A DNA stretch of 64,000 nucleotides from contig CASDWY010000023.1 of NCBI GenBank assembly GCA_949284985.1, forward strand, positions 1 to 64,000. Direction: 5' to 3'. The stretch's first letter is position 1. The number at the start of each line of letters is the position of its first letter. Under the pieces are notes generated by a model, which worked only from the letters and a program-made list of their open reading frames with translations, searched no databases and was not told the origin of the DNA. The DNA comes from an uncultured bacterium (GTDB lineage Bacteria; Cyanobacteriota; Vampirovibrionia; Gastranaerophilales; Gastranaerophilaceae). Below, in pieces: positions 1 through 64,000 of the stretch. The translations under genes were made by a program, and so were the position numbers.

Positions 1-800
1 CAGTTAAAAACTATACTGAATTTGTTAATAAAACAGATTTTAATAAAAAAAGATTTAACCTGAAAAAAGCTGCTTTTACTTTAGCTGAAACTTTGATTAC
101 TCTCACTATTATCGGCGTTATTGCTGCTTTAACTGTTCCTAATTTAATCTCTAGCTACCAAAAACATACCTACGTTGTCGGGCTTAAAAAAGCATACTCT
201 CAACTTCAAAATGCTGTTAAGATGATTCCTATTACTCAAGGTTGTCCTGCTGGAGATTATGATTGCGCAGGGTGGAATGAAGGTGGGCACTATGAAAATG
301 GGCAATGGGTTAACACTCCTGTAATAAACATTGAGGGGCAGGAGTTTAATGGCAAGTCTACCAACAAAAAGATGTATGTTCTTTCCAAGCAGTTTAAAAT
401 TAATAAATTGTGTTATAGCTATAACAACTCAACTGATGAAAGTTGCGAAAAACTTTTAAATCATTTTAATGATCTTGGAACTATGGCGGCTTTTATTACA
501 AATGATGGTATGATTTTTTCATCTTCTGGTGTTGACATCAATGGTTTTAAAGGTCCAAATAAATGGGGCAGAGATCAGTTTGCATTTAATATAACAGATC
601 AAGATACAGAAAATCGCTATGGCATCGCTCAAGGCATTGTTGTTCCTGTCGGCTCAAAATTATATGCTGATATATACAATCAACCAAACTACTACTGGAG
701 AAATAACAACTACTGCACAACTGAAAAGGCTAACAAAGGATCCTTAGGTGCAGCATCTTGCACAGGACGGGTATTAGAAGAAGATAAGATGAATTATTAA
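1..800 (+). CDS. type IV pilin-like prepilin, 5' end outside the window
   Basis: The frame is open from the left edge of the window, so the true start is upstream. A TTG at 93 lies inside the pilin helix and cannot be the start. The N-terminal signature KKAA|FTLAETLITLTIIG (from about position 63) is a class III prepilin signal: a basic leader, Ala at -1, Phe at +1, Glu at +5, then a hydrophobic helix ending at a Pro (VPNLI). At least 20 leader residues precede the cleavage site, which is long and recalls type IVb prepilins. The globular part has four to six cysteines and ends in a charged tail. The gene ends convergent to the murA-linked gene downstream. Role: pilus or pseudopilus subunit inserted in the inner membrane before assembly; the exact system is unknown. 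Confidence 0.85.
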   Translation, partial: VKNYTEFVNKTDFNKKRFNLKKAAFTLAETLITLTIIGVIAALTVPNLISSYQKHTYVVGLKKAYSQLQNAVKMIPITQGCPAGDYDCAGWNEGGHYENGQWVNTPVINIEGQEFNGKSTNKKMYVLSKQFKINKLCYSYNNSTDESCEKLLNHFNDLGTMAAFITNDGMIFSSSGVDINGFKGPNKWGRDQFAFNITDQDTENRYGIAQGIVVPVGSKLYADIYNQPNYYWRNNNYCTTEKANKGSLGAASCTGRVLEEDKMNY

Positions 801-832
801 TAAAAGTTAAAGCTAAACTCTCTACTTTTATT
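799..832. terminator. A+T-rich hairpin between convergent genes
   Basis: A perfect 9-bp stem (AATAAAAGT with ACTTTTATT) with a 16-nt loop starts at the prepilin stop codon and lies before the convergent gene ending at 868. Each arm has an A or T run on its outer side, so it could stop transcription from both sides. The stem is G+C-poor, so this is tentative. Confidence 0.35.
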
Positions 833-867
833 TAATGTCCATAATTTTAGCAAGCTTAAGCTGAATG

Positions 868-1188
868 TTATGCCTCGACATTTATCCCTGCATCTTTAAG
901 AGTGTTAATAAAATTTTCCGCTGCAGATTTTTGAATTTCAGGAGGGACAACTCTTAAAAGCTCAACAGTTTTGGATATAACAGGATCTTTGTCATACCAA
1001 CGATTTCCATTTACTGGCTTAACCATTTCATAAAAACGATCAATTGTCTCTTTCGAAACTTTTTCTTCAATCTTTATCAAAAAAACTTCTGCTTGAGACC
1101 TCAACTCGTCTTGATAATTTTTCAAAAGATCAATCACTTTTAACAAAATGGGATCATGATCATACCACCTTTTATATTGTTGATTCAT
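868..1188 (-). CDS. small protein with two WYDxDP repeats, overlapping murA
   Basis: A 106-residue protein of unknown function. It consists of two copies of one motif of about 40-50 residues. The first begins RWYDHDPILLKVIDLL near residue 7 and the second RWYDKDPVISKTVELL near residue 63; each is followed by a predicted helix rich in charged residues. There is no signal peptide or membrane segment. The start overlaps the last codons of murA by 17 bp, and its Shine-Dalgarno GGGGAG lies inside murA about 6 nt before the ATG, so translation is probably coupled. Conserved Trp, Tyr and Asp suggest a small binding or structural module. No known family is recognised. Confidence 0.7.
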   Translation of the reverse strand: MNQQYKRWYDHDPILLKVIDLLKNYQDELRSQAEVFLIKIEEKVSKETIDRFYEMVKPVNGNRWYDKDPVISKTVELLRVVPPEIQKSAAENFINTLKDAGINVEA

Positions 1189-2497
1189 TCAAACTCCCCT
1201 TTATGTTAGCTTCATATGTATTATCCGCAACAGTCACTCTCTCTACGTTTGCACCAAGCTTACATAGCTTAGCTTCAAAGTTTTCATAACCTCTATCTAT
1301 ATGCGAAAGATTTTCAATTTCGCTATAACCGTTAGCCATCAATGCCGCAACAACAAGCGAAGCTCCGGCTCTTAGGTCACTAGCTTTAAGATTTGCACCT
1401 GTAAGCTTTTTTACACCTCTAATAAGTGAGTGATTTCTTTCTTGATGAATATCAGCACCCATTCTGCGTAATTCAGGGACCTGCATAAATCTGTTCTCAT
1501 ACAAACTCTCTGTAATAATGCTAACTCCATCAGCTGTTGTTAACATAGCCATAGCTATTGCCTGCAAGTCTGTAGGAAACCCCGGATATGGCTGAGTCAC
1601 AATATTTACAGCACTAAGTCTATGACGACAACTTACTTCTATTGAAGTCGGTTCTACAAGCTTAACATTTGCTCCCATTCTTGTTAGCTTAGAAGTAAAA
1701 AAAGTAAGATGATTTGGAAAAATATTTTTTATTACACCTTTTCCCTTTGTACAAACAATTGCTGCCATATAAGTACCGGCCTCAATTCTATCAGGGATTG
1801 TTGTATACTCTATAGGATGCAAATCAGATTGTTTTACACCATTAATAATTATTTCCGATGTTCCGGCACCTTGAATATCCGCACCTATTGCATTCAAAAA
1901 ATTTGCCAAATCAATAATTTCCGGCTCTTGCGCCGCGTTTTGTATTCTTGTAGATCCATCTGCCAAAACAGATGCCAACATAAGATTTTCTGTAGCTCCT
2001 ACTGATGGAATATCTAAATATATATCCGTACCACGAAGCTTTGATGCTCTTGCATGAACATATCCGTTTTCTATTTTAATATTAGCGCCAAGAGCTTCCA
2101 ACCCTTTAATATGGAAATCTACTCGCCTTTCACCAATAGCACATCCACCGGGTAGCGCAACTATCGCCTCTCTGCATCGCCCAATAAGCGCACCTAAGAC
2201 ATTAAAGGATGCACGCATTTTGCTTACCAATTCATATTTTGCAGTTATACTCGTTATGTTGGTAGCATCAATAGTTACTGACTTTTCAGCTCTGTCATAA
2301 TTGGTCTTTACTCCCAACTGCTCTATAACATTGAGCATTATATTAACATCAGTCAAATTAGGAACATTATATATTTTCGAAACACCTTTGGGTAAAAGTG
2401 CAGCCGCCATAAGCTTTAACACCGCATTTTTCGCGCCACCAATCTCTACTTCGCCTTTAAGTGATATTCCACCTTTTATTCTAAGTATTTGGGACAA
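1172..2497 (-). CDS. murA: UDP-N-acetylglucosamine 1-carboxyvinyltransferase (MurA)
   Basis: Cytoplasmic enzyme that transfers enolpyruvate from PEP to UDP-GlcNAc, the first committed step of peptidoglycan synthesis. The 441-residue length is normal for an EPSP-synthase-fold protein. Visible active-site elements are GGAKNAVLK near residues 20-28 (Lys23, Asn24) and the catalytic loop ALPGGCAIGERRVD with Cys119, equivalent to E. coli Cys115; retention of Cys predicts the fosfomycin-sensitive form. The start is TTG, supported by a strong GGAGG five nucleotides upstream. The 17-bp overlap with the next gene suggests a two-gene unit with the WYDxDP protein. Confidence 0.96.
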   Translation of the reverse strand: MSQILRIKGGISLKGEVEIGGAKNAVLKLMAAALLPKGVSKIYNVPNLTDVNIMLNVIEQLGVKTNYDRAEKSVTIDATNITSITAKYELVSKMRASFNVLGALIGRCREAIVALPGGCAIGERRVDFHIKGLEALGANIKIENGYVHARASKLRGTDIYLDIPSVGATENLMLASVLADGSTRIQNAAQEPEIIDLANFLNAIGADIQGAGTSEIIINGVKQSDLHPIEYTTIPDRIEAGTYMAAIVCTKGKGVIKNIFPNHLTFFTSKLTRMGANVKLVEPTSIEVSCRHRLSAVNIVTQPYPGFPTDLQAIAMAMLTTADGVSIITESLYENRFMQVPELRRMGADIHQERNHSLIRGVKKLTGANLKASDLRAGASLVVAALMANGYSEIENLSHIDRGYENFEAKLCKLGANVERVTVADNTYEANIKGSLNESTI

Positions 2498-2582
2498 CTT
2501 TGCCTCCGACGTTAAACTTCTATACCATTATATAATAATCTATCGGATATGCAAATTATAAATTTAATTAATTTTCAAAAAT

Positions 2583-3572
2583 CTACATCTTTGGAATGAT
2601 AATATTTAAAGGGCTAACTTTTATATCATAATTGGACTCTGCTGCCGAATTTTTTTCTGAACCTGAAACATTATTCATAATTGTTTCGTCAAACTTAACT
2701 TGTTTTTCTTTTATCAACACAGCATTTTCTTCTTTCTTAAGTTCTTTTTGTTCTGCTTTTTTAGCTTTTCTTTCGTTAATATTTTGAATATACTCATCTT
2801 GTTTCTTTTGAATTTTAAATTTCACAAGTTCGTGAACAGTTGGAGGCTCTTTTTCTGCCGCAAACCAAGGCGTTAAAACAGATTCAACTCTATAAGCAGC
2901 ATCTTTAGCTATTACATCTGAACCTTTTTTGATTTTTGTAAGCTGTCTATAATCCGGTGAATAAGTAGCATTCGCCAAAGCAAACTCCGGTGCTGTTATT
3001 TGCCTATGGTACGTGTTTTGCCATGTTATCGTCTCTGCACTAAGATCAACCAATGCTATATACGTATATAGTCGATATTCTGTCTTTACTACATTTTCGC
3101 CGGGAATATTTAAAAAATTCCACCACGTCGGCTTCAAAAAATCACTTACCGTATCTAACCCTCCGGTTACTATTAAAACATTTTGTGTATTAAAGTTTTT
3201 TGCTATTTTTCTTAACGCTTCATAATTTAACTCATAAGTATACCTATACTCACTAAGCAACTTATTTGCTGAACGAATTAACTCCGGAGACCTCAGCTTT
3301 TCTCGAACAGTAGACAAACTCGGCGCTTTTACTGCTTTAGACAAGTTTAATTCATTTATAATACTTGCAGCTACCATTTCACTAACTTGAGGATAAATAA
3401 GATACTTTGCATTAGCCTGTTCTACTCTGTCTGACAAAACTACAATATTTTTAACTTGCTTTTCATCTAATGCTGCTTGGGGTTGAGAAATTACTGCAGA
3501 ATTTTGTGCAAACACCATCAATGCAGATGCCATAAATATCACAACCCCAAGTAATGCCTTTAAACTTCTCAT
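2583..3572 (-). CDS. exported protein of unknown function with a Lys/Glu-rich C-terminal region
   Basis: A 329-residue protein. The first 23 residues (MRSLKALLGVVIFMASALMVFAQ) form a Sec signal peptide with a likely cleavage after VFA. Residues about 40-230 form a mixed alpha/beta region containing a strand-like NVLIVTGG and YRLYTYIALVDLSAETITW, which loosely resembles the nucleotide-binding-like fold of periplasmic lipoprotein assembly factors; this is only an impression. Residues about 250-300 are dense in Lys and Glu and could form a coiled coil. It is upstream of murA on the same strand with an 85-bp gap, so co-transcription is possible. Function unknown; expected in the periplasm. Confidence 0.75.
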   Translation of the reverse strand: MRSLKALLGVVIFMASALMVFAQNSAVISQPQAALDEKQVKNIVVLSDRVEQANAKYLIYPQVSEMVAASIINELNLSKAVKAPSLSTVREKLRSPELIRSANKLLSEYRYTYELNYEALRKIAKNFNTQNVLIVTGGLDTVSDFLKPTWWNFLNIPGENVVKTEYRLYTYIALVDLSAETITWQNTYHRQITAPEFALANATYSPDYRQLTKIKKGSDVIAKDAAYRVESVLTPWFAAEKEPPTVHELVKFKIQKKQDEYIQNINERKAKKAEQKELKKEENAVLIKEKQVKFDETIMNNVSGSEKNSAAESNYDIKVSPLNIIIPKM

Positions 3573-3679
3573 AAATCCCTTATTTTAGCTATACTAAAAA
3601 TATTATAACTTTTTATACTAAATTTTTATCCATTAATCACACGATTTTTAAATACAAAAAATATAAGATAATACAAAGT

Positions 3680-4078
3680 ATGATAACTGATGAAGAATTA
3701 ATGCAAATTGCAAAAGAGGCATGCAAAAACTCTTATTCCCCATACTCCAAATTTCCGGTCGGTGCTGCACTATTGTATGACGACGGAACAGTTTATAAAG
3801 GAGTAAACGTTGAAAATGCCAGCTTTGGACTTACCTTGTGTGCTGAAAGAAATGCTATTTCAACAGCTATTGCAAATGGACAAAAAGGTAATATAACCAC
3901 AATAGCTATTTATTCTCCAAAATCAAAAATGTGTGCACCTTGCGGTGCTTGTCGACAATGGATTTGGGAGTTCTCTCATGGAAAAAGAGTAAAAATTGTA
4001 TTGGAAGACGAAAAATCCGGTCTATATGTAACCACGATACAAGAAGTTTTGCCATTGGGCTTTTTATTAAATCAATAA
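3680..4078 (+). CDS. cdd: cytidine deaminase
   Basis: Homotetrameric-type, zinc-dependent pyrimidine salvage enzyme that converts cytidine and deoxycytidine to uridine and deoxyuridine. At 132 residues it matches the short (Bacillus-type) family. The substrate segment SPYSKFPVGAAL is at residues 20-31. The zinc site is C54-A-E56 plus PCGAC with C88 and C91; Glu56 is the proton shuttle. No clear Shine-Dalgarno precedes the ATG, but a GATAAT hexamer ends 7 nt before it, so the mRNA may be leaderless or nearly so. Its last 7 bp overlap the convergent PadR gene. Confidence 0.95.
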   Translation: MITDEELMQIAKEACKNSYSPYSKFPVGAALLYDDGTVYKGVNVENASFGLTLCAERNAISTAIANGQKGNITTIAIYSPKSKMCAPCGACRQWIWEFSHGKRVKIVLEDEKSGLYVTTIQEVLPLGFLLNQ

Positions 4079-4581
4079 ATTTTAAAATTTTCCACAAGCT
4101 TTTCTAATGACAAAATACTATTATATGTTTCTGTTAAAACAGCTTTTTGCCACTTATCATACTCAACATAAGGATTATTTATTGCTTTTTCCGTTTCCAA
4201 ACGGTATATTTCAAGCTTTTTTTGTAAATCGTTCAAAAACTCAATCCGCTCATCTTTATCCAACATTGATAAAGTAATAAGTCTTGCGCTTAGCTGATTA
4301 TGAAAAATCGTAGGATTATCTGAAATATTTTCAAAAAACAGTTCTCTAAAAACTTTCTTTCCTGTCGATGTAATTGAATAATAAGTCGATTTTTTACCAC
4401 CTTGAGAATACTTTTGCTCAAAACTCACTGCACCTTTACTCAAAAGACGCTTTAACGCTGGATGAATCGTACCCAACGACGGTTTGGTAATTCTCCCAAA
4501 ACGATCCGTTATGTCTTGCCTCAAACCATAAATTGTTCTCGGACGAATACTTAAAACATATAAAAGTAATAACTCTACCAT
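4072..4581 (-). CDS. PadR-family transcriptional regulator
   Basis: A 169-residue protein with an N-terminal winged helix-turn-helix (residues about 1-60) ending in the typical PadR segment PSLGTIHPALKRLLSKGAV, followed by the wing that carries YYSITSTGKK. The C-terminal part is helical and would dimerise (PadR C-terminal type: a long helix with KLEIYRLETEKAI). PadR proteins usually repress detoxification or efflux genes in response to small molecules; no obvious target adjoins it. It stands alone between the convergent cdd gene and the TPR gene upstream, 35 bp away. Confidence 0.9.
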   Translation of the reverse strand: MVELLLLYVLSIRPRTIYGLRQDITDRFGRITKPSLGTIHPALKRLLSKGAVSFEQKYSQGGKKSTYYSITSTGKKVFRELFFENISDNPTIFHNQLSARLITLSMLDKDERIEFLNDLQKKLEIYRLETEKAINNPYVEYDKWQKAVLTETYNSILSLEKLVENFKIY

Positions 4582-4616
4582 AACTCAAGAGTATCACACT
4601 ATAGTTTTTTATACAA

Positions 4617-6035
4617 TTACCTCTTTGAAAAAAAGCTCAAAATTTTATCTAAAAATCCCTCTGTAGGTTCATATGTGCTTCCGGCATTTTCATAAGCTTG
4701 AATTTTTTGCTTTATTTGTTCTGTTTCATCTCCTAATGGTGCTCTTTCTATATATTTTTGCCAAGCTTTTTTTGCACTTTCAAAGTCTTTAACACGTTCA
4801 TATGCCAACGCTAATAACTTTAGATTTTGCATATTGCCCTTGTCCGTCAAATATAACTTTTCATAAAAATCAAGTGCAACATCATTTTCTCCATGACCTT
4901 GGTAAAAGTCCGCGAGCTTACGAAGCGCAAAAGAATTATTTTCATCGATTTTATAAAGTTTTTCACAAAACTCAATTACTGAAGTATTATCATTTTGTCT
5001 TGTATAAACATTTATCAATGACATTATTGCTCTTTCATCTTTTGGGTTAGAATTATGAGCGAGCAAAAGTTCATCTACCGTCAAATCCTCTTGCCCCTTT
5101 AACTCATAGCACTTTGCCCAACATAAATGCATCATATACTCATCTTCTTTAGCTTCATAAATTAAAGCTCTCATTTGATATAGCAGTGGAGAATTTGGAT
5201 CAACTTTTTCCAAATCTGATAAATTTACCAATGCTTCATCTAAATTATCTGTATTATAATTGTATTCTGCCCACAAAGAATAATAACGCACCGCATTGTC
5301 TTTATCTAATTTAGTATTTTTAAGAATATCTGCCGCTCTATCATTTTCCTGCTTTTCAAGGAATATTTTTGCTTTTGTCAATTCTTCTTGTGCATAATTT
5401 AGAGCATTTTCCAAATCGCCTATTTTATAATAGAGATTAGCAGCTGTTTCCTTAAAAGAGGTCTCTTTGGGAAATTTTTCAATAGCTGTTTCCAATAGCC
5501 CTATGGCCTCTTCGCTCGACTCTTGTTTATAAAGTTCTACTAATCTTTGATATATATTTAAATTATCCTCTGTTTCTAAAAGTCTAAGATACTCTTGTAT
5601 TGCATCTGTATTTTTCTTCATCGCCTCATACATTACTGCCAGCATAAAACGAGACTTTGAAACCTCGGTATCATTTTGTGCATTTGCAATCGCTTTTTTA
5701 AAATCATCTGCTGCTTGCCCTATTTTCTGCTCAATCACTTTTATATGCGCACGATTCATATAATACTGATATCTATCCTTTTCATTATAAAGATCTATTA
5801 ATTGAGAATAAGATATTGTATCATTTGGCTCAAGAGATTTATATTTTTCCCACCAAACAATAGCTTCATCTTTATCTTTAATCACTTCATAATTCATAGC
5901 CAAATTTTTAACAATTTCAACATTATTCGGCGCTATATCATTAAGCTTTAAAAGCTCCTCTATAGCTTGCTCATATTGTTCGTTTTCCTCAAGTGATTGA
6001 ATATGATTCAAAGTTTTTGCTATATTTGCTGACAT
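4617..6035 (-). CDS. tetratricopeptide-repeat protein
   Basis: About 472 residues from the ATG at 6035, built almost entirely from TPR-like helix pairs (for example EQAIEELLKLNDIAPNN, DALNYAQEEL-type repeats and VALDFYEKLYLTDKGN). An earlier ATG at 6167 would add a hydrophobic N-terminus, but it would overlap the divergent neighbour and has no ribosome site. GGAGG five nucleotides before 6035 decides the start, so the protein is cytoplasmic. The C-terminus, GFLDKILSFFSKR, is short, amphipathic and basic and might touch the membrane. TPR arrays are protein-interaction scaffolds; the partner is unknown. Confidence 0.85.
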   Translation of the reverse strand: MSANIAKTLNHIQSLEENEQYEQAIEELLKLNDIAPNNVEIVKNLAMNYEVIKDKDEAIVWWEKYKSLEPNDTISYSQLIDLYNEKDRYQYYMNRAHIKVIEQKIGQAADDFKKAIANAQNDTEVSKSRFMLAVMYEAMKKNTDAIQEYLRLLETEDNLNIYQRLVELYKQESSEEAIGLLETAIEKFPKETSFKETAANLYYKIGDLENALNYAQEELTKAKIFLEKQENDRAADILKNTKLDKDNAVRYYSLWAEYNYNTDNLDEALVNLSDLEKVDPNSPLLYQMRALIYEAKEDEYMMHLCWAKCYELKGQEDLTVDELLLAHNSNPKDERAIMSLINVYTRQNDNTSVIEFCEKLYKIDENNSFALRKLADFYQGHGENDVALDFYEKLYLTDKGNMQNLKLLALAYERVKDFESAKKAWQKYIERAPLGDETEQIKQKIQAYENAGSTYEPTEGFLDKILSFFSKR

Positions 6036-6099
6036 ATAAACCTCCATACTTTTTTTGATTATAGAATAAAAAAAATATAGCCACAATAAGAAAATGGGA

Positions 6100-6105
6100 T
6101 ATAAT
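6100..6105 (+). promoter_or_regulatory. putative -10 box giving a very short leader
   Basis: TATAAT lies 9 nt before the ATG at 6115, with no recognisable Shine-Dalgarno between them. Transcription would start around 6112, so the message may be almost leaderless. No good -35 is visible 16-18 bp upstream, which limits confidence. Confidence 0.35.
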
Positions 6106-6114
6106 AATATTATT

Positions 6115-6765
6115 ATGAAAAAAATACTGACTTTTTTAATTTTATTTTTTACAATCTGCACTGGCATATCCTTTGCAGATGTAATTCCTCGTTATTCATA
6201 CAACATAAAACACCCGGGGATAGGAGCATTCAATCCCCCAAAAGAATTTACTATATACGAAAAACCTAACGAAAATTCAAATGTTATTAAAACTATAAAA
6301 TGGGATGAAAATGGTTTAACAAATGAAAAGATAAAAGAAAACGACCTTTTTATTGTTTTTCTTCCTAATAAAAATATAGCATACTGTTCTGTAGATGATG
6401 AAATAGATGGTTGGGTCAAAATCTTTTACTCTCAAGCCGACGGAAAAAGTGGTTGGGTAAAAACAACTCCGCATAATCGTTTTGTTTCCTGGCTTGGATT
6501 TTATATGAGTTGGGGTAGAAAAAACGGAGTATACTTTTTTAAAGACATGCCGGATATAAACAAAAGAATTTTGTCAGGACCGGGAGCAGAAAATCAAAAA
6601 ATATCCGGATATACTTACCCTAAATTTGTTAAACTTACTCTTATTAGAGGCAATTGGATGCTTATAAAAATGCTTGATTTTGGAAACGAAGTTCGTGTTG
6701 GCTGGATGCAGTGGCGTGATGAAAACGGCAAACTTATGATCTTCCCAATTATGAATAGTCTATAA
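6115..6765 (+). CDS. exported protein with bacterial SH3-like repeats
   Basis: About 216 residues from the ATG at 6115, which places a clean signal peptide at the N-terminus (MKKILTFLILFFTICTGISFA, then DVIP). The ATG at 6094 only adds seven residues in front of it. Two SH3b-like units are visible: one with IYEKPNENSNVIKTI and DGWVKIFYSQADGKSGWVK, a second with LTLIRGNWMLIKMLDF and VGWMQWRDENGKL. Bacterial SH3 domains usually bind peptidoglycan or mediate periplasmic contacts. It is divergent from the TPR gene and convergent with the giant gene after it. Precise function unknown. Confidence 0.75.
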   Translation: MKKILTFLILFFTICTGISFADVIPRYSYNIKHPGIGAFNPPKEFTIYEKPNENSNVIKTIKWDENGLTNEKIKENDLFIVFLPNKNIAYCSVDDEIDGWVKIFYSQADGKSGWVKTTPHNRFVSWLGFYMSWGRKNGVYFFKDMPDINKRILSGPGAENQKISGYTYPKFVKLTLIRGNWMLIKMLDFGNEVRVGWMQWRDENGKLMIFPIMNSL

Positions 6766-6775
6766 TTTAGTATTC

Positions 6776-9700
6776 TTAATAATCTACACCAATACTTTTA
6801 CAGCAGGCTACTGCAAAATCTTCAATTTGCTCAAGCATTTCTATTTGTTTATTACGTTTAATATCATCCTCACTGCCTTTAGCCAATTTTATTTCTTTAA
6901 GCAAAGTTATTCTAGTCTGTATGAATTTTAAATAATTATTATATTCTTCGCACCAATGAAATAAACTTTTTGTAACGGCTTCATTTGCATTAATATGCAC
7001 TGCTGTAAACAAATTATACAATGATGGTTTCTCGTCTAATATTTTAACATTTTCTATTATCATAGAAAAATATTGTGCATAAAAATCTGCAACCTCTTGG
7101 AATAATAATTTGTCATCTACTGAAGACTTTATAAGATTAATAAACTTGTCCTTAGTCTCTTTTAAGTCTTCGCTACTGGAGACTTTTGCATCTTTAGGTA
7201 TACTTTGAGAAAACTTATCAAATAATGTATTTATAATATTTTGAGATTCATGGTGCATTTTAATATTGTTGAACAATTGCTCTACAGTAGATTTATAATC
7301 AGATGGTTTAACTTTATAAAGATAATTAAGCGCCATATCTACTAAACCACACTGCTCTAAAAACAGCATCAAAGTAGAATTATTGCTTTCTGCATCACCA
7401 AGATTATTAATTATATATTCAATTCCTTCATCTGAAATAACAGGAAACGTTTGTCCATTTTTTACAACCAAAACATTTTTTTGTTTTTCAATGAAATCTT
7501 TAAACTTGGACGCTACTCCTATACTAGCTGCTCGCATAAGTTCATATTCAAGATTTGAGTGATTGGCTTTTTTATATGCCAACACCAAATATTTTTTAAG
7601 ATTCTCTATAATTTCTGTTTTTTCTTCATTAGCACCTTGCAAAACATTTTTCTGTGCAAGTTCCACCGCATATTTCAACAAATCTCTTGGTTCCTTTAAC
7701 AAATGACATTGAACCATTTTTTCTATCATTTCATTTTTTGCATATTTTGTTTTTTCACTTTCAGAATCTTCTACTAATGCTTTTATCCACTGATTCATAA
7801 GATAATGAGCTTGGGCTTGATGACGTGGCAATACATTAGACTCTACAACAGTTTTAAGCTTTTTTAATACTTTTTTATCTCTTTCAACCAACCTGTTTAT
7901 ACTGGATTCATCTAAACTACCAAAAACTTTCAGTGCTTCGCTATTTATAACATCTATTTCTTTAGTAATATTAGAAACAGCAAAATTTTTATTATTCAAC
8001 TTCTTCATTATTTTTTCTGCTGCAACCCTAATTTCAGGAAAATCTAAATCTCTATCTGACATCTTACTAAGAGTTTTGAGATTATTTAAAAATACTTGTT
8101 TATTTTCTTCAATTTTATCAGATTTTATTATTAAATTTATTGCGTTAATTAATGCAATATACTTTTGCATAAGTTTATGCTTTTTAATACCTAAAATTTT
8201 ATCAGATATATCATCAAACAAATCATTTAAATTCATTGCAAGTTCATTATCACTCTTTACTTGCACACGTGGAATTGCAGGGCGAGCTTTATACTGTAAA
8301 AAAGCAGGTTCTTTCTCTTCTTTGAGAAATTTATCTCCACCTATTGTACTCAATTCTATATCTATATTTCGATACAAATTGTTAAATTTCGCCAAATCAT
8401 TAGAAACAGGTGTTATTTTATTTTTACTTACTCTTATAGGTGCATATACACTAAACCAATGATACCTGCATATTTCTTCTAAACGTTTTATTTCTAATCT
8501 ATTTCCAGCTTGAATTAATTTTATAACATTTTCCGGTTTATCAAGCTTTATTCCAATATTTTCTTGAGTTACGCTGCTAATAACTTTGTTAAATTGTTCT
8601 TCCGGCATATCAATTAATTTAGAATGAATTTTTAAAAATTCTTGATCATTAAAAGGATTATATTTTTCATCAATCCAATTAATAAAATACTTGGATTCTG
8701 GCATAAAATAAATTTTATTTTTCAAAAAGTTATAAATCATGCTTGAAAAATTTTCTTTAATATTTTTCCTTAATTTTATATGCTCCGCTAAAGGAACATG
8801 TGCCATAATGCTATCATTAGCAATTATCTTTGCAACTTCCAAATCATATTTGTTTAGAAAATCCTTAACTGAACCATTATAAGAATTTAACAACCTTGAA
8901 ACAGCAAGCAAAAGATTCTTTTTTAAATCTTTAAGTCCAACATCATATTCATCTTCAATACGAATAATATTATTTTTTATATTAGAATTCAAACTTGATT
9001 TTAACTCTGTTTTATACAAGTTTAAATTTTTACCGCACACATCTGCAAAAACCTCTTTTACCTCGTCTAAAAGTTGTCTTTTAACTTTTTCTAACCCATT
9101 AGGAGTTCTTGCTTCGCCTAAATTATATTGTAGCTCATCTGACATAAATTTGTATGCTTTTTTAATAATTAATTTATTAATAATTAATTTTAAAGGATCT
9201 GACTCAGGAAGTTTATCATAATCTTCAAGACTCATAGGTGGCTTACCATTTCCCCCTATTCGGTTAAGACAAAAAACAAGTTCAGTCTCTAATCTCTCAT
9301 CGAGCTTAATTAATTTATTAGCATTAACTTGACCATTAGTTTTTTCAATTATACTAAACAAATTGTCTATCTGAGGTTCTATTTTTTCAAAATTGAATAC
9401 TTTAGCAAATATTTTATTAATTTTTGTGCTAGTTTTAGGATCAATACCTTGAATCTTCACTCCATCTATAATCGGATATGCGTCTTGTTCCTCGTTAATT
9501 TCAAGAAGTGGTCCTTCAACAGCTTTATATTTAAGCTCAGTATTTATACCATGATCCCATTTTACATTCTTTACAAATTGACCTGCCAAACCTGAAGCTT
9601 CTGTTATAAAACCTTCTGGTCCGCCATATTTTGCTTTATAATCAGTTCTACTAAGACCATTTTTATCAATAAACTTAGTTTTTTCCTCTCTATTGCCCCA

Positions 9701-12568
9701 AGTATTATCGTGCAAAATTACATCTTCTTCTATTATTTCACCTGTTTTTTCATCTTTATACTTAACAGGTTTTACATCTGCTATATACTGAGCATGACCG
9801 GAATATTCATTATAACTTACCATGGTACCGGAGGTGCCTGAACCTTTACCACTCTTTATATAATCAACAACCATATCAATATCTTTTTCACTATAATGCG
9901 GACGACCGGTCATTTGTTCAATCAATCTTATACTCTCATTACTATACAACCCGGTGGAGCCTTCTTCACTAACCCAGAAAAAGCCTTTTCTTTTACCTAG
10001 ATCCTCATATAGCTCAGACAAATGATCTTTAAGCTCCATATTAAGTGTCCTATAATCCCGATTGACATCCCTTTTAAACATCGGAATATTATTTTCTATA
10101 CTTGAAAGCCATCTTTTTTGCTCCTTGCTAAATACAAAAACATCTGATTTCTTTAAACCTGTTTTTTCTTTAGCCTGTTTTTCATCTCTAGAAAACATAG
10201 CAATTAAATCAAATTTATCCCTAAGATTATTAAGTGCAGCTTCAGATAAAATATCACCGCGTCTTTCACTTTCGCTTACAATAACCTCAAAATCATTTGG
10301 GTAATTAATTGTTTTTGCTATGCTCTCTACACTATTATCCAAATATCCAAATAATAATGCTATCTTTTTCATCAACTCAATAACTTCAAGCTCATTTTTA
10401 GGCTGAAATTTCTTAGTTATTATATTTTTTGCTTGAGCATAATTTCCATTTCTTGAACATTCTAAAAATTGCTCGAATAAATAAGAAATAAAGTCTTTTG
10501 CCGCACTAATATAATTAAAAACTCCGAGTTCAGACATTGCATCAACAACTTGCTTATTTGACTTAGCTATTCTTACTTTAGCAAGAATTTCATTTAATTT
10601 TGCTTCAAACTTTTCTACACTATAGGTTTTTCCGGTTTGAGCTTCCACATCATAAAGATAATCATACTGTCCTGCTTTTATATCATTTATGCTGCTTTGC
10701 AAAATTTTTATAACAAGTTTTTTGGTATTAAAGTTAAATACACTTAAAATATTGTCAATTTCTTTAGGAATTTGAACTGCCATCTGTTTATCCATGTCTG
10801 CCAACATTTTAGAAGCAGCTTTATTATCAAGCCCATTAAGTTTTTTAAACTCAACAATATATGAACTATTAGGTTTGTCTTTTAATAAAGTCCTAAGACG
10901 TCTAACATGATTATGTATTTGAGTAATTCTATCAGGCAGACCTAAATTACCATATAAATAGTCGGTTTTTTTATGCATTCTAGCCACTTGCTTAACTATT
11001 GCTCGTTGTGCAACGCCAAGTTTAAACAATCGTTTTGCATGTGCTATTTCTTTTTCTTTTGTATATTTTACCTGCAAATAATTATCATTTGCATCAACAT
11101 AATCCCTAAAACACTTAACCAAAGATGCTAAACGAGTCTTTATTTCGGGTTCATACTGCTCACCCAACTCTTTTGATAAAAAAGAAAATAATTGCTCTGC
11201 AAGAACATTATCATTATTTTTTACATTAATATTTTTATCTCTCAACATTTTAAAGAGCAAACTACTAATCTTTTCAGTTTCTATTTGAGGCACGACCTCT
11301 AATATAATAGATTTTACATTCTGCCGAGTAATATCTCTTTTTCGAGCAAGCTCCATCCCATTACGAGCAAAATCTCTCTCAGCAATTTTATTATACAAAA
11401 GTTTTTTATCATAAGATTCTAACAAATTTTTAGCTTTAATAAGTACTCTGAGCAAATTATGATCTTCTATATAACTAGAATCAAAACTTTTTATCATCCT
11501 GGAATCATGCATAAAACCATAATTTTCAGCATCAAACGTGCAATAATCCTCAAGATTAATCGTCCCATCACCAATTGTGCCTGCTATCTTCATCCAATTA
11601 AGAATAGACGCATCAATAACCCGATATCCCTCTTTTAATGCTCTTTTATAATCAACATAAGCTTTTTCCACTTTTATTTTAGGAGCACGAAGTTTATTTA
11701 ATTTTTCCGGATCATCACTATATTCTAAAAGACGAGTAACATCATATACTTCCATATAAGGTTTATCACTAACTTCATTTAAAATCGTATCAACATATGC
11801 TTTTTTGTCCTCATAAACAAGCATCTTCCGTCCTAAAGATATTGCAGCACAAGAACCATGCTGTTCTTGTGAACATTTTTTCGTATTAAATAAATCATTT
11901 TCAGGAGTCTTAATTACCAAATCATTTATCATTTCAGAAAAAATACGTACTTTTTCATCTTTCAATTGAGGATCAATTTTATATTTATCACTCAATAAAT
12001 AAGCAAGTTTCGATAACACATAAACTCTTGTTGAAATAGGTACTTCTGATGATGCAATAAAATAATCCAAATTTTTTACAGCAGATTCTGCCATACCTTT
12101 TTTGTTTGCATCATCTATTGCATTTTTCATTTCTTTTGAATTGAGTATAAATTCACGATACTTTATCAGCCTTTTTTCTTGAGGTGCTAATTTTTGAGGT
12201 TCTATAAATAATTTGTTAACCTGTTGTTCATATTCTTCACGCTTAGACTTTGGAAGTTTTGCAACTGCTTGGCTTATTATCTCTTTAATCTCTTTGTCCC
12301 AATCATTATTTTCTAAAACCCCATTTGCTAAAACTGAATTTTCTTCAATATATTTTCTAAGCGCAGAATTAGCTCTAAGTCCATATTTATTATTCTGAGC
12401 AATATTAAATAAATAATCTACATTCCTCTTTGAACCTTCATTAGCTAAACGATGTAAAGCCCCTTTCAGCAATCTTATACGAGGAGGGGTAAGTTCCTTA
12501 TTTCCATCTTGAAATGTTTTTACTTCATTATAATCCGTTCTTCTAGAGCCAAAAGATAATGTTTTCAA
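6776..12568 (-). CDS. giant protein with a split papain-like residue set
   Basis: A 1930-residue, largely helical, Lys/Glu/Asn-rich protein without signal peptide or membrane segment. I recognise no whole-length family. Residues 234-246 read QEQHGSCAAISLG: Gln234 is six residues before Cys240, the papain spacing of oxyanion-hole Gln to nucleophile. Much later comes SGHAQYIADVKPV (His925) and then VILHDNTWG (Asn955, Trp957), matching the His strand and the N-[ST]-W-G motif of C1-type cysteine proteases. Normal C1 enzymes have roughly 130-140 residues between Cys and His; here there are 685. The rest has repeated helical, possibly coiled-coil segments. It is transcribed alone, with the divergent lipoprotein gene upstream. 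It may be a cytoplasmic protease, an effector or a large scaffold; the protease call is inference from motifs. Confidence 0.75.
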   Translation of the reverse strand: MKTLSFGSRRTDYNEVKTFQDGNKELTPPRIRLLKGALHRLANEGSKRNVDYLFNIAQNNKYGLRANSALRKYIEENSVLANGVLENNDWDKEIKEIISQAVAKLPKSKREEYEQQVNKLFIEPQKLAPQEKRLIKYREFILNSKEMKNAIDDANKKGMAESAVKNLDYFIASSEVPISTRVYVLSKLAYLLSDKYKIDPQLKDEKVRIFSEMINDLVIKTPENDLFNTKKCSQEQHGSCAAISLGRKMLVYEDKKAYVDTILNEVSDKPYMEVYDVTRLLEYSDDPEKLNKLRAPKIKVEKAYVDYKRALKEGYRVIDASILNWMKIAGTIGDGTINLEDYCTFDAENYGFMHDSRMIKSFDSSYIEDHNLLRVLIKAKNLLESYDKKLLYNKIAERDFARNGMELARKRDITRQNVKSIILEVVPQIETEKISSLLFKMLRDKNINVKNNDNVLAEQLFSFLSKELGEQYEPEIKTRLASLVKCFRDYVDANDNYLQVKYTKEKEIAHAKRLFKLGVAQRAIVKQVARMHKKTDYLYGNLGLPDRITQIHNHVRRLRTLLKDKPNSSYIVEFKKLNGLDNKAASKMLADMDKQMAVQIPKEIDNILSVFNFNTKKLVIKILQSSINDIKAGQYDYLYDVEAQTGKTYSVEKFEAKLNEILAKVRIAKSNKQVVDAMSELGVFNYISAAKDFISYLFEQFLECSRNGNYAQAKNIITKKFQPKNELEVIELMKKIALLFGYLDNSVESIAKTINYPNDFEVIVSESERRGDILSEAALNNLRDKFDLIAMFSRDEKQAKEKTGLKKSDVFVFSKEQKRWLSSIENNIPMFKRDVNRDYRTLNMELKDHLSELYEDLGKRKGFFWVSEEGSTGLYSNESIRLIEQMTGRPHYSEKDIDMVVDYIKSGKGSGTSGTMVSYNEYSGHAQYIADVKPVKYKDEKTGEIIEEDVILHDNTWGNREEKTKFIDKNGLSRTDYKAKYGGPEGFITEASGLAGQFVKNVKWDHGINTELKYKAVEGPLLEINEEQDAYPIIDGVKIQGIDPKTSTKINKIFAKVFNFEKIEPQIDNLFSIIEKTNGQVNANKLIKLDERLETELVFCLNRIGGNGKPPMSLEDYDKLPESDPLKLIINKLIIKKAYKFMSDELQYNLGEARTPNGLEKVKRQLLDEVKEVFADVCGKNLNLYKTELKSSLNSNIKNNIIRIEDEYDVGLKDLKKNLLLAVSRLLNSYNGSVKDFLNKYDLEVAKIIANDSIMAHVPLAEHIKLRKNIKENFSSMIYNFLKNKIYFMPESKYFINWIDEKYNPFNDQEFLKIHSKLIDMPEEQFNKVISSVTQENIGIKLDKPENVIKLIQAGNRLEIKRLEEICRYHWFSVYAPIRVSKNKITPVSNDLAKFNNLYRNIDIELSTIGGDKFLKEEKEPAFLQYKARPAIPRVQVKSDNELAMNLNDLFDDISDKILGIKKHKLMQKYIALINAINLIIKSDKIEENKQVFLNNLKTLSKMSDRDLDFPEIRVAAEKIMKKLNNKNFAVSNITKEIDVINSEALKVFGSLDESSINRLVERDKKVLKKLKTVVESNVLPRHQAQAHYLMNQWIKALVEDSESEKTKYAKNEMIEKMVQCHLLKEPRDLLKYAVELAQKNVLQGANEEKTEIIENLKKYLVLAYKKANHSNLEYELMRAASIGVASKFKDFIEKQKNVLVVKNGQTFPVISDEGIEYIINNLGDAESNNSTLMLFLEQCGLVDMALNYLYKVKPSDYKSTVEQLFNNIKMHHESQNIINTLFDKFSQSIPKDAKVSSSEDLKETKDKFINLIKSSVDDKLLFQEVADFYAQYFSMIIENVKILDEKPSLYNLFTAVHINANEAVTKSLFHWCEEYNNYLKFIQTRITLLKEIKLAKGSEDDIKRNKQIEMLEQIEDFAVACCKSIGVDY

Positions 12569-12703
12569 ACCAATTGCCTTTCCTAATAAAATATACTTGC
12601 TTTAAAAAGCAAACAAATATTTTTTTTTACTATTTATTTAAAAATATTACAGTTTTTTTACAAAACAGCTTTTTTCTGCAATAATAAAATAATGGAGTTA
12701 AAA

Positions 12704-13486
12704 ATGAAAAAAATATTACTATCAGTTTTTATAATTTGTTTATGCACATTTCTTTGCGCTTGTAATGCAGAAAAAAAGCCAAAAACGCTTATGGAAAAAG
12801 TTATAAAAAATGATAAAATAATAGTTGGCGTTAAATATGATGCCAAGCCATTTGGCTATAAAGATAAAAATGGTGAATTACAAGGATTTGATGTTGATCT
12901 TGCAAAAAAAATTGCAAAATCAATTTTGGGAGACGAAAATAAAGTTGAATTTGTTCAAGTTACTCCATCCAACCGAATAATAACACTAACCTCAGGCAAA
13001 GTAGATATGATAATCGCAACAATGTCAATTACACCACAACGGAAAAATGTAGTTAACTTTTCAATACCATACTACATTGCCGGACAAGCCTTAATGACTC
13101 CTAAAATGTCCTCTATACAAGGACTAACTGATTTAAAAGATAAAAAAGTTATAGTTATTTTAGGTTCAACAGGAGAGCGCAGTATAAAACACTTTGCACC
13201 AGATGCTATTATTAAAGGATACAAAACCAATACAGAAGCATATCAAGCACTTAAACAAGGCTACGCTGATGCACTAACAACAGATGATACAATCTTGGCT
13301 GGTTTTTTAATGGATGATCCTTCCATGCGAATACTCTCTAAACGTTATACTCAAGAACCATATGCCATAGCTTTCCGCCAAGAAGAAGAAAGCAGAACAT
13401 TCCAAGAAAACGTAAATCATACTCTTGAACATCTTAAAAAATCAGGAGAATTAAACAAACTCAAAAAAAAATGGATTAAATTCTAA
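12704..13486 (+). CDS. amino-acid-type ABC transporter substrate-binding lipoprotein
   Basis: About 260 residues. GGAG ending 6 nt before the ATG at 12704 decides the start over the ATG at 12692. The signal peptide MKKILLSVFIICLCTFLCAC ends in a lipobox-like LCAC, so it is probably a lipoprotein. The body is a family-3 periplasmic binding protein: IIVGVKYDAKPFGYKDKNGELQGFDVDLAKKIAK, then TSGKVDMIIATMSITPQRKN and GSTGERS, as in polar amino-acid binders of the GlnH/HisJ/PEB1 group. The substrate cannot be told. No permease or ATPase gene adjoins it, so it either serves a transporter encoded elsewhere or acts as a sensor. The 3' end overlaps the convergent dCMP deaminase by 4 bp. Confidence 0.88.
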   Translation: MKKILLSVFIICLCTFLCACNAEKKPKTLMEKVIKNDKIIVGVKYDAKPFGYKDKNGELQGFDVDLAKKIAKSILGDENKVEFVQVTPSNRIITLTSGKVDMIIATMSITPQRKNVVNFSIPYYIAGQALMTPKMSSIQGLTDLKDKKVIVILGSTGERSIKHFAPDAIIKGYKTNTEAYQALKQGYADALTTDDTILAGFLMDDPSMRILSKRYTQEPYAIAFRQEEESRTFQENVNHTLEHLKKSGELNKLKKKWIKF

Positions 13487-13944
13487 TTGCAACTTATTAA
13501 AAATGAATCTGAAAGCTCTTTTTGAATATCTGCAACTTCAACGTGTAAAATTGGAGAATTTTCATCTTTTTGGAGATAAACATCCTTAATTCCAGCTTGC
13601 ACAATAAATCTTTTACACAAAATGCAAATTATATTATGTCCATAAATATACATAGTTGCATTTTGACATCTGTCTTGCCCTGCTTGAATTATTGCGTTTT
13701 GCTCAGCATGAATTGAGCGACAAGTCTCATAACAAGTTCCCGAAGGAATTTTATTTTTAATTCTATAACACTCTCCAAGCTCATAACAAGAAAGAACTTT
13801 TGTCGGAGTACCATTATAACCGGTTGCTTTAATTTTGTTATCCGGTCCAACTATTACAGCTCCAACATGAGCCCGTAAACAATTTGAACGTGTTGCACAC
13901 GTTTTTGCCATATCTAAAAAATATTCTGTCCAAGGTTTAATCAT
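13483..13944 (-). CDS. dCMP deaminase family protein
   Basis: A 153-residue zinc-dependent deaminase of the CDA fold, probably converting dCMP to dUMP for thymidylate synthesis. The zinc site is H79-A-E81 with Cys107 and Cys110. The second half reads ICILCKR rather than the usual PCxxC, a small departure. GYNGTPTKV and the Cys/His-rich segment between residues 53 and 78 (including GTCYETCRSIHAEQNA) match the ComEB/dCMP deaminase group, which has an extra structural zinc site. GGAAG lies before the ATG, 11 bp after the UPF0210 gene, so it is probably the last gene of the gcv operon. Confidence 0.9.
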   Translation of the reverse strand: MIKPWTEYFLDMAKTCATRSNCLRAHVGAVIVGPDNKIKATGYNGTPTKVLSCYELGECYRIKNKIPSGTCYETCRSIHAEQNAIIQAGQDRCQNATMYIYGHNIICILCKRFIVQAGIKDVYLQKDENSPILHVEVADIQKELSDSFLISCN

Positions 13945-13955
13945 TTTTTACTTCC

Positions 13956-15323
13956 TTAATTATTTAAACTATGAATAGGAGCGGGAATTCTTCCTGCTCG
14001 TCTAACAAAACCGCTTGAAGAAAGCCCATTTACTTTGATAATTGGAGCTTCACCAAGCAACCCACCATAAACCGCCATATCACCTACATCTTTTCCGGGA
14101 ACAGGTATAACTCTAACAGCTGTTGTCTTTTTGTTTATCATTCCTATCGCCATCTCATCGGCAATTATTCCAGCAATTGTATCTTCAGGAGTATTTCCGG
14201 GAATGCAAATCATATCTAATCCCACCGAACAAACCGACGTCATTGCTTCTAATTTATCAAAAGTCAAATAACCGCACCTAGCTGCCTCAATCATTCCTGC
14301 ATCTTCTGAAACAGGTATAAAAGCTCCGCTCAAACCTCCAACATGAGAACTTGCCATAATTCCACCTTTTTTTACAGCATCATTTAACATTGCCAACGCT
14401 GCTGTCGTTCCATGTGCTCCGGCATGTTCAAGCCCCATAGCTTGGAAAATCCCTGCTACACTATCACCTGGAGTTGGAGTTGGTGCAAGTGAAAGATCTA
14501 TAACTCCAAAAGGCACTCCAAGACGCTGCGCCATTTCCCTGCCTATCAACTCACCTGTTGTAGTAATCTTAAATGCAATTTGCTTAATTTTATTTGCTAA
14601 TGTACCTAAATCAACATTTTTTGGTAAAGCTGAAACAGCTGCAGACACTACTCCAGGACCTGACACACCAACATTTAATGCACATTCCGGCTCTCCTATA
14701 CCATGAAAAGCCCCTGCCATAAATGGGTTATCTTGCGGAGCATTACAAAAACAAACCAATTTAGCTGCACCTATTCCATCTGCGTTCGCCGTTAAAAACG
14801 CTGTTTTTTTTACTATTTCTGACATTTTTAAAACAGCATCCATATTAATACCAGACTTTGACGAAGCCAAATTTATAGAAGAACAAATCCGCTCTGTTTT
14901 ACTAAGCGCTTCAGGAATACTTTCTACCAAGGCCATATCTCCTTTTGTAAAACCTTTTTCCACCATTGCGCCAAAACCACCAACAAAGTTTACCCCTACC
15001 TCTTTGGCTGCCTCATCCAACACTTTTGCCAAATACACATAATCATATTCCCTACAAGACTCTCCTACAAGAGATATAGGGGTAACAGCTATCCGTCTGT
15101 TTATTATAGGAATTGAATATTCTGACTCCAGTTCATTAGCATATGCATTAATATTTTTTGCATATTTTACTATTTTATTATATATTTTTTCACCAACCTT
15201 TTTAACATCTTCATCGCAACAGTCTCTCAACGATAATGCCAATGTCACCGTCCGAATATCAAGATGATGAAGTTTTATCATATTTATTGTTTCTAAAATT
15301 GATTCTGTATGAAATAATGTCAT
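13956..15323 (-). CDS. UPF0210 (PFL-like, DUF711) family protein
   Basis: About 455 residues from the ATG at 15323, which has AGGGG in front and gives the usual family length; the longer frame from 15356 would run further into the ACT gene. Family features include a long Gly-rich segment around [26 protein letters not shown], and [16 protein letters not shown]. The fold is related to pyruvate formate-lyase-like barrels, but the reaction is not established. Proteins of this family are commonly encoded beside a UPF0237 ACT-domain protein, as here, where the gene starts overlap by about 11 bp of upstream sequence. Its presence behind gcvPA hints at a link with one-carbon or glycine metabolism; that is inference. 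Confidence 0.92.
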
Positions 15324-15333
15324 TTTTTGCCCC

Positions 15334-15612
15334 TTAAATTGAATGCATTTTATCAAAAATATCTTTCTTTTGAACCCAAATTTCCATTTTTAACTTTTCA
15401 CCAACTGCATCCAATGCTTCTTTAATTTCTTTGTATGAATGTGTTGTACTTTTAAGATCACCAAGCAAAAACATAACAAAATAATCTTGCATTATGGTTT
15501 GTTTAATATCTTCAATATTTACACTGTATTTTGCTAAAACAGCAGTCAACTCTGCCACAATACCAACTCTGTCCGCGCCCAATAGCGTTACAACAATTTT
15601 TTCTTCTTTCAT
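15334..15612 (-). CDS. ACT-domain protein, UPF0237 family
   Basis: A 92-residue single ACT domain (beta-alpha-beta-beta-alpha-beta): [34 protein letters not shown], with the typical Asp-Arg-x-Gly-Ile ligand loop, then [13 protein letters not shown] domains bind amino acids and regulate enzymes; the related GcvR controls glycine cleavage in enterobacteria. Placement between gcvPA and UPF0210, 5 bp and about 10 bp away, makes a glycine or serine sensor plausible. The pair UPF0237-UPF0210 is a common arrangement. Confidence 0.93.
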
Positions 15613-15617
15613 TCTGT

Positions 15618-16889
15618 CTACCTGTTTAAATATCTTTCTATTTCTTCTTCTGTATTCATTTCTGTAACTGTTACTAAAACTTTTTTATCATCAAGTTTTA
15701 TTCCAGCAAGAATATTTTTTGCTTTCATTTTTTTCAAAAAATCATCACTATTTTCAACTTCAATAACAAATTCATTAAAAAAGTTTTTATTTAAAATTTT
15801 TATACCATTTTTTTTCAAGCCATCGGCTAACATATGAGCATTTTTCGCACTCAAATATGCAGCCTGCTTAACACCATCTTTACCCATAACAGTCATATAA
15901 ACCGCAGCACAAAGCGCAACCAAGCCTTGGTTTGAACAAATATTACTGGTAGCTTTTTCTCTTCTAATGTGTTGTTCTCTTGTCTGAAGCGTCAAAGTAA
16001 AAGCTTGGTTACCATCAGCATCAAGCGTTCGACCTACAATTCTTCCTGCCAGCTGCCTTTTATACTTATCAAGACAAGCAATAAACCCACCATATGGTCC
16101 ACCAAAATTAACCGCACTGCCAAATACCTGCACATCACCAACAACAATATCTGCACCATACTCAACCGGCGGTTTTAAAAGAGACAGAGACAAAATATTT
16201 GCACAAACAATAAGTAAAGTTTTTTTACCTGCAAAAATATTTTTAACTAAACTCAAATCTTCAATATCACCATAATAATTTGGATTTTGAACTAAAACAC
16301 AAGCATAGTCTTGCTCCATTTCCTTAATCGTATTTATACTATCAAAATATTTATACTCTATTTCTTGAGCATTCAAATAGGTTTCTACCACCATTTTATA
16401 TTCAGGATTAAGAGAATTTTGAATAAGAACTCTGTTTATATTCGTAATTCTTACAGCCATCAAAAGTGCTTCTGCACAAGCTTGAGCACCATCATAAACA
16501 GATGCATTAGCTACATCCATTCCACAAAGATTGCATATCATCGACTGATACTCATAAATCATTTGAAGCGTACCTTGTGAAATTTCTGGCTGATATGGTG
16601 TATATGCAGTATTAAACTCAAAACGCTGCGCAATTTGTGAGACACAAGCAGGAACAAAATGTTTTTCTGCTCCTCCACCTATAAAACTAATGTAATTTAT
16701 TCTGTTTTTTGAAGCTAATCTTCTCAGCTCTTTTTGAGCCTCCATTTCACTGATTGCATCAGGCAAATTAAGTTTATTAACACGAGCTGCCTGCGGAATT
16801 TTTTCAAACAATTCATCTATAGAGCTTACGCCTATTTCCTTAAGCATCTGTGTTCTGTTTTCTTTTGAATGTGCAGTAAAATTTCTCAT
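15618..16889 (-). CDS. gcvPA: glycine dehydrogenase (decarboxylating) subunit 1
   Basis: A 423-residue protein corresponding to the N-terminal half of the P protein, which decarboxylates glycine with PLP and passes the aminomethyl group to lipoyl-GcvH. It has the subunit-1 landmarks FIGGGAEKHFVPACVSQI, FNTAYTPYQPEISQGTLQ, VYDGAQACAEALLMA, GGPYGGFIAC and GRIVGRTLDADG. The PLP lysine of the complex lies in subunit 2 (GcvPB), which is not encoded in this operon or elsewhere in the window. The start shares one base with the gcvH stop (TAATG), indicating translational coupling. Confidence 0.95.
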   Translation of the reverse strand: MRNFTAHSKENRTQMLKEIGVSSIDELFEKIPQAARVNKLNLPDAISEMEAQKELRRLASKNRINYISFIGGGAEKHFVPACVSQIAQRFEFNTAYTPYQPEISQGTLQMIYEYQSMICNLCGMDVANASVYDGAQACAEALLMAVRITNINRVLIQNSLNPEYKMVVETYLNAQEIEYKYFDSINTIKEMEQDYACVLVQNPNYYGDIEDLSLVKNIFAGKKTLLIVCANILSLSLLKPPVEYGADIVVGDVQVFGSAVNFGGPYGGFIACLDKYKRQLAGRIVGRTLDADGNQAFTLTLQTREQHIRREKATSNICSNQGLVALCAAVYMTVMGKDGVKQAAYLSAKNAHMLADGLKKNGIKILNKNFFNEFVIEVENSDDFLKKMKAKNILAGIKLDDKKVLVTVTEMNTEEEIERYLNR

Positions 16890-17269
16890 TATAAAACTTC
16901 TTCTTTATAATCTTCATACTCTAAAAGGTCACCAGAATCAAGAGCCGCAGTCTCACTTTCCATTTTTACAAGCCATCCGTCTCCATATGGCTCATTGTTA
17001 AGTGTCTCTGGTGATTCAACAAGTTTTTCATTAATTTCTACAACTTTTCCACCTATCGGAGCATATACTTCCGATGCAGCTTTTACTGATTCTACTGTTG
17101 CAAAAACCTCACCTTTTACAAAACTAGACCCTACCTCTGGTAGCTCAACAAAAACAATATCACCAAGCTGTTCTACTGCGTAATCTGTAAGCCCAACTGT
17201 AAAAAGCGAATTATCTTCAAGAATATATTCATGACTCTTTGCGCATAAGATTCCTTCTGGTGCCGACAT
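16889..17269 (-). CDS. gcvH: glycine cleavage system H protein
   Basis: A 126-residue lipoyl carrier that shuttles the aminomethyl intermediate between the P, T and L proteins. The lipoylation site is Lys63 in TVESVKAASEVYAP, with the usual N-terminal GLTDYAVEQLGDIVFVELP and C-terminal YGDGWLVKME. The gene lies between gcvT (20-bp gap) and gcvPA (1-bp overlap). The C-terminal tail is slightly extended and acidic. Confidence 0.96.
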   Translation of the reverse strand: MSAPEGILCAKSHEYILEDNSLFTVGLTDYAVEQLGDIVFVELPEVGSSFVKGEVFATVESVKAASEVYAPIGGKVVEINEKLVESPETLNNEPYGDGWLVKMESETAALDSGDLLEYEDYKEEVL

Positions 17270-17289
17270 TAATTTTTCTCCTTTTCATA

Positions 17290-18393
17290 CTATACTTTAT
17301 TTTTCTTTTTTACAAACGGTCTTTTTACAATTTCCGCATCATAAAATTTATTTCTTATCATGACTTGCACAATTGTACCTATATTTATATTACAAGATGT
17401 TTTCACATATGCAAGTCCTATATTTTCACCTAGCGTTGGCGATGGCGCTCCACTAGTTACCCAGCCGACTTTTTCATTATTATAATATATTTCATAATCA
17501 TGTCGTGCCGGAATTTTACTTAACATTTTAAACCCCACAAGTTTTTTTTCAACTCCATTTTTAATTTGTTTCATTATAACAGATTTACCATTATAATCCT
17601 CCAATTTATTTTTGGCTACAGACCAGCCTAAACCTGCTTCTATAGGGGTTGTCGTCTCATTCAAATCGTTACCGTACAAATGCAATGCCGCCTCAAGTCT
17701 TAAAGTATCTCTAGCTCCTAAGCCTATTGGCTTTATACCATATTCCTTACCTTTTTCTAAAAGCAACTTCCATACATCAACAACATCTTCATTCTTAATA
17801 ACTATTTCAAACCCATCTTCACCTGTATATCCTGTTCTTGCAACAAAAAGATTCATCCCTGCAAGAGTAACTTTTTTTATTGTAAAGAACTCTGGTTGTA
17901 CCCCACGCTCAAGACCAAGTTTTTCCATTAAATCAACTGATTTGGGACCTTGAACAGCCAACATTGAATAATTGTCAGACTGATTATCTATTTCTACATC
18001 AAAACTCAACTTATTACTATATAACCATTTTAAATCATCTTCGAGCCTAGATGCATTTACTATTAAAAAATATTTGCTATCCTCCAACTTATAAATAATT
18101 AAATCGTCCACCAAACCACCTGTACTGTTTGTAAGTTGACAATAGACAGCTTTCAAAGCAGTTAGTCTTGAAATATCTTGAGGTACAAGTTTTTGCAAAA
18201 ACGCCAAAGCATCTGTTCCACTAATAAAAACCTCTCCCATATGTGATACGTCAAAAACCCCTACATTATTTCTAACGCAGTTATGCTCGTCTATAATGTT
18301 AGTATATGAAACCGGCATCTCCCATCCGGCAAAGGCAACCATCTTTGCTCCAAGCTTTTCCTGTTCCGAATATAAAAGCGTTTTTTTACACAT
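17290..18393 (-). CDS. gcvT: aminomethyltransferase (glycine cleavage T protein)
   Basis: A 367-residue, tetrahydrofolate-dependent enzyme that releases ammonia from aminomethyl-GcvH and forms 5,10-methylene-THF. Motifs include FAGWEMPVSYTN, GVFDVSHMGE (with the catalytic-region Asp), YTGEDGFEIV, GLGARDTLRLEA and the C-terminal barrel ending in GWVTSGAPSPTLGENIGLAYV. A strong GGGGG lies about 9 nt before the ATG. It sits 29 bp after the phosphohexomutase gene on the same strand. I see no glycine riboswitch in front of it, so expression probably depends on the upstream gene's promoter. Confidence 0.96.
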   Translation of the reverse strand: MCKKTLLYSEQEKLGAKMVAFAGWEMPVSYTNIIDEHNCVRNNVGVFDVSHMGEVFISGTDALAFLQKLVPQDISRLTALKAVYCQLTNSTGGLVDDLIIYKLEDSKYFLIVNASRLEDDLKWLYSNKLSFDVEIDNQSDNYSMLAVQGPKSVDLMEKLGLERGVQPEFFTIKKVTLAGMNLFVARTGYTGEDGFEIVIKNEDVVDVWKLLLEKGKEYGIKPIGLGARDTLRLEAALHLYGNDLNETTTPIEAGLGWSVAKNKLEDYNGKSVIMKQIKNGVEKKLVGFKMLSKIPARHDYEIYYNNEKVGWVTSGAPSPTLGENIGLAYVKTSCNINIGTIVQVMIRNKFYDAEIVKRPFVKKKNKV

Positions 18394-18422
18394 AATATCT
18401 TTGTCCCCCTCATTTTATGAGC

Positions 18423-19898
18423 TTATTCTTCAATTTCCATACATTTATCAAGAGCACTTAACATCGCTTTTTGATATACTTCGCACTTATCTTTATTTTC
18501 CGCTTCAAACCTGAGAGTAAAAACCGGCTCTGTGTTACTTTGTCTAATTAATGCAAATCCATCTTTAAAAATTACCCTCATACCATCTATTGTTACTATG
18601 TCAACAATAGATGTTCCAAACATTTTTGGATTTTTATTAACCATTTCCTTCAACGCATCAAGTACGGTTTTTTTTCTATCATTAGGACATCTATATCTTA
18701 CTTCTTGTGAAGTATAAACTTTATCAAATGCACTAAGAAGATTTTCAAGCTTAAAATTTTTATCTTTCCGCTTATGCTTTGCAACTACTTCAATAAGCCT
18801 ACAACCTGCATAAATTGCATCATCAAAACCATAATATCTATCCTTAAAAAAAGTATGTCCGGACATTTCACCTGCAAGAACCGCTCCTGTCTCTTTCATT
18901 TTAGCTTTAATATAACCATGCCCGGTCTTATGCATAATTGCTAACCCACCGGAATTGTTAATTGTATCATAAAGCGCTTGAGAACATTTAACTTCAGATA
19001 CAACAACAGGTTTTTCACCATGTGGTTTAAGCTGCTCAATAACATCCAAAGCATAAATTAACAAAAGTTTATCACCTGTAAGGCTTCTGCCTTGAGAATC
19101 AATTGCTCCTATTCTATCAGCATCGCCATCAAATGCTATACCAAAATCCGCACCTGTTTCAACAACTTTTGCTTTTATATCTGCCAATGTTTTTTCATCA
19201 CTAGGATTTGGATGATGGTTAGGAAAAGTACCATCCGGCTCAGAATACAACTCTATTACTTCACAACCCATATCTCTATATAGCTTAGGTGCAACCACTC
19301 CTCCTGTTGCGTTTGCACTATCTACAACTATTTTTATTCCTTTACCTACATTTTTAAACCGCTCTTCCATATAATCTTGATATTGAGAAATAATATTATA
19401 CTCACGAACTACTCCAAAACGACCTGTATTTTCTCTGCCGTCAATAATTTCTTGAGTATACTCTTTAACTTCTTTTATCTGTTCTTCCGTTAATGACGCT
19501 TTATTATATGTCATCTTCATCCCATTATATTCTGAAGGATTATGACTAGCTGTAACAATCATTGCACCCATAAGAGGCTCCCCACCGGTAATTTCTGCCG
19601 GAACACCGTTTGCCTCTGAAAAATATCCAATTGGGGTTGGTGCTAAACCAAGTTTAACAACATTTGCCCCGGTTGAGGTCACTCCTTCTGCTACTGCTTT
19701 TACTAAAGATGGAGAATGTACCCTCGCATCCCATGTCAGTGAAACCCATATATCATCAGCCTTTTTACCACTCTTTTCAGTAAGAAATTTTACAAAACCT
19801 TTACCTGTATAGTAAAAAACTTCTTCCGTAACATCTTGACCATAAATACCACGAATATCATTCTTTCCAAATGCTTCTAACGTAATTGTTTTTGTCAT
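18423..19898 (-). CDS. phosphomannomutase/phosphoglucomutase
   Basis: A 491-residue alpha-D-phosphohexomutase that interconverts hexose 1- and 6-phosphates for nucleotide sugars and surface polysaccharide. The four signature loops are present: phosphoserine loop TASHNPSEYNG (Ser118), magnesium loop DGDADR (257-262), sugar-binding GEMSGH (343-348), and phosphate-binding RQSNTEPVFTLRFEA near the C-terminus. The loops fit the PMM/PGM dual-specificity group better than GlmM. It is the first gene of the minus-strand run leading into gcvT and is divergent from the ABC permease gene. Confidence 0.94.
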   Translation of the reverse strand: MTKTITLEAFGKNDIRGIYGQDVTEEVFYYTGKGFVKFLTEKSGKKADDIWVSLTWDARVHSPSLVKAVAEGVTSTGANVVKLGLAPTPIGYFSEANGVPAEITGGEPLMGAMIVTASHNPSEYNGMKMTYNKASLTEEQIKEVKEYTQEIIDGRENTGRFGVVREYNIISQYQDYMEERFKNVGKGIKIVVDSANATGGVVAPKLYRDMGCEVIELYSEPDGTFPNHHPNPSDEKTLADIKAKVVETGADFGIAFDGDADRIGAIDSQGRSLTGDKLLLIYALDVIEQLKPHGEKPVVVSEVKCSQALYDTINNSGGLAIMHKTGHGYIKAKMKETGAVLAGEMSGHTFFKDRYYGFDDAIYAGCRLIEVVAKHKRKDKNFKLENLLSAFDKVYTSQEVRYRCPNDRKKTVLDALKEMVNKNPKMFGTSIVDIVTIDGMRVIFKDGFALIRQSNTEPVFTLRFEAENKDKCEVYQKAMLSALDKCMEIEE

Positions 19899-19969
19899 TT
19901 TTTCCTCTTTATAACTTAACTTTTTTATTAATTTAAACTATAATAAATTGTAACTTAAATAGAGAAATT

Positions 19970-20848
19970 ATGAAAAAATTTTTAGCAAATTTACTTAATA
20001 ATGATAAACTTTCCGCAACATTTTTTCTTTTGCCTGCTATTATTGGTACACTCATTTTTATAATCATACCTGTTTTATTTTCTTTTTATTTAAGTTTTAC
20101 AAGTTGGGATCTGCTTTCACCAATAAAATTTGCAGGTCTGCAAAATTATATCGAACTATTTAATTCTCAAGATTTTTATTTTATTTTAAATAATACTATT
20201 ACTTTTGCCCTTGCAACAACTCTTTTTGGAGTATCAATTCCTCTTTTGCTAGCTTGCATTATTAACACCAAAATACGAGGTTCTGAATTATTCAAAACTA
20301 TATACTTCTTACCTTTTATAACTCCTATGGTTGTACTTGCCATTGTTTGGGCGTGGATATTTGACCCAAATATTGGACTTATGAATTTTATTTTAAGAAC
20401 AAACATAAACTGGCTTTATGACACAAAATGGTCAATGACAGCTGTAATTATTGTATCTGTTTGGAAGCTTATTGGATATAACATGATAATTTTTCTCTCA
20501 GGTCTTAGCGCAATAAATTCTAGTATCTACGAAGCAGCAAAAATTGATGGTGCAGGACCGATTAAAACTTTTTGGAAAATAACTGTTCCGCAACTATCTC
20601 CCACCATTTTTTTCGTATGTATTATTACTACAATTTCATCATTTCAAGTATTTGATTTAATATACTTAATGACACAAGGAGGTCCTTTAAACTCTACAAA
20701 TATACTTGTATATTGGCTATACCAATGTGCATTCGAATATTTTGATATTGGTCGTGCAAGTGCAATTGCTTACGTTTTATTTATAATAATTTTTATACTG
20801 ACATTATTACAATGGAAAATAAAAAGTAAATGGGTTAATGAAGACTAA
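19970..20848 (+). CDS. sugar-type ABC transporter permease (MalF/UgpA family), orphan
   Basis: A 292-residue integral membrane protein with about six transmembrane helices. The cytoplasmic EAA loop that docks the ATPase is EAAKIDGAGPIKTFWKITVPQLSP, with the conserved Gly. The C-terminal segment TQGGPLNSTNILVYWLYQCAF is typical of carbohydrate-uptake (CUT1) permeases of the MalF/UgpA side. The usual partners (MalG-type permease, solute-binding protein and MsmX-type ATPase) are not adjacent; the next gene is a convergent YbgC thioesterase overlapping by 4 bp. Either the partners are encoded elsewhere or this is a remnant of a split operon. Confidence 0.92.
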   Translation: MKKFLANLLNNDKLSATFFLLPAIIGTLIFIIIPVLFSFYLSFTSWDLLSPIKFAGLQNYIELFNSQDFYFILNNTITFALATTLFGVSIPLLLACIINTKIRGSELFKTIYFLPFITPMVVLAIVWAWIFDPNIGLMNFILRTNINWLYDTKWSMTAVIIVSVWKLIGYNMIIFLSGLSAINSSIYEAAKIDGAGPIKTFWKITVPQLSPTIFFVCIITTISSFQVFDLIYLMTQGGPLNSTNILVYWLYQCAFEYFDIGRASAIAYVLFIIIFILTLLQWKIKSKWVNED

Positions 20849-21261
20849 TTTTTATTTACAAGTGCTGCTTCAAATGCTTTATAAATATTATCCGGGAATT
20901 GTTTTATAAGTTTACCTTCATTGTTGACAGACACAATAGTTGTTTTAGCTATAATATTTATTCTACTTGTATCCTTATTTTTGATTGTATGTGAAAAAGT
21001 TACGCTCATTGGTCTTAAGTCAGATATTTCTGTTTCCACCAACAATCTGTCATTCATAAAAGCAGATGATTTATAACGAATATGCATATCCACTACAGGC
21101 AAAGTTACACCATCAGCCTGCATATCAGCCAGCTTAAGCCCCAGCATCTCACATAACTCAACTCGACCTTCTTCGAGCCATCTTACATAAGAACCATGCC
21201 ACACAACCCCATATGAATCAGTGTCATGATAATAAACTCTAACTTCCTGTATATGTTTCAT
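20845..21261 (-). CDS. YbgC-type acyl-CoA thioesterase
   Basis: A 138-residue hot-dog-fold thioesterase. The active-site motif YYHDTDSYGVVWHGSYVRWLEEGR contains the catalytic Asp of 4-hydroxybenzoyl-CoA thioesterase/YbgC enzymes, followed by the usual RYKSSAFMNDRL segment. In many diderms YbgC goes with tol-pal genes; here it follows a TPR gene whose stop codon shares one base with its ATG. Substrates are probably short-chain or ACP-linked acyl groups involved in phospholipid metabolism. Confidence 0.92.
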   Translation of the reverse strand: MKHIQEVRVYYHDTDSYGVVWHGSYVRWLEEGRVELCEMLGLKLADMQADGVTLPVVDMHIRYKSSAFMNDRLLVETEISDLRPMSVTFSHTIKNKDTSRINIIAKTTIVSVNNEGKLIKQFPDNIYKAFEAALVNKN

Positions 21262-22868
21262 TAGTCAAATAATCCTTGAATTCTATCTGTAATATCTTGC
21301 GGATCCATTTCGTTTGTAACATTATTAACATTCATTGCCAATTGATATAATTTCGCAGCTTCTACCTTATCGCCCATAATTGCAACTGAACGTGCTAAAT
21401 TATAATAAGCTAATGCATAATTTGGGTTACAATCCATCGCCTTTTGAAATAAATCTGCAGCTTTTTTAACATGACCTAAATCATCAAGATATATTACTCC
21501 CAGATTATTATAAGCTATATCGTAACAATCGTCATATCTTATGGCAAGTTCATACTCTTTTATGGCATCATCAATATCACCTTTTCCCCAATGCAAATAT
21601 CCTAAATTACAATGTATCTTAGGGTTCATTGGACTAAGCTCCAAGGCTTTCCTATATATGCTTAAAGCATTATCATAATCCCCCTTATCATAATATGCAC
21701 TTCCCAAATTAATATAAATTTCAATATCTCCAGGAGTAAGCATATACGCTGTATGATAAGCAGAAATAGACGCATCCAGATTTTTTTCTACTTCTTGAAA
21801 TACATAACCCAATGTCTGTGCTATTAAACTAGTCCAAGCCGGATTAGGGTGCAAAACAATCGCATTCTGATAATGAGAAATTGCCGTTTCTACATCTCCT
21901 TTCATGTAAAGAATATTTGCCAAGTTCCCATGATACTCCGCAACATCTGGCTGTATCTCAATAAGCTTATTATAAATTGAAATAGCTGAATCATAGTCCC
22001 CTGTTTCCTCATAACAAATACACAAAGCACTATATGCAGAAATATTTAAGCTATCCAACCAAATTGCCATTTTATATTCAGTAACCGCATCTTCATATCG
22101 GCCTAAAGCTCTATAAATATCTCCTAATAAACAATACAAAAGAATAAATCCAGGAGCTTTTTCTATTGCATTTTGATAAATAGCCAGTGCATTTTCTAAC
22201 CCATTTCTTTTAACTTCCATCAAGCCACGAATTAACATTGGCAAAAAACGAATATATGAAAATGCTTTTTTTATATTTCTTTTTGCTACTTGATCAAAAG
22301 GAAGATTGATAAAAAACAACAACAATTCTTTTGAACACTGTAGTTTATGTGCAAATGTTTTCTTTCTGGAAATTTTTTTTATATTGTAAATCAATAAATG
22401 CGCTTTTGCATTAGTAAAAGGCCTTGAGACTGAAATAGACTTTTCTGCATACTCTATAGCGTCTAAAAATCTGGTTTTTCTTGTATAGCACTCTGCTATC
22501 ATATAATAAGCATCAGCATATTTAGGATTTTTGTCTATAGCAATTTCAAAATAATTTATCGCTTTTTCTATTTCATTTTTATAATAAAGCGCAACTCCAA
22601 TTTTTTGATAAATTTCAGGAGAATCCAAATACGATTCCAACGCCCTTTGATATTCAGTAATAGCTTCATCAATATATGACTTAACTTGAGATATATCCAA
22701 ATGCCACTCTAAATAAAGATCACCCAATCGCACATGCAGCTGAGGATTTGTCGGATCATTTAAAAGTTCTGACTGACATGCTTCAATAGCCTTTTGAATC
22801 CCATTAGATCTATAAACCTTGTCAATCTTATTTATATTGTTATTTAATTTATCATTTGACTTTATCAT
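21261..22868 (-). CDS. tetratricopeptide-repeat protein
   Basis: A 535-residue cytoplasmic protein with many TPRs, typical units being YADAYYMIAECYTRKTRFLDAI, GDYDNALSIYRKALELSPMNP and YALAYYNLARSVAIMGD. Between about residues 165 and 225 a non-TPR, basic linker (KKISRKKTFAHKLQ and following) splits the array in two. There is no signal peptide. It is in a run with YbgC downstream and the PilZ and M16 genes upstream. The repeats predict a scaffold role; nothing in the sequence names the partner. Confidence 0.88.
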   Translation of the reverse strand: MIKSNDKLNNNINKIDKVYRSNGIQKAIEACQSELLNDPTNPQLHVRLGDLYLEWHLDISQVKSYIDEAITEYQRALESYLDSPEIYQKIGVALYYKNEIEKAINYFEIAIDKNPKYADAYYMIAECYTRKTRFLDAIEYAEKSISVSRPFTNAKAHLLIYNIKKISRKKTFAHKLQCSKELLLFFINLPFDQVAKRNIKKAFSYIRFLPMLIRGLMEVKRNGLENALAIYQNAIEKAPGFILLYCLLGDIYRALGRYEDAVTEYKMAIWLDSLNISAYSALCICYEETGDYDSAISIYNKLIEIQPDVAEYHGNLANILYMKGDVETAISHYQNAIVLHPNPAWTSLIAQTLGYVFQEVEKNLDASISAYHTAYMLTPGDIEIYINLGSAYYDKGDYDNALSIYRKALELSPMNPKIHCNLGYLHWGKGDIDDAIKEYELAIRYDDCYDIAYNNLGVIYLDDLGHVKKAADLFQKAMDCNPNYALAYYNLARSVAIMGDKVEAAKLYQLAMNVNNVTNEMDPQDITDRIQGLFD

Positions 22869-22918
22869 ATATTCAGTTTAATAGGAAAAAAGAATTTGGT
22901 CAAAGTTTAAACAAAGCA

Positions 22919-23533
22919 TTAAACTTCTCTAATTCTTTTTGCCTCTAACTCCAAACATTTTTTTATAATTTTATTTCTATCAACTTCTTCTATTTGCAAA
23001 AATTCAATCAAATATTCATTTTCACGAAAACGTTGTTTTTTTTCTGCTCGTCCAATAACAAAAACACCTTCCTCACAACCGGGTAAAAAAAGCTTACACC
23101 TCAATAATTGATTAACTTGCAAGTTAGCATCGCAAACAAATCTAATTCCACCGCCCCCAATATCCTTGCTTAAGGCTGTATATGTTTCTCCATTTTGTTC
23201 TATTATCATTCTATAATTAGCTTCAGATCGAACATATCTTCTTCTTTGTATTCTTTTTCTAGCTTTTTCAAATTCTACTTCAAATTCACAATTTTGAGGT
23301 TCTGTTATAACAATCGAATCCATAAGCAAAATACCAATTGGAGTATATATTGACAATCTAATAGAACTTCCCTCTACCAAAGAAGTCGAAAAAACAGCAT
23401 TAGACTCCGAAAAAACCAGCACTAATCTGTCCTGCAAAATTTGCTTTATATAACAGAAAAATTGCAAAATTTGTCCATTTTGATTTTCTACACCGACCCT
23501 AACTTTTTGGGCAACTTTAATTCCGCTGCTCAT
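22919..23533 (-). CDS. PilZ-domain protein, probable cyclic-di-GMP receptor
   Basis: A 204-residue protein with a YcgR-type layout: an N-terminal beta barrel (residues about 1-95) followed by a PilZ domain. The ligand motif is visible as RRRYVR (RxxxR type) near residue 100 and SKDIGGGGIRF about 30 residues later (the D/NxSxxG loop, with Gly in place of Ser). PilZ proteins of this form bind c-di-GMP and alter motility, pili or polysaccharide synthesis. With nine prepilin genes in the window a pilus-related role is attractive but unproven. It adjoins the M16 gene with no gap. Confidence 0.88.
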   Translation of the reverse strand: MSSGIKVAQKVRVGVENQNGQILQFFCYIKQILQDRLVLVFSESNAVFSTSLVEGSSIRLSIYTPIGILLMDSIVITEPQNCEFEVEFEKARKRIQRRRYVRSEANYRMIIEQNGETYTALSKDIGGGGIRFVCDANLQVNQLLRCKLFLPGCEEGVFVIGRAEKKQRFRENEYLIEFLQIEEVDRNKIIKKCLELEAKRIREV

Positions 23534-24760
23534 TTACACCTCACTTAAATATTTTTCCGGCGCTAAAATCGCAAGTACATAGTTATCATTAAAATATTTT
23601 TGAGTAATCTCCATAATATCTTTTGAGGTAACACTTTTAATTTCTTCAAGCCATTTTTCTAAATAATCATAACCAAGCTCCTCCATTTCGTAAGAGCCAA
23701 AAGTGCTTGACTGCTGAAGATTTGTTTCTGTTATAAATTGAATCTTTCCTATAATATTATTTTTTGCATCAAACAATTCTTTATCTGAAACAAGCTCACT
23801 TTTAAGCTTATCTATTTCTATCTTAAAACCCTCCAAGGAAACTTTTATATTTTTAGGCTCTGTTGCTATATAAACTCTAAAATCAGAATTATGTCTCGCT
23901 TTAGTATACATACTTCTAACAGTGTATGCCAAACCTTTTTTATCACGAAGCTCCAAAAACAATCTCGAAGAAAGACCGCTTGAACCTAATATCGTATTTA
24001 ATACCGACAAAGCAGCAGATTCTTTTGATTTAATCCCGGGAACAAACCATCCCTGATAAATTTGAGCTTGATTAGCATCATCTTTAACTATTTTAACTAT
24101 TCTTTTTTCATCTAATTTTGCAGAATCTATAGAAGACTGCCTTTTTGTCGAACTAAGTTCAACGAAATGCTTTTCTAAAACAGATTGCACTTCATTTTTA
24201 TCAATATCTCCTACTACAGAAAAAACTTTTTCTGCCGGCTTAAATACAGTATTATATGCATCCCAAACATCACTAGGCAATATTTTATCTATATTTTCCA
24301 AAATCACAACACTGCTGTGTCCATATTGATGCTCTTTGTACAAAGCTTCTACAAACTTATCTCTCGCAAGCACTGTAGGCGAATCTAAAGAAGCAAGTGT
24401 CTCTCCCTTAAATTTAACTACTTCTTTTTCAAAATTCTCTAAAGTAGAATTTTGCATTATATCAGCCAATATTTCCACCGCAACTTCAAAATCTTCTTTC
24501 AAACATAAAAGACTAAACTTCCAATAATCAGATTTCATCTCGGAATAAAAGTCCAACCCGTTTTTTTCAATTTCATAAGCAATTTGCTCAGCAGTCCTTT
24601 TTTTAGTTCCCTGAAGAAACAACCTGTTCAATATAGAATAAATTCCGGGTACACTTTCCTGTTTATCTATATTGACAAAACAAGTTAGTGCAACTCTTGG
24701 TGTATTTTTTGCTGATTTAAAAATCAAATTAACGTTATTATTAAGTAATATTTTTTCCAT
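23534..24760 (-). CDS. M16-family peptidase-like protein without the zinc motif
   Basis: A 408-residue member of the insulinase/pitrilysin (M16) family. It has the family fold signatures PGIYSILNRLFLQGTKKRTAEQIAYEIEKNGL, SSGLSSRLFLELRDKKGLAYTVRS (the C-terminal R/Y pair) and a final lobe. The HxxEH zinc motif expected near residue 40-50 is missing, so this is the non-catalytic partner of a heterodimer, as in the Sphingomonas Sph2681/Sph2682 and mitochondrial processing peptidase arrangements. The catalytic partner is the next gene upstream, 2 bp away. Confidence 0.92.
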   Translation of the reverse strand: MEKILLNNNVNLIFKSAKNTPRVALTCFVNIDKQESVPGIYSILNRLFLQGTKKRTAEQIAYEIEKNGLDFYSEMKSDYWKFSLLCLKEDFEVAVEILADIMQNSTLENFEKEVVKFKGETLASLDSPTVLARDKFVEALYKEHQYGHSSVVILENIDKILPSDVWDAYNTVFKPAEKVFSVVGDIDKNEVQSVLEKHFVELSSTKRQSSIDSAKLDEKRIVKIVKDDANQAQIYQGWFVPGIKSKESAALSVLNTILGSSGLSSRLFLELRDKKGLAYTVRSMYTKARHNSDFRVYIATEPKNIKVSLEGFKIEIDKLKSELVSDKELFDAKNNIIGKIQFITETNLQQSSTFGSYEMEELGYDYLEKWLEEIKSVTSKDIMEITQKYFNDNYVLAILAPEKYLSEV

Positions 24761-24762
24761 TT

Positions 24763-26115
24763 TTACTCCGGAAGCATGACCGACACAGTCAGCTTATTTA
24801 AATCAAGATAATTGCGAGCTATATTCAAAACTTCTTGTGCAGTAATTTTTTCTGTTATATCGAGATACTCGCTTGCCGGTTTTAAATCACCTAAAACCGT
24901 CATATAAAACCCGATATTATCAGCAATATCAGAAACAGTTTCCGAAGTTGAAGCATACGCAACTTTTAATTTCTTTTTTGCTTTTGTAAGTTCTTCAGAA
25001 GATATTTCTTCTTTTAAAATATTTTCAAGTTCCCCTTTTAGAAGGGTCAAGGCTTTTTCCTTTTTATTTGGGTCAAAATTTGCATCAATAAGGAAATTCC
25101 CACCATCTCTAAATTGATAACAGTCACTACTAACATGATTGAAGATTTTTTCTTCTGCATTTTCTATCAATCGTTGATAAAGACGAGAGCTGACTCCATC
25201 GCCTAAAACCATATTTACTATATCCAAAGCCACAACACTTTTTAAATCATCTGCCTTTGGCCCCAAGTAACCAAACATCATAAATCCTGTATTTAATTGT
25301 CCTTTTAGCTCAACATACTGCATACTTTTATGAGGGATATCCGGTTCTTTCTCTGCAATAACATAGTTAAGACGATCTTTAAAATCAAATTCCCTTGCGA
25401 CCTTTTCAAGAACTTTTTCACTGTCAAACTCTCCAACAACAACTGTTGTCATATTATTTGGAGTATAAAATTTCTTATAATAATCCATCACAACGCTTTG
25501 TGGGATAGAGGCGATAATTTCCGGAGTCCCAATAACATCTCTTTTATACGGATGTTTTGTATACATAGCATTATTCAATGCATTATAAACTCTTGTAAAC
25601 GGTTGATCCTTTCTCATTCTAATTTCTTCTATAACAACAAGCCTTTCCCTTTTTTGAGACGGTTCTGTTTTACCAAACTCAAAAGGCTCACCAAGCTCAT
25701 CCTCAGGCAAAAGAGGATCAAGCATCATATCAGCATGAAGTTCAATAGCCTCATTAAAATACTTATTATTAGGACCTTTTGGCAACGTAACATAGTAGAA
25801 CGTATAATCTTTCCAAGTTGCAGCATTTACGATTGCCCCATATGCCTCCAACGTTTTATCAAACTCACCGGCTTTATGTTTATGAGTCCCTTTAAACATC
25901 AAATGCTCTAAAAAATGAGAAATTCCGTTAATATTATCATCTTCGTTTACAGAACCTGTTTTTACCCAAGTACTAATATTAACAAGCCCACCCTCTTTAT
26001 GTGCCAAAACAATTTTATGTCCACTTGGCATTGTATATACTTCTACAGGTTTTGTAAGATAGGGATATGTTATTTCTTCTTTATTTTTATAAATCATAAT
26101 ATACCAACTTTCCAT
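24763..26115 (-). CDS. M16-family zinc peptidase
   Basis: A 450-residue catalytic M16 peptidase. The inverted zinc motif HFLEH is at residues 67-71 (His67 and His71 ligands, Glu70 base), followed by FKGTHKHKAGEFDKTLEAYG; the third ligand is one of the Glu in VVIEEIRMR (163-164). The C-terminal lobe has GDGVSSRLYQRLIE. There is no signal peptide, so it is probably cytoplasmic and acts on peptides together with the zinc-less partner 2 bp downstream. The ATG at 26097 is an alternative start; neither has a convincing Shine-Dalgarno. Confidence 0.94.
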   Translation of the reverse strand: MESWYIMIYKNKEEITYPYLTKPVEVYTMPSGHKIVLAHKEGGLVNISTWVKTGSVNEDDNINGISHFLEHLMFKGTHKHKAGEFDKTLEAYGAIVNAATWKDYTFYYVTLPKGPNNKYFNEAIELHADMMLDPLLPEDELGEPFEFGKTEPSQKRERLVVIEEIRMRKDQPFTRVYNALNNAMYTKHPYKRDVIGTPEIIASIPQSVVMDYYKKFYTPNNMTTVVVGEFDSEKVLEKVAREFDFKDRLNYVIAEKEPDIPHKSMQYVELKGQLNTGFMMFGYLGPKADDLKSVVALDIVNMVLGDGVSSRLYQRLIENAEEKIFNHVSSDCYQFRDGGNFLIDANFDPNKKEKALTLLKGELENILKEEISSEELTKAKKKLKVAYASTSETVSDIADNIGFYMTVLGDLKPASEYLDITEKITAQEVLNIARNYLDLNKLTVSVMLPE

Positions 26116-26182
26116 ATCAATTCTAACAGATTACTCAATATTATCATAATCTTTATGGAGGATTTAAAGCTCAAATAGCACA

Positions 26183-26215
26183 AATACACTGCTTAATAGT
26201 AGTAAGCAGCGTATT
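26183..26215. terminator. hairpin between the GH57 3' end and the M16 gene
   Basis: AATAC-A-CTGCTTA pairs with TAAGCAG-C-GTATT around a 7-nt loop, with one mismatch. It lies 20 bp beyond the GH57 stop codon. The flanking T tract is poor, so its efficiency as a terminator is uncertain. Confidence 0.4.
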
Positions 26216-26234
26216 TTAAAACTAACTTTTTGAC

Positions 26235-28739
26235 TTATTTTACAAATGGCAAAGACAAACGATCTAATATATCCTTATAAAAAGCTGTATTTATATTAAG
26301 TCTTTGTCCTATTTGCAATAATAGCAATACAAATTGTCTATTTTCTTTTAAATCTTCTTTATTTTTTTGTGACTCGAGAATTACCCCAAGTTCATGATAA
26401 ATTTTTGCAAAATAAATATTTTGAGCCTCTGCTATATTAATTTTTAAATCCAGTTTTTCTACATAATCAAAAAGTTCTAAAACAGTTTGGGCACGATGTA
26501 TTTCAAGATTCCTTGAAAGCGCAAAAACTTCTTTTATAATTTTTTGAGTAAATACTTTATTTGCTTTTTCTTTATCAAGTTCTACATCAATTAAGGCTGC
26601 TTCATTTTTAACTTCAATAGCATTTTGAATTGATGCCTCATTAATTTCATCTTCGCACTCAAGCACAAAATTATTAAAATCTTGACTTAAAGTATACTGC
26701 GCAGCAATTTTAAACTCTTGAGGTATATTTAAATTTAAATTTTTCAAATGACGCATTGAGCCTCTGCCTTGAGCATAAAGATCCCGATATATGTTTTTGA
26801 ATTTTGAAAGCTCATCTTGTAAAACTTTGCGTAAAAGCTTTCTTCTTTCATCAACAAATATATCTCTGAGTGTAAAGTATTCTCGTCCGAAATATTCATC
26901 TATTTTACGAATGCTTTCTGTCAACGGATAGCTCAAAAACGCTTCAGTTAAATCTTTTTGCATATTGTTATATTCACTTAAACTAACAAATTCCTTAATT
27001 GCACAATGGAAATCACCACCACTATACCTTAACAGAGCAAAAGTTAAATCCTGTTTTTCAAGTGTAATTTGTGACTCAACCTCAATTCGGCCAATCAACA
27101 TTTCTGTTTGACCTTTTTCTAATTTTTTATATGCTATTTTCTTAACGTTATAACAGTATACCTTGCTTTCTTTTTCAAAATCTTCATAGATAGAATTAAC
27201 AGCCCAAAGACAACCTATTTGCCTAACTGACACAACTGACGGTTTAACAAATTTATTATAAATATCACGCCCATTCCCCATTCCTGCAACGTTGCTCTGA
27301 GCTTCAGAAAGAATTTCCAAAAATTCTGTTTCAAAATCTTTTGCTGTAAAATCACTAGCGAGTTGAATAGCTCGAGCAGCATATTTCATTATCTGCACTG
27401 TTTCAATACCCGAAATATCCGCAAAAAACCAACCACAACTTGTATACATAAGCATAGCCTGACGTTGAATTTCCATAAGTTTCATAGCAAAAACTTTATC
27501 TTCTTCACTGAGACCAGGCTTAAGATTTTCTGCAAAGAACTTTTTTATACTCAATTCATTTCTATCTAAAATAACATCAATATAGTTATTACGAGCATTC
27601 CAAAAATCATAAAAATATTTTTCGCCCTCAGCCTCACAAAGCACAATCAGTTCATCTCGCAAATAATCAAGTGCGTTTCTAAGCGGCTTACGCCATTTTT
27701 GGTTCCAACCAGCACGACCACCGGTTGAACACCCACAATCCTCTTTCCACCTGCCTACACCATGGAAACAACTCCAAGACGAAGCTTGTTTAATTTCAAC
27801 TTCACATTCCGGAGGAAATTTTTCCAAAAACTCTGCATAATTTGTAACTATAAACCCATCTTGGACAGCCTTTACTCTTAATAAATATGCAAGAGCCATA
27901 TCTCCAAACTTTGTATGGTGACCATAACTTTCACCATCAGTCGCAATATTTACAAGCTGGGTAAAACTACGCTGAGCAGATATTCCATCCTGCAAACGCT
28001 TAGCAAACTTATTTCCATCTCTTAAGAGCTCATCAAAAGCAACTGAACGAGAAATAGCACCATCATAGAAAAACAAATCAACATATTTTTTCGGATCTGA
28101 CTTAATATAATACCTATATGGACGAGCCGGATCTATATTTCCCCAGCTAACATCCTGCCAATCTTTTTCGCCAATTTTCCTAAATTTATCTGCTTGGAAA
28201 GGTGAAAGTATCGTAAATTTAATACCCTCGTTTGCTAAAACTAAAAGTGTTTCATCATCAACAGCAGTTTCTGCAAGCCATATTCCCTCTGGTTTTCTGC
28301 CAAAACGATATTCAAAATCTTTTACTCCCCATATAACTTGTGTATATTTATCAGAAGTATTTGCTAGTGGCATAATCATATGATTATAAACCTGTGCAAG
28401 AGCATTCCCATGTCCAGAATGTTCTCCAATACTCTTAGCATCGGCTTTTATAACTCGTTCGTACGTCAAAGGAGCATGCTTTTCCATCCATGACATTAAA
28501 GTCGGTCCAAAATTATAACTCATGTACGAATAATTATTAACTAAATCTATCACCTGATTTTTATCATCAACAATTTTTGATACAGAATTTGGATCATAAC
28601 ACTCCATATTAATCCGCTCATTCCAATCATGAAAGGGTAATGCACTTTCTTGCCGCTCAATAGCCTCAATCCAAGGATTTTCTCTCGGTGGTTGATAAAA
28701 ATGTCCGTGAATAGTTAAATATACGTCTTTTTTTGCCAT
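26235..28739 (-). CDS. glycoside hydrolase family 57 protein with DUF3536
   Basis: An 834-residue cytoplasmic enzyme. The N-terminal GH57 (alpha/beta)7 barrel starts with YLTIHGHFYQPPRENPW. The probable nucleophile is Glu157 in GIWLAETAVDD, and the probable acid/base is Asp268 in ATDGESYGHH. The C-terminal half is the helical DUF3536 region (including GRGSMRHLKNLNLNIPQEF). GH57 members act on alpha-glucans as amylases, 4-alpha-glucanotransferases or branching enzymes; the exact activity of the DUF3536 group is not settled, but glycogen turnover is likely. The gene is monocistronic by spacing, with the OB-fold gene upstream on the same strand. Confidence 0.93.
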   Translation of the reverse strand: MAKKDVYLTIHGHFYQPPRENPWIEAIERQESALPFHDWNERINMECYDPNSVSKIVDDKNQVIDLVNNYSYMSYNFGPTLMSWMEKHAPLTYERVIKADAKSIGEHSGHGNALAQVYNHMIMPLANTSDKYTQVIWGVKDFEYRFGRKPEGIWLAETAVDDETLLVLANEGIKFTILSPFQADKFRKIGEKDWQDVSWGNIDPARPYRYYIKSDPKKYVDLFFYDGAISRSVAFDELLRDGNKFAKRLQDGISAQRSFTQLVNIATDGESYGHHTKFGDMALAYLLRVKAVQDGFIVTNYAEFLEKFPPECEVEIKQASSWSCFHGVGRWKEDCGCSTGGRAGWNQKWRKPLRNALDYLRDELIVLCEAEGEKYFYDFWNARNNYIDVILDRNELSIKKFFAENLKPGLSEEDKVFAMKLMEIQRQAMLMYTSCGWFFADISGIETVQIMKYAARAIQLASDFTAKDFETEFLEILSEAQSNVAGMGNGRDIYNKFVKPSVVSVRQIGCLWAVNSIYEDFEKESKVYCYNVKKIAYKKLEKGQTEMLIGRIEVESQITLEKQDLTFALLRYSGGDFHCAIKEFVSLSEYNNMQKDLTEAFLSYPLTESIRKIDEYFGREYFTLRDIFVDERRKLLRKVLQDELSKFKNIYRDLYAQGRGSMRHLKNLNLNIPQEFKIAAQYTLSQDFNNFVLECEDEINEASIQNAIEVKNEAALIDVELDKEKANKVFTQKIIKEVFALSRNLEIHRAQTVLELFDYVEKLDLKINIAEAQNIYFAKIYHELGVILESQKNKEDLKENRQFVLLLLQIGQRLNINTAFYKDILDRLSLPFVK

Positions 28740-28817
28740 AAGCCAGATGACTCCCTAATTCTATCAAATTAATTCTAATAATATTATTATAGAGTCATAA
28801 TTAATTTTTTCAAATAG

Positions 28818-29351
28818 TTAGCTTGCTTTTATCGGCTTTTTAGAGGATATAACCGTTAACTTTGTAATCTCTATCCAAGGATCTGACATAGCTGTAGAAA
28901 AGACTTTACCCTCAATAACTACTTTATCCCCAGATTCAAGATCAATAAACTTTTCCGCTGTTTTTCTCGATAAAAACAACTTCATTTCCGGTAACGGCAT
29001 AACATGATCTGTCACATCATCTCGGCGAATTAAAATTCCTATATAGTCCTCTGACTTCTTCATAGCCGGCTTATAATCCAATCCCAATGTTGAAAACTTA
29101 TCAAAAGTTGCTTTCATTTTTATATTTTTATTCAAATATGCCTGTGGATTTTTAACCACCTCTAACGGTGAAACCTCAATAAATGCAGATTGCGCAACAT
29201 TTTGTGCTGCTTGAGGAGTCGTTTTTACACTTACTTTATTTGAAGATTGAATTGCAGCTTGCTGCGCATATGAATTTCCTGCTTCAAATACTCCATATGC
29301 CCCTGCTCCAATTAAAACTGCTGCCAAAAAATATATTATTTGTTTTTTCAT
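28818..29351 (-). CDS. exported OB-fold-like protein
   Basis: A 177-residue protein with an N-terminal signal/anchor (MKKQIIYFLAAVLIGAGAYGVF), a Gln/Ala-rich spacer to about residue 55, and a compact beta-rich domain: NPQAYLNKNIKMKATFDKF, YIGILIRRDD, GDKVVIEGKVF and PWIEITKLTVI. This order resembles the tRNA_anti-like OB fold of small secreted proteins. GAGGAAA lies before the ATG. It is divergent from the ROK kinase gene with a palindrome between them. Function unknown; probably periplasmic. Confidence 0.72.
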   Translation of the reverse strand: MKKQIIYFLAAVLIGAGAYGVFEAGNSYAQQAAIQSSNKVSVKTTPQAAQNVAQSAFIEVSPLEVVKNPQAYLNKNIKMKATFDKFSTLGLDYKPAMKKSEDYIGILIRRDDVTDHVMPLPEMKLFLSRKTAEKFIDLESGDKVVIEGKVFSTAMSDPWIEITKLTVISSKKPIKAS

Positions 29352-29409
29352 GACAATTTCCTCACTGTGTTTTTATTAATTCTAGCATATATATAAATTA
29401 ATTTTAAGC

Positions 29410-29431
29410 AAATTAATCAATTGATTAATTT
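29410..29431. promoter_or_regulatory. 22-bp perfect palindrome in a divergent promoter region
   Basis: The core AATTAATCAATTGATTAATT (29411-29430) is its own reverse complement, and the match extends one base on each side. It lies between the exported OB-fold gene (minus) and the ROK kinase gene (plus), 52 bp before the latter. This is the expected form and place of an operator for a dimeric regulator; the binding protein is unknown. Confidence 0.45.
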
Positions 29432-29482
29432 TTTTTATATTTTAGGTTAATATTTTATTGTAAGAACCTTAAGGAAATATAA

Positions 29483-30436
29483 ATGGAATATGCTATAGGT
29501 ATTGATTTAGGCGGCACAAAAGTTCTCGTCGGGCTTATTAATAAACAAACCGGAGAAGTCCTTTTTTCAGTTAAGAAAAAAACAAAAAAAGATAAAGGCC
29601 CACAAAAAATTATTGAAAAAATTATTGAATCAATTCACGAAATTTTAAACGAAAATATAGTAGAAAAAACTCAAATAAAATCTATAGGTATTGGTGCTGC
29701 AGGACAAGCAGACAGAAAAAATGGCGTTTTACTTTCTGCACCTAACTTAGATTGTTTTAACGTAGAATTTAAAAAAATTATAGAAAAAGAATTTTCAATT
29801 CCTGTTTTTGTTGGGAATGATGTTGAAATAGCAACATTAGGAGAAATGAAGTTTGGCGCAGGCAAAGGATTTAAAAACCTCGTATGCGTTTTTGTCGGCA
29901 CAGGAATAGGCTCCGGGATTGTACAAAACGGTGAGCTATACACAGGAGCAACAGGAACTGCAGGCGAAATTGGTCATATAGTAGTTGACTATGGAGGACG
30001 GCAATGCACTTGCGGTGCTATGGGCTGTTTAGAGGCTTATGCTTCTCGCTCTGCAATAGAAAAAAGGATTACAGGCGCACTAAAAAAGGGTAGAAACTCA
30101 GTAATTCTAGACTATTTACAAGACGGAAGACCGTTATCCTCAAGCATAATTCAAAAAGCTTTGGAACAAAATGATGAGCTTGTTACCCAAGCATTGGATG
30201 AAGCCAGTGAATATCTTTCAGCAGGACTTGCAAGCATTATAAATTTTATAAACCCCGAACTAATTATTCTCGGGGGCGGTCTCATTGAAGCTATAGACTA
30301 CTTCTACAAAAAAACTATTATAAAAGCCCACGTTAAAGCATTACCTATACCTGCTATGAAAATTCAATTTAAAAAAGCAAATTTAGGTGATTTTTCTGGT
30401 ATTATTGGCGCAGCATTTCTTTCAGATAGGACATAA
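29483..30436 (+). CDS. ROK-family sugar kinase, probable glucokinase
   Basis: A 317-residue cytoplasmic ATP-dependent hexokinase of the ROK family. It has the phosphate-1 loop GIDLGGTKVLVGL at residues 6-18, catalytic VGNDVEIATLGE, phosphate-2 GTGIGSGIV, EIGHIVVDYGG and the zinc motif CTCGAMGCLEAYAS (CxCGxxGCxE). No N-terminal DNA-binding domain is present, so it is a kinase and not a NagC/XylR-type repressor. Glucose is the likely substrate, fitting glucan breakdown by the GH57 enzyme nearby. AAGGA lies before the ATG. The 3' end is 10 bp from the rmuC start. Confidence 0.93.
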   Translation: MEYAIGIDLGGTKVLVGLINKQTGEVLFSVKKKTKKDKGPQKIIEKIIESIHEILNENIVEKTQIKSIGIGAAGQADRKNGVLLSAPNLDCFNVEFKKIIEKEFSIPVFVGNDVEIATLGEMKFGAGKGFKNLVCVFVGTGIGSGIVQNGELYTGATGTAGEIGHIVVDYGGRQCTCGAMGCLEAYASRSAIEKRITGALKKGRNSVILDYLQDGRPLSSSIIQKALEQNDELVTQALDEASEYLSAGLASIINFINPELIILGGGLIEAIDYFYKKTIIKAHVKALPIPAMKIQFKKANLGDFSGIIGAAFLSDRT

Positions 30437-30446
30437 AGGAAAACAT

Positions 30447-31541
30447 ATGGAAATTATTACTTTTATAATCGGAATTATTATTGGAGCTGTAATTATGTTT
30501 GCGGCTATAAAATCAGCAGAAAAAAAATCGAATGATAAAACAGATGCAACACTCGATAAAATACATAAGGAAATGCAATTATATTTTGAAAATATTGCAA
30601 ACAAAACTTTAAAAGAAAATTCCCAAGAAATTTCCAATCAAAATAAAGAAAGACTAATAGAACTGTTAACTCCATTTCGTGAACAAATAGAAAAATTTGA
30701 AAAAAGAGTAGAAGAAAACATTCATAAAGAAACAGAACAATTCTCAAAACTAGATACAAACATAAAATATGTACTAGAAACCGGGAATAAACTTTCACAT
30801 GATACTAATAAACTTGCAACTGCACTAAAAGGTGATTCTAAAACCCAAGGTCGATGGGGTGAACTTGTGCTTGAGCGTATTCTTGAAGTATCCGGTTTGC
30901 GTAAAGATGAAGAATACTTTACACAAAAAAGTTTTGACACAAAAAAACCTGACGTAGTAGTTCTTTTATCTGAAAAACGCTGTATATATATAGATGCAAA
31001 AACATCATTAGCACCTTATGACAACTACATTAACTCAATTGATGAAATTGAAAAAGAAGCAAGTCTAAAAATGTTCAAAGAGTCTGTAAAAACACATATC
31101 ATGGGGCTTGCCAAAAAAGAATATATTGAAATTGACGAATACAATTCCCCGGAATATGTTTTAATGTTTATTCCAATTGAAAGCTGCTACAACTTGTTGT
31201 TTGCTGACGACGCTCAATTATGGGACTTAGCTTGGAAAAACAAAATCATGCCTGTTTCTCCATCAAACCTGCTTGCAACACTAAAAATAATCAACTCATT
31301 CCACACAGTAAATCGCCAGAACAAAAACGCACTGGAAATTGCCTCCCTTGCAGGAAAAATGATAAACAAATTTGCAGCTCTTTGTACTGATTTACAAAAA
31401 ATAGACACTAGCCTAAAATCTGCCCTAACAAAGCTTGCAGGAAAAGACAATATAATTCGAAACATTGAAAGAATGGAAGAACTTGGTGCAAAAGATGTTA
31501 AGGCTATTCCTGCATTAAATATTTCGGAAATTAGTGACTAA
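30447..31541 (+). CDS. rmuC: RmuC-family DNA recombination protein
   Basis: About 364 residues from the ATG at 30447, chosen because AAAGGA precedes it and because it begins with the N-terminal membrane anchor MEIITFIIGIIIGAVIMFAAI; the longer frame from 30387 overlaps the ROK gene. A coiled coil (residues about 30-110) leads into the PD-(D/E)XK nuclease-like domain with GDSKTQGRWGELVLERILEVSGL, KPDVVVLLSEKRCIYIDAKTSLAPY and MFIPIESCYNLLF. RmuC limits recombination at inverted repeats and is linked to phage and recombination defence. It is probably co-transcribed with the ROK kinase. Confidence 0.93.
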   Translation: MEIITFIIGIIIGAVIMFAAIKSAEKKSNDKTDATLDKIHKEMQLYFENIANKTLKENSQEISNQNKERLIELLTPFREQIEKFEKRVEENIHKETEQFSKLDTNIKYVLETGNKLSHDTNKLATALKGDSKTQGRWGELVLERILEVSGLRKDEEYFTQKSFDTKKPDVVVLLSEKRCIYIDAKTSLAPYDNYINSIDEIEKEASLKMFKESVKTHIMGLAKKEYIEIDEYNSPEYVLMFIPIESCYNLLFADDAQLWDLAWKNKIMPVSPSNLLATLKIINSFHTVNRQNKNALEIASLAGKMINKFAALCTDLQKIDTSLKSALTKLAGKDNIIRNIERMEELGAKDVKAIPALNISEISD

Positions 31542-31546
31542 ACTAG

Positions 31547-31900
31547 CTAATTTCCGTACATACCATTTAAAAGCCCCTCTATTATAGGGTTTTTTATAAT
31601 AGGCTCAAGTCCATCTTTTGTAGGTAAACAACCAAACGGGTTAATCAATGAATTAGAATACAACCAAGTTCGCATAATTTCTTTCTCTCTTTTTGCTCTT
31701 GCAGAATTTCTAAAAGAATCTTTTTGAGGAACCCTTTCTAACTTAAGTTTTTTGTTGTCAATAAGTTCTTTAAGCTCACGCATAGAAATTTCTTGAGGAG
31801 TAGAATTATTACGTTGGAGAAAAATTTTATTATCGCGTTTAAGGGCGATAATACTTTCTCCATCATTAGTTGTAAACATTACTTTAGCTACACTACTCAT
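31547..31900 (-). CDS. small protein of unknown function
   Basis: About 117 residues from the ATG at 31900 (AGGGG about 11 nt upstream); a longer frame starts at 31951 but has no ribosome site. The N-terminal half contains beta-strand-like VMFTTNDGESIIALKRDNKIFLQRN followed by a helix; then a basic SFRNSARAKREKEIMRTWL and a hydrophobic end, PIIEGLLNGMYGN. There is no signal peptide or known domain. It is convergent with rmuC, 5 bp apart. Confidence 0.6.
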   Translation of the reverse strand: MSSVAKVMFTTNDGESIIALKRDNKIFLQRNNSTPQEISMRELKELIDNKKLKLERVPQKDSFRNSARAKREKEIMRTWLYSNSLINPFGCLPTKDGLEPIIKNPIIEGLLNGMYGN

Positions 31901-32026
31901 GAAATTTTTAACCCCTAGTTGTATTTTACAAAAAACATAAGAATAAAACAAATTGCCGTACAGTCATAACTCCATTAACATTTTTTTACAATAAAAATAA
32001 AATTTAAGATTATAAACAAATTATAC

Positions 32027-32055
32027 TTGACATTAATTTATGCTCACAATAATAT
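32027..32055 (+). promoter_or_regulatory. promoter of the tRNA-Gln gene
   Basis: TTGACA (32027-32032), a 17-bp spacer and TAATAT (32050-32055) give a near-consensus vegetative promoter. An alternative -10 TATAAT is at 32053-32058 with a 20-bp spacer. Transcription would start about 12 nt before the tRNA. Confidence 0.65.
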
Positions 32056-32074
32056 AATAAATGTACACAGCCAG

Positions 32075-32146
32075 TGGGGCGTCGCCAAGTGGTAAGGCAG
32101 CTGGTTTTGGTCCAGCCATTCAGAGGTTCGAATCCTTTCGCCCCAG
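32075..32146 (+). tRNA. tRNA-Gln (anticodon UUG)
   Basis: The 72-nt cloverleaf is clear. The acceptor stem TGGGGCG pairs with CGCCCCA with G as discriminator. The anticodon stem GCTGG/CCAGC encloses the loop TTTTGGT with anticodon TTG, and the T arm contains GGTTCGAATCC. CCA is not encoded. It is a single tRNA gene with its own promoter and terminator. Confidence 0.97.
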
Positions 32147-32160
32147 ATTTAGACGACAAG

Positions 32161-32193
32161 AAGCGTTTTTGAATAATTCAAAAACGCTTTTTT
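32161..32193 (+). terminator. rho-independent terminator of tRNA-Gln
   Basis: The stem AAGCGTTTTTGAA/TTCAAAAACGCTT closes a tiny loop and is followed by a run of T residues to 32193. It begins 15 bp after the tRNA 3' end. Confidence 0.85.
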
Positions 32194-32394
32194 GTTGTTG
32201 ATCTAAAATCTAAATCCAAAATCTGCAAGCCCTAGTTTGGCGGTTATTCCACGACATCTATGATTTTAGAAGTTTTGGAAAAATGATTTTATTATCCTTG
32301 TTTAAATTAAAAACTCCTGCTAATTATAAATTTTTTCTATATTAGATCAAAATTATTAAAAAAATTAATAACTAACTTAAGAAAAAAGCCAATC

Positions 32395-32799
32395 CTACAT
32401 AACACCTTTTTCATTCAAGAACGCTTTATATTCTTTATCATCATTCATTATGTGGTTTACAACCCAATTCTTAAGAAATATAGCAACTTCAAAATGTAAT
32501 GTAAACTTATCTGCTTCAAAATCTTTTCTAAACTGCTCCAACTTTGACAGAAAGAACTGATGAGCTTGTTTATGCGTCTCATAATGCGGATAACCATTTT
32601 CATTCAAACATTTTTCTTCCACCTCTAGATGCGCTTTAGAATATTTCTCAAGTCTTGCCAAAATTCTTGCCATAGCAAGTCTGTCTTCTTTATCCTGCAT
32701 TGCTTCATATACTTATTTAATTATATCCAAAAGATATTTATGCTGTTCATTAAACAGCTTTACACCAACGTCATACCTATCATCCCACTGAAATTGCAT
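32395..32799 (-). pseudogene. bacteriohemerythrin interrupted by an in-frame stop codon
   Basis: Read from the ATG at 32799 (AGGAGA upstream) the frame gives MQFQWDDRYDVGVKLFNEQH and eight more residues, then TAA at 32713-32715. It continues in the same frame as VYEAMQDKEDRLAMARILA to a normal end at 32395. Together that is 134 codons, the usual size of a single-domain O2-binding hemerythrin. Diiron ligands are visible on both sides: His20 before the stop; His57 and Glu61 (HLEVE), the HYETHKQAH histidines and HIMNDD after it. An internal ATG at 32700 could start a 101-residue piece, which would lack the first helix and one iron ligand. One base change explains the lesion. A sequencing error or readthrough remains possible. 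Confidence 0.85.
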
Positions 32800-32928
32800 A
32801 AAAATATATCTCCTAAAACTTTTATAATACCTATATACTCGCAATTACTCTCTTTGACAATATAACTAAACAATTTACAAAAAATTTTAAATTTATCCCC
32901 TAAAAACACTATTAACAGGGTTTTTGTA

Positions 32929-32957
32929 TTGACGATAATCATAAAAACTGTTATTCT
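32929..32957 (+). promoter_or_regulatory. promoter of the prepilin gene cluster
   Basis: TTGACG (32929-32934), a 17-bp spacer and TATTCT (32952-32957) with an extended TG just upstream. Transcription would start about 10 nt before the first prepilin ATG at 32975, whose AAGGA lies in that short leader. The following genes are spaced 4 to 30 bp apart, so this one promoter could serve all six. Confidence 0.6.
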
Positions 32958-32974
32958 TAAATAAAGGATTAATA

Positions 32975-34234
32975 ATGAAAAAGAAGGCATTTTCATACTT
33001 AGAATTAATTTTTGCTATGATAATTATAGTGGTGTTAATGTTTATGACTCTACCACTTATTACAAGAAGTGCCAAAAAACAATCCTTAAACGTATTTGGG
33101 GAATACAGATGCTATATTAAAGGAAATCAATTTTTTGAGCAATCCAGGTTCAATAATGACAATCTTAGCGAGCCTAAACAAGTAAACTCTTGCATTTTTT
33201 CAAGACCAACAGGAGCAACTGCCTTTAAAATAACCCTTATAGGAGGAGGCGGCGCAGGAAACCTGCAAACAACAGCACCAACTTTCGTATATAAAACACT
33301 TGAAGATAACATGCCCTCAGTATCCTTTAACGATGCGAATGGAAACGCCCAAATCAACAATATAACAAACCCTTTTGGGACTGGACCATTATCTGCTACA
33401 ACTTTACACCTACATATATCTGGCAAAGATGTAATATACACACATCCTAATACAGGAACAAGCTTTATTGTCAATGGTTTTACTCCTTTTAGAGTAACAG
33501 ATGCCATTAGAACGGTTCCAAACCGCGGAGGAGAAGCAGGTAGTGTTCACACAATAAGCATTCCGGCAGAAAACATGCCATTCGATAATAATGGACAAAT
33601 AGAAATAAATAAAAGTGCCACTAGCACTGCCACAATATTCAATACTGGTATTAGAATAGCTCAACCATCTGCCGGAAACGGATATTCCACTTTTATTAAA
33701 ACAACAGTAAAAAACGGTGAAAATTTACCAAATGACATTTGTGTACACAATAGCACCAGTACTCTTTGCCAAGCTAAAGGCGGAAACCAAGCTAGCAACA
33801 CTTTAATAGATACAGATCTTGAAAATATTTCTGCAACTGTTGGGGCAAAATACACCATTATACCTGGCAAAGACGGGGGTTACGACTCCAGGGTAGCCGC
33901 TTCTGCCGGTCCGGCAGGAACCGGTTCTACGTGTGCTCCAGATCCAACAAAACCAACGACAACTTGTCTTAGTTCACCTCTTGTTACTGAACTGGGGGCA
34001 GGCAGTGGAGGACCTGCAAAGGCTATATCAATTTCTTCTCCAGCCAATTACACTTTCCAAGAATATCACATTTTAAAAATGTATAGGACTATCAATGGAC
34101 AAAATGTGTATTTAAACGACAATTATAACCTCTACTTACAAGGCACACCACCGAAATCAATCCCGACTTTTAATGCCCAAATACAAGGGAACATAGGTCA
34201 AAGTGGTGGCGGAGGAATTATTATAGAATGGTAA
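32975..34234 (+). CDS. prepilin with glycine-rich adhesin-like domain (A)
   Basis: A 419-residue protein. The class III signal is MKKKA|FSYLE, with Ala at -1 and Glu at +5, then a hydrophobic helix to about residue 29. Cys46 and Cys73 (in NSCIFSRP) flank a short loop. A glycine-rich domain then starts at FKITLIGGGGAG (residues 84-95) and closes with GQSGGGGIIIEW at the C-terminus. The two next genes share this frame: Cys...CxF..P, an ITLIGGGG strand and a final Gly-rich turn ending in I-[EQ]-W. Such glycine-rich endings resemble phage receptor-binding tips built of polyglycine-II helices. It is first in a six-gene cluster. Role inferred: tip or minor pilin with surface binding. Confidence 0.82.
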   Translation: MKKKAFSYLELIFAMIIIVVLMFMTLPLITRSAKKQSLNVFGEYRCYIKGNQFFEQSRFNNDNLSEPKQVNSCIFSRPTGATAFKITLIGGGGAGNLQTTAPTFVYKTLEDNMPSVSFNDANGNAQINNITNPFGTGPLSATTLHLHISGKDVIYTHPNTGTSFIVNGFTPFRVTDAIRTVPNRGGEAGSVHTISIPAENMPFDNNGQIEINKSATSTATIFNTGIRIAQPSAGNGYSTFIKTTVKNGENLPNDICVHNSTSTLCQAKGGNQASNTLIDTDLENISATVGAKYTIIPGKDGGYDSRVAASAGPAGTGSTCAPDPTKPTTTCLSSPLVTELGAGSGGPAKAISISSPANYTFQEYHILKMYRTINGQNVYLNDNYNLYLQGTPPKSIPTFNAQIQGNIGQSGGGGIIIEW

Positions 34235-34247
34235 TTAAAGGTGGCAT

Positions 34248-35978
34248 ATGATTAAAAAAACGAATTATAATATTAAATCAGCTTTCTCTCTTATAGAATT
34301 AATGATTTCAGTAACAATTCTTGTTATTTTAGGTCTTATGATGTCTTTTGCTATAACCAAAAAAACACAAAAAGCTATAACAAATGCTACAGGAGGCATA
34401 CATACTTGTTATAAAGATATAAACGGTAAACTTCGACAAAGAGAAGAATTTCATTATTTTGGTGGAAAAACTAAAATTACCGATAATGAAGTAGGAAATT
34501 GCATATTTGAGCTTCCAAGCAATGCAACAGGCGCAACTATATATTTAATTGGAGCAGGCGGTGGAGGCGGCGGCATTCAAGATCTCTCTACAGATTTAAC
34601 AAATTTCTGTCAAATAAATGATACAAATGAACAAACTATTGTTCCTATTAATTGTAAAGAAAGGTCCTACTATTACAACAGCAACGGTATACTTGCAGAT
34701 TGCTGTACAAAAGACGGAACTACATACAAATGTGGAACAATAACAGGGATTGACCAATATGGCAAATTTATAAGCAATGAATGTACTAATATATCTATTA
34801 ATGTAACCCCCTCAACTACTTTGGCTCCACAACCAGAAATTGTTACTAATAAGTTGCCTGCACTCTTTAGCGACGAAGCATATAACAATTTAATATTAAA
34901 AGACTATGTCGTTTCTGTTGCAGGAGGAAATACTTCTACTTATCAAAATAACACTGCATATCATTTCAAATACACTCCAAACCCTAAAATCAACGATACA
35001 TTTATATGCTATAACGGGGTTAATTCAGCTAATGGCACCTCCATAGGAACAAGTTACATTTCTCCCACTCCAGGAATTTTTCAAGTTAATGGACAAGTTA
35101 AAAAAATAAAAGGAACCAGTTGGTCATATTCTAATCGGGCAAACGCAAATAACTTCTTTAACCAAGGAGATACATACGGACAATATTCTTACAACTCGAC
35201 TCCTAAATTATTCACACTGCATTATCAAGCTAAAACACTAACAAAATGCAAAATACCATATGGAACAAATGGTTCTCCAGGAGAAACTATCACTATTTTA
35301 GGACAAAACTTAGCTAATAAAACACTTAAAATAATCGATCAAAATATTGGAACCGGTGGTGCTGGAGGAACAAAAGCAAGTGCAATAAACCAAACTGCCG
35401 GTCAAAAAGGCGGTAACACAAGTCTTACACTCAACAATATAACAAGAACAGCACAAGGTGGGCAAGGTGGAATTTCAAACCTAACTGAATTTCAAGACTT
35501 AAAGAGCAGCCATAATAAAATTAAAGGATCTGCATCAGATAACAACTGGTGGGATCATACGCACTATATGATAAAAACCGAGTATGATCAAGCATCAAAT
35601 ACAACACAATACATTAAAGATAAAGTGCTTGTAAATGCTATAAACCCGGATACATTTATGGCTCAACCCTCTAAATGCACATCAAACAATGACTCATCAC
35701 CATGTACAGCCGGAACATCTCCGGACAGCCTCAGCTATGGTGCAGGCGGTGCCGGAATGAATTCTGTTTTAGATTATGACCCCCTATACAGTTTTTCTCT
35801 TTATAAAAAAACAAGTAACAAAATTTTAAACGACGACCATGCCATAATCGGAACAATAGTTAACAATAAAACTAATAAAACTGTTACACCAGTTATGCAT
35901 ACACCCAATCTAATAACAACAAACCAACCAAACAATTCCGGTATGGGTGGTGCAATAGTAATCCAATGGGGAGAATAA
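34248..35978 (+). CDS. prepilin with glycine-rich adhesin-like domain (B)
   Basis: A 576-residue paralogue of the preceding gene. The leader of 12 residues ends KSA|FSLIELMISVTILVILGL, with Glu at +5. Cys54 and Cys85 match the conserved pair, followed by the strand ATIYLIGAGGGGGG (96-109). The large middle is rich in Asn, Thr and Gly with extra Cys pairs (NCKERS, ADCCTKDG, YKCG). Later Gly blocks include GTGGAGGTKAS and GAGGAGMNS, and the end is GMGGAIVIQWGE. The start is 14 bp after gene A. It is probably surface-exposed, with the Gly-rich part folding as a rigid bundle; binding target unknown. Confidence 0.82.
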   Translation: MIKKTNYNIKSAFSLIELMISVTILVILGLMMSFAITKKTQKAITNATGGIHTCYKDINGKLRQREEFHYFGGKTKITDNEVGNCIFELPSNATGATIYLIGAGGGGGGIQDLSTDLTNFCQINDTNEQTIVPINCKERSYYYNSNGILADCCTKDGTTYKCGTITGIDQYGKFISNECTNISINVTPSTTLAPQPEIVTNKLPALFSDEAYNNLILKDYVVSVAGGNTSTYQNNTAYHFKYTPNPKINDTFICYNGVNSANGTSIGTSYISPTPGIFQVNGQVKKIKGTSWSYSNRANANNFFNQGDTYGQYSYNSTPKLFTLHYQAKTLTKCKIPYGTNGSPGETITILGQNLANKTLKIIDQNIGTGGAGGTKASAINQTAGQKGGNTSLTLNNITRTAQGGQGGISNLTEFQDLKSSHNKIKGSASDNNWWDHTHYMIKTEYDQASNTTQYIKDKVLVNAINPDTFMAQPSKCTSNNDSSPCTAGTSPDSLSYGAGGAGMNSVLDYDPLYSFSLYKKTSNKILNDDHAIIGTIVNNKTNKTVTPVMHTPNLITTNQPNNSGMGGAIVIQWGE

Positions 35979-35982
35979 ATGA

Positions 35983-37719
35983 ATGCCAAATAACAAAAAC
36001 AAACCAGCTATGTCTCTGTTAACAATACTAGCCTCAATGATAGTAGTTATGATAGCATTAGTAGTTGCAACACCTGTAATTACTAAAAGATTACATAAAA
36101 TTTCTTCGGGAAGAAATATAGAAGGTACAGTTAACCTTAACTCATCAAAGGGTTATTTTATGTGTTATATGACCTCCACAGGTCAATTAATGCAAATAGA
36201 AGCCAACATTCTTGCAAATGGAAGTACCACAATAAAAGGTCCGACATCAGCCCAAAATGGATGTAATTTTGATATTCCATCACGTGCAGAAAGTTTTAAA
36301 ATTACACTTATTGGCGGTGGCGGAGGAGGTGCAGGTACAAGTGCAGAAATATTTACATATGAAATAGCACAAGACTCTATAGATTTTGGTATAAATAGAA
36401 CAACTCTAACTACTCCTTTTCAGCAATATAAAACCTACATAACCTCACAAGCAAGTGCTATTAAAGAACTTCTTGGAGAAAATTATCTGAATTTACATTT
36501 CATCATTTCCGGAGCAACCGCAAAAGGTCAAATTAATAAAGAAGGAACCCAAATTCCGGGAACTGCCGGTGCAGTATGCAAAATACCATTTATTACTGCT
36601 TTTATAGATACTTCCACAACAGCAATAAAATACAGCTCAGGTAATAAAGAAGATACAATTGGCAAACTAACCCCCCTAAATACTAACGGAGTTATTAGAA
36701 AAACTATATACGCCTATCCAGGGCAATCCCCGGTTCAATATGGAAATGATTACCTTTCTTACACAGACTGCTATTCTATCGGAACCAGCTGCGAAAAATT
36801 GTTAAATTTAACTTATACAAATTCTAACAACAGCGGAATAGGCACCTGTACAAGCGGTACAAACATAGCACAACAAAACGAAATATACTACTCTGAAACT
36901 CAACCGGGAGCAACACCCTACATAGTTAGCACAAAAAATAACGTAGACACAACAATAGTAAGCATCCCTCTTTCACTGAACAGAAACGCACTAAGAAGCT
37001 ATATTGCAGAAGGTGGCGCTGCAGGTGAAGTAAGAACTTTTGAAACCGCATTTCTGGCACCACTAGATGCAACGTCTATAACAATACCTAAAAACAGTAT
37101 TGGAGCTGGAGGCAGAGGTGGTACTACAAGTTGCAATATAAACAATCCTACAGGTTGTAACGGTGCTCAGGGTGGAACAACAAGTCTAACTTTAACAACA
37201 AATTCCGGTGAAGTAAAATATTCTGCATCCGGAGGTTTAGGCGGTAAAACTAATACAAAAGAAATAGTTCCGAAAGAATCAGATCCCAACACAGGAACTA
37301 TAATATCCGAAGCAAACGGGACTGTCTTTAATGGCGGAAACGGCACAATTGTTCAATACTCTCTTCCCAATAGTATTTTAGCAAAACTTAATATAGAAAA
37401 CACTGCTACAGGTGCACTTGGTTCAAATTGCAATTCGCCCAACGCCAACAAAATATCTACAACAAATTGTAATGGAATTTGTAGTGGCAGCGGGCAACAA
37501 GAAAGTTGTAACGGCAATAACGCCACTCAATTTGGAACAGGTGGTGGAGGCGCAGCAATAGCTATGCAGCTAGCAGCAGGTGGTGCACCTAAAATTACTT
37601 CTTCTATGGCAACAAATTTTATATATCCTAATACAACAAACACAACCCCAGCTAAAGCTCGCTTCAGATCCGGAAATGGTGGACAAGGTGCACCAGGGGC
37701 AATTATAATAGAATGGTAA
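35983..37719 (+). CDS. prepilin with glycine-rich adhesin-like domain (C), lacking Glu5
   Basis: A 578-residue paralogue. The signal is NKPA|MSLLTILASMIVVMIALVV: Met at +1 and Thr at +5 instead of Glu, the only prepilin in the window without Glu5. In type II secretion the tip pseudopilin GspK also lacks Glu5, because nothing is docked above it; by analogy this protein may cap the pilus tip. Cys61 and Cys94 and the FKITLIGGGGGGAG strand (105-118) match genes A and B. Further Gly blocks follow (GAGGRGGT, GGLGGKT, GTGGGGAA) and the end is GQGAPGAIIIEW. The ATG is 4 bp after the gene B stop. Confidence 0.82.
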   Translation: MPNNKNKPAMSLLTILASMIVVMIALVVATPVITKRLHKISSGRNIEGTVNLNSSKGYFMCYMTSTGQLMQIEANILANGSTTIKGPTSAQNGCNFDIPSRAESFKITLIGGGGGGAGTSAEIFTYEIAQDSIDFGINRTTLTTPFQQYKTYITSQASAIKELLGENYLNLHFIISGATAKGQINKEGTQIPGTAGAVCKIPFITAFIDTSTTAIKYSSGNKEDTIGKLTPLNTNGVIRKTIYAYPGQSPVQYGNDYLSYTDCYSIGTSCEKLLNLTYTNSNNSGIGTCTSGTNIAQQNEIYYSETQPGATPYIVSTKNNVDTTIVSIPLSLNRNALRSYIAEGGAAGEVRTFETAFLAPLDATSITIPKNSIGAGGRGGTTSCNINNPTGCNGAQGGTTSLTLTTNSGEVKYSASGGLGGKTNTKEIVPKESDPNTGTIISEANGTVFNGGNGTIVQYSLPNSILAKLNIENTATGALGSNCNSPNANKISTTNCNGICSGSGQQESCNGNNATQFGTGGGGAAIAMQLAAGGAPKITSSMATNFIYPNTTNTTPAKARFRSGNGGQGAPGAIIIEW

Positions 37720-37732
37720 AGGGACTTATATA

Positions 37733-38410
37733 ATGAAAATGAAAATAAAATATGCATATAATCTTATGGAAATAATGTTAGCATTACTTATTCTAGGTAC
37801 AATCATAGCACTTACCCTTTCCAATGCAAAAAAGAAACTTCCCGATGTAGATAAATCAAGATTTAAAAAAGCTTATACTGTAACCGAAAAAACGGTAAAC
37901 ACACTTATTAATGATGAAAACATTTATCCTTATGGGGAAGGGTTCCGCAATTTAGAACCGGTTCAAACTGAATTTGGAGAAACTTTTGGTCTACCGGATG
38001 AAAATACAAAGTTTCGTGATACTTTTAAATATAATCTAGACGTTATTGAAGATAATATTAACTGCCCTATACCCGGGAATACTAAAAATGCTTGTTTTAA
38101 AACTGATGATGGAGTTGTATATGGAATTCCCGACACAGATTTTATAACAAAAAACCTACAAGAGACAACTATTGAACGTGCCAGTGGAGAACAAAAAATA
38201 AAACTTCTTCCTATCACAATTTATACTGATTGGGAAAAAATTTCTGAAAATGCAGATTATAAGAATGACGCATTGTTTATAGGAGTCAGATCAAACGGAG
38301 AAATAAGACTTATTAACGTTGGTAACGTAAATTGTAGCAACAACTCAGATGCAATCCAATGCAAAGCAATGCAATACCTGCAATCCAATACATTAACAAC
38401 ACAGGAGTAA
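37733..38410 (+). CDS. small prepilin (D)
   Basis: A 225-residue pilin-like protein. The signal is KYA|YNLMEIMLALLILGTIIAL, with Tyr at +1 and Glu at +5. The periplasmic part has FRDTFKYNLDVIEDNINCPI, a paired Cys (NACFKTDDG), VVYGIPDTDF and LLPITIYTDW, then GVRSNGEIRLI. The next two genes repeat this order, so D, E and F are paralogues. GGGA lies in the short leader. Predicted minor pilin in the same assembly as the glycine-rich proteins upstream. Confidence 0.83.
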   Translation: MKMKIKYAYNLMEIMLALLILGTIIALTLSNAKKKLPDVDKSRFKKAYTVTEKTVNTLINDENIYPYGEGFRNLEPVQTEFGETFGLPDENTKFRDTFKYNLDVIEDNINCPIPGNTKNACFKTDDGVVYGIPDTDFITKNLQETTIERASGEQKIKLLPITIYTDWEKISENADYKNDALFIGVRSNGEIRLINVGNVNCSNNSDAIQCKAMQYLQSNTLTTQE

Positions 38411-38415
38411 CAATT

Positions 38416-39084
38416 ATGCAAAAAAAACAAGCAGCATCATTGGTAGAAGTCTTAATAATTCTTATAGTTTTAGGGTTTCTAATGGTAATAGTAATACCAT
38501 ACGCCAGAAATACTTCAAACAAAAATCTACAACAACTTGCCGTAATAAAAGCAAATTCTACTATAAAAGAAATCATTAACTCCATGTTAAATGATAGCAA
38601 ATACTACTCCTCAAATCATAATTTTGCAAACATAAACAGCGTAGACGGTCAACCAGAAAACGAAAAATTTAAAACCGCATTTAATTCTTTTTTATCAAAC
38701 ACGAAAGAAGTAAATTGTCCAATGTACACAGAAAGACAAATTAAACTATCTTTTTGTACTTTAGGACAAGACAATATAGCTTGGGGAATACCGTGGACAA
38801 ACTTTACTGAGAAAGATACAAGCATAGTCAATTTAATGCAAAATAATGTTACCGTTCAATATCTTCCTATTACCGTATATATCAATTACAAAGAAAAACA
38901 AGCATTACCAAACGCTAATGGCACTAATAAAGCAACAATGGAAAATTATTTTTATAACAATGCCATTATGTATGGAATAAGACGCGATGGGCAAATAATA
39001 TTTCTTGACAATATTATCGATGAATCAGCTTATCCAAAAGCACTACACTACCAGGCAAAAAAAATTATTGCCTCAAAACAATAA
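38416..39084 (+). CDS. small prepilin (E)
   Basis: About 222 residues from the ATG at 38416, chosen because AGGAG precedes it and the prepilin leader then has normal length (the longer frame from 38359 overlaps gene D). The signal is KKQA|ASLVEVLIILIVLGFLMVIV, with Glu at +5. Shared landmarks with D and F are KFKTAFNSFLSN, a Cys pair (NCPMY and FCTLG), IAWGIPWTNF, YLPITVYINY and YGIRRDGQIIFL. Predicted minor pilin. Confidence 0.83.
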   Translation: MQKKQAASLVEVLIILIVLGFLMVIVIPYARNTSNKNLQQLAVIKANSTIKEIINSMLNDSKYYSSNHNFANINSVDGQPENEKFKTAFNSFLSNTKEVNCPMYTERQIKLSFCTLGQDNIAWGIPWTNFTEKDTSIVNLMQNNVTVQYLPITVYINYKEKQALPNANGTNKATMENYFYNNAIMYGIRRDGQIIFLDNIIDESAYPKALHYQAKKIIASKQ

Positions 39085-39114
39085 ATTAATATAACAAATT
39101 AAAAAGGAATAATA

Positions 39115-39801
39115 ATGAAAAATAAAAAAATTGCATTTACTCTTAGTGAACTTTTTATTACACTGGCATTAATTTTTACAATAATGGCAATGCTTGCACC
39201 AACAATTATAAACAAAATGCCCGATACTGATAAGGCAAAAATGAAACAAACTTACGCACAAATACTAAAAAACATTGAAACAATGCTCAACAATCCTCAA
39301 TTATATCCAGATGCATCAGGATTTGCCAATACCTCACCCAGTGTGGATACAATAAGCGGAGACACCTATAAAGATGGTACAAAATTTGCAGATATATTTA
39401 TGTCTAACCTAAATATTGCAGAAATCACTAATATACCAGCTAACTCAAATATAGCTGTATCCTGTACAGGTTCAGACGCTGACTCATGTAATAGAAAGGT
39501 AAATAATGATACCACTATTTGTTTTATTACAAATAACGGTATAAAATATTGTATACCAAAAAACACTAGCTCTTTCTTTAATAACGACACCCCCGATAGC
39601 GTTGCTGTTATAAAGGTATATCTAAGTGATGATGACAGTGATGAGGCGGGATATTATATAAGTGTCACAGCTACAGGGAAAGTTTCTGTACTTCCATTAA
39701 ACTTAGCCTTTGGAAATAAACCAAGGTGCGAAGACAACGATATATACAAACAAGTTAATCAATGCAAACTTAATGATTATTTACTTTCTATCAAAGATTA
39801 A
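39115..39801 (+). CDS. small prepilin (F)
   Basis: A 228-residue pilin-like protein, last of the six-gene cluster. The signal is KKIA|FTLSELFITLALIFTIMAML, with Glu at +5. NKMPDTDKAKMKQTYAQIL resembles the D paralogue (KLPDVDKSRFKKAYTV). It has more Cys than D and E (VSCTGSDADSCN, TICFI, KYCIP), suggesting two disulfides. AAGGA lies in the 30-bp gap after gene E. Convergent with the next prepilin gene, 5 bp apart. Confidence 0.83.
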   Translation: MKNKKIAFTLSELFITLALIFTIMAMLAPTIINKMPDTDKAKMKQTYAQILKNIETMLNNPQLYPDASGFANTSPSVDTISGDTYKDGTKFADIFMSNLNIAEITNIPANSNIAVSCTGSDADSCNRKVNNDTTICFITNNGIKYCIPKNTSSFFNNDTPDSVAVIKVYLSDDDSDEAGYYISVTATGKVSVLPLNLAFGNKPRCEDNDIYKQVNQCKLNDYLLSIKD

Positions 39802-39806
39802 CAACA

Positions 39807-41168
39807 TTAATGAGCTATTTCAACTTTACACTTAGACTCACCTAAAGTACAACCGTAGTCTTCATCTAAAATTCCTTGTGTAATCTCACGAGGAACAATA
39901 TCCTCTGCAGAATTTTTTTTATCAAATATAAACTGCATAACTAAATTAGCAAACAAACTATCTGCATAAAAAGGCACACTGGAGCTCATCCCGACAGTTT
40001 TGGCATTACACCCTTCTACTTTACAATTAACCGCCCAAAAATATAACAAGTTTGTAAAACTCAAAGGTTCACTTAAAACAAGTTGTTGACCAAAATAATT
40101 TTGAGCCCCACCCTGCACTGTTTGACCAGCCCAAGCATGCAATTTAGCATTAAACAATGTCATCAAATCTGAGTTTTGTACGTCATTTTTTTTGTATGTA
40201 TTAGGATTATTAGGATCTGGTTTGTTTAAGTACTTAGGATAGTATACCATTGCACTTGCATAAAGCTCATCAAATTCCGGTCTGCCAAGAGGTATAACTA
40301 CACCATCATTTTTTATGGCAAAAAGAACAATATCAGGCATTCTCATTCCTGATCTAAGTTGTGTATTTGGACCGGAATCCCCATTTAAATCAACTGCAAC
40401 TAATCTAAATTGCATTCTTTCATATTCTTTACCTGTTCCGTCAATATATGGAGGATTAGCAGTCAAAACTGTTGATATGTAAAATTTTTGCCCGTTAGCA
40501 GCAACAAAAGACGGAATAATATTTCCTGTTCCGGAACACTCACCTATAACATTTCCTGAGCTGTCTTTTTGAACTTCTCCGTTTTCATTATATTTTTGCA
40601 TCAATGCACAAAAAGTACTCAAAAAATCACTTCCCACAGATAAATCTTCCTTAGGTCTAACACCTGAAATAAAAGATTTACATTCATTTGTTTCATCAAT
40701 GGTATTTATCTGCTCAGTTAAAAGTTTACAAAAAGCCTTATCTGTTCCTGAACCATCAAATTCGCCTACTGTAGGATCACCAAATAAAAATCCAGGGTAT
40801 TGTCTGGGGTAACCTTTTATACCTCCAATCGCTTCTGCTTCATATGTACTAGTATAATAAGCCCCACCATTTACTTCACTACCCTGAACCGTTCTGGTTT
40901 TTGTATACTCTGCCCAACAATCCTCAGACCAATATAGCTCAGTTACATCATCATTAAGCGCCGAGCACTTACCTGAAATAGGCGCCCACGACAAATAAGC
41001 ATTTCCTACTGTTTGTACCAAAGTATCGTACGCAACATAATAAAGTTTTTTATACTGGTTTTGGCTATTTTTAATAGAGTACATCGAAATTATAGAAACT
41101 ACTCCTATAATTACCAATACAATAACAACCTCTACCAAAGTATATGCACTGCGAAATAATCTTTTCAT
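39807..41168 (-). CDS. prepilin-like protein, 453 residues
   Basis: The start at 41168 is set by GGAGG five nucleotides upstream; that GGAGG overlaps an earlier in-frame ATG at 41180. The signal is RSA|YTLVEVVIVLVIIGVVSIIS, with Tyr at +1 and Glu at +5. The globular part, about 420 residues, is unusually large, with several Cys and a Trp/Tyr-rich N-terminal segment (ELYWSEDCWAEY). It carries no glycine-rich domain. Near its C-terminus is NCKVEGCNAKTVG and at the end GCTLGESKCKVEI. It is on the opposite strand to its neighbours, so it is expressed independently. Predicted pilin-like surface or secretion-system subunit. Confidence 0.8.
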   Translation of the reverse strand: MKRLFRSAYTLVEVVIVLVIIGVVSIISMYSIKNSQNQYKKLYYVAYDTLVQTVGNAYLSWAPISGKCSALNDDVTELYWSEDCWAEYTKTRTVQGSEVNGGAYYTSTYEAEAIGGIKGYPRQYPGFLFGDPTVGEFDGSGTDKAFCKLLTEQINTIDETNECKSFISGVRPKEDLSVGSDFLSTFCALMQKYNENGEVQKDSSGNVIGECSGTGNIIPSFVAANGQKFYISTVLTANPPYIDGTGKEYERMQFRLVAVDLNGDSGPNTQLRSGMRMPDIVLFAIKNDGVVIPLGRPEFDELYASAMVYYPKYLNKPDPNNPNTYKKNDVQNSDLMTLFNAKLHAWAGQTVQGGAQNYFGQQLVLSEPLSFTNLLYFWAVNCKVEGCNAKTVGMSSSVPFYADSLFANLVMQFIFDKKNSAEDIVPREITQGILDEDYGCTLGESKCKVEIAH

Positions 41169-41276
41169 ACGATCCTCCATAGTTGATATAAGTATACAAT
41201 ATATTTGAACATTTATAAATAAAAAAATAAATATTTAATAAAAATACATATTAAGATTGACAAAGAAAAAAAAATA

Positions 41277-41307
41277 TTGTAATCTGGATATATATATTAT
41301 ATATAAT
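41277..41307 (+). promoter_or_regulatory. putative promoter of the 998-residue prepilin
   Basis: TATAAT at 41302-41307 lies 25 bp before the ATG at 41333, with AAGGAG between them. TTGTAA at 41277-41282 is a -35 candidate with a long 19-bp spacer. TTGACA at 41257-41262 with TAATCT 17 bp later is a second possible promoter. Confidence 0.45.
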
Positions 41308-41332
41308 GGGTTATTTAATAAAAGGAGAATTT

Positions 41333-44329
41333 ATGCACAAGTTTAAACTGTCAGAACTCAAACATCAATTACTGCCTGGAAAAAGTTTAGCCTATACGAT
41401 GTCTGAAGTTCTTATTACACTAGCAATTATAGGTGTCATTATCTCACTTCTACTTGGCGGATTTACTATTTCAGAAAAAGCCAAATATCCAACAATGAGA
41501 GCTGTATTCAAAAACGAACTTGCAACAGCACTTGCAACAATGAATACAGAGCAAAATTTGTCAAAAATACAAAATCAACAAGACTTTATTGATCAACTAA
41601 ACGGATACTACGACACAAGCAACGCCTGCGACGGCAAAGCTTGTTTTGCAGCAAAATACAAAGATATGGGTGGCAACGAAGTCAACCTGCCGCTTGGAAA
41701 AGATTATTACACTTTCACAACTAAAAGCGGAGCCAGTGTAAGTATAAAATTTGTTCCCCATGTTGGCAGTGATCTTTCAACATTTATTCCGAATACAAAT
41801 AATATAGATCTATCTAAAAACTCCTATGAAGTTTCAAATGCTGCTTTAAACTACGTAACAGGGGTTTTTGATGTTAATGGTCCCAAAGGACCAAATAAAC
41901 TTGGCGTTGATGTTGGTATAATAATGCCGGCATATTCTTTAGATAAAGACGCCGGAGAATACTTAACTTTTGATAATAAAGGCAAGGTAATTGTTGCAAA
42001 TAAAAATGATAACAAAAGCAATGATGATAATAATTCCAACAACAACACAAACGAAACACCTACTAACAAAATCGTAGTAGACGAAAACGGAAATTTTGTA
42101 GCAAAAGATAACGAAAGTGAAAAAGTTGCTAAATGCGGTGCAAATCACGAAAACTTTGTTTTAGATGATTACGGTAACTGCACAATTTGCGGATTGTCCA
42201 ATGCGACCTGCGCTGCTCAAGGAAAGCAATTAAATAAAAAATCGTGTTTGTGCGAATACAATATATCTTGTCCAAAAAATAAAATTCTAGATAAAGACGG
42301 TAACTGCGTATGTAAACCTATTACAGCAGCTGCCGGTCCATATGCATTAAAGGATGATAAAGGAAACCCAATACAAGATAGCGAATCTTGTACATACAGA
42401 TGCTCACTTGGTGCATCGTTAAAATGCTTGGCTAACGGTGGAACTTGGAATTCCACAACCTGTTCTTGTAACTGCGGCAGCAGCGGTGATTCCTTATCTG
42501 CAGCCGGCAGATGTGCTAAAAAAGTTAGTTACAATGGTTATGCACAAGCTAATCCCAATAACTATTGCACATGCGAATGCTTACCTCAAGCTTCCGTAGA
42601 AAAACTAATACAACAAAAAGAAAATCCTGAAAATAAAGCAGATTTTCAATATAACACATTATATGACAGCGATATAAACAACAAATGTTACAAATGTGCA
42701 GAACCTGTAGATGAAACCCTTTCATTAAAAAGAAATGACGATGAAAAAGCAGAACAAATAAATGGACTTTGTACAGTTGGTTGCAGCCAAGACAAAATTA
42801 ATGAATTCAATAACTTTACAGAAGAAAATAAAATTTTCTACGAACCACCTAAAGGATATGATGGACAAAATCTTAGCAACACCCCAACAGCTTGTTCAGC
42901 TAAATGTGTATTAACACAAGATAAGTGTAACACTTTAGCTAATCAAATAACATCCGGTGGTGTACAAAATAAAGAATGCAAATATTTAGGCAAGATATTC
43001 CATACTTGCGCTCTTACTTCAAATCCTGTAAATCCAAAATTCCCTGCAACTGAAGAAAGACCAGCAAATTCAAGTCTTGGTGAAAATTCTGCTCTATACA
43101 CCTGCAATATATCACAAGGAGCAATAAAAATAAAATTAAAAGCAAATAAAGAAACATGTCGTTGTGAATTGGATCTTGATGCTTACAAAAATTCATCAGC
43201 AGGCGCAGGAATAATTCCAGATGGTAAATTGTTAAGGTACGAGTATCATGGTAAATGTGGACATATGGCAGCATACAAATGCACATATACCTATGATAAT
43301 AGCTCATCTAATGTAATATTGCAGCCAAATCCAAATGCTAACAATCCTTATGATAACAGCCCAACATATGGACTTGTTATAAATGAAAAATGCTTATCTT
43401 GGTGGGATCCTATATTACTGATAAAACCATATAGTTGTAATACTGTTGTATCAAACCAACCTAATATGAAAAACGGTACAGTAAGCGTTAAACTTGACCA
43501 AAATTCAGCAAACTCAAACATAACTTGGATTGCTGAACAAGCTAAAGGCACAGCATCATACTATTTCTTAATAAAAAATCACGCTACATCCGCAATTCCT
43601 TCAATCAAGGAACATTTATTCACCGATATGGCTCATAATACCGGATTGCAGGAACTCAATGAAGTCTATGATACAAACAAAGACGGTGTTGTAAACGAGC
43701 TTGATAATAACTTCTATAACCTTGGATTATGGGCTGATACAAATGCAAACGGCATCTATGATGCAGGTGACATTAAATTATCAGTTGAAGATGCAAACGT
43801 TATCGATATTTACACGCAAGAAACTTTCAAATCAGATCAAAGCGGTATTGCAGAACAAACTGACAAGGCTATAACTTCTATTCACGGAAAGTATATGGCC
43901 GGAATAAAAAATGCAGTTAACCTCAATGACGGAAACTACTGGGTTAAAAGAGTTGCTAATAAGGCAAAAAATCAAATTGAATGGTATTACGTTACAAAAG
44001 AAAAGAAAACCATTAAAGTGCCTGTTAAAAAACAACCTTCCGAGAATACATCTGACGCATCTAACACCAGTACAACCGCAAGCTCAGGCACATCTACACC
44101 TAAATTTGAAGAAAAAGTTGTCGAAGAAGATGTTACGTACAAATATCTTTATAACAACGGAAAATACGAACTTCTTGATAATAACGGCAACAAAGTTCAA
44201 TCAGACATAAGCCATCCGCTTCGTAATGTTAACGCATCAGCAATTAAACAATATTATGAAAAAGATGGATCAAAATACAAGGTTCAAGAATACGAATCAA
44301 TAGATATTCTATTCAAAGAAAACAAATAA
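41333..44329 (+). CDS. very large cysteine-rich prepilin with calcium-loop-like motifs
   Basis: 998 residues from the ATG at 41333 (AAGGAG upstream). A 20-residue leader ends GKSLA|YTMSEVLITLAIIGVIIS, with Glu at +5. A pilin-like domain runs to about residue 210 (ending KGPNKLGVDVGIIMPAY, similar to the NGPKGPNKWG-type segment of the first gene in this window). After a Asn/Asp-rich linker come about 350 residues dense in Cys, with CxxC and CxC spacings (TICGLSNATC, SCLCEY, CVCKP). The last third has two EF-hand or dockerin-like loops, DTNKDGVVNELD and DTNANGIYDAGD, about 20 residues apart. A Ser/Thr linker precedes the final domain. This is a modular surface protein mounted on a pilin helix; binding partner unknown. 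Confidence 0.82.
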   Translation: MHKFKLSELKHQLLPGKSLAYTMSEVLITLAIIGVIISLLLGGFTISEKAKYPTMRAVFKNELATALATMNTEQNLSKIQNQQDFIDQLNGYYDTSNACDGKACFAAKYKDMGGNEVNLPLGKDYYTFTTKSGASVSIKFVPHVGSDLSTFIPNTNNIDLSKNSYEVSNAALNYVTGVFDVNGPKGPNKLGVDVGIIMPAYSLDKDAGEYLTFDNKGKVIVANKNDNKSNDDNNSNNNTNETPTNKIVVDENGNFVAKDNESEKVAKCGANHENFVLDDYGNCTICGLSNATCAAQGKQLNKKSCLCEYNISCPKNKILDKDGNCVCKPITAAAGPYALKDDKGNPIQDSESCTYRCSLGASLKCLANGGTWNSTTCSCNCGSSGDSLSAAGRCAKKVSYNGYAQANPNNYCTCECLPQASVEKLIQQKENPENKADFQYNTLYDSDINNKCYKCAEPVDETLSLKRNDDEKAEQINGLCTVGCSQDKINEFNNFTEENKIFYEPPKGYDGQNLSNTPTACSAKCVLTQDKCNTLANQITSGGVQNKECKYLGKIFHTCALTSNPVNPKFPATEERPANSSLGENSALYTCNISQGAIKIKLKANKETCRCELDLDAYKNSSAGAGIIPDGKLLRYEYHGKCGHMAAYKCTYTYDNSSSNVILQPNPNANNPYDNSPTYGLVINEKCLSWWDPILLIKPYSCNTVVSNQPNMKNGTVSVKLDQNSANSNITWIAEQAKGTASYYFLIKNHATSAIPSIKEHLFTDMAHNTGLQELNEVYDTNKDGVVNELDNNFYNLGLWADTNANGIYDAGDIKLSVEDANVIDIYTQETFKSDQSGIAEQTDKAITSIHGKYMAGIKNAVNLNDGNYWVKRVANKAKNQIEWYYVTKEKKTIKVPVKKQPSENTSDASNTSTTASSGTSTPKFEEKVVEEDVTYKYLYNNGKYELLDNNGNKVQSDISHPLRNVNASAIKQYYEKDGSKYKVQEYESIDILFKENK

Positions 44330-44352
44330 TAAGAAACAGCTTAAAAGCAAAT

Positions 44353-44384
44353 AAAAAAGTCGGAGTCAAAGCTCCGACTTTTTT
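44353..44384. terminator. bidirectional rho-independent terminator
   Basis: AAAAAAGTCGGAG pairs with CTCCGACTTTTTT around a 6-nt loop. It lies between the convergent prepilin and ABC ATPase genes and has T runs in both directions. Confidence 0.9.
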
Positions 44385-44410
44385 ATATTATTTATTAAAG
44401 ATTTACAACC

Positions 44411-45214
44411 CTAAATTTCTTTTACAATACTCCACAACCTGCCATTTTCTGTCTGCACTAAATCTATATGCACACCAAAAGCATCACAAAGATTTTTTGA
44501 TGTAAGCACCTCTGCTCTTTTTCCCTCTACTAAAATCTTCCCATTTTTCAAAATCATTCCTCTATCGAATGACGGTAAAATATCTTCAATTCTTTGAGAT
44601 ATAAATAAAATTGTTAAATCCTCACAATTTTTGGCAAGATCCTCTATTATTTTTAAAAAAAACTCACGTTCTGCAATATCAAGATAAACGCTAGGTTCAT
44701 CAAAAATCATAAGCTTAGGCTCTGTCATCAAAGCTCTTGCAATAAGAATTTTCATCCTTTCACCAGAAGACATTTCTGACATATATTTATTTGCAAGATG
44801 AAGTCCATTTAAAGAACTCAACAAACTTTTTACCTTATCTAACTCTGCCTCACTGGCACGCCTAAAGAAACCTAATGTACCTGTTTTTCCAGATAATACC
44901 ATATCAACACCGGTTGTATTATGTTCAATTTCTTTTTGGATAAATGGACTTACCCAAGCTATAGATTTTCTAACATCATGCAAATTTACTTTACCATATT
45001 CATGACCTAAAACTTCTATTTTTGCGCCATACTTTGGCCAAATATATCCCAAAATTGTCCGCACCAGAGTTGTTTTACCAGATCCATTAGATCCCAGTAT
45101 AAAATACTTTTCTCCCTTTTTAACTTTCCAAGATATTCCATGCAAAATTTCTTTTTCTTTAAGAAAAACTTCTGCATTTTTTATGTTAATTGCATATTCA
45201 TTTTTATTCTTCAT
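44411..45214 (-). CDS. ABC transporter ATP-binding protein
   Basis: A 267-residue ATPase subunit. Walker A GSNGSGKTT is near residue 38, the signature MSSGERMKILIARAL near 150, and Walker B LMIFDEPSVYLD follows, with the switch His region changed to ISQR (Gln in place of the usual His). VDMVLSGKTGTLGFFR resembles the YlmA/ModF-type subgroup of ATPases that work without a conventional adjacent permease. There is no membrane partner in the neighbourhood. Role unknown: either the ATPase of a transporter encoded elsewhere or a regulatory ABC protein. Confidence 0.88.
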   Translation of the reverse strand: MKNKNEYAINIKNAEVFLKEKEILHGISWKVKKGEKYFILGSNGSGKTTLVRTILGYIWPKYGAKIEVLGHEYGKVNLHDVRKSIAWVSPFIQKEIEHNTTGVDMVLSGKTGTLGFFRRASEAELDKVKSLLSSLNGLHLANKYMSEMSSGERMKILIARALMTEPKLMIFDEPSVYLDIAEREFFLKIIEDLAKNCEDLTILFISQRIEDILPSFDRGMILKNGKILVEGKRAEVLTSKNLCDAFGVHIDLVQTENGRLWSIVKEI

Positions 45215-45242
45215 TCCTATATTTTAACTCGAAAATATTTTT

Positions 45243-45635
45243 TTACATATTTAAATACCATAACATTACATTTAACCACAAAGCGAATAAAGACCAAATA
45301 AAATAAGGAACTAAAAGTACAGAAGCTAAAACTGAATATTGGTAAAAGGAATAAATTGTAAGCCCTAAAAAGATTAAAAGTGCCAACAAAACCCAAACGG
45401 CAAGTCCAATTTTTTTCATACTAAAAAACACAAAAGGCCAAATAATATTTAAAACAAGTTGAGCTGAAAAAAATATTAATGCCAAAGTTTTTTCTGAAAG
45501 GTTACCTTTTTTAACAAACCACCAAAAAGAAACCGCTATCATTATATACAAGACAGTCCACACAGGACGAAAGACCCAAGCCGGAGGGTTCAATTTTGGT
45601 TTTTTTAACAAATAATACCATTCCATATTTTCCAT
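45243..45635 (-). CDS. tspO: TspO/MBR family membrane protein
   Basis: A 130-residue protein with five predicted transmembrane helices. Family signatures are PKLNPPAWVFRPVWTVLYIMIAVSFWW and WPFVFFSMKKIGLAVWVLL, ending PYFIWSLFALWLNVMLWYLN. TspO binds tetrapyrroles and cholesterol-like ligands and is linked to porphyrin handling and stress. GGAG is about 8 nt before the ATG. It follows the MlaA-hydrolase gene without a gap (one shared base), so the two are probably co-transcribed, which points to a membrane-lipid context. Confidence 0.94.
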   Translation of the reverse strand: MENMEWYYLLKKPKLNPPAWVFRPVWTVLYIMIAVSFWWFVKKGNLSEKTLALIFFSAQLVLNIIWPFVFFSMKKIGLAVWVLLALLIFLGLTIYSFYQYSVLASVLLVPYFIWSLFALWLNVMLWYLNM

Positions 45636-47824
45636 TAAATATTCTCCTTTATTTGATTATTTTTCATTAAAATTTCATGCCTTAAAGTATCAATAAACTC
45701 CGGTCTGTACAAAAAGCCCAAATGCGAACCATTACTCATAAGTACAAGATTCTCACCGCAATAACTTTTTAAAAGTCCTAACTGCTTACTCGTCACAAGA
45801 TAATCATCTATTGAATGATAAATTTTATAATTGTCATTACTTTTTAAAAACTTTCCAATTAAATACAGATTTGCAACTTTAGAAATTTCCTCTAAATTTT
45901 TATATTCTTCACCAATCATGTATTTTTCAACATAGTCATGATAGTTCATTTTATTAATCATTTTATAAATTTTTGATTTATCCTTTAAGTCAAAGCCATT
46001 CTCCATAGCAAAAATCAAATCAGAAAGCTTTTGATGCATAACAAAACCAGTAATAAGTTTTGCTTCATCCTCATTAAAAGGTAATTTTTCCATATGCAAC
46101 TTTTGCAACTCTTCCGAATCCAGAAGTCTTTTTATCTTAGCCGCTATCAACGCAGCTTTATCTTTTAACTCATCAGGATTCTGTTTCCACTCAATTGAAT
46201 TTTGATCAAACTGATTCATCGCATAAATCAAATCAACAGGCGGATTAATAGAAATATATTTAGAAACCTCTAAAACCTTATCTCGAGACTCTTTTTCTGC
46301 TAAATACAAAGTCATCATAGCCCCAAAAGAAGTACCAACAACAACTTTATCCTTAAACTCACATTCATACTTAGATTGCAAAAAATCTACAATTTTAGCA
46401 CTAGCCATCTGCAAATACTCAATATCTTTCCCGGGAATACCTGGCTTATAACCAACAGGCATACTTTTAACAAATTCCCACTGAAAATGACTCCCCATTA
46501 TAATTGCAGAATACCCTTGTTCATAAAAAAGTTTTGCTAAAACAACAGAATGATGCGACGTATAACCCTCACCTATAGATGGATAAATAATTACCACCGG
46601 AGAATTTTTGTCTTTTTGCAAAATATAACGAAATTTGTAATCATCACGAGATGGACTCAAATTTACTGCTGAGGTTTTTATCCGCTTTGCAAAACTTCTG
46701 TTCCATATTGATAATTCAGACCAAATAGACTCATCAATACCCGGCAAATCAAAAAACACTGTTCTCATTGCATCAATAACAGGACCTTGAGAATTATAAT
46801 CCGTTAAAAAAATATCAGCTTTTAAAACAGGTGACTTTTCTTTTTCTTTGGGTACAGGTACAGACATTTCAGCTAATTGAGCTTGCTCAATCACATCACT
46901 TTCAAATGTATCTTCCCAAAGATTATTTTTCTCCCACCCGGGGTCACTTTGATATGCAACTTCCTCATAGATAGATTTTTCAGGCTCAATTTTCCCAAAA
47001 CAAACATAATCACTACAATAATTTTCCTCACTGCTTTGATTAATAAAATCAACAAAAATTGAATTTTCCCCTCCGACAAGCTCACCAGAAACTTTTTTTT
47101 CTACAACATTTGAGTTTTTTATAAAATTATCAATCCCATAAAGTGTTCTTGCTATATCATAAGGATCAGCATAATTTGACTCAATCATTGACAATATTGG
47201 CTGCAAATAAGCAATTTTGTTAACCGTAAAACCCAATTTTACTAATGCCATAAAAGGAATTCCCAAATAGGAAGACGGGTCAAGAGCAGTATCTAATGCC
47301 CAACCAATTAATCCTCTTGGACTAGTCGCATTTAAAATCGGGCAAACTAAATAAGGACCTTGTTTTATATTACACTTTGCTAATGCTTGTTCCATATCTG
47401 CATTTTTTTGTTCAATTTTTAAATATTTTTTTGCAGGATCAAACATTCCCCCTAAACCAACCGTAGAATTAATCAAAAATCTTAAAGTCTCCCCACCTGC
47501 TGCACTAAAATCTCTCTGAATTAGCGTACTCAAAAGTCTTCGCGGATATAAAACATTTGAATATACCCCCTGAAGTCTATCCATACCGTATTTTGGCATA
47601 ATTGACGCCCAAACAATATTTATAGGTCTTAGAGCATACTTATTTAACTTAGAATTAAACGTAAACATTTTTCTATTAAAGTTTTCAAACTTGTCTTCAC
47701 CCAAAAACTCCTGGACATAATTCGGATTTTTATTTTCTACCTGCGCAAAAACGCAAGAAGAAACATTAATCCACAAAGTTACAACCAATAAAAAACTTGC
47801 AAAAATTTTGTTTTTCTTAGACAT
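45635..47824 (-). CDS. fusion of MlaA/VacJ lipoprotein and alpha/beta hydrolase
   Basis: A 729-residue protein. The signal peptide ends VSSC|VFAQ with a lipobox-like motif (Cys24), though signal peptidase I cleavage after VFA is also possible. Residues about 37-235 are an MlaA (VacJ) domain: DKFENFNRKMFTFNSKLNKYALRP, NVLYPRRLLSTLIQRDF, GGMFDPAKKYLKIEQ, GPYLVCPILNATSPRGLIG. Residues about 350-729 are an alpha/beta hydrolase with nucleophile Ser499 in VVVGTSFGAMM and a probable catalytic His in NGSHLGFL near the C-terminus. MlaA removes mislocalised phospholipid from the outer membrane; coupling to an esterase suggests local lipid hydrolysis. This supports an outer membrane. I know no standard family with this architecture. 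Confidence 0.87.
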   Translation of the reverse strand: MSKKNKIFASFLLVVTLWINVSSCVFAQVENKNPNYVQEFLGEDKFENFNRKMFTFNSKLNKYALRPINIVWASIMPKYGMDRLQGVYSNVLYPRRLLSTLIQRDFSAAGGETLRFLINSTVGLGGMFDPAKKYLKIEQKNADMEQALAKCNIKQGPYLVCPILNATSPRGLIGWALDTALDPSSYLGIPFMALVKLGFTVNKIAYLQPILSMIESNYADPYDIARTLYGIDNFIKNSNVVEKKVSGELVGGENSIFVDFINQSSEENYCSDYVCFGKIEPEKSIYEEVAYQSDPGWEKNNLWEDTFESDVIEQAQLAEMSVPVPKEKEKSPVLKADIFLTDYNSQGPVIDAMRTVFFDLPGIDESIWSELSIWNRSFAKRIKTSAVNLSPSRDDYKFRYILQKDKNSPVVIIYPSIGEGYTSHHSVVLAKLFYEQGYSAIIMGSHFQWEFVKSMPVGYKPGIPGKDIEYLQMASAKIVDFLQSKYECEFKDKVVVGTSFGAMMTLYLAEKESRDKVLEVSKYISINPPVDLIYAMNQFDQNSIEWKQNPDELKDKAALIAAKIKRLLDSEELQKLHMEKLPFNEDEAKLITGFVMHQKLSDLIFAMENGFDLKDKSKIYKMINKMNYHDYVEKYMIGEEYKNLEEISKVANLYLIGKFLKSNDNYKIYHSIDDYLVTSKQLGLLKSYCGENLVLMSNGSHLGFLYRPEFIDTLRHEILMKNNQIKENI

Positions 47825-48017
47825 GGGATTCTCTCTATACTACAAACAAAGCTCTCTGATTTGCTTTACTGCCATATAATAGTCAACCCCAAAAAATAAT
47901 ACATCAGCCTCTATTCAAACCCAAAAGCTAGTTAAAACGGGTATCTCTTCTTAGACTATTAACCTAATTACAAAAAATAAATAATAAAACACAATAAAAG
48001 ACTAATTTATTAACAGC

Positions 48018-48044
48018 AAAAGCGCCGCCATAAGGCGGCGCTTT
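48018..48044 (-). terminator. rho-independent terminator after the zinc-ribbon gene
   Basis: A very strong stem AAAGCGCCGCC/GGCGGCGCTTT closes an ATAA loop. In the minus direction it is followed by a short U run. It lies 19 bp beyond the zinc-ribbon stop codon. The rest of the 237-bp gap (47825-48062) shows no gene. Confidence 0.8.
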
Positions 48045-48062
48045 ATATCTTTACAACCAAAA

Positions 48063-48326
48063 CTATTTATTTTTAGCGTAACACTCTTTACAAAAAACTT
48101 CTTTCCCTTCCACAGGTTTAAATGGAACTTTTGTTTCAGCACCACATGCTGAACATACTGCATCGTAGAGTTTTCTTTTATTTTTTTGCCTTCTTGCCAT
48201 TCTACATTCCGGGCATCTTTTAGGCTTGTTTACCAACCCTTTTTCTGCATAAAATTCCTGCTCTCCCTGCGTAAAGATAAATTCTGCTCCGCAATCTTCA
48301 CAAATAAGCTTTTCGTCTTGGTACAT
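48063..48326 (-). CDS. zinc-ribbon protein with two CxxC pairs
   Basis: An 87-residue protein. The first zinc ribbon is ICEDCGAEF...RCPECRMARR; the second is VCSACGAETKVPF...VFCKECYAK. The layout matches the small zinc-ribbon families annotated as zf-trcl/CxxC-x17-CxxC proteins in many bacteria. Between the two ribbons lies a basic stretch, RRQKNKRK. It is likely a nucleic-acid or ribosome-associated factor; no direct evidence. It has its own terminator. Confidence 0.88.
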   Translation of the reverse strand: MYQDEKLICEDCGAEFIFTQGEQEFYAEKGLVNKPKRCPECRMARRQKNKRKLYDAVCSACGAETKVPFKPVEGKEVFCKECYAKNK

Positions 48327-48444
48327 TTTGTCTCTCCTAGGTTAATTATAATGAATATAAAATATTCAACGCTGTTATTATACATTTTTTTTTCGAAAAA
48401 GACAAGTTTCTTAAATGATATAAAAGATTTAGACTAAAAGCATA

Positions 48445-48472
48445 TTGTAAATACAAGGTAAAATGTTATAAT
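48445..48472 (+). promoter_or_regulatory. promoter giving a leaderless message
   Basis: TTGTAA (48445-48450), a 16-bp spacer and TATAAT (48467-48472) with extended TG two bases before it. The ATG is at 48479, only six bases after the -10 box, so transcription is expected to start at or next to the A of the start codon. No Shine-Dalgarno is present, which agrees with leaderless translation. Confidence 0.7.
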
Positions 48473-48478
48473 CTATCT

Positions 48479-49840
48479 ATGGATAAGCAGAAAATAATAA
48501 TTATTGGTGCTGTAGCAGCAGGTTCAAAATGCGCTTTTAAATTAAAACGTGAAAAACCGGAATATGATATAGTAATCTACACTGCAGAAAATATTGTTTC
48601 ATACTCTGGATGTGGTTTACCATACTTTATTGGAGGTCAAATAAAAACTTCTGACAACTTAATCGTAAGAAGACCCGAAGACTATAAAAAAGCAGGGTTA
48701 AATTTATTTTTAAAACACAAATTAACCTCAATTAATCCTGAAGCTAAAACGATAGAAATTATAAATTTAGAAACCGGAAATACGTTTATTGACAGCTATG
48801 ACAAGCTTGTTCTTGCAACAGGTTCAAGACCTTTTGTTCCCAAAACTAAAAATCTGGAATTGGAAAATATTTTTACATTAAGAACAATAAATGATGGAAT
48901 CAAAATAAAAGAAAAAATGTTAACCTCAAAAAATGCATTAATAATCGGGGGCGGATACATTGGTATTGAACTTTTAGAAGGTTTCGTAAGAAATGGGCTT
49001 AACGTAAAAATGGTCGAATTTGCAAATCATATCATGAATATTTTTGATACTGACATGTCAGAACGCATAGAAAAACATATTCTTGATATTGATAATGACA
49101 AAGTTGAATTAATCACCTCAGATTATATTACAGAATTTATAGGCAAAGACGGTAAAGTTATTGGTGCTAAAACTAATAACGGAAGAAACATTGAAACTGA
49201 TTTTGTGGTTGTATGCGTTGGTGTTCAACCAAATACTGAATACACAATAGGAACAGGTATCGAATTAGGTGTGAAAGGTGCCATAAAAGTCAACAAGCAC
49301 TTACAAACTTCTGTTAAAGATATATACGCAATAGGAGACTGTTGCGAAAAAACAAATATCATAACAAATCGTCCTTGCTGGATTCCATTGGGCTCCACTG
49401 CTAATAAAGAAGGACGCTGCTGCGCAATTAATTTGGCAGGGACTTCTGAAGAATTTCCGGGAGTTTTAGGCTCTGCTGTTACAAGATACAATGGTTTTAC
49501 TATGTCTTTAACTGGCATAACCGAACGTGATGCTATTAAATTAGGTTACGATATTATTACAGAAACAGTTACAAAAAAAGACAAAGCCGGCTACATGCCA
49601 GAGGTTAAAAACATTACAATAAAAGTAATTGCTGATAAAAAATCAAAAAAAATTCTTGGAGCTCAAGCTATTGGATGTGGTGACGCAGACAAAAGAGTTA
49701 ACACTGTTACATCCGCAATAATGAGTGATAAAACCATTGATGATTTTGTTAATCTTGATATGACATACGCTCCGCCTTATTCTCCATCTATCGACCCTCT
49801 TTTAACTACTTTCGCAAACCTACAACAAAAACTTCAGTAA
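48479..49840 (+). CDS. FAD-dependent pyridine nucleotide-disulfide oxidoreductase, CoA-disulfide reductase-like
   Basis: A 453-residue flavoenzyme. The FAD loop is IIIIGAVAAGSKCA (6-19); the single redox Cys is Cys45 in SYSGCGLPYFIGG, as in CoA-disulfide reductase and NADH oxidase/peroxidase. The NAD loop is ALIIGGGYIGIELLEG and the second FAD site is DIYAIGDCCE. The C-terminal MTYAPPYSPSIDP is typical of CoADR dimers. No rhodanese domain is attached. It probably maintains thiols or handles oxidative or sulfane stress with NAD(P)H. Transcribed alone from a near-leaderless promoter. Confidence 0.92.
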   Translation: MDKQKIIIIGAVAAGSKCAFKLKREKPEYDIVIYTAENIVSYSGCGLPYFIGGQIKTSDNLIVRRPEDYKKAGLNLFLKHKLTSINPEAKTIEIINLETGNTFIDSYDKLVLATGSRPFVPKTKNLELENIFTLRTINDGIKIKEKMLTSKNALIIGGGYIGIELLEGFVRNGLNVKMVEFANHIMNIFDTDMSERIEKHILDIDNDKVELITSDYITEFIGKDGKVIGAKTNNGRNIETDFVVVCVGVQPNTEYTIGTGIELGVKGAIKVNKHLQTSVKDIYAIGDCCEKTNIITNRPCWIPLGSTANKEGRCCAINLAGTSEEFPGVLGSAVTRYNGFTMSLTGITERDAIKLGYDIITETVTKKDKAGYMPEVKNITIKVIADKKSKKILGAQAIGCGDADKRVNTVTSAIMSDKTIDDFVNLDMTYAPPYSPSIDPLLTTFANLQQKLQ

Positions 49841-49876
49841 TTTAATATGATATGTAAAGGTGATATTTATTTTGTG

Positions 49877-49904
49877 TTGTGAATTATATATTTTTATGTA
49901 TAAT
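49877..49904 (+). promoter_or_regulatory. promoter of the CarD/UvrD-tail protein gene
   Basis: TTGTGA (49877-49882), 16 bp, TATAAT (49899-49904). The leader would be about 24 nt, with GAGA before the ATG at 49935. Confidence 0.55.
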
Positions 49905-49934
49905 TAATTTATCTATACTCAATGAGAATTAGTT

Positions 49935-51896
49935 ATGCAGATAATAGAAGTTAGGAATGATATACTAAAACTTGCCTATTCACCTTTTCAAAATGGGCTT
50001 TTATTGTCTGATTTTTTATTGGTTTCAGAAGGCACAAAATCAGTACTTGCTCAGGTTATCGGAATTGAATCTTCTTCAGAGCAAGACATCAATATAGCTT
50101 TTTTAAAAGGTTGTCTTTCTGTAGATGAAACAGGAAAAATAAGCTCCTACCTTGGATTTATTCCTTCTACAGGTGCGGAAATATCACCTGTAGCACAAGA
50201 ACAAGTTATTTCTATGCTATGCGATACGCAAACTCCGGTTATATGGGGGTATCTCGCTCAACATGACAACGTTCTTTTTAAAACAGATAAAGAACTTTTA
50301 AAAAACAAACCATTAATTTTAATGGATGATTATGAAAATTATAATGTTATTGCAAATAACTTGGTTTACTTAAATAAAAAACTGGGAGAAAAAACTGTCA
50401 TAATAGACTTTGATGGTACGCTCAAAATTGATAATGCCTTTTACGTAAAAATTGGTGAAGATTTAAAACTTCCATTATCTTATAACACTCTTGACTATAT
50501 CTATGAAAACGACCTAAAAGAAGAATCTCTTTCTACTCAAGCTGTAGTTCAAGATATAATTATCGAATTACAAAATTACATAAAAACACTGCCTGAAGGT
50601 TTTCTGCCTTTCTCTACGGTTAAAGACGTTGTTTACGCACAATATGAAGAAAATAAAATTCCAGAGCTAATGCTTTTTAAAAACAAATTTGTAAAATATG
50701 CTCAACAAGATATTTTAGCTCAAAGCGAGGAAGATTTTAACTCTCTTAATGAAGCAATAAAAGAAAATGATATAATAGTCATAGATGCAACCGATGTTGA
50801 ACCAATTTGGCATAAACTTGTTTTAAATTACGTTGCAAAAGATATAACAACTCCTTGTTCTTTTATTGCCAAGCTTGAAAATGACAATGCAACTAAAAAA
50901 ACTATCCTGGATATTTACAATAACCGAATAATTAACCCCATTTTAACAGCTAATTATTCATTTGAATTTGTAAATGTTTTAAAATCCATTGCAAAAAATC
51001 TAATTCTTTTCCCACCAACACAGCTTGTAAATGATTTTGCAACATACAGTGCTTTTATGAAAAAACTTAACCGCGATGAGTATGTAATCTGTGGAGAAAA
51101 TACTTTATACTTGTCTTTCTTATTAAGACTTACTTACATTGATACAAATATGTCACCAGATTATATAGAAAAAGAAATTCAACAAGACGTAGACAAATTA
51201 TATCGTTCAGGAGCCCAAAAGGCAACGACAACAATACAATCAAAAGAAAATGTTCTTGACGAACAAACATCAGCTGAACAAACTGCACCAAAAGTTCAAG
51301 ACTCAGCTGCAATTGAAGATGAAGCATTAACAGAAGAAGATTTGGATTTTCTTGATGAATTGGATTCTTTCTCACAAGAACAAGAAAAAATTCAACCTGA
51401 GCCAAACCAAGAGCAAATAACTTTTACCCAAGATATTGTACAAAATGTTCAACCTATCGAACAAAATATTCAATCAGAAACACCAGCTCAAATATACACA
51501 GAACCAAATCAGCAAACAATTAATAACGTAAAATCAGACACACATCAAAATGAAGCAGACCTATCAAAAATTCAAGAACAAAGCTCAATAAAAAATAACA
51601 AACTACCTCAAGAAGAAATAGTTCAAGCAACTGAAAAAATACCTCCTGCTACTGAAGCATCAATTGATCGTCCGCTTCCACCACCACAACCAATCCCTGT
51701 ATATTCTGTCCCTGAACTTGAAATAGAAAGCCCTGTTGATTTTAAAGAAGGAAATTTTGTTTACCACGAAAAATACGGTAAAGGCGTTATAGAAAAAATT
51801 ATGAACTACGGTAATAAAACCTTATGCTCAATTCAATTTGAAGAAGTTGGTAGACGGCTTTTAGATCCCAACCTTGCAGGCTTAAAACAAATTTAA
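49935..51896 (+). CDS. large cytoplasmic protein with a CarD/UvrD-type C-terminal domain
   Basis: 653 residues. The first 60 residues form a beta-rich unit (SDFLLVSEGTKSVLAQVIGI), like the barrel seen at the start of HerA-type ATPases. Residues about 100-420 have an alpha/beta pattern with strand-then-acid motifs (TVIIDFDGTL, DIIVIDATDVEP) but no Walker A. A Gln/Glu/Pro-rich linker (about 430-590) follows. The last 50 residues, EGNFVYHEKYGKGVIEKIMNYGNKTLCSIQFEEVGRR split at VIEKI, form the small barrel found at the end of UvrD/PcrA and in CarD/CdnL, which binds RNA polymerase. I do not recognise the whole protein. It could be a degenerate ATPase tethered to polymerase. It is convergent with the sigma gene, 2 bp apart. 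Confidence 0.72.
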   Translation: MQIIEVRNDILKLAYSPFQNGLLLSDFLLVSEGTKSVLAQVIGIESSSEQDINIAFLKGCLSVDETGKISSYLGFIPSTGAEISPVAQEQVISMLCDTQTPVIWGYLAQHDNVLFKTDKELLKNKPLILMDDYENYNVIANNLVYLNKKLGEKTVIIDFDGTLKIDNAFYVKIGEDLKLPLSYNTLDYIYENDLKEESLSTQAVVQDIIIELQNYIKTLPEGFLPFSTVKDVVYAQYEENKIPELMLFKNKFVKYAQQDILAQSEEDFNSLNEAIKENDIIVIDATDVEPIWHKLVLNYVAKDITTPCSFIAKLENDNATKKTILDIYNNRIINPILTANYSFEFVNVLKSIAKNLILFPPTQLVNDFATYSAFMKKLNRDEYVICGENTLYLSFLLRLTYIDTNMSPDYIEKEIQQDVDKLYRSGAQKATTTIQSKENVLDEQTSAEQTAPKVQDSAAIEDEALTEEDLDFLDELDSFSQEQEKIQPEPNQEQITFTQDIVQNVQPIEQNIQSETPAQIYTEPNQQTINNVKSDTHQNEADLSKIQEQSSIKNNKLPQEEIVQATEKIPPATEASIDRPLPPPQPIPVYSVPELEIESPVDFKEGNFVYHEKYGKGVIEKIMNYGNKTLCSIQFEEVGRRLLDPNLAGLKQI

Positions 51897-51898
51897 AA

Positions 51899-52723
51899 CT
51901 AAACAATACTTTTTTGTAATCTGGTAGTTCTTTCTTCAGAAAGAATTTTACGAAGTTTCATAATAGCTTGGGCATGAAGCTGACAAACACGTGATTCTGA
52001 CACTTCAATCATCTCACCTATTTCTTTAAGTGTCATATTTTCGTGATAATAAAGTACCATAATCATTCTTTCACGTTCAGGCAACCTCTTTAATGCGTTA
52101 TGTAATTCTTTTTTTACATCTTTTTCTTCATACTGTTCTTCAGGAGTAAGCTTATTATCATCCTTGATAGTATCTATAACCTCAACACTATCATCCGCAG
52201 TTCCCTTTTTGTCATAAAGAGAATAAATACTTGTATCTTCTGCTAAAATTTCATCAACTCTGCTTTTTTCTATTCCAAGATAATTTGCAACCTCAGTTGT
52301 AGTCGGCATTCTTCCTATTTTCATCCGCAATGTCTCCATTGCATTTTTTACATCCTTAATTTTCTTTCTTACACTTCTAGGAAGAAAATCCTGTGATCTG
52401 ATTTTATCAATAATATTCCCTCTTATACGCATCAAAGCGTATGTTTCAAACCTTGCCCCCTTGTCAGTAGAAAATTTTTCTATTGCATCTATTAATCCCT
52501 CTACTCCATAACTTGCAATATCTTCCAAAGAAAAAGATGGGGGTAAATTAACCTTAATCCGCCCTATAACATATCTGGTAAGATAAATATACTGAACAAT
52601 AAGTTTGTCTCGCACAACTTTGTTCGTTTTGTCCGCTAAATAAGAAGCCCAAAGTGCCTCTAACTCTTCATCAGAGACTCTTTTTATGTGACTGTACGAA
52701 TTGTGATCTAACTCACTGGTCAT
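51899..52723 (-). CDS. sigma factor of the FliA/WhiG type
   Basis: A 274-residue sigma-70 family protein (group 3). Region 2 is DKLIVQYIYLTRYVIGRIKVNLPP and SLEDIASYGVEGLIDAIEKFSTDKGARFETYALMRIRGNIIDKIR, read across regions 2.3-2.4. Region 3 starts FLPRSVRKKIKDVKNA, and region 4 is LPERERMIMVLYYHENMTLKEIGEMIEVSESRVCQLHAQAIMKLR. These motifs are those of FliA/WhiG, which direct motility or developmental genes. No flagellar genes are present here, so pilus or surface genes are possible targets. GGGA is a moderate ribosome site. Confidence 0.93.
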   Translation of the reverse strand: MTSELDHNSYSHIKRVSDEELEALWASYLADKTNKVVRDKLIVQYIYLTRYVIGRIKVNLPPSFSLEDIASYGVEGLIDAIEKFSTDKGARFETYALMRIRGNIIDKIRSQDFLPRSVRKKIKDVKNAMETLRMKIGRMPTTTEVANYLGIEKSRVDEILAEDTSIYSLYDKKGTADDSVEVIDTIKDDNKLTPEEQYEEKDVKKELHNALKRLPERERMIMVLYYHENMTLKEIGEMIEVSESRVCQLHAQAIMKLRKILSEERTTRLQKSIV

Positions 52724-52744
52724 TTGTTATCCCAAGATTTATTT

Positions 52745-52754
52745 CGAACGTTCG
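52745..52754. promoter_or_regulatory. CGAACGTTCG palindrome upstream of the sigma gene
   Basis: A 10-bp perfect palindrome lies 22 bp before the sigma-factor start, in the 211-bp gap that separates it from the divergent glycine-zipper gene. The arms match those of the Bacillus LexA box, but the four central bases of that box are absent, so it is not a canonical LexA site. It is G+C-richer than its surroundings and may be an operator. Confidence 0.35.
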
Positions 52755-52934
52755 GGAACTTACTGACGACGGATCCCTTCTTATAATTTTATTTATTAAG
52801 CAATAATAGTAATCATATAAATAAATGAGTTTTGTAAATATTATGTAACATTTGTATGATATTAAACAATTATTCCCTAAAAAATCATTTTTATATATAT
52901 AGGTAGTTAGAATTATTTATGGTTAGGTAAAATT

Positions 52935-54146
52935 ATGGCAAATACATTATCGTGCTTAAACTATCCCCAAACTTTTGGGAGTGCACAATCATTATCTCCG
53001 CAATACGCAATGTATACAGGTGCAAAACTTGCCGATGCATATGAAATAAACCAAGGAAACGAACCATCATTAAGCTCTGAGCTTATGGGGAGCGGAATTA
53101 TTATGGGAGGTACGCAAATTCTTCCCAAATTAATACACCCGACAAACACATACAAAAGTCTTAAAAATGCAAACAATGCTTTTAAAGAGCTTTATGCCGT
53201 AGACACTTTCAAAAACTTATCCTCAAGCGAACATCAAAAAGCCTTTTCAACTTTATTTAATACAGAAAGATTAAGCAGTAAAATATTAAAAAAAGGCTTA
53301 AGATCTCCAGTAGAAACAGATAAATTAAAAACAGCACTAAAAGAAACATTAGAACAATATAAACAAGCTTTAAAAACAAATAATCCATCACAAGCAGCAA
53401 TACAAGCAGCAAAACTTGAAGCACTAACAAAAGCTGCAAAAAAACCAGGATTTTTCTCATCTTGTTTTAAAAAAATAACAGGTTCAGGAAAAGGAATTCA
53501 ATCAATAGAATCTGTTTTAAATGAAGGAAAAAAGGCAGAAAAAGCAGCTGTGTCCGCAGCAAAAGCAGCCTCTACAGCTACAACAACAACAGCAAAAGCA
53601 GGATTCTGGTTTAAAGATGCATTAAAAACCGGTGGCGCTAAAGGCATGGCAGTTATTTCAGGAGCTATTGAAACATTTACTGAAATATTACCGGCATTTT
53701 CTGAAAGTACCGGTACAGGAATAAAACAACTTGGTAAATCTGCCGTAACAGTAGCCGCAGACGCAACCGGATGGTGTGTAGGCGCAAAAGCCGGCGGTTC
53801 AGCAGGTGCTACAATAGGTACAGCAATATTCCCAGGAATAGGTACTGCTATAGGCGGTGCAATTGGAGCCTTGGTTGGTGGTATCATCGGCAGCTGGAGC
53901 GCAAGAAAAATTGCTAAAACTATTGTTGGCAAATCTTACAGCGAAAAAACTGCAGAAAATCAAGCTAAAAAAGAACAACAAGATAAAAAAATGCAATTAG
54001 CTCAACAAAATCTTAATACAAATCAACTTCAAGCCCAACCCAATAATCAATTAACTTACAATTCTTTTTTAGCTATTAACGATCCGGCATTAGATTACAA
54101 CTATAATATAGATTTTAGTGACTATGATTTTACAAAATTAGCATAA
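52935..54146 (+). CDS. glycine-zipper protein of unknown function
   Basis: A 403-residue protein with no signal peptide. The N-terminal third is Ser/Asn-rich (FGSAQSLSPQYAMYTGAKLA). The middle is helical and Ala/Lys-rich (AAVSAAKAASTATTTTAKAG). Residues about 280-330 form a long glycine zipper: GAKAGGSAGATIGTAIFPGIG followed by TAIGGAIGALVGGIIGSW, a motif typical of membrane-inserting or pore-forming segments and of small outer-membrane proteins. The C-terminus is Gln/Asn-rich and ends DFSDYDFTKLA. It lies alone between two minus-strand sigma genes and is divergent from one of them. Membrane-active or self-assembling roles are possible; none is proven. Confidence 0.75.
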   Translation: MANTLSCLNYPQTFGSAQSLSPQYAMYTGAKLADAYEINQGNEPSLSSELMGSGIIMGGTQILPKLIHPTNTYKSLKNANNAFKELYAVDTFKNLSSSEHQKAFSTLFNTERLSSKILKKGLRSPVETDKLKTALKETLEQYKQALKTNNPSQAAIQAAKLEALTKAAKKPGFFSSCFKKITGSGKGIQSIESVLNEGKKAEKAAVSAAKAASTATTTTAKAGFWFKDALKTGGAKGMAVISGAIETFTEILPAFSESTGTGIKQLGKSAVTVAADATGWCVGAKAGGSAGATIGTAIFPGIGTAIGGAIGALVGGIIGSWSARKIAKTIVGKSYSEKTAENQAKKEQQDKKMQLAQQNLNTNQLQAQPNNQLTYNSFLAINDPALDYNYNIDFSDYDFTKLA

Positions 54147-54155
54147 AACAAAAAT

Positions 54156-54788
54156 CTAATATTCACCAAAATCCATTTTTTGCAATTCTTTCTTGAGTTT
54201 GTTAAGCCCTGATTGAATAATCCTGGAAATTCTGGATTGCGAAATTCCATACTCATCCGCAATTTCTCGTAACTTCTTTTCCTTAAAAAATCTACTTTCT
54301 AACAATTCTTTTTCACGAGCAGGAAGTTTATTTATAGCCTCTTTTAAAACACAACTAAGCTCTGCCAACTCAACATTTTCAAGCGGAGTTCTCCTACTAT
54401 CTTTAATAATAGTTGGATTTTCAGCATCAGCAAGCTCATCTACAGAAAGAATAGTTTTATAAACTGCCTCTCTAATTTCTTCATGATTTTCATCATCTAG
54501 TTTAACTGTCTGAGTTTTAAGAGTATACCATTTATACCTGCGACGCACCTCGTTTCTTATTGCCCACTTTATTGCAGTAGAAATGTACGAATTATTAAAA
54601 CATTCCATTTTAGAAGTTTTAGCAAGAGTATGCACAACTTGTATACCTATATTGAGCAACTCTGAATATTCTATCAAATGCGGTACGTTAAACTTTTTTA
54701 TCTCAACCTTAACAACAGTTTCAATCAAAGGCATAAAATCCTTTATATTAAACTTTGTAATAGTTGATACTTTATTTTCTACATTCAT
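54156..54788 (-). CDS. sigma-70-family factor (divergent region 2)
   Basis: A 210-residue sigma-like protein. Region 4 is clear: LPAREKELLESRFFKEKKLREIADEYGISQSRISRIIQSGLNKLKKEL, cut here at the helix-turn-helix LREIADEYGISQSRISR. Region 2 is weak: HLIEYSELLNIGIQVVHTLAK and SYISTAIKWAIRNEVRRRYKWY correspond to 2.1-2.4 but lack several conserved acidic residues. It is shorter than FliA and longer than typical ECF factors; it could be an alternative sigma specific to this lineage. Its 3' end is 9 bp from the convergent glycine-zipper gene. Confidence 0.87.
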   Translation of the reverse strand: MNVENKVSTITKFNIKDFMPLIETVVKVEIKKFNVPHLIEYSELLNIGIQVVHTLAKTSKMECFNNSYISTAIKWAIRNEVRRRYKWYTLKTQTVKLDDENHEEIREAVYKTILSVDELADAENPTIIKDSRRTPLENVELAELSCVLKEAINKLPAREKELLESRFFKEKKLREIADEYGISQSRISRIIQSGLNKLKKELQKMDFGEY

Positions 54789-54916
54789 TTAGCTTCACAC
54801 TTTAACTCTTATACTTATTATACTATAAAAAAATAGCCGTCCGGGCAATAAAAACTTTTATTACATCTGATAACTTAATTATAACACTTTAAATCAACTA
54901 ATAGAAAGGATTAAAT

Positions 54917-55789
54917 ATGAAAGCACTTTTCTGCACTGACGGCTCAGAAATTAGTTTTTATGCACTAGATAATCTTGAAAACTATTGTAAAGAATTAACA
55001 ATAGATGTTTTATGTGTTATAGACTGGCATTTTTATCCAATGTACATGTCATATCCAGAGCAAGACTTTATTAATACATATGACGAAATGGCAATAAAAG
55101 TTCTCGACCATGCCTCAAAAACAATTAAAGAAAAGGGACTAAACGTTGGTGAACTGAAAAAAGCTTGGGGAAGTGCAAGCGAAGAAATCATAAAACATAC
55201 TAAAAAAACCAAATACGAACTTATAATACTTGGCTCTCATGGCAAAAAAGGTATAAAAAGCTGGCTTGGTTCAGTTTCTCGTCAAATTGTAAATAACTCC
55301 CAAGACCCAGTTTTTGTAAGTAAAGAAACACGACCAAACAAAAAAATTCTTTTAACTGCAGATGGCTCAGAAAATTCCAAATTTGCAATAAAAAAAGCTT
55401 TATCCTTACTTAATTTTAAAGATAAAGATATTCAAATAATAACCGTAATGGAAGATATTACAAATCTTCCACTGGAAATAACAAGCAATAAAGAATGGTT
55501 TAACGATTATCTAAAAAAACGTAACTGCTTTGCACAAAACGTACTAAGAGATACAAACGCAATGCTAAAAGAACACAATCTTAAAGCAAAAAATGAATAC
55601 ACTTTAATAGGTTCACCAAGTACAACAATAATTGATACTGTCGAAAAAGAAAAAATAGACCTCGTAGTAATGGGCTCACGCTCAAAAGACAAACTATCAG
55701 AATTTTTGTTAGGTTCAACAAGCAAACGTGTATTAGAAAAAGTAAAAAGCACTGTACTAATAGTTTCTCCCCCACATACAGAAACATAA
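54917..55789 (+). CDS. tandem universal stress protein
   Basis: A 290-residue protein with two UspA domains (about 1-140 and 145-290). The first begins ALFCTDGSEISFYALDNL and has LIILGSHGKKGIKSWLGSVSRQIV. The second begins ILLTADGSENSKFAIKKAL and ends with the ATP-binding motif MGSRSKDKLSEFLLGSTSKRVL (G-x2-G-x9-G[ST] type). Tandem Usp proteins are cytoplasmic, bind ATP and are induced by growth arrest or oxidative stress. AAAGGA lies before the ATG. It is alone, followed by the SRP RNA gene. Confidence 0.93.
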   Translation: MKALFCTDGSEISFYALDNLENYCKELTIDVLCVIDWHFYPMYMSYPEQDFINTYDEMAIKVLDHASKTIKEKGLNVGELKKAWGSASEEIIKHTKKTKYELIILGSHGKKGIKSWLGSVSRQIVNNSQDPVFVSKETRPNKKILLTADGSENSKFAIKKALSLLNFKDKDIQIITVMEDITNLPLEITSNKEWFNDYLKKRNCFAQNVLRDTNAMLKEHNLKAKNEYTLIGSPSTTIIDTVEKEKIDLVVMGSRSKDKLSEFLLGSTSKRVLEKVKSTVLIVSPPHTET

Positions 55790-55799
55790 AAAATATTAA

Positions 55800-55828
55800 T
55801 TGCGATAAAAATTTGTTTAATGTAAACT
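55800..55828 (+). promoter_or_regulatory. putative promoter of the SRP RNA
   Basis: TTGCGA (55800-55805), a 17-bp spacer and TAAACT (55823-55828), with TATAAA overlapping at 55828-55833. Transcription would start near 55835, the first base of the SRP RNA. Confidence 0.45.
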
Positions 55829-55834
55829 ATAAAT

Positions 55835-56095
55835 TGCCGTGCTCCACGGGGACGTAGCGGATCTCTCGACTTGAACGCTCAGCAAGGTGCAGAGCCTGCC
55901 GTGAGGAGGCTACAAGCAAGGCAAACAACTTTTATATTGTTGATATTTAAAACAATATCGGCGTAAACCGTCGAACCGTGTCAGAGTGGGAACACAGCAG
56001 CACTAAGACGTAATTTGCGGGTGATACTGATTTTAAATGGAGATATAAATGCTTGCAACCCTTGATTGTTGTTTTCGATAGGCAGTGGCACGGCA
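55835..56095 (+). ncRNA. ffs: signal recognition particle RNA, large bacterial type
   Basis: The ends pair: TGCCGTGC at 55835 with GCACGGCA ending at 56095. The 5' domain has CGGGGACGTAGCGG, as in Bacillus scRNA. The S-domain core is at about 55973-56003: GAACCGTGTCAG, the hairpin GTG-GGAA-CAC with the invariant GGAA tetraloop, then AGCAGCA, which is the Ffh-binding helix 8. At about 261 nt it has an Alu domain, unlike the 4.5S RNA of many Gram-negative bacteria. It guides membrane-protein and signal-peptide targeting with Ffh and FtsY. Confidence 0.93.
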
Positions 56096-56096
56096 T

Positions 56097-56128
56097 AAAA
56101 AAGACCACAAATCTTAGTGGTCTTTTTT
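56097..56128 (+). terminator. rho-independent terminator of the SRP RNA
   Basis: AAAAAAGACCAC pairs with GTGGTCTTTTTT around an 8-nt loop, starting two bases after the SRP RNA 3' end. Confidence 0.9.
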
Positions 56129-56155
56129 GTTTCAATTAAAACTAAAAATATCTAA

Positions 56156-56187
56156 AATAAAAACCGCCTCAAAAGACGGTTTTTATT
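56156..56187 (-). terminator. terminator of the low-complexity and repeat-protein genes
   Basis: AATAAAAACCG pairs with CGGTTTTTATT with one internal mismatch (C/A) in an extended stem. The A run on the left becomes a U run in the minus-strand transcript. It lies 54 bp beyond the stop codon at 56241. Confidence 0.7.
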
Positions 56188-56240
56188 CTTAATTTCCCTA
56201 TTCCCTAATTTCTTTGCATTGCCTCAAAAGTAGCTTTTTT

Positions 56241-56852
56241 TTAAACTTCACTGCCAGATGTAAATGTTCCAAATTCTAGCTTTTTATTTTGCTCATCATC
56301 CTTTTTCTCATTATTATTGCCTTCTGAACCGATTTTCTTTTCAACATCACTCATATTAATCAAGCCCAAATCAGCAGCTGTATCTAATGTATCTCCATCA
56401 AGTTTTACCAATTCCTCTGGAGACATTGATTGAAGTTTATTTTTAATAGTATCTTCATCTGCTTCACAACCAAGTGTTTCAGCAATTTCCTTTAATTCAC
56501 TGTCATTATTTGCAAAACTTACACTTGTGTTTGTTTTACCTGTAAAACCTGCTGATGAAGTACTTTGTTTATCGTTATTTTTGGTTGAGAATGAAACTGT
56601 ATCTCCAAAACCGCTATCGCCAAACAAATTAGTTCCTTCAAAACCGGAGTCACCTCCTGCTAGAACACCTTTAGTTTGATTTTGAGCTTGCATACCATTT
56701 TTTGCCGCAGTAAACACATCCGTTGTTTTTAATGCATCTTTGTCATTGTTTGCGTTTTGGTTTTTCTGCGTTTGATTTGCATTTGTTGTTTGACTTGCAC
56801 CTTGAACATCTTTTCGTGCTGTTAAATTCAAAAAACTGAAATCTGCTGTCAT
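56241..56852 (-). CDS. Asn/Lys/Ser-rich protein of unknown function
   Basis: A 203-residue, largely disordered protein. Residues 1-110 are rich in Asn, Gln, Thr and Gly (NANQTQKNQNANN; GGDSGFEGTNLFGDSGFGDT). Residues about 115-165 contain a compact helical segment with a repeat-like ELKEIAETLGCEADEDTIKNKL. The end is acidic and basic in turn. There is no signal peptide. It is 41 bp after the GDGNN-repeat gene and shares its transcription unit. Its pairing with a repeat-rich partner may indicate that both are exported by a non-Sec route or form an assembly; function unknown. Confidence 0.68.
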   Translation of the reverse strand: MTADFSFLNLTARKDVQGASQTTNANQTQKNQNANNDKDALKTTDVFTAAKNGMQAQNQTKGVLAGGDSGFEGTNLFGDSGFGDTVSFSTKNNDKQSTSSAGFTGKTNTSVSFANNDSELKEIAETLGCEADEDTIKNKLQSMSPEELVKLDGDTLDTAADLGLINMSDVEKKIGSEGNNNEKKDDEQNKKLEFGTFTSGSEV

Positions 56853-56893
56853 CTCTTTCTCTCTTTCTATATTATCTAATGGAACTCTCTTTA

Positions 56894-58057
56894 TTATGAA
56901 ACTACTACATAGAATGTCTTTGTAACTCTTTCGTATTTTGTAAAGCTTTGTTTGCTTGTATCTGCAAATGTATATTCTGTCTGTTGTTCCAAAGTATGAC
57001 CTGTTGTTGCATCTGCCAAGTCTACTTTATTAGTATTATCAGCAACTGTATGCTTAAGGGTATTATCTCCATCACCAAAGTAAATTTGGTTTCCAGAAAC
57101 ACCTTCAACTTTGTAATTAGTATAATATTTCATATTGTAGTAATCATATTTACTGTATGAAGCTTCTTGGGTAGAAATATTTGCAAGCGGTATAGCCACT
57201 TTGCTTGTTTGTATACCCTCTTCACCTCGTGGATAGTAATAATCTACTCCACCATGTGTATAAGAATATTCATATATTCTTGCAACACCGCTTGCATCAG
57301 CTCCTATAACATATATTGGACTACCATTATCTCTGGTTGCTCCCATATCTATTGTTTCTGCATAAGCAAGATCTTCCTCTGATAATGCTGTATAATATCC
57401 GTTAGTACAACAAGAATAATCATAAGTTGTATTTACCGGTATTTTTTCAGATGAATGAGTATAATCTAAAGTTTCAATCCATCTGTCTTCCATATCAGCA
57501 AATCTATCACTGCTTAAAAGAGCAAAATCTAAAGTCATTGCTGTAGAATTACCTTTACGAGTATTAATTTGGTTATTATTTCCATAATATGCTATGTAGT
57601 TATTGCCATTGTTGAGGATAACCTTGTTTCCATCTCCAAGCAAACCTACTTCGTTATCACCATCTCCACTGATAACCATATTATTGTTTCCATAAGCACG
57701 GAAAATATTATCACCTGATATTGATGTAGCTGTTAAATTTTCACCATCAATATACATAAAGTCATTGCCTTTTCCGGTTATAGCAGTGCTATTCGTTCCC
57801 CAAAGGGCTACTTGGTTGTTGCCATCCCCAGCATTAACCACGTTCTTATCTCCGGAAACATAAATTGTATTATTTCCTTCTTTTGCATTAATACTTATAT
57901 TATCCCCATTTAACATTACAACATCATCAGCAGTCTCATTAAGCTCCAAAGTTACTCCTTGAACTTTCGCTTGAGAATTTGGATCAAATTCCTTGCTTTC
58001 TAACATTTCAAATGTTAATTGGTTTTCATATTGATTTAGTGCTTTAATACTTGTCAT
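56894..58057 (-). CDS. GDGNN-repeat (RTX-like) protein without a signal peptide
   Basis: 387 residues. From about residue 45 to 170 a run of short repeats follows the pattern xGDGNNxVxLxGxxNxVxx: GDNISINAKEGNNTIYVSG, GDKNVVNAGDGNNQVALWG, GNDFMYIDGEN, GDGDNEVGLLGDGN, GNNYIAYYGNNN. These resemble the beta-roll of RTX proteins and right-handed beta-helices, but the Ca2+-binding GGxGxDxLx consensus is degenerate. A later copy, GNQIYFGDGDNTLKH, is near residue 330. The rest is Tyr/Asn/Thr-rich. With no N-terminal signal, a C-terminal type I secretion signal or an intracellular role is possible. A perfect inverted repeat precedes the ATG. Confidence 0.75.
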   Translation of the reverse strand: MTSIKALNQYENQLTFEMLESKEFDPNSQAKVQGVTLELNETADDVVMLNGDNISINAKEGNNTIYVSGDKNVVNAGDGNNQVALWGTNSTAITGKGNDFMYIDGENLTATSISGDNIFRAYGNNNMVISGDGDNEVGLLGDGNKVILNNGNNYIAYYGNNNQINTRKGNSTAMTLDFALLSSDRFADMEDRWIETLDYTHSSEKIPVNTTYDYSCCTNGYYTALSEEDLAYAETIDMGATRDNGSPIYVIGADASGVARIYEYSYTHGGVDYYYPRGEEGIQTSKVAIPLANISTQEASYSKYDYYNMKYYTNYKVEGVSGNQIYFGDGDNTLKHTVADNTNKVDLADATTGHTLEQQTEYTFADTSKQSFTKYERVTKTFYVVVS

Positions 58058-58063
58058 TTTTCT

Positions 58064-58099
58064 CTACTTTATATATAAACTCTTATATATATAAAGTAG
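58064..58099 (-). promoter_or_regulatory. 14-bp perfect inverted repeat in the leader of the GDGNN-repeat gene
   Basis: CTACTTTATATATA (58064-58077) and TATATATAAAGTAG (58086-58099) are exact reverse complements with an 8-nt spacer. In the transcript the second arm ends 6 nt before the ATG, immediately followed by AGAAAA, so the hairpin would cover or adjoin the weak ribosome site (GTAGAGA). It could be an operator or an RNA hairpin that opens when warm; the stem is mostly A-U. Confidence 0.5.
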
Positions 58100-58147
58100 G
58101 TTAAGTATATAAAATTGCTTAAATCGTATATATTATATTTACAAATC

Positions 58148-59071
58148 TTAATGATTGTTTGGATTCTTTATAATTTGTACAGATCGCACCTCAGAAAAAT
58201 CTTGTCTGGCTTCTTTTATCTTGTTTCTAATATCATCATCAAGACTCCTACCGCCAACTAACCTATCTACAAAACCATTATTAAGCTTAACGGCTTTTTT
58301 AAGTGCTCCAATATCCTCTAAAATATCTTTTATTTGCTCAAAATCATACCCAAATCCATGCTTAGATTGATAAGTAAGAATTTCACCAGTAGGAGAAACT
58401 ATATCCTCTCCTCCTTTTTCGAAATATATTTTAAAAATAGATTTCAAATCTTGCAACTCACATTGCATAGTACTAATTGCCTGCTGAATACGCAAATATC
58501 TTTCAAAAAGATAATCAATATTATTAATTTGCTTAATCTGCCAATCATATTTTTTGTCATAAAGTTTTTTTAATTTTGGATATGCAAGAGCAAGACCCAA
58601 AGTATCACCCATTGCTCTATGTCTGTCTTTTATATCAATTTCAAACTTTTTCATCAAATTATCCAAACCATGAGAAATCAAATCAGGATAAACTTCTTTA
58701 AACATAAACTCTGTATCTATACGAGCATTTTTTATACCTTTTCCTGTAGTTCTTTTAGCCGCCTCATTTATATATGAATAATCAAAAATAGCATTATGAG
58801 CTACAATCGGGTAATCACCAATAAACTCAAGAATTTTAGGCATAACTTCTTCTTCAGTAGGGGCATCAGCTACCATTTCTTCAGTTATTCCATGAATAGC
58901 AATAGATGACTTTCTAATATGTTGTTGCGGATTAATTAGAGTTTCATAACTATCTTTTATAACGCCATTTTCAAGACGCACAGCTGCAAATTCAACCATT
59001 CTTTCTTTTGTATAATCCAGACCAGTTGTTTCTGTATCCAAAACTATTTCAATAACTTTTTTTCTTGGCAT
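58148..59071 (-). CDS. DnaQ/PolC-like 3'-5' exonuclease
   Basis: A 307-residue protein. The DEDDh exonuclease domain (about 1-165) has motif I DTETTGLDY, motif II VAHNAIFDYSYI and motif III HRAMGDTLGLALAY. The His of HRAMGD marks the DEDDh type. The C-terminal 140 residues are helical with no known domain. It resembles epsilon-type proofreaders and Exo domains of PolC, but is fused to neither a polymerase nor a UvrC-like nuclease, so a role in repair or in RNA turnover is possible. Confidence 0.92.
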   Translation of the reverse strand: MPRKKVIEIVLDTETTGLDYTKERMVEFAAVRLENGVIKDSYETLINPQQHIRKSSIAIHGITEEMVADAPTEEEVMPKILEFIGDYPIVAHNAIFDYSYINEAAKRTTGKGIKNARIDTEFMFKEVYPDLISHGLDNLMKKFEIDIKDRHRAMGDTLGLALAYPKLKKLYDKKYDWQIKQINNIDYLFERYLRIQQAISTMQCELQDLKSIFKIYFEKGGEDIVSPTGEILTYQSKHGFGYDFEQIKDILEDIGALKKAVKLNNGFVDRLVGGRSLDDDIRNKIKEARQDFSEVRSVQIIKNPNNH

Positions 59072-59162
59072 TCTTTGTCTCCCTTAAGCAAAAGTTTATC
59101 ATAAAAGTGCAAAATCAAAAAATTTGTAATAAAATAAAAAGAAAAAATATAAAGGGAAACAA

Positions 59163-60491
59163 ATGGAAAGAAAACCAGTTGTAGCGATAGTAGGAAGACC
59201 AAATGTAGGAAAGTCTACATTTGTTAACAGACTTATAGGCACAAGAAAAAGCATAGTTGACGATATACCAGGAGTTACACGCGACAGAATATATTTTGAT
59301 GTTGAATGGCAAGATAAACATTTTACCGTAATTGATACAGGTGGAATTATTCCCGGTGACGAAGATGAAATAATGCTTAATATTTTTACACAAGCACAAA
59401 TAGCTTGTGACGAAGCAGACAAAATAATTTTTGTTGTTGATGGTAAAGACGGAATAAATCCTATAGATTTTGATATAGCAAATATTTTAAGAAGAAGCAA
59501 AAAAGAGATTTTTTTAGCAGTAAATAAAATTGATTCACCACACCAAGCAAATAACATAGCTTATTTTTATGAACTAGCTATAGGTGAACCTATTGCTATG
59601 TCAGCATTACATGGTGATGGTGGTGTGGGTGATATTCTAGATGCCGTTACAAAAAATTTCGAATACTCCAAAGCAGAAGTCGAAAATAATATAATAAAAA
59701 TTGCAATTGTAGGAAAACCAAATGCAGGCAAATCAAGCATAGTAAACGCTTTACTTGGAGAAGAAAGAGTTATAGTGTCGGATATTTCTGGTACAACAAG
59801 AGACAGCATTGACTCTAAAGTAAAATATGAAGGTCAAGAATTTTTACTCATTGACACAGCCGGTATAAGAAAAAAATCAAAAGTTGACTGGGGAATTGAA
59901 AAATTTGCGGTTGACAGAGCAATAAGAGCTATAAGGGGTTGTGATGTCGCTGTATTAGTTATAGATGCTCAAGAAGGATTAAGTGATCAAGACAAAAAAA
60001 TTGCCCAAACAATTCTTGAAGCAGGACGTGCAATGATTCTTGCTGTTAACAAGTGGGATTTAATTGAAGATAAACAAACAAACTCTCCTCAAAAATATGA
60101 AAAAAATTTACAAAATGAAGCTCCATTTTTGAGTTACATACCTAAAATTTTTATATCTGCCATAACAAAACAAAGGTTAGTTAGCCTCTATAAACAGTCA
60201 ATCGAAGCTCACAAAGAATGGACTAAAAGGGTTTCCACAAGCGTACTAAATAAAGTTATTTCTGAAGCTGTTGCAATGAACCCACCAACCTCAAAACATG
60301 GTAAAAGACTCAAAGTTTTATATACAACTCAAGTAAAAGCAGAACCGCCTACATTTGTTATGTTTGTAAATAATGGTGATTTACTTGTTGAAAGTTATCG
60401 CAGATATCTTGAAAATAAACTCAGAGAGGCATTTGGTTTTTTGGGAACCCCAATAAAACTCACAGAAAGAGAACGAAAGGAAAAAGATTAA
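59163..60491 (+). CDS. der: GTPase Der (EngA)
   Basis: A 442-residue essential GTPase for 50S ribosome assembly. Two tandem G domains are present: GRPNVGKST (11-19) with DTGG and NKID, and GKPNAGKSS with DTAGIRKKSKVDWGIEKF and NKWD. The C-terminal KH-like domain contains NPPTSKHGKRLKVLYTTQ and VMFVNNGDLL. AGGGA precedes the ATG. The stop codon shares a base with the plsY start (TAATG). Confidence 0.97.
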   Translation: MERKPVVAIVGRPNVGKSTFVNRLIGTRKSIVDDIPGVTRDRIYFDVEWQDKHFTVIDTGGIIPGDEDEIMLNIFTQAQIACDEADKIIFVVDGKDGINPIDFDIANILRRSKKEIFLAVNKIDSPHQANNIAYFYELAIGEPIAMSALHGDGGVGDILDAVTKNFEYSKAEVENNIIKIAIVGKPNAGKSSIVNALLGEERVIVSDISGTTRDSIDSKVKYEGQEFLLIDTAGIRKKSKVDWGIEKFAVDRAIRAIRGCDVAVLVIDAQEGLSDQDKKIAQTILEAGRAMILAVNKWDLIEDKQTNSPQKYEKNLQNEAPFLSYIPKIFISAITKQRLVSLYKQSIEAHKEWTKRVSTSVLNKVISEAVAMNPPTSKHGKRLKVLYTTQVKAEPPTFVMFVNNGDLLVESYRRYLENKLREAFGFLGTPIKLTERERKEKD

Positions 60492-61090
60492 TGTCAAATC
60501 AAATATTGTACATCATTTTAACAGTTATAATTGCCTATTTAATAGGTTCAATTCCAACCGGGTATATTGTAGTAAAACTTTTAAAAGGCGAAGATATTAG
60601 GAAGATTGGCTCGGGTTCTACCGGAGCAACAAATGTGAAAAGAGTTTTGGGCAAAGGATGGTTTTTTGGTGTAATGCTTTTAGACGCATTAAAAGGAGCT
60701 GTACCTGTTATACTAGCAAAACATTTTGATACTACGACAGGGATTTTAGCTGTTGCAGCTGCCATTTTTGTATTAATAGGACATTCAAAATCCATATTCT
60801 TAAAATTTACAGGAGGCAAATCCGTTGCATCAGGAGTTGGCACAATCCTTGCTCTTTGCTGGCAAGTTGGACTTTTAATTGCCATAATATGGGGAATAAT
60901 TACTTATATTTCAAGATATGTTTCGCTAGGCTCAATCATTGCACTGAGTCTTTCACCTATGCTAATGTATCTGCTACATCAACCAATTGCGTATATAGTC
61001 TATTGCACAATAGGTGCAATTTACATAATATATCTACACAGAGAAAATATTAAACGTCTTTTAAGCGGTAACGAAAACAAAGTAAGATAA
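60491..61090 (+). CDS. plsY: glycerol-3-phosphate acyltransferase PlsY
   Basis: A 199-residue integral inner-membrane enzyme that acylates glycerol-3-phosphate with acyl-phosphate, the first step of phospholipid synthesis. Signatures are YLIGSIPTGYIVVKLLKGEDIRKIGSGSTGATNVKRVLGK, read over the first loop, and HSKSIFLKFTGGKSVASGVG. Five helices are expected. It is translationally coupled to der. Confidence 0.96.
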   Translation: MSNQILYIILTVIIAYLIGSIPTGYIVVKLLKGEDIRKIGSGSTGATNVKRVLGKGWFFGVMLLDALKGAVPVILAKHFDTTTGILAVAAAIFVLIGHSKSIFLKFTGGKSVASGVGTILALCWQVGLLIAIIWGIITYISRYVSLGSIIALSLSPMLMYLLHQPIAYIVYCTIGAIYIIYLHRENIKRLLSGNENKVR

Positions 61091-61106
61091 ATCAAAAGAG
61101 GCAAAA

Positions 61107-61523
61107 ATGAGTATTAGAAACGGAAAATTTCAAATCAATACACGCGGATTTACCGACATTATTGATATCACTCAAAAAGTAAAAAACGAAGTTTATAAAC
61201 ACAACATTAAAGACGGTCTTGCACATATTTATGTAGCCGGTTCGACAGCGTCAATTACAGCAATAGAATACGAACCAGGATTATTAAAAGATTTTCCAAA
61301 TGCATTAGACAAAATTGCACCTTCGAAAGAATTTTATCATCATGATGATACCTGGCACGACGGCAACGGACATGCTCATATCCGAGCAGCCTTAATTGGC
61401 AATTCTTTTTCTGTTCCTTTGGTTGATGGTGCATTACAACTGGGAACTTGGCAACAAATAGTTCTGGTTGACTTTGATAACAAACCAAGAGTAAGAAATA
61501 TAACAGTCCAACTTATAGACTAA
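61107..61523 (+). CDS. YjbQ/UPF0047 family protein
   Basis: A 138-residue protein of the UPF0047 family. Characteristic segments are HIYVAGSTASITAIEYEPGLLKDF, HDDTWHDGNGHAHIRAALIGNSFSVPLVDGAL, cut here at HAHIRAALIG, and GTWQQIVLVDFDNKPRVR. The conserved histidines (HHDDTWHDGNGHAH) suggest a metal site. Homologues show weak thiamine-phosphate synthase activity, but the physiological role is unsettled. Third gene of the der-plsY run; its end overlaps convergent comM by 4 bp. Confidence 0.93.
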   Translation: MSIRNGKFQINTRGFTDIIDITQKVKNEVYKHNIKDGLAHIYVAGSTASITAIEYEPGLLKDFPNALDKIAPSKEFYHHDDTWHDGNGHAHIRAALIGNSFSVPLVDGALQLGTWQQIVLVDFDNKPRVRNITVQLID

Positions 61524-63064
61524 TATTCACTTCCTACCAATTCTCTATATTGCAGACACTGCGCAATATGTTTTATTTGAATTTTCTCAGATTTATCAAG
61601 GTCAGCAATAGTTCTTGAAAGCTTCAAAATTCTATCATAAGAACGCCCAGAAAGTCCAAATTTAGCTATCGCTGTCTTCATAAAATCTGCCGAGTCATCA
61701 TCAATTTTGCAAAACATTTTAACAAGTTTTGGAGTAAGTTGTGAATTAGTAAAAATTCCAAATTCTTTATACCTTGCAATTTGAATATTTCTTGCAGCTA
61801 CGACCCTTTTTCTAATATCAAAAGAGCTTTCTGACGGCGCAGTCATACCTACAAGCTCCTCCGGAGTAAGTCTTGGAACTTCAATCTGCATATCAATCCT
61901 ATCAAGCAAAGGTCCGGAAAGTTTTGAGCGGTAACGTTGTATTTGAAAATCATTGCATACACACTCTTTTTGAGAATCTCCCAAATACCCACAAGGACAA
62001 GGGTTCATAGATGCCAACAAAATAAAATCAGCAGGATATTTTACAGCACTTTTTGCCCTTGAAATACATATCTCTCCATCCTCCAGAGGTTGCCGTAAGA
62101 CTTCCAAAACATTTCTAGGGAATTCTACTATTTCATCCAAAAACAAAACCCCTCTGTGTGCAAGCGTAATTTCACCAGGCTTTGGAGAAGAACCCCCACC
62201 TATTATTCCAATCCCAGATGCCGAATGATGCACAACACGAAAAGGTCTGCTATTTATCAGCGGTCGATCTTTTGTTAAAAGACCTGAAATACTATAAATT
62301 TTTGTAATTTCAAGTGCTTCATCTAACTCTAATGGAGGCAATATTGAAGCAAAACACTTTGCCAATAAAGTTTTTCCTGAACCTGGCGGTCCAACCATAA
62401 GTATATTATGTCCCCCAGCAGCTGCAATCTCCAGAGCTTTTTTGGCTTTCACTTGACCTTTTACATCCTTAAAATCAAATTTATATTCATCATGAACATT
62501 ATTTAACAATGAACCAATATCTACCGAAACTCGTTCTAAGCCAACATGAGTTTCATCTTGTGCAAAATGATTAACAACATCACAAAGCGTTTTTGCACTA
62601 TAAACATTAACACCCGAGACCAACGCTGCTTCATATTTATTATCAGCAGGTACAATTACATTTTTAATACCAAGTTTTTTTAAGCCTGCAACCGTAGGAA
62701 GTACACTATCAACCGCCTTTAAACTGCCATCAAGCGACAACTCACCAATAAAAGCATACTCATCAGCGGCTTCAATTTGCAAAATTCCATCTGCTGCCAT
62801 AATCCCAACTGCTATTGGTAAGTCATAACACGACCCCACTTTTTTTATATCAGCAGGCGCCAAATTTACTATTATTTTTTTCCCGGGAAAAGGAAACCCG
62901 GAATTTTTTATGGCAGAACGAACACGCTCCTTTGCTTCATTTACCGCTAAATCCGGAAGCCCCACAACTAAAAAAGACGGAACGCCCAAATTTAAATCAA
63001 CTTCAACTGAAATTTCATAGCTCTCTAACCCAATTACAGCGGCAGTTTTAACGTTTGAAACCAT
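61520..63064 (-). CDS. comM: YifB/ComM-family Mg-chelatase-like ATPase
   Basis: A 514-residue AAA+ helicase-like protein. The N-terminal Lon-like domain has VPSFLVVGLPDLAVNEAKERVRSAI and PFPGKKIIVNLAPADIKK, then Walker A VGPPGSGKTLLAKC, Walker B VLFLDEIVEF, and the zinc-like NPCPCGYLGDSQKECVC. In naturally competent bacteria ComM drives branch migration during transformation. Together with type IV pilin-like genes here it is consistent with DNA uptake, though the family is widely distributed. Confidence 0.95.
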   Translation of the reverse strand: MVSNVKTAAVIGLESYEISVEVDLNLGVPSFLVVGLPDLAVNEAKERVRSAIKNSGFPFPGKKIIVNLAPADIKKVGSCYDLPIAVGIMAADGILQIEAADEYAFIGELSLDGSLKAVDSVLPTVAGLKKLGIKNVIVPADNKYEAALVSGVNVYSAKTLCDVVNHFAQDETHVGLERVSVDIGSLLNNVHDEYKFDFKDVKGQVKAKKALEIAAAGGHNILMVGPPGSGKTLLAKCFASILPPLELDEALEITKIYSISGLLTKDRPLINSRPFRVVHHSASGIGIIGGGSSPKPGEITLAHRGVLFLDEIVEFPRNVLEVLRQPLEDGEICISRAKSAVKYPADFILLASMNPCPCGYLGDSQKECVCNDFQIQRYRSKLSGPLLDRIDMQIEVPRLTPEELVGMTAPSESSFDIRKRVVAARNIQIARYKEFGIFTNSQLTPKLVKMFCKIDDDSADFMKTAIAKFGLSGRSYDRILKLSRTIADLDKSEKIQIKHIAQCLQYRELVGSEY

Positions 63065-63072
63065 ATGAATTA

Positions 63073-63801
63073 CTACCTGTCTCGAAGTTTTGCAAGTAGT
63101 TTAAGTATTTCCACATACAACCATATCAAAGTAACCAATAAACCAAATGCACCATACCACTCATATTGGCGATCCAAACCGTTTATCGCTCCATTTTCAA
63201 TAAAATCAAAATCTAAAAGCAAATTTAATGCAGCAATACAACAAATTACAACACTAAACAATATACTCAACGGTCCAGAAGAATAAAAAACAGGAAGAGA
63301 TATTCCCAAAAATGATAAAATTATCGCTACCAAATAAAAAAGCCCAACACCAAACGTAGCAATCATAATAGTAGATCTAAATTGCTCCGTAACCCTAATA
63401 ACTCTTGTTTTATACAAAAAGAACAGTGAAAACATTGTCAAAAAGGTTAATATAATAGCTTGAGAAACCAAACCATCAAACTGCGCATTATAAACAGCAG
63501 AAATTGAACCCAAAAAAGCCCCCTCACAAAACGCATAAACAGGGACCAATAAATTCCAAGCTTTACGTGCAAAAATTATAATCATAGCCACCACTGTTCC
63601 AACTACCGCAGCAATTATTCCATACTGCATAACTTTATCAACATAACCGAGTGAATATTGATAAAACATTGCGCCAAAAGATACACACAGTATCAAAAAC
63701 ATAACGAAAAGTTTATTAAGCGTACCACTAACTGTCATCGGCATTGAACTAATATAGTCATTTTGACGATTCATAACATTTTCTAAAACAGGATTAGCCA
63801 T
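63073..63801 (-). CDS. Bax inhibitor-1/YccA-like membrane protein
   Basis: A 242-residue protein with seven predicted helices. The N-terminal soluble segment (MANPVLENVMNRQ) leads into helices; NLLVPVYAFCEGAFLGSISAVYNAQF and LDFDFIENGAINGL are family hallmarks. The charged C-terminus, KLLAKLRDR, follows the last helix. Bacterial BI-1/YccA proteins modulate membrane proteases such as FtsH or conduct Ca2+; no specific link here. It is 8 bp upstream of comM on the same strand. Confidence 0.9.
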   Translation of the reverse strand: MANPVLENVMNRQNDYISSMPMTVSGTLNKLFVMFLILCVSFGAMFYQYSLGYVDKVMQYGIIAAVVGTVVAMIIIFARKAWNLLVPVYAFCEGAFLGSISAVYNAQFDGLVSQAIILTFLTMFSLFFLYKTRVIRVTEQFRSTIMIATFGVGLFYLVAIILSFLGISLPVFYSSGPLSILFSVVICCIAALNLLLDFDFIENGAINGLDRQYEWYGAFGLLVTLIWLYVEILKLLAKLRDR

Positions 63802-63882
63802 AATATTTCTCCTAAACTGTCATCAATATAAATATAATAACATATTTATAAAAAAAAATAGTAAAAAATTAATCTAAAATTA

Positions 63883-63903
63883 ATAATCAAAATACTTGAT
63901 TAT
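63883..63903. promoter_or_regulatory. 8-bp inverted repeat upstream of the last gene
   Basis: ATAATCAA and TTGATTAT, 5 nt apart, lie 40 bp before the ATG at 63943. The half-site AATCAA also forms the core of the 22-bp palindrome at 29410-29431. In A+T-rich DNA this may be chance. Confidence 0.25.
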
Positions 63904-63942
63904 CCAATATGCTCATGCGAAAATTAAGCCAAGAGGTTTAAA

Positions 63943-64000
63943 ATGGTTGAGAACAATTTAGTTTATCTGTTGGATAATAAAATTTATATTAATTTAACCA
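63943..64000 (+). CDS. start of a probable radical SAM protein, cut by the window edge
   Basis: The ATG at 63943 has AGAGG six nucleotides upstream. The 19 readable codons give MVENNLVYLLDNKIYINLT, an N-terminus that typically precedes N-x-C-x3-C-x2-C in radical SAM proteins associated with the TatD family. The cluster itself lies beyond 64000, so the call is provisional. Confidence 0.45.
   Translation, partial: MVENNLVYLLDNKIYINLT

Follow-up and report, generated by a model that had tools for sequence, protein, structure and literature searches.

Clusters of minor pilins, such as FimU-PilVWXE with PilY1 and the GspH-I-J-K set, prime filament assembly and sit at the filament tip. Gastranaerophilales are common gut bacteria that are almost uncultured. 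Modular pilins are well established, and one survey counts over 1,200 proteins with 264 architectures (PMC8179133); PilV of plasmid TP114 is a variable type IV pilus adhesin that is active in the gut (PMC9045228). In phages, gp38 is reported to carry variable segments between glycine motifs (PMC12892980).

The locus described here lies within a 64,000-nucleotide stretch (the window) from a gut bacterium that belongs to Gastranaerophilales, a non-photosynthetic line of cyanobacteria, and its named relatives are Candidatus Gastranaerophilales. Three tandem genes, P1 to P3, code for predicted prepilins with a glycine-clustered C-terminal module, and these probably serve a retractable type IVa pilus as modular minor pilins, forming an adhesin at its tip.

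A run of prepilin genes and the pilus machinery

P1 to P3 are at the head of a tight run of six pilin genes (Table 1), with gaps of 13 bases between P1 and P2, 4 bases between P2 and P3, and 13 bases between P3 and the next pilin open reading frame (ORF). Because the gaps within the trio are so short and three small prepilin genes follow directly 3', the six genes look like a single operon. The first-pass annotation had placed the three genes in tandem and suggested stoichiometric production from one promoter; the ORF positions and an operon-like layout are borne out, and the single promoter and equal stoichiometry stay a suggestion. Promoter-like sites upstream of P1 are no more numerous than in shuffled controls. 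Adjoining the cluster is a gene (41306-44329) coding for a 1007-aa protein that starts like a prepilin and contains a long stretch rich in Cys, with no family match beyond the signal. Elsewhere in the window are a minus-strand gene for a 387-aa protein (56894-58057), whose regular repeats bear a weak likeness to RTX calcium-binding nonapeptides, and a minus-strand 1930-aa ORF (6776-12568) with no Pfam match at E 0.01.

Table 1. Coordinates of the prepilin genes, candidate promoter sites and glycine motifs in the window
Feature	Position	Strand	Remarks
Candidate promoter sites 5' of P1	32912..32957	+	TTAACA-16-GATAAT; TTGACG-17-TATTCT with TG; weak
P1, first modular prepilin	32975..34234	+	419 aa; predicted cleavage A5/F6; Glu5 present
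P1 strand and glycine run ITLIGGGGAG	33230..33259	+	residues 86-95
P1 C-terminus: glycine run and IIIEW-ending strand	34187..34231	+	from sequence and model
P2, second modular prepilin	34248..35978	+	576 aa; predicted cleavage A12/F13; Glu5 present; above TIGR02532 cut-off
P2 glycine run GAGGGGGG	34551..34574	+	residues 102-109
P3, third modular prepilin	35983..37719	+	578 aa; predicted cleavage A9/M10; Thr in place of Glu5; Gly_rich_2 above Pfam cut-off
P3 glycine run GGGGGGAG	36313..36336	+	residues 111-118
P3 C-terminus: glycine run and IIIEW-ending strand	37672..37716	+	from sequence and model
Small prepilin	37733..38410	+	225 aa; member of the P1-P3 gene run
Small prepilin	38416..39084	+	likely ATG start at 38416 in an ORF that opens at 38359; weakly similar to GspG
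Small prepilin	39115..39801	+	228 aa
Large prepilin, convergent	39807..41180	-	457 aa; stays beside the trio in near relatives

Each of the three proteins has a short basic leader, Gly or Ala at position -1 and a hydrophobic N-terminal helix, with prepilin signals read from the sequence as MKKKA/FSYLE (P1), NIKSA/FSLIE (P2) and NKPA/MSLLT (P3). Cys pairs (C46/C73 in P1, C54/C85 in P2 and C61/C94 in P3) are spaced 27 to 33 residues apart around a predicted beta-hairpin. P2 exceeds the TIGR02532 cut-off and P1 and P3 singly fall below that for N_methyl; ComGE and other pilin models also match in profile searches, and the family profile matches pilins in the PDB at E 1.5e-6.

P1 and P2 have the Glu at mature position 5 (Glu5) and P3 does not. 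Counted after by-eye correction of four mis-called cleavage sites, Glu5 has been lost only from the third protein in the clade to which the window belongs (G000, G002, G215 and G058, reading MSLLT, MSLVA, MALVL and MSLLS); apparent losses in L064, L072, L086 and L087 came from the mis-called sites, and Glu5 is kept in these. GspK, the tip subunit of type II secretion, is a known exception among type IV prepilins in having no Glu5, and the parallel loss in the window's clade hints that P3 may be the outermost tip subunit.

Type IVa pilus genes are present on contigs other than that of P1 to P3. A PilB-type ATPase (best match TIGR02538, 558 bits), PilC/GspF and a secretin are coded side by side, and elsewhere in the genome are a prepilin peptidase and two ATPases that score above the cut-off for the PilT family. 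PilB and PilC are best or near-best matches at scores below the equivalog cut-offs, and the PilB model outscores GspE for the assembly ATPase. PilY1 has no match in the genome, in a search whose control was equally silent. The same genome also codes for another secretion-type ATPase next to a short secretin (G000:C15:97109-99975), possibly of a Tad pilus.

It is unlikely that P1 to P3 are instead minor pseudopilins of a type II secretion-like piston, with modules that hold or push out a secreted substrate. GspH-I-J-K likewise has several minor pilins in a row and one subunit without Glu5, one downstream pilin of the run is weakly like GspG, and the scores of the assembly ATPase and of PilC against GspE and GspF are almost as high. 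However, type II secretion would be marked by a dedicated GspE-GspF-GspD set and no retraction ATPase, whereas the two PilT-family retraction ATPases point to a pilus and not a piston, and large, fast-evolving modules suit surface binding better than a conserved piston.

The glycine-clustered module and its relation to phage tail proteins

The module includes a strand running into glycines (ITLIGGGGAG in P1, IYLIGAGGGGGG in P2 and ITLIGGGGGG in P3), and the proteins end in GGGGIIIEW (P1), GGAIVIQWGE (P2) and APGAIIIEW (P3). Glycines are clustered more than in shuffled copies (p = 0.002 for P1, <0.0005 for P2 and 0.001 for P3), although overall glycine is only 10 to 12%, so the proteins are glycine-clustered and not glycine-dominated. 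The shared plan that had been noticed at the outset, a pilin signal and helix, a Cys pair, a glycine strand and an I-x-W end, is borne out by the sequence of all three proteins and recurs in the 108 proteins described below. Two corrections apply: P3 is without the usual Glu5, and the C-terminus called glycine-rich is so by clustering and not by overall content. In P2, two residues (GE) follow the W of the I-[EQ]-W end.

P3 matches Gly_rich_2 (PF21722) with 29.9 bits against a cut-off of 24.3, and P1 (11.2 bits) and P2 (11.0 bits) both fall below it. The same model is matched by 27 of the 52 members of the family alignment (P3 and 26 others; best E 5.6e-19), and phrog_863, a phage tail family, by 18 of the 52 (best E 1.6e-20); other phage tail PHROG families (phrog 416, 6202 and 754) are matched as well. 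P1 and P2 are homologous to P3 by profile, and P1 on its own has no significant Pfam match. Both parts are above cut-off in the 278-aa protein of L002, with N_methyl at residues 4 to 27 and full-length Gly_rich_2 at residues 58 to 274. Judged by these profiles, the P1-P3 module is related to Gly_rich_2 and phage tail-fibre families. The L002 gene (1330-2166; G004:C2) is a single-gene prepilin and the smallest clean example of canonical Gly_rich_2.

Direct searches were empty: tblastn of L054 and P3 against phage genomes gave no match, with sensitivity limited by the low-complexity filter of BLAST, and scanning viral contigs turned up no relative either. The evidence for a link to phages is therefore that of profiles and folds. 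PDB profile searches match pilins and no glycine-rich adhesin; the sole match in a PDB sequence search with P3 alone, a glycine-run match to a designed peptide, was set aside.

The P1 model (mean pLDDT 71.5), built with an alignment that includes its relatives, has its matches in a viral fold library mainly among proteins annotated as minor tail proteins or as glycine-rich domain-containing, with a best E of 1.3e-4, probabilities up to 0.91 and low TM-scores. This adds to the sequence evidence, since P1 alone finds no significant Pfam family. Confidence in the P3 model is high for the helix, hairpin, first strand, 330-430 core and C-terminal strand and poor for the inserts, and is low over half of the model. 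Both models have a common order of helix, hairpin, short strands, ITLIGG strand, core and C-terminal strand. Several glycine motifs are within confident parts, in segments that DSSP assigns to neither helix nor strand. A PDB fold search with the P1 and P3 models gives nothing with E < 0.001, and the Pam3 fibre appears only at E 1.1; since searches of solved structures give no significant match, a polyglycine-II bundle in these modules is only plausible. The reading of the first-pass annotation holds in part: the likeness to glycine-rich phage tail proteins that it had pointed out is supported by Gly_rich_2, the PHROG tail families and the viral fold library, and the polyglycine-II bundle stays a conjecture.

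The glycine segments could be unstructured linkers that resemble phage proteins in composition only, but we consider this very improbable. Large low-confidence stretches in the P3 model, the PDB fold result and the empty phage searches all fit such linkers, whereas the HMMER matches are full-length and reach E 1e-10 to 1e-19 even though composition-corrected, the glycine motifs sit where the models are confident, glycines persist as other residues vary, and the P1 model finds glycine-rich tail proteins despite having no significant Pfam match.

Ordered paralogues with diverging modules

Within the family, 133 of 239 genomes match a profile of P1 to P3, though the weakest of these matches could come from ordinary pilins. 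A wider profile, run over the order, reaches E 1e-15 or better in about 100 of 286 genomes, of which a single one is outside the window's family, and across the phylum outside the order no genome is better than about E 1e-7. Because the strong matches are nearly all in the window's family and the rest of the phylum stops at about 1e-7, module-bearing prepilins are essentially a family-level feature. Profile A6 gave weak matches in most genomes of the phylum (E about 1e-3 to 1e-7), which are ordinary pilins caught by the helix and were left uncounted.

Together with the window, 39 further loci make 40 loci that yield 108 prepilins ending in the glycine/I-x-W strand. Iterated profiles seeded by each window protein recover 108 of 108, with P2 and P3 aligning end to end, and by this measure all of the collected Ca. 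Gastranaerophilales proteins form one family. There are 31 runs with exactly three such genes adjacent, although the loci were picked for having matches and the share of triplets is therefore not a frequency. In a tree built from the anchor region, 9 changes account for the labels first, second and third, compared with 44.3 when shuffled, and the closest rows to each window protein are the same-position genes of other genomes. As columns are few in this tree and many of its forks open, the claim is limited to clustering of labels; from that clustering, the first, second and third genes are best read as old paralogues whose order has been kept. Conserved order in other genomes of the lineage was a check that the first-pass annotation had named, and the 31 three-gene runs and the clustered labels agree with it. 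Short second-position members of 159 to 188 aa (L057 6386-6865 and 10618-11112; L072 4933-5448; L085 7525-8091) keep the anchor, Cys pair and C-terminal strand and have lost the glycine runs, and are perhaps the bare core of the module.

The anchor is conserved and the module diverges with insertions and deletions. Among close genomes, identity is 77 to 100% in the helix, 62 to 97% in the hairpin region and 46 to 81% in the rest of the module, often with many gaps; hypervariable glycine-rich regions in other genomes were likewise a check named by the first-pass annotation, and variable modules are seen. Glycines of the module are retained more often than its remaining residues in 14 of 15 close pairs. 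Between L056 and L059 the flanking genes are 79 to 98% identical and the three glycine pilins 53 to 58%; the difference is smaller in other pairs.

An invertible switch or inverted repeats were sought in the window and not found. One relative, L057 (G202:C6:128000-146000), has two head-to-head copies of the whole trio plus small pilins (3697-14961). Its inverted repeats (8342-8632 and 8956-9246) are 291 bases long with 100% identity; they take in the starts of both genes and lie on either side of a 323-base spacer. Apart from the repeats, the first proteins of the two copies are only 38% alike. The spacer has one promoter-like site per strand, no more than expected by chance, and the repeats and spacer could be an invertible promoter.

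Rather than binding surfaces, the modules might be variable shields or decoys, a glycine-rich cap evading phages or antibodies that target the pilus. This reading is improbable. It draws on the fast divergence of the modules relative to neighbouring genes and on the switch-like head-to-head cassettes of L057 with their perfect repeats, but it leaves unexplained both the use of a module related to phage receptor-binding proteins and the three order-conserved paralogues across the family.

A candidate pilus-tip adhesin and its described counterparts

If P1 to P3 act as a pilus-tip adhesin, as we favor, prepilin peptidase would cleave them and their helices would co-assemble as a priming complex at the pilus tip, probably with the three downstream small pilins. 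The glycine segments would form a stiff scaffold presenting variable loops that may bind a gut surface, be it mucin, other bacteria or food particles, and PilT would then retract the pilus and pull in tip-bound material. Weighing against this reading are the lack of a significant PDB fold match and of any direct match to a phage gene, the low confidence of half of the P3 model, the location of the pilus genes on other contigs and the Tad-like system in the same genome. That three diverged paralogues have stayed in order suggests a single hetero-oligomeric tip bearing three distinct heads. A more elaborate version is tentative and somewhat doubtful: a three-pilin hetero-oligomer with polyglycine-II receptor-binding heads that have a common ancestor with phage tail tips, one binding module being common to pili and phages, and with duplicated cassettes switched in some genomes by an invertible promoter.

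The trio provides order-conserved candidate adhesins for niche-holding by Gastranaerophilales, which can be tested on gut glycans and cells. It would also add a phage-type binding module to the heads that pili carry, and the idea of a module shared by pili and phages is testable by structure. The first-pass annotation knew of no description of the architecture; a pilin with a grafted binding module is already known in general (PMC8179133), and what looks new is the glycine-clustered module in a threefold arrangement on pilins. Searches of the open-access literature turned up no account of such a module on pilins, nor of the pili themselves.

FimU-PilVWXE with PilY1 and GspH-I-J-K (PMC7541494, PMC5979040) are minor pilin clusters like this one, from which P1 to P3 differ by the glycine-rich modules on three pilins. 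The shufflon protein PilV of the IncI2 plasmid TP114 (PMC9045228) is similarly a type IV pilin with a variable C-terminal adhesin domain, but it is one gene varied by DNA inversion, whereas P1 to P3 are three genes varied by divergence. Phage gp38 of S16 and PP01 (PMC12892980) and Pam3 gp24 (PMC9608196) share the plan of beta strands leading into glycine motifs that bracket variable loops; P1 to P3 are anchored by a pilin helix and not a tail fibre, have fewer glycines and no direct sequence match to these proteins, and the polyglycine-II lattice is a feature of the phage proteins. Compared with Gly_rich_2 itself, the P1-P3 family has long inserts between its glycine motifs. PilB and PilC of Streptococcus sanguinis (PMC8179133, PMC9934059) likewise join a small pilin part to a large grafted binding module and are thought to be at the tip; their modules are of the vWA or lectin type, whereas those of P1 to P3 are glycine-clustered and phage-tail-like, and are carried, as putative binding heads, by three ordered paralogues.
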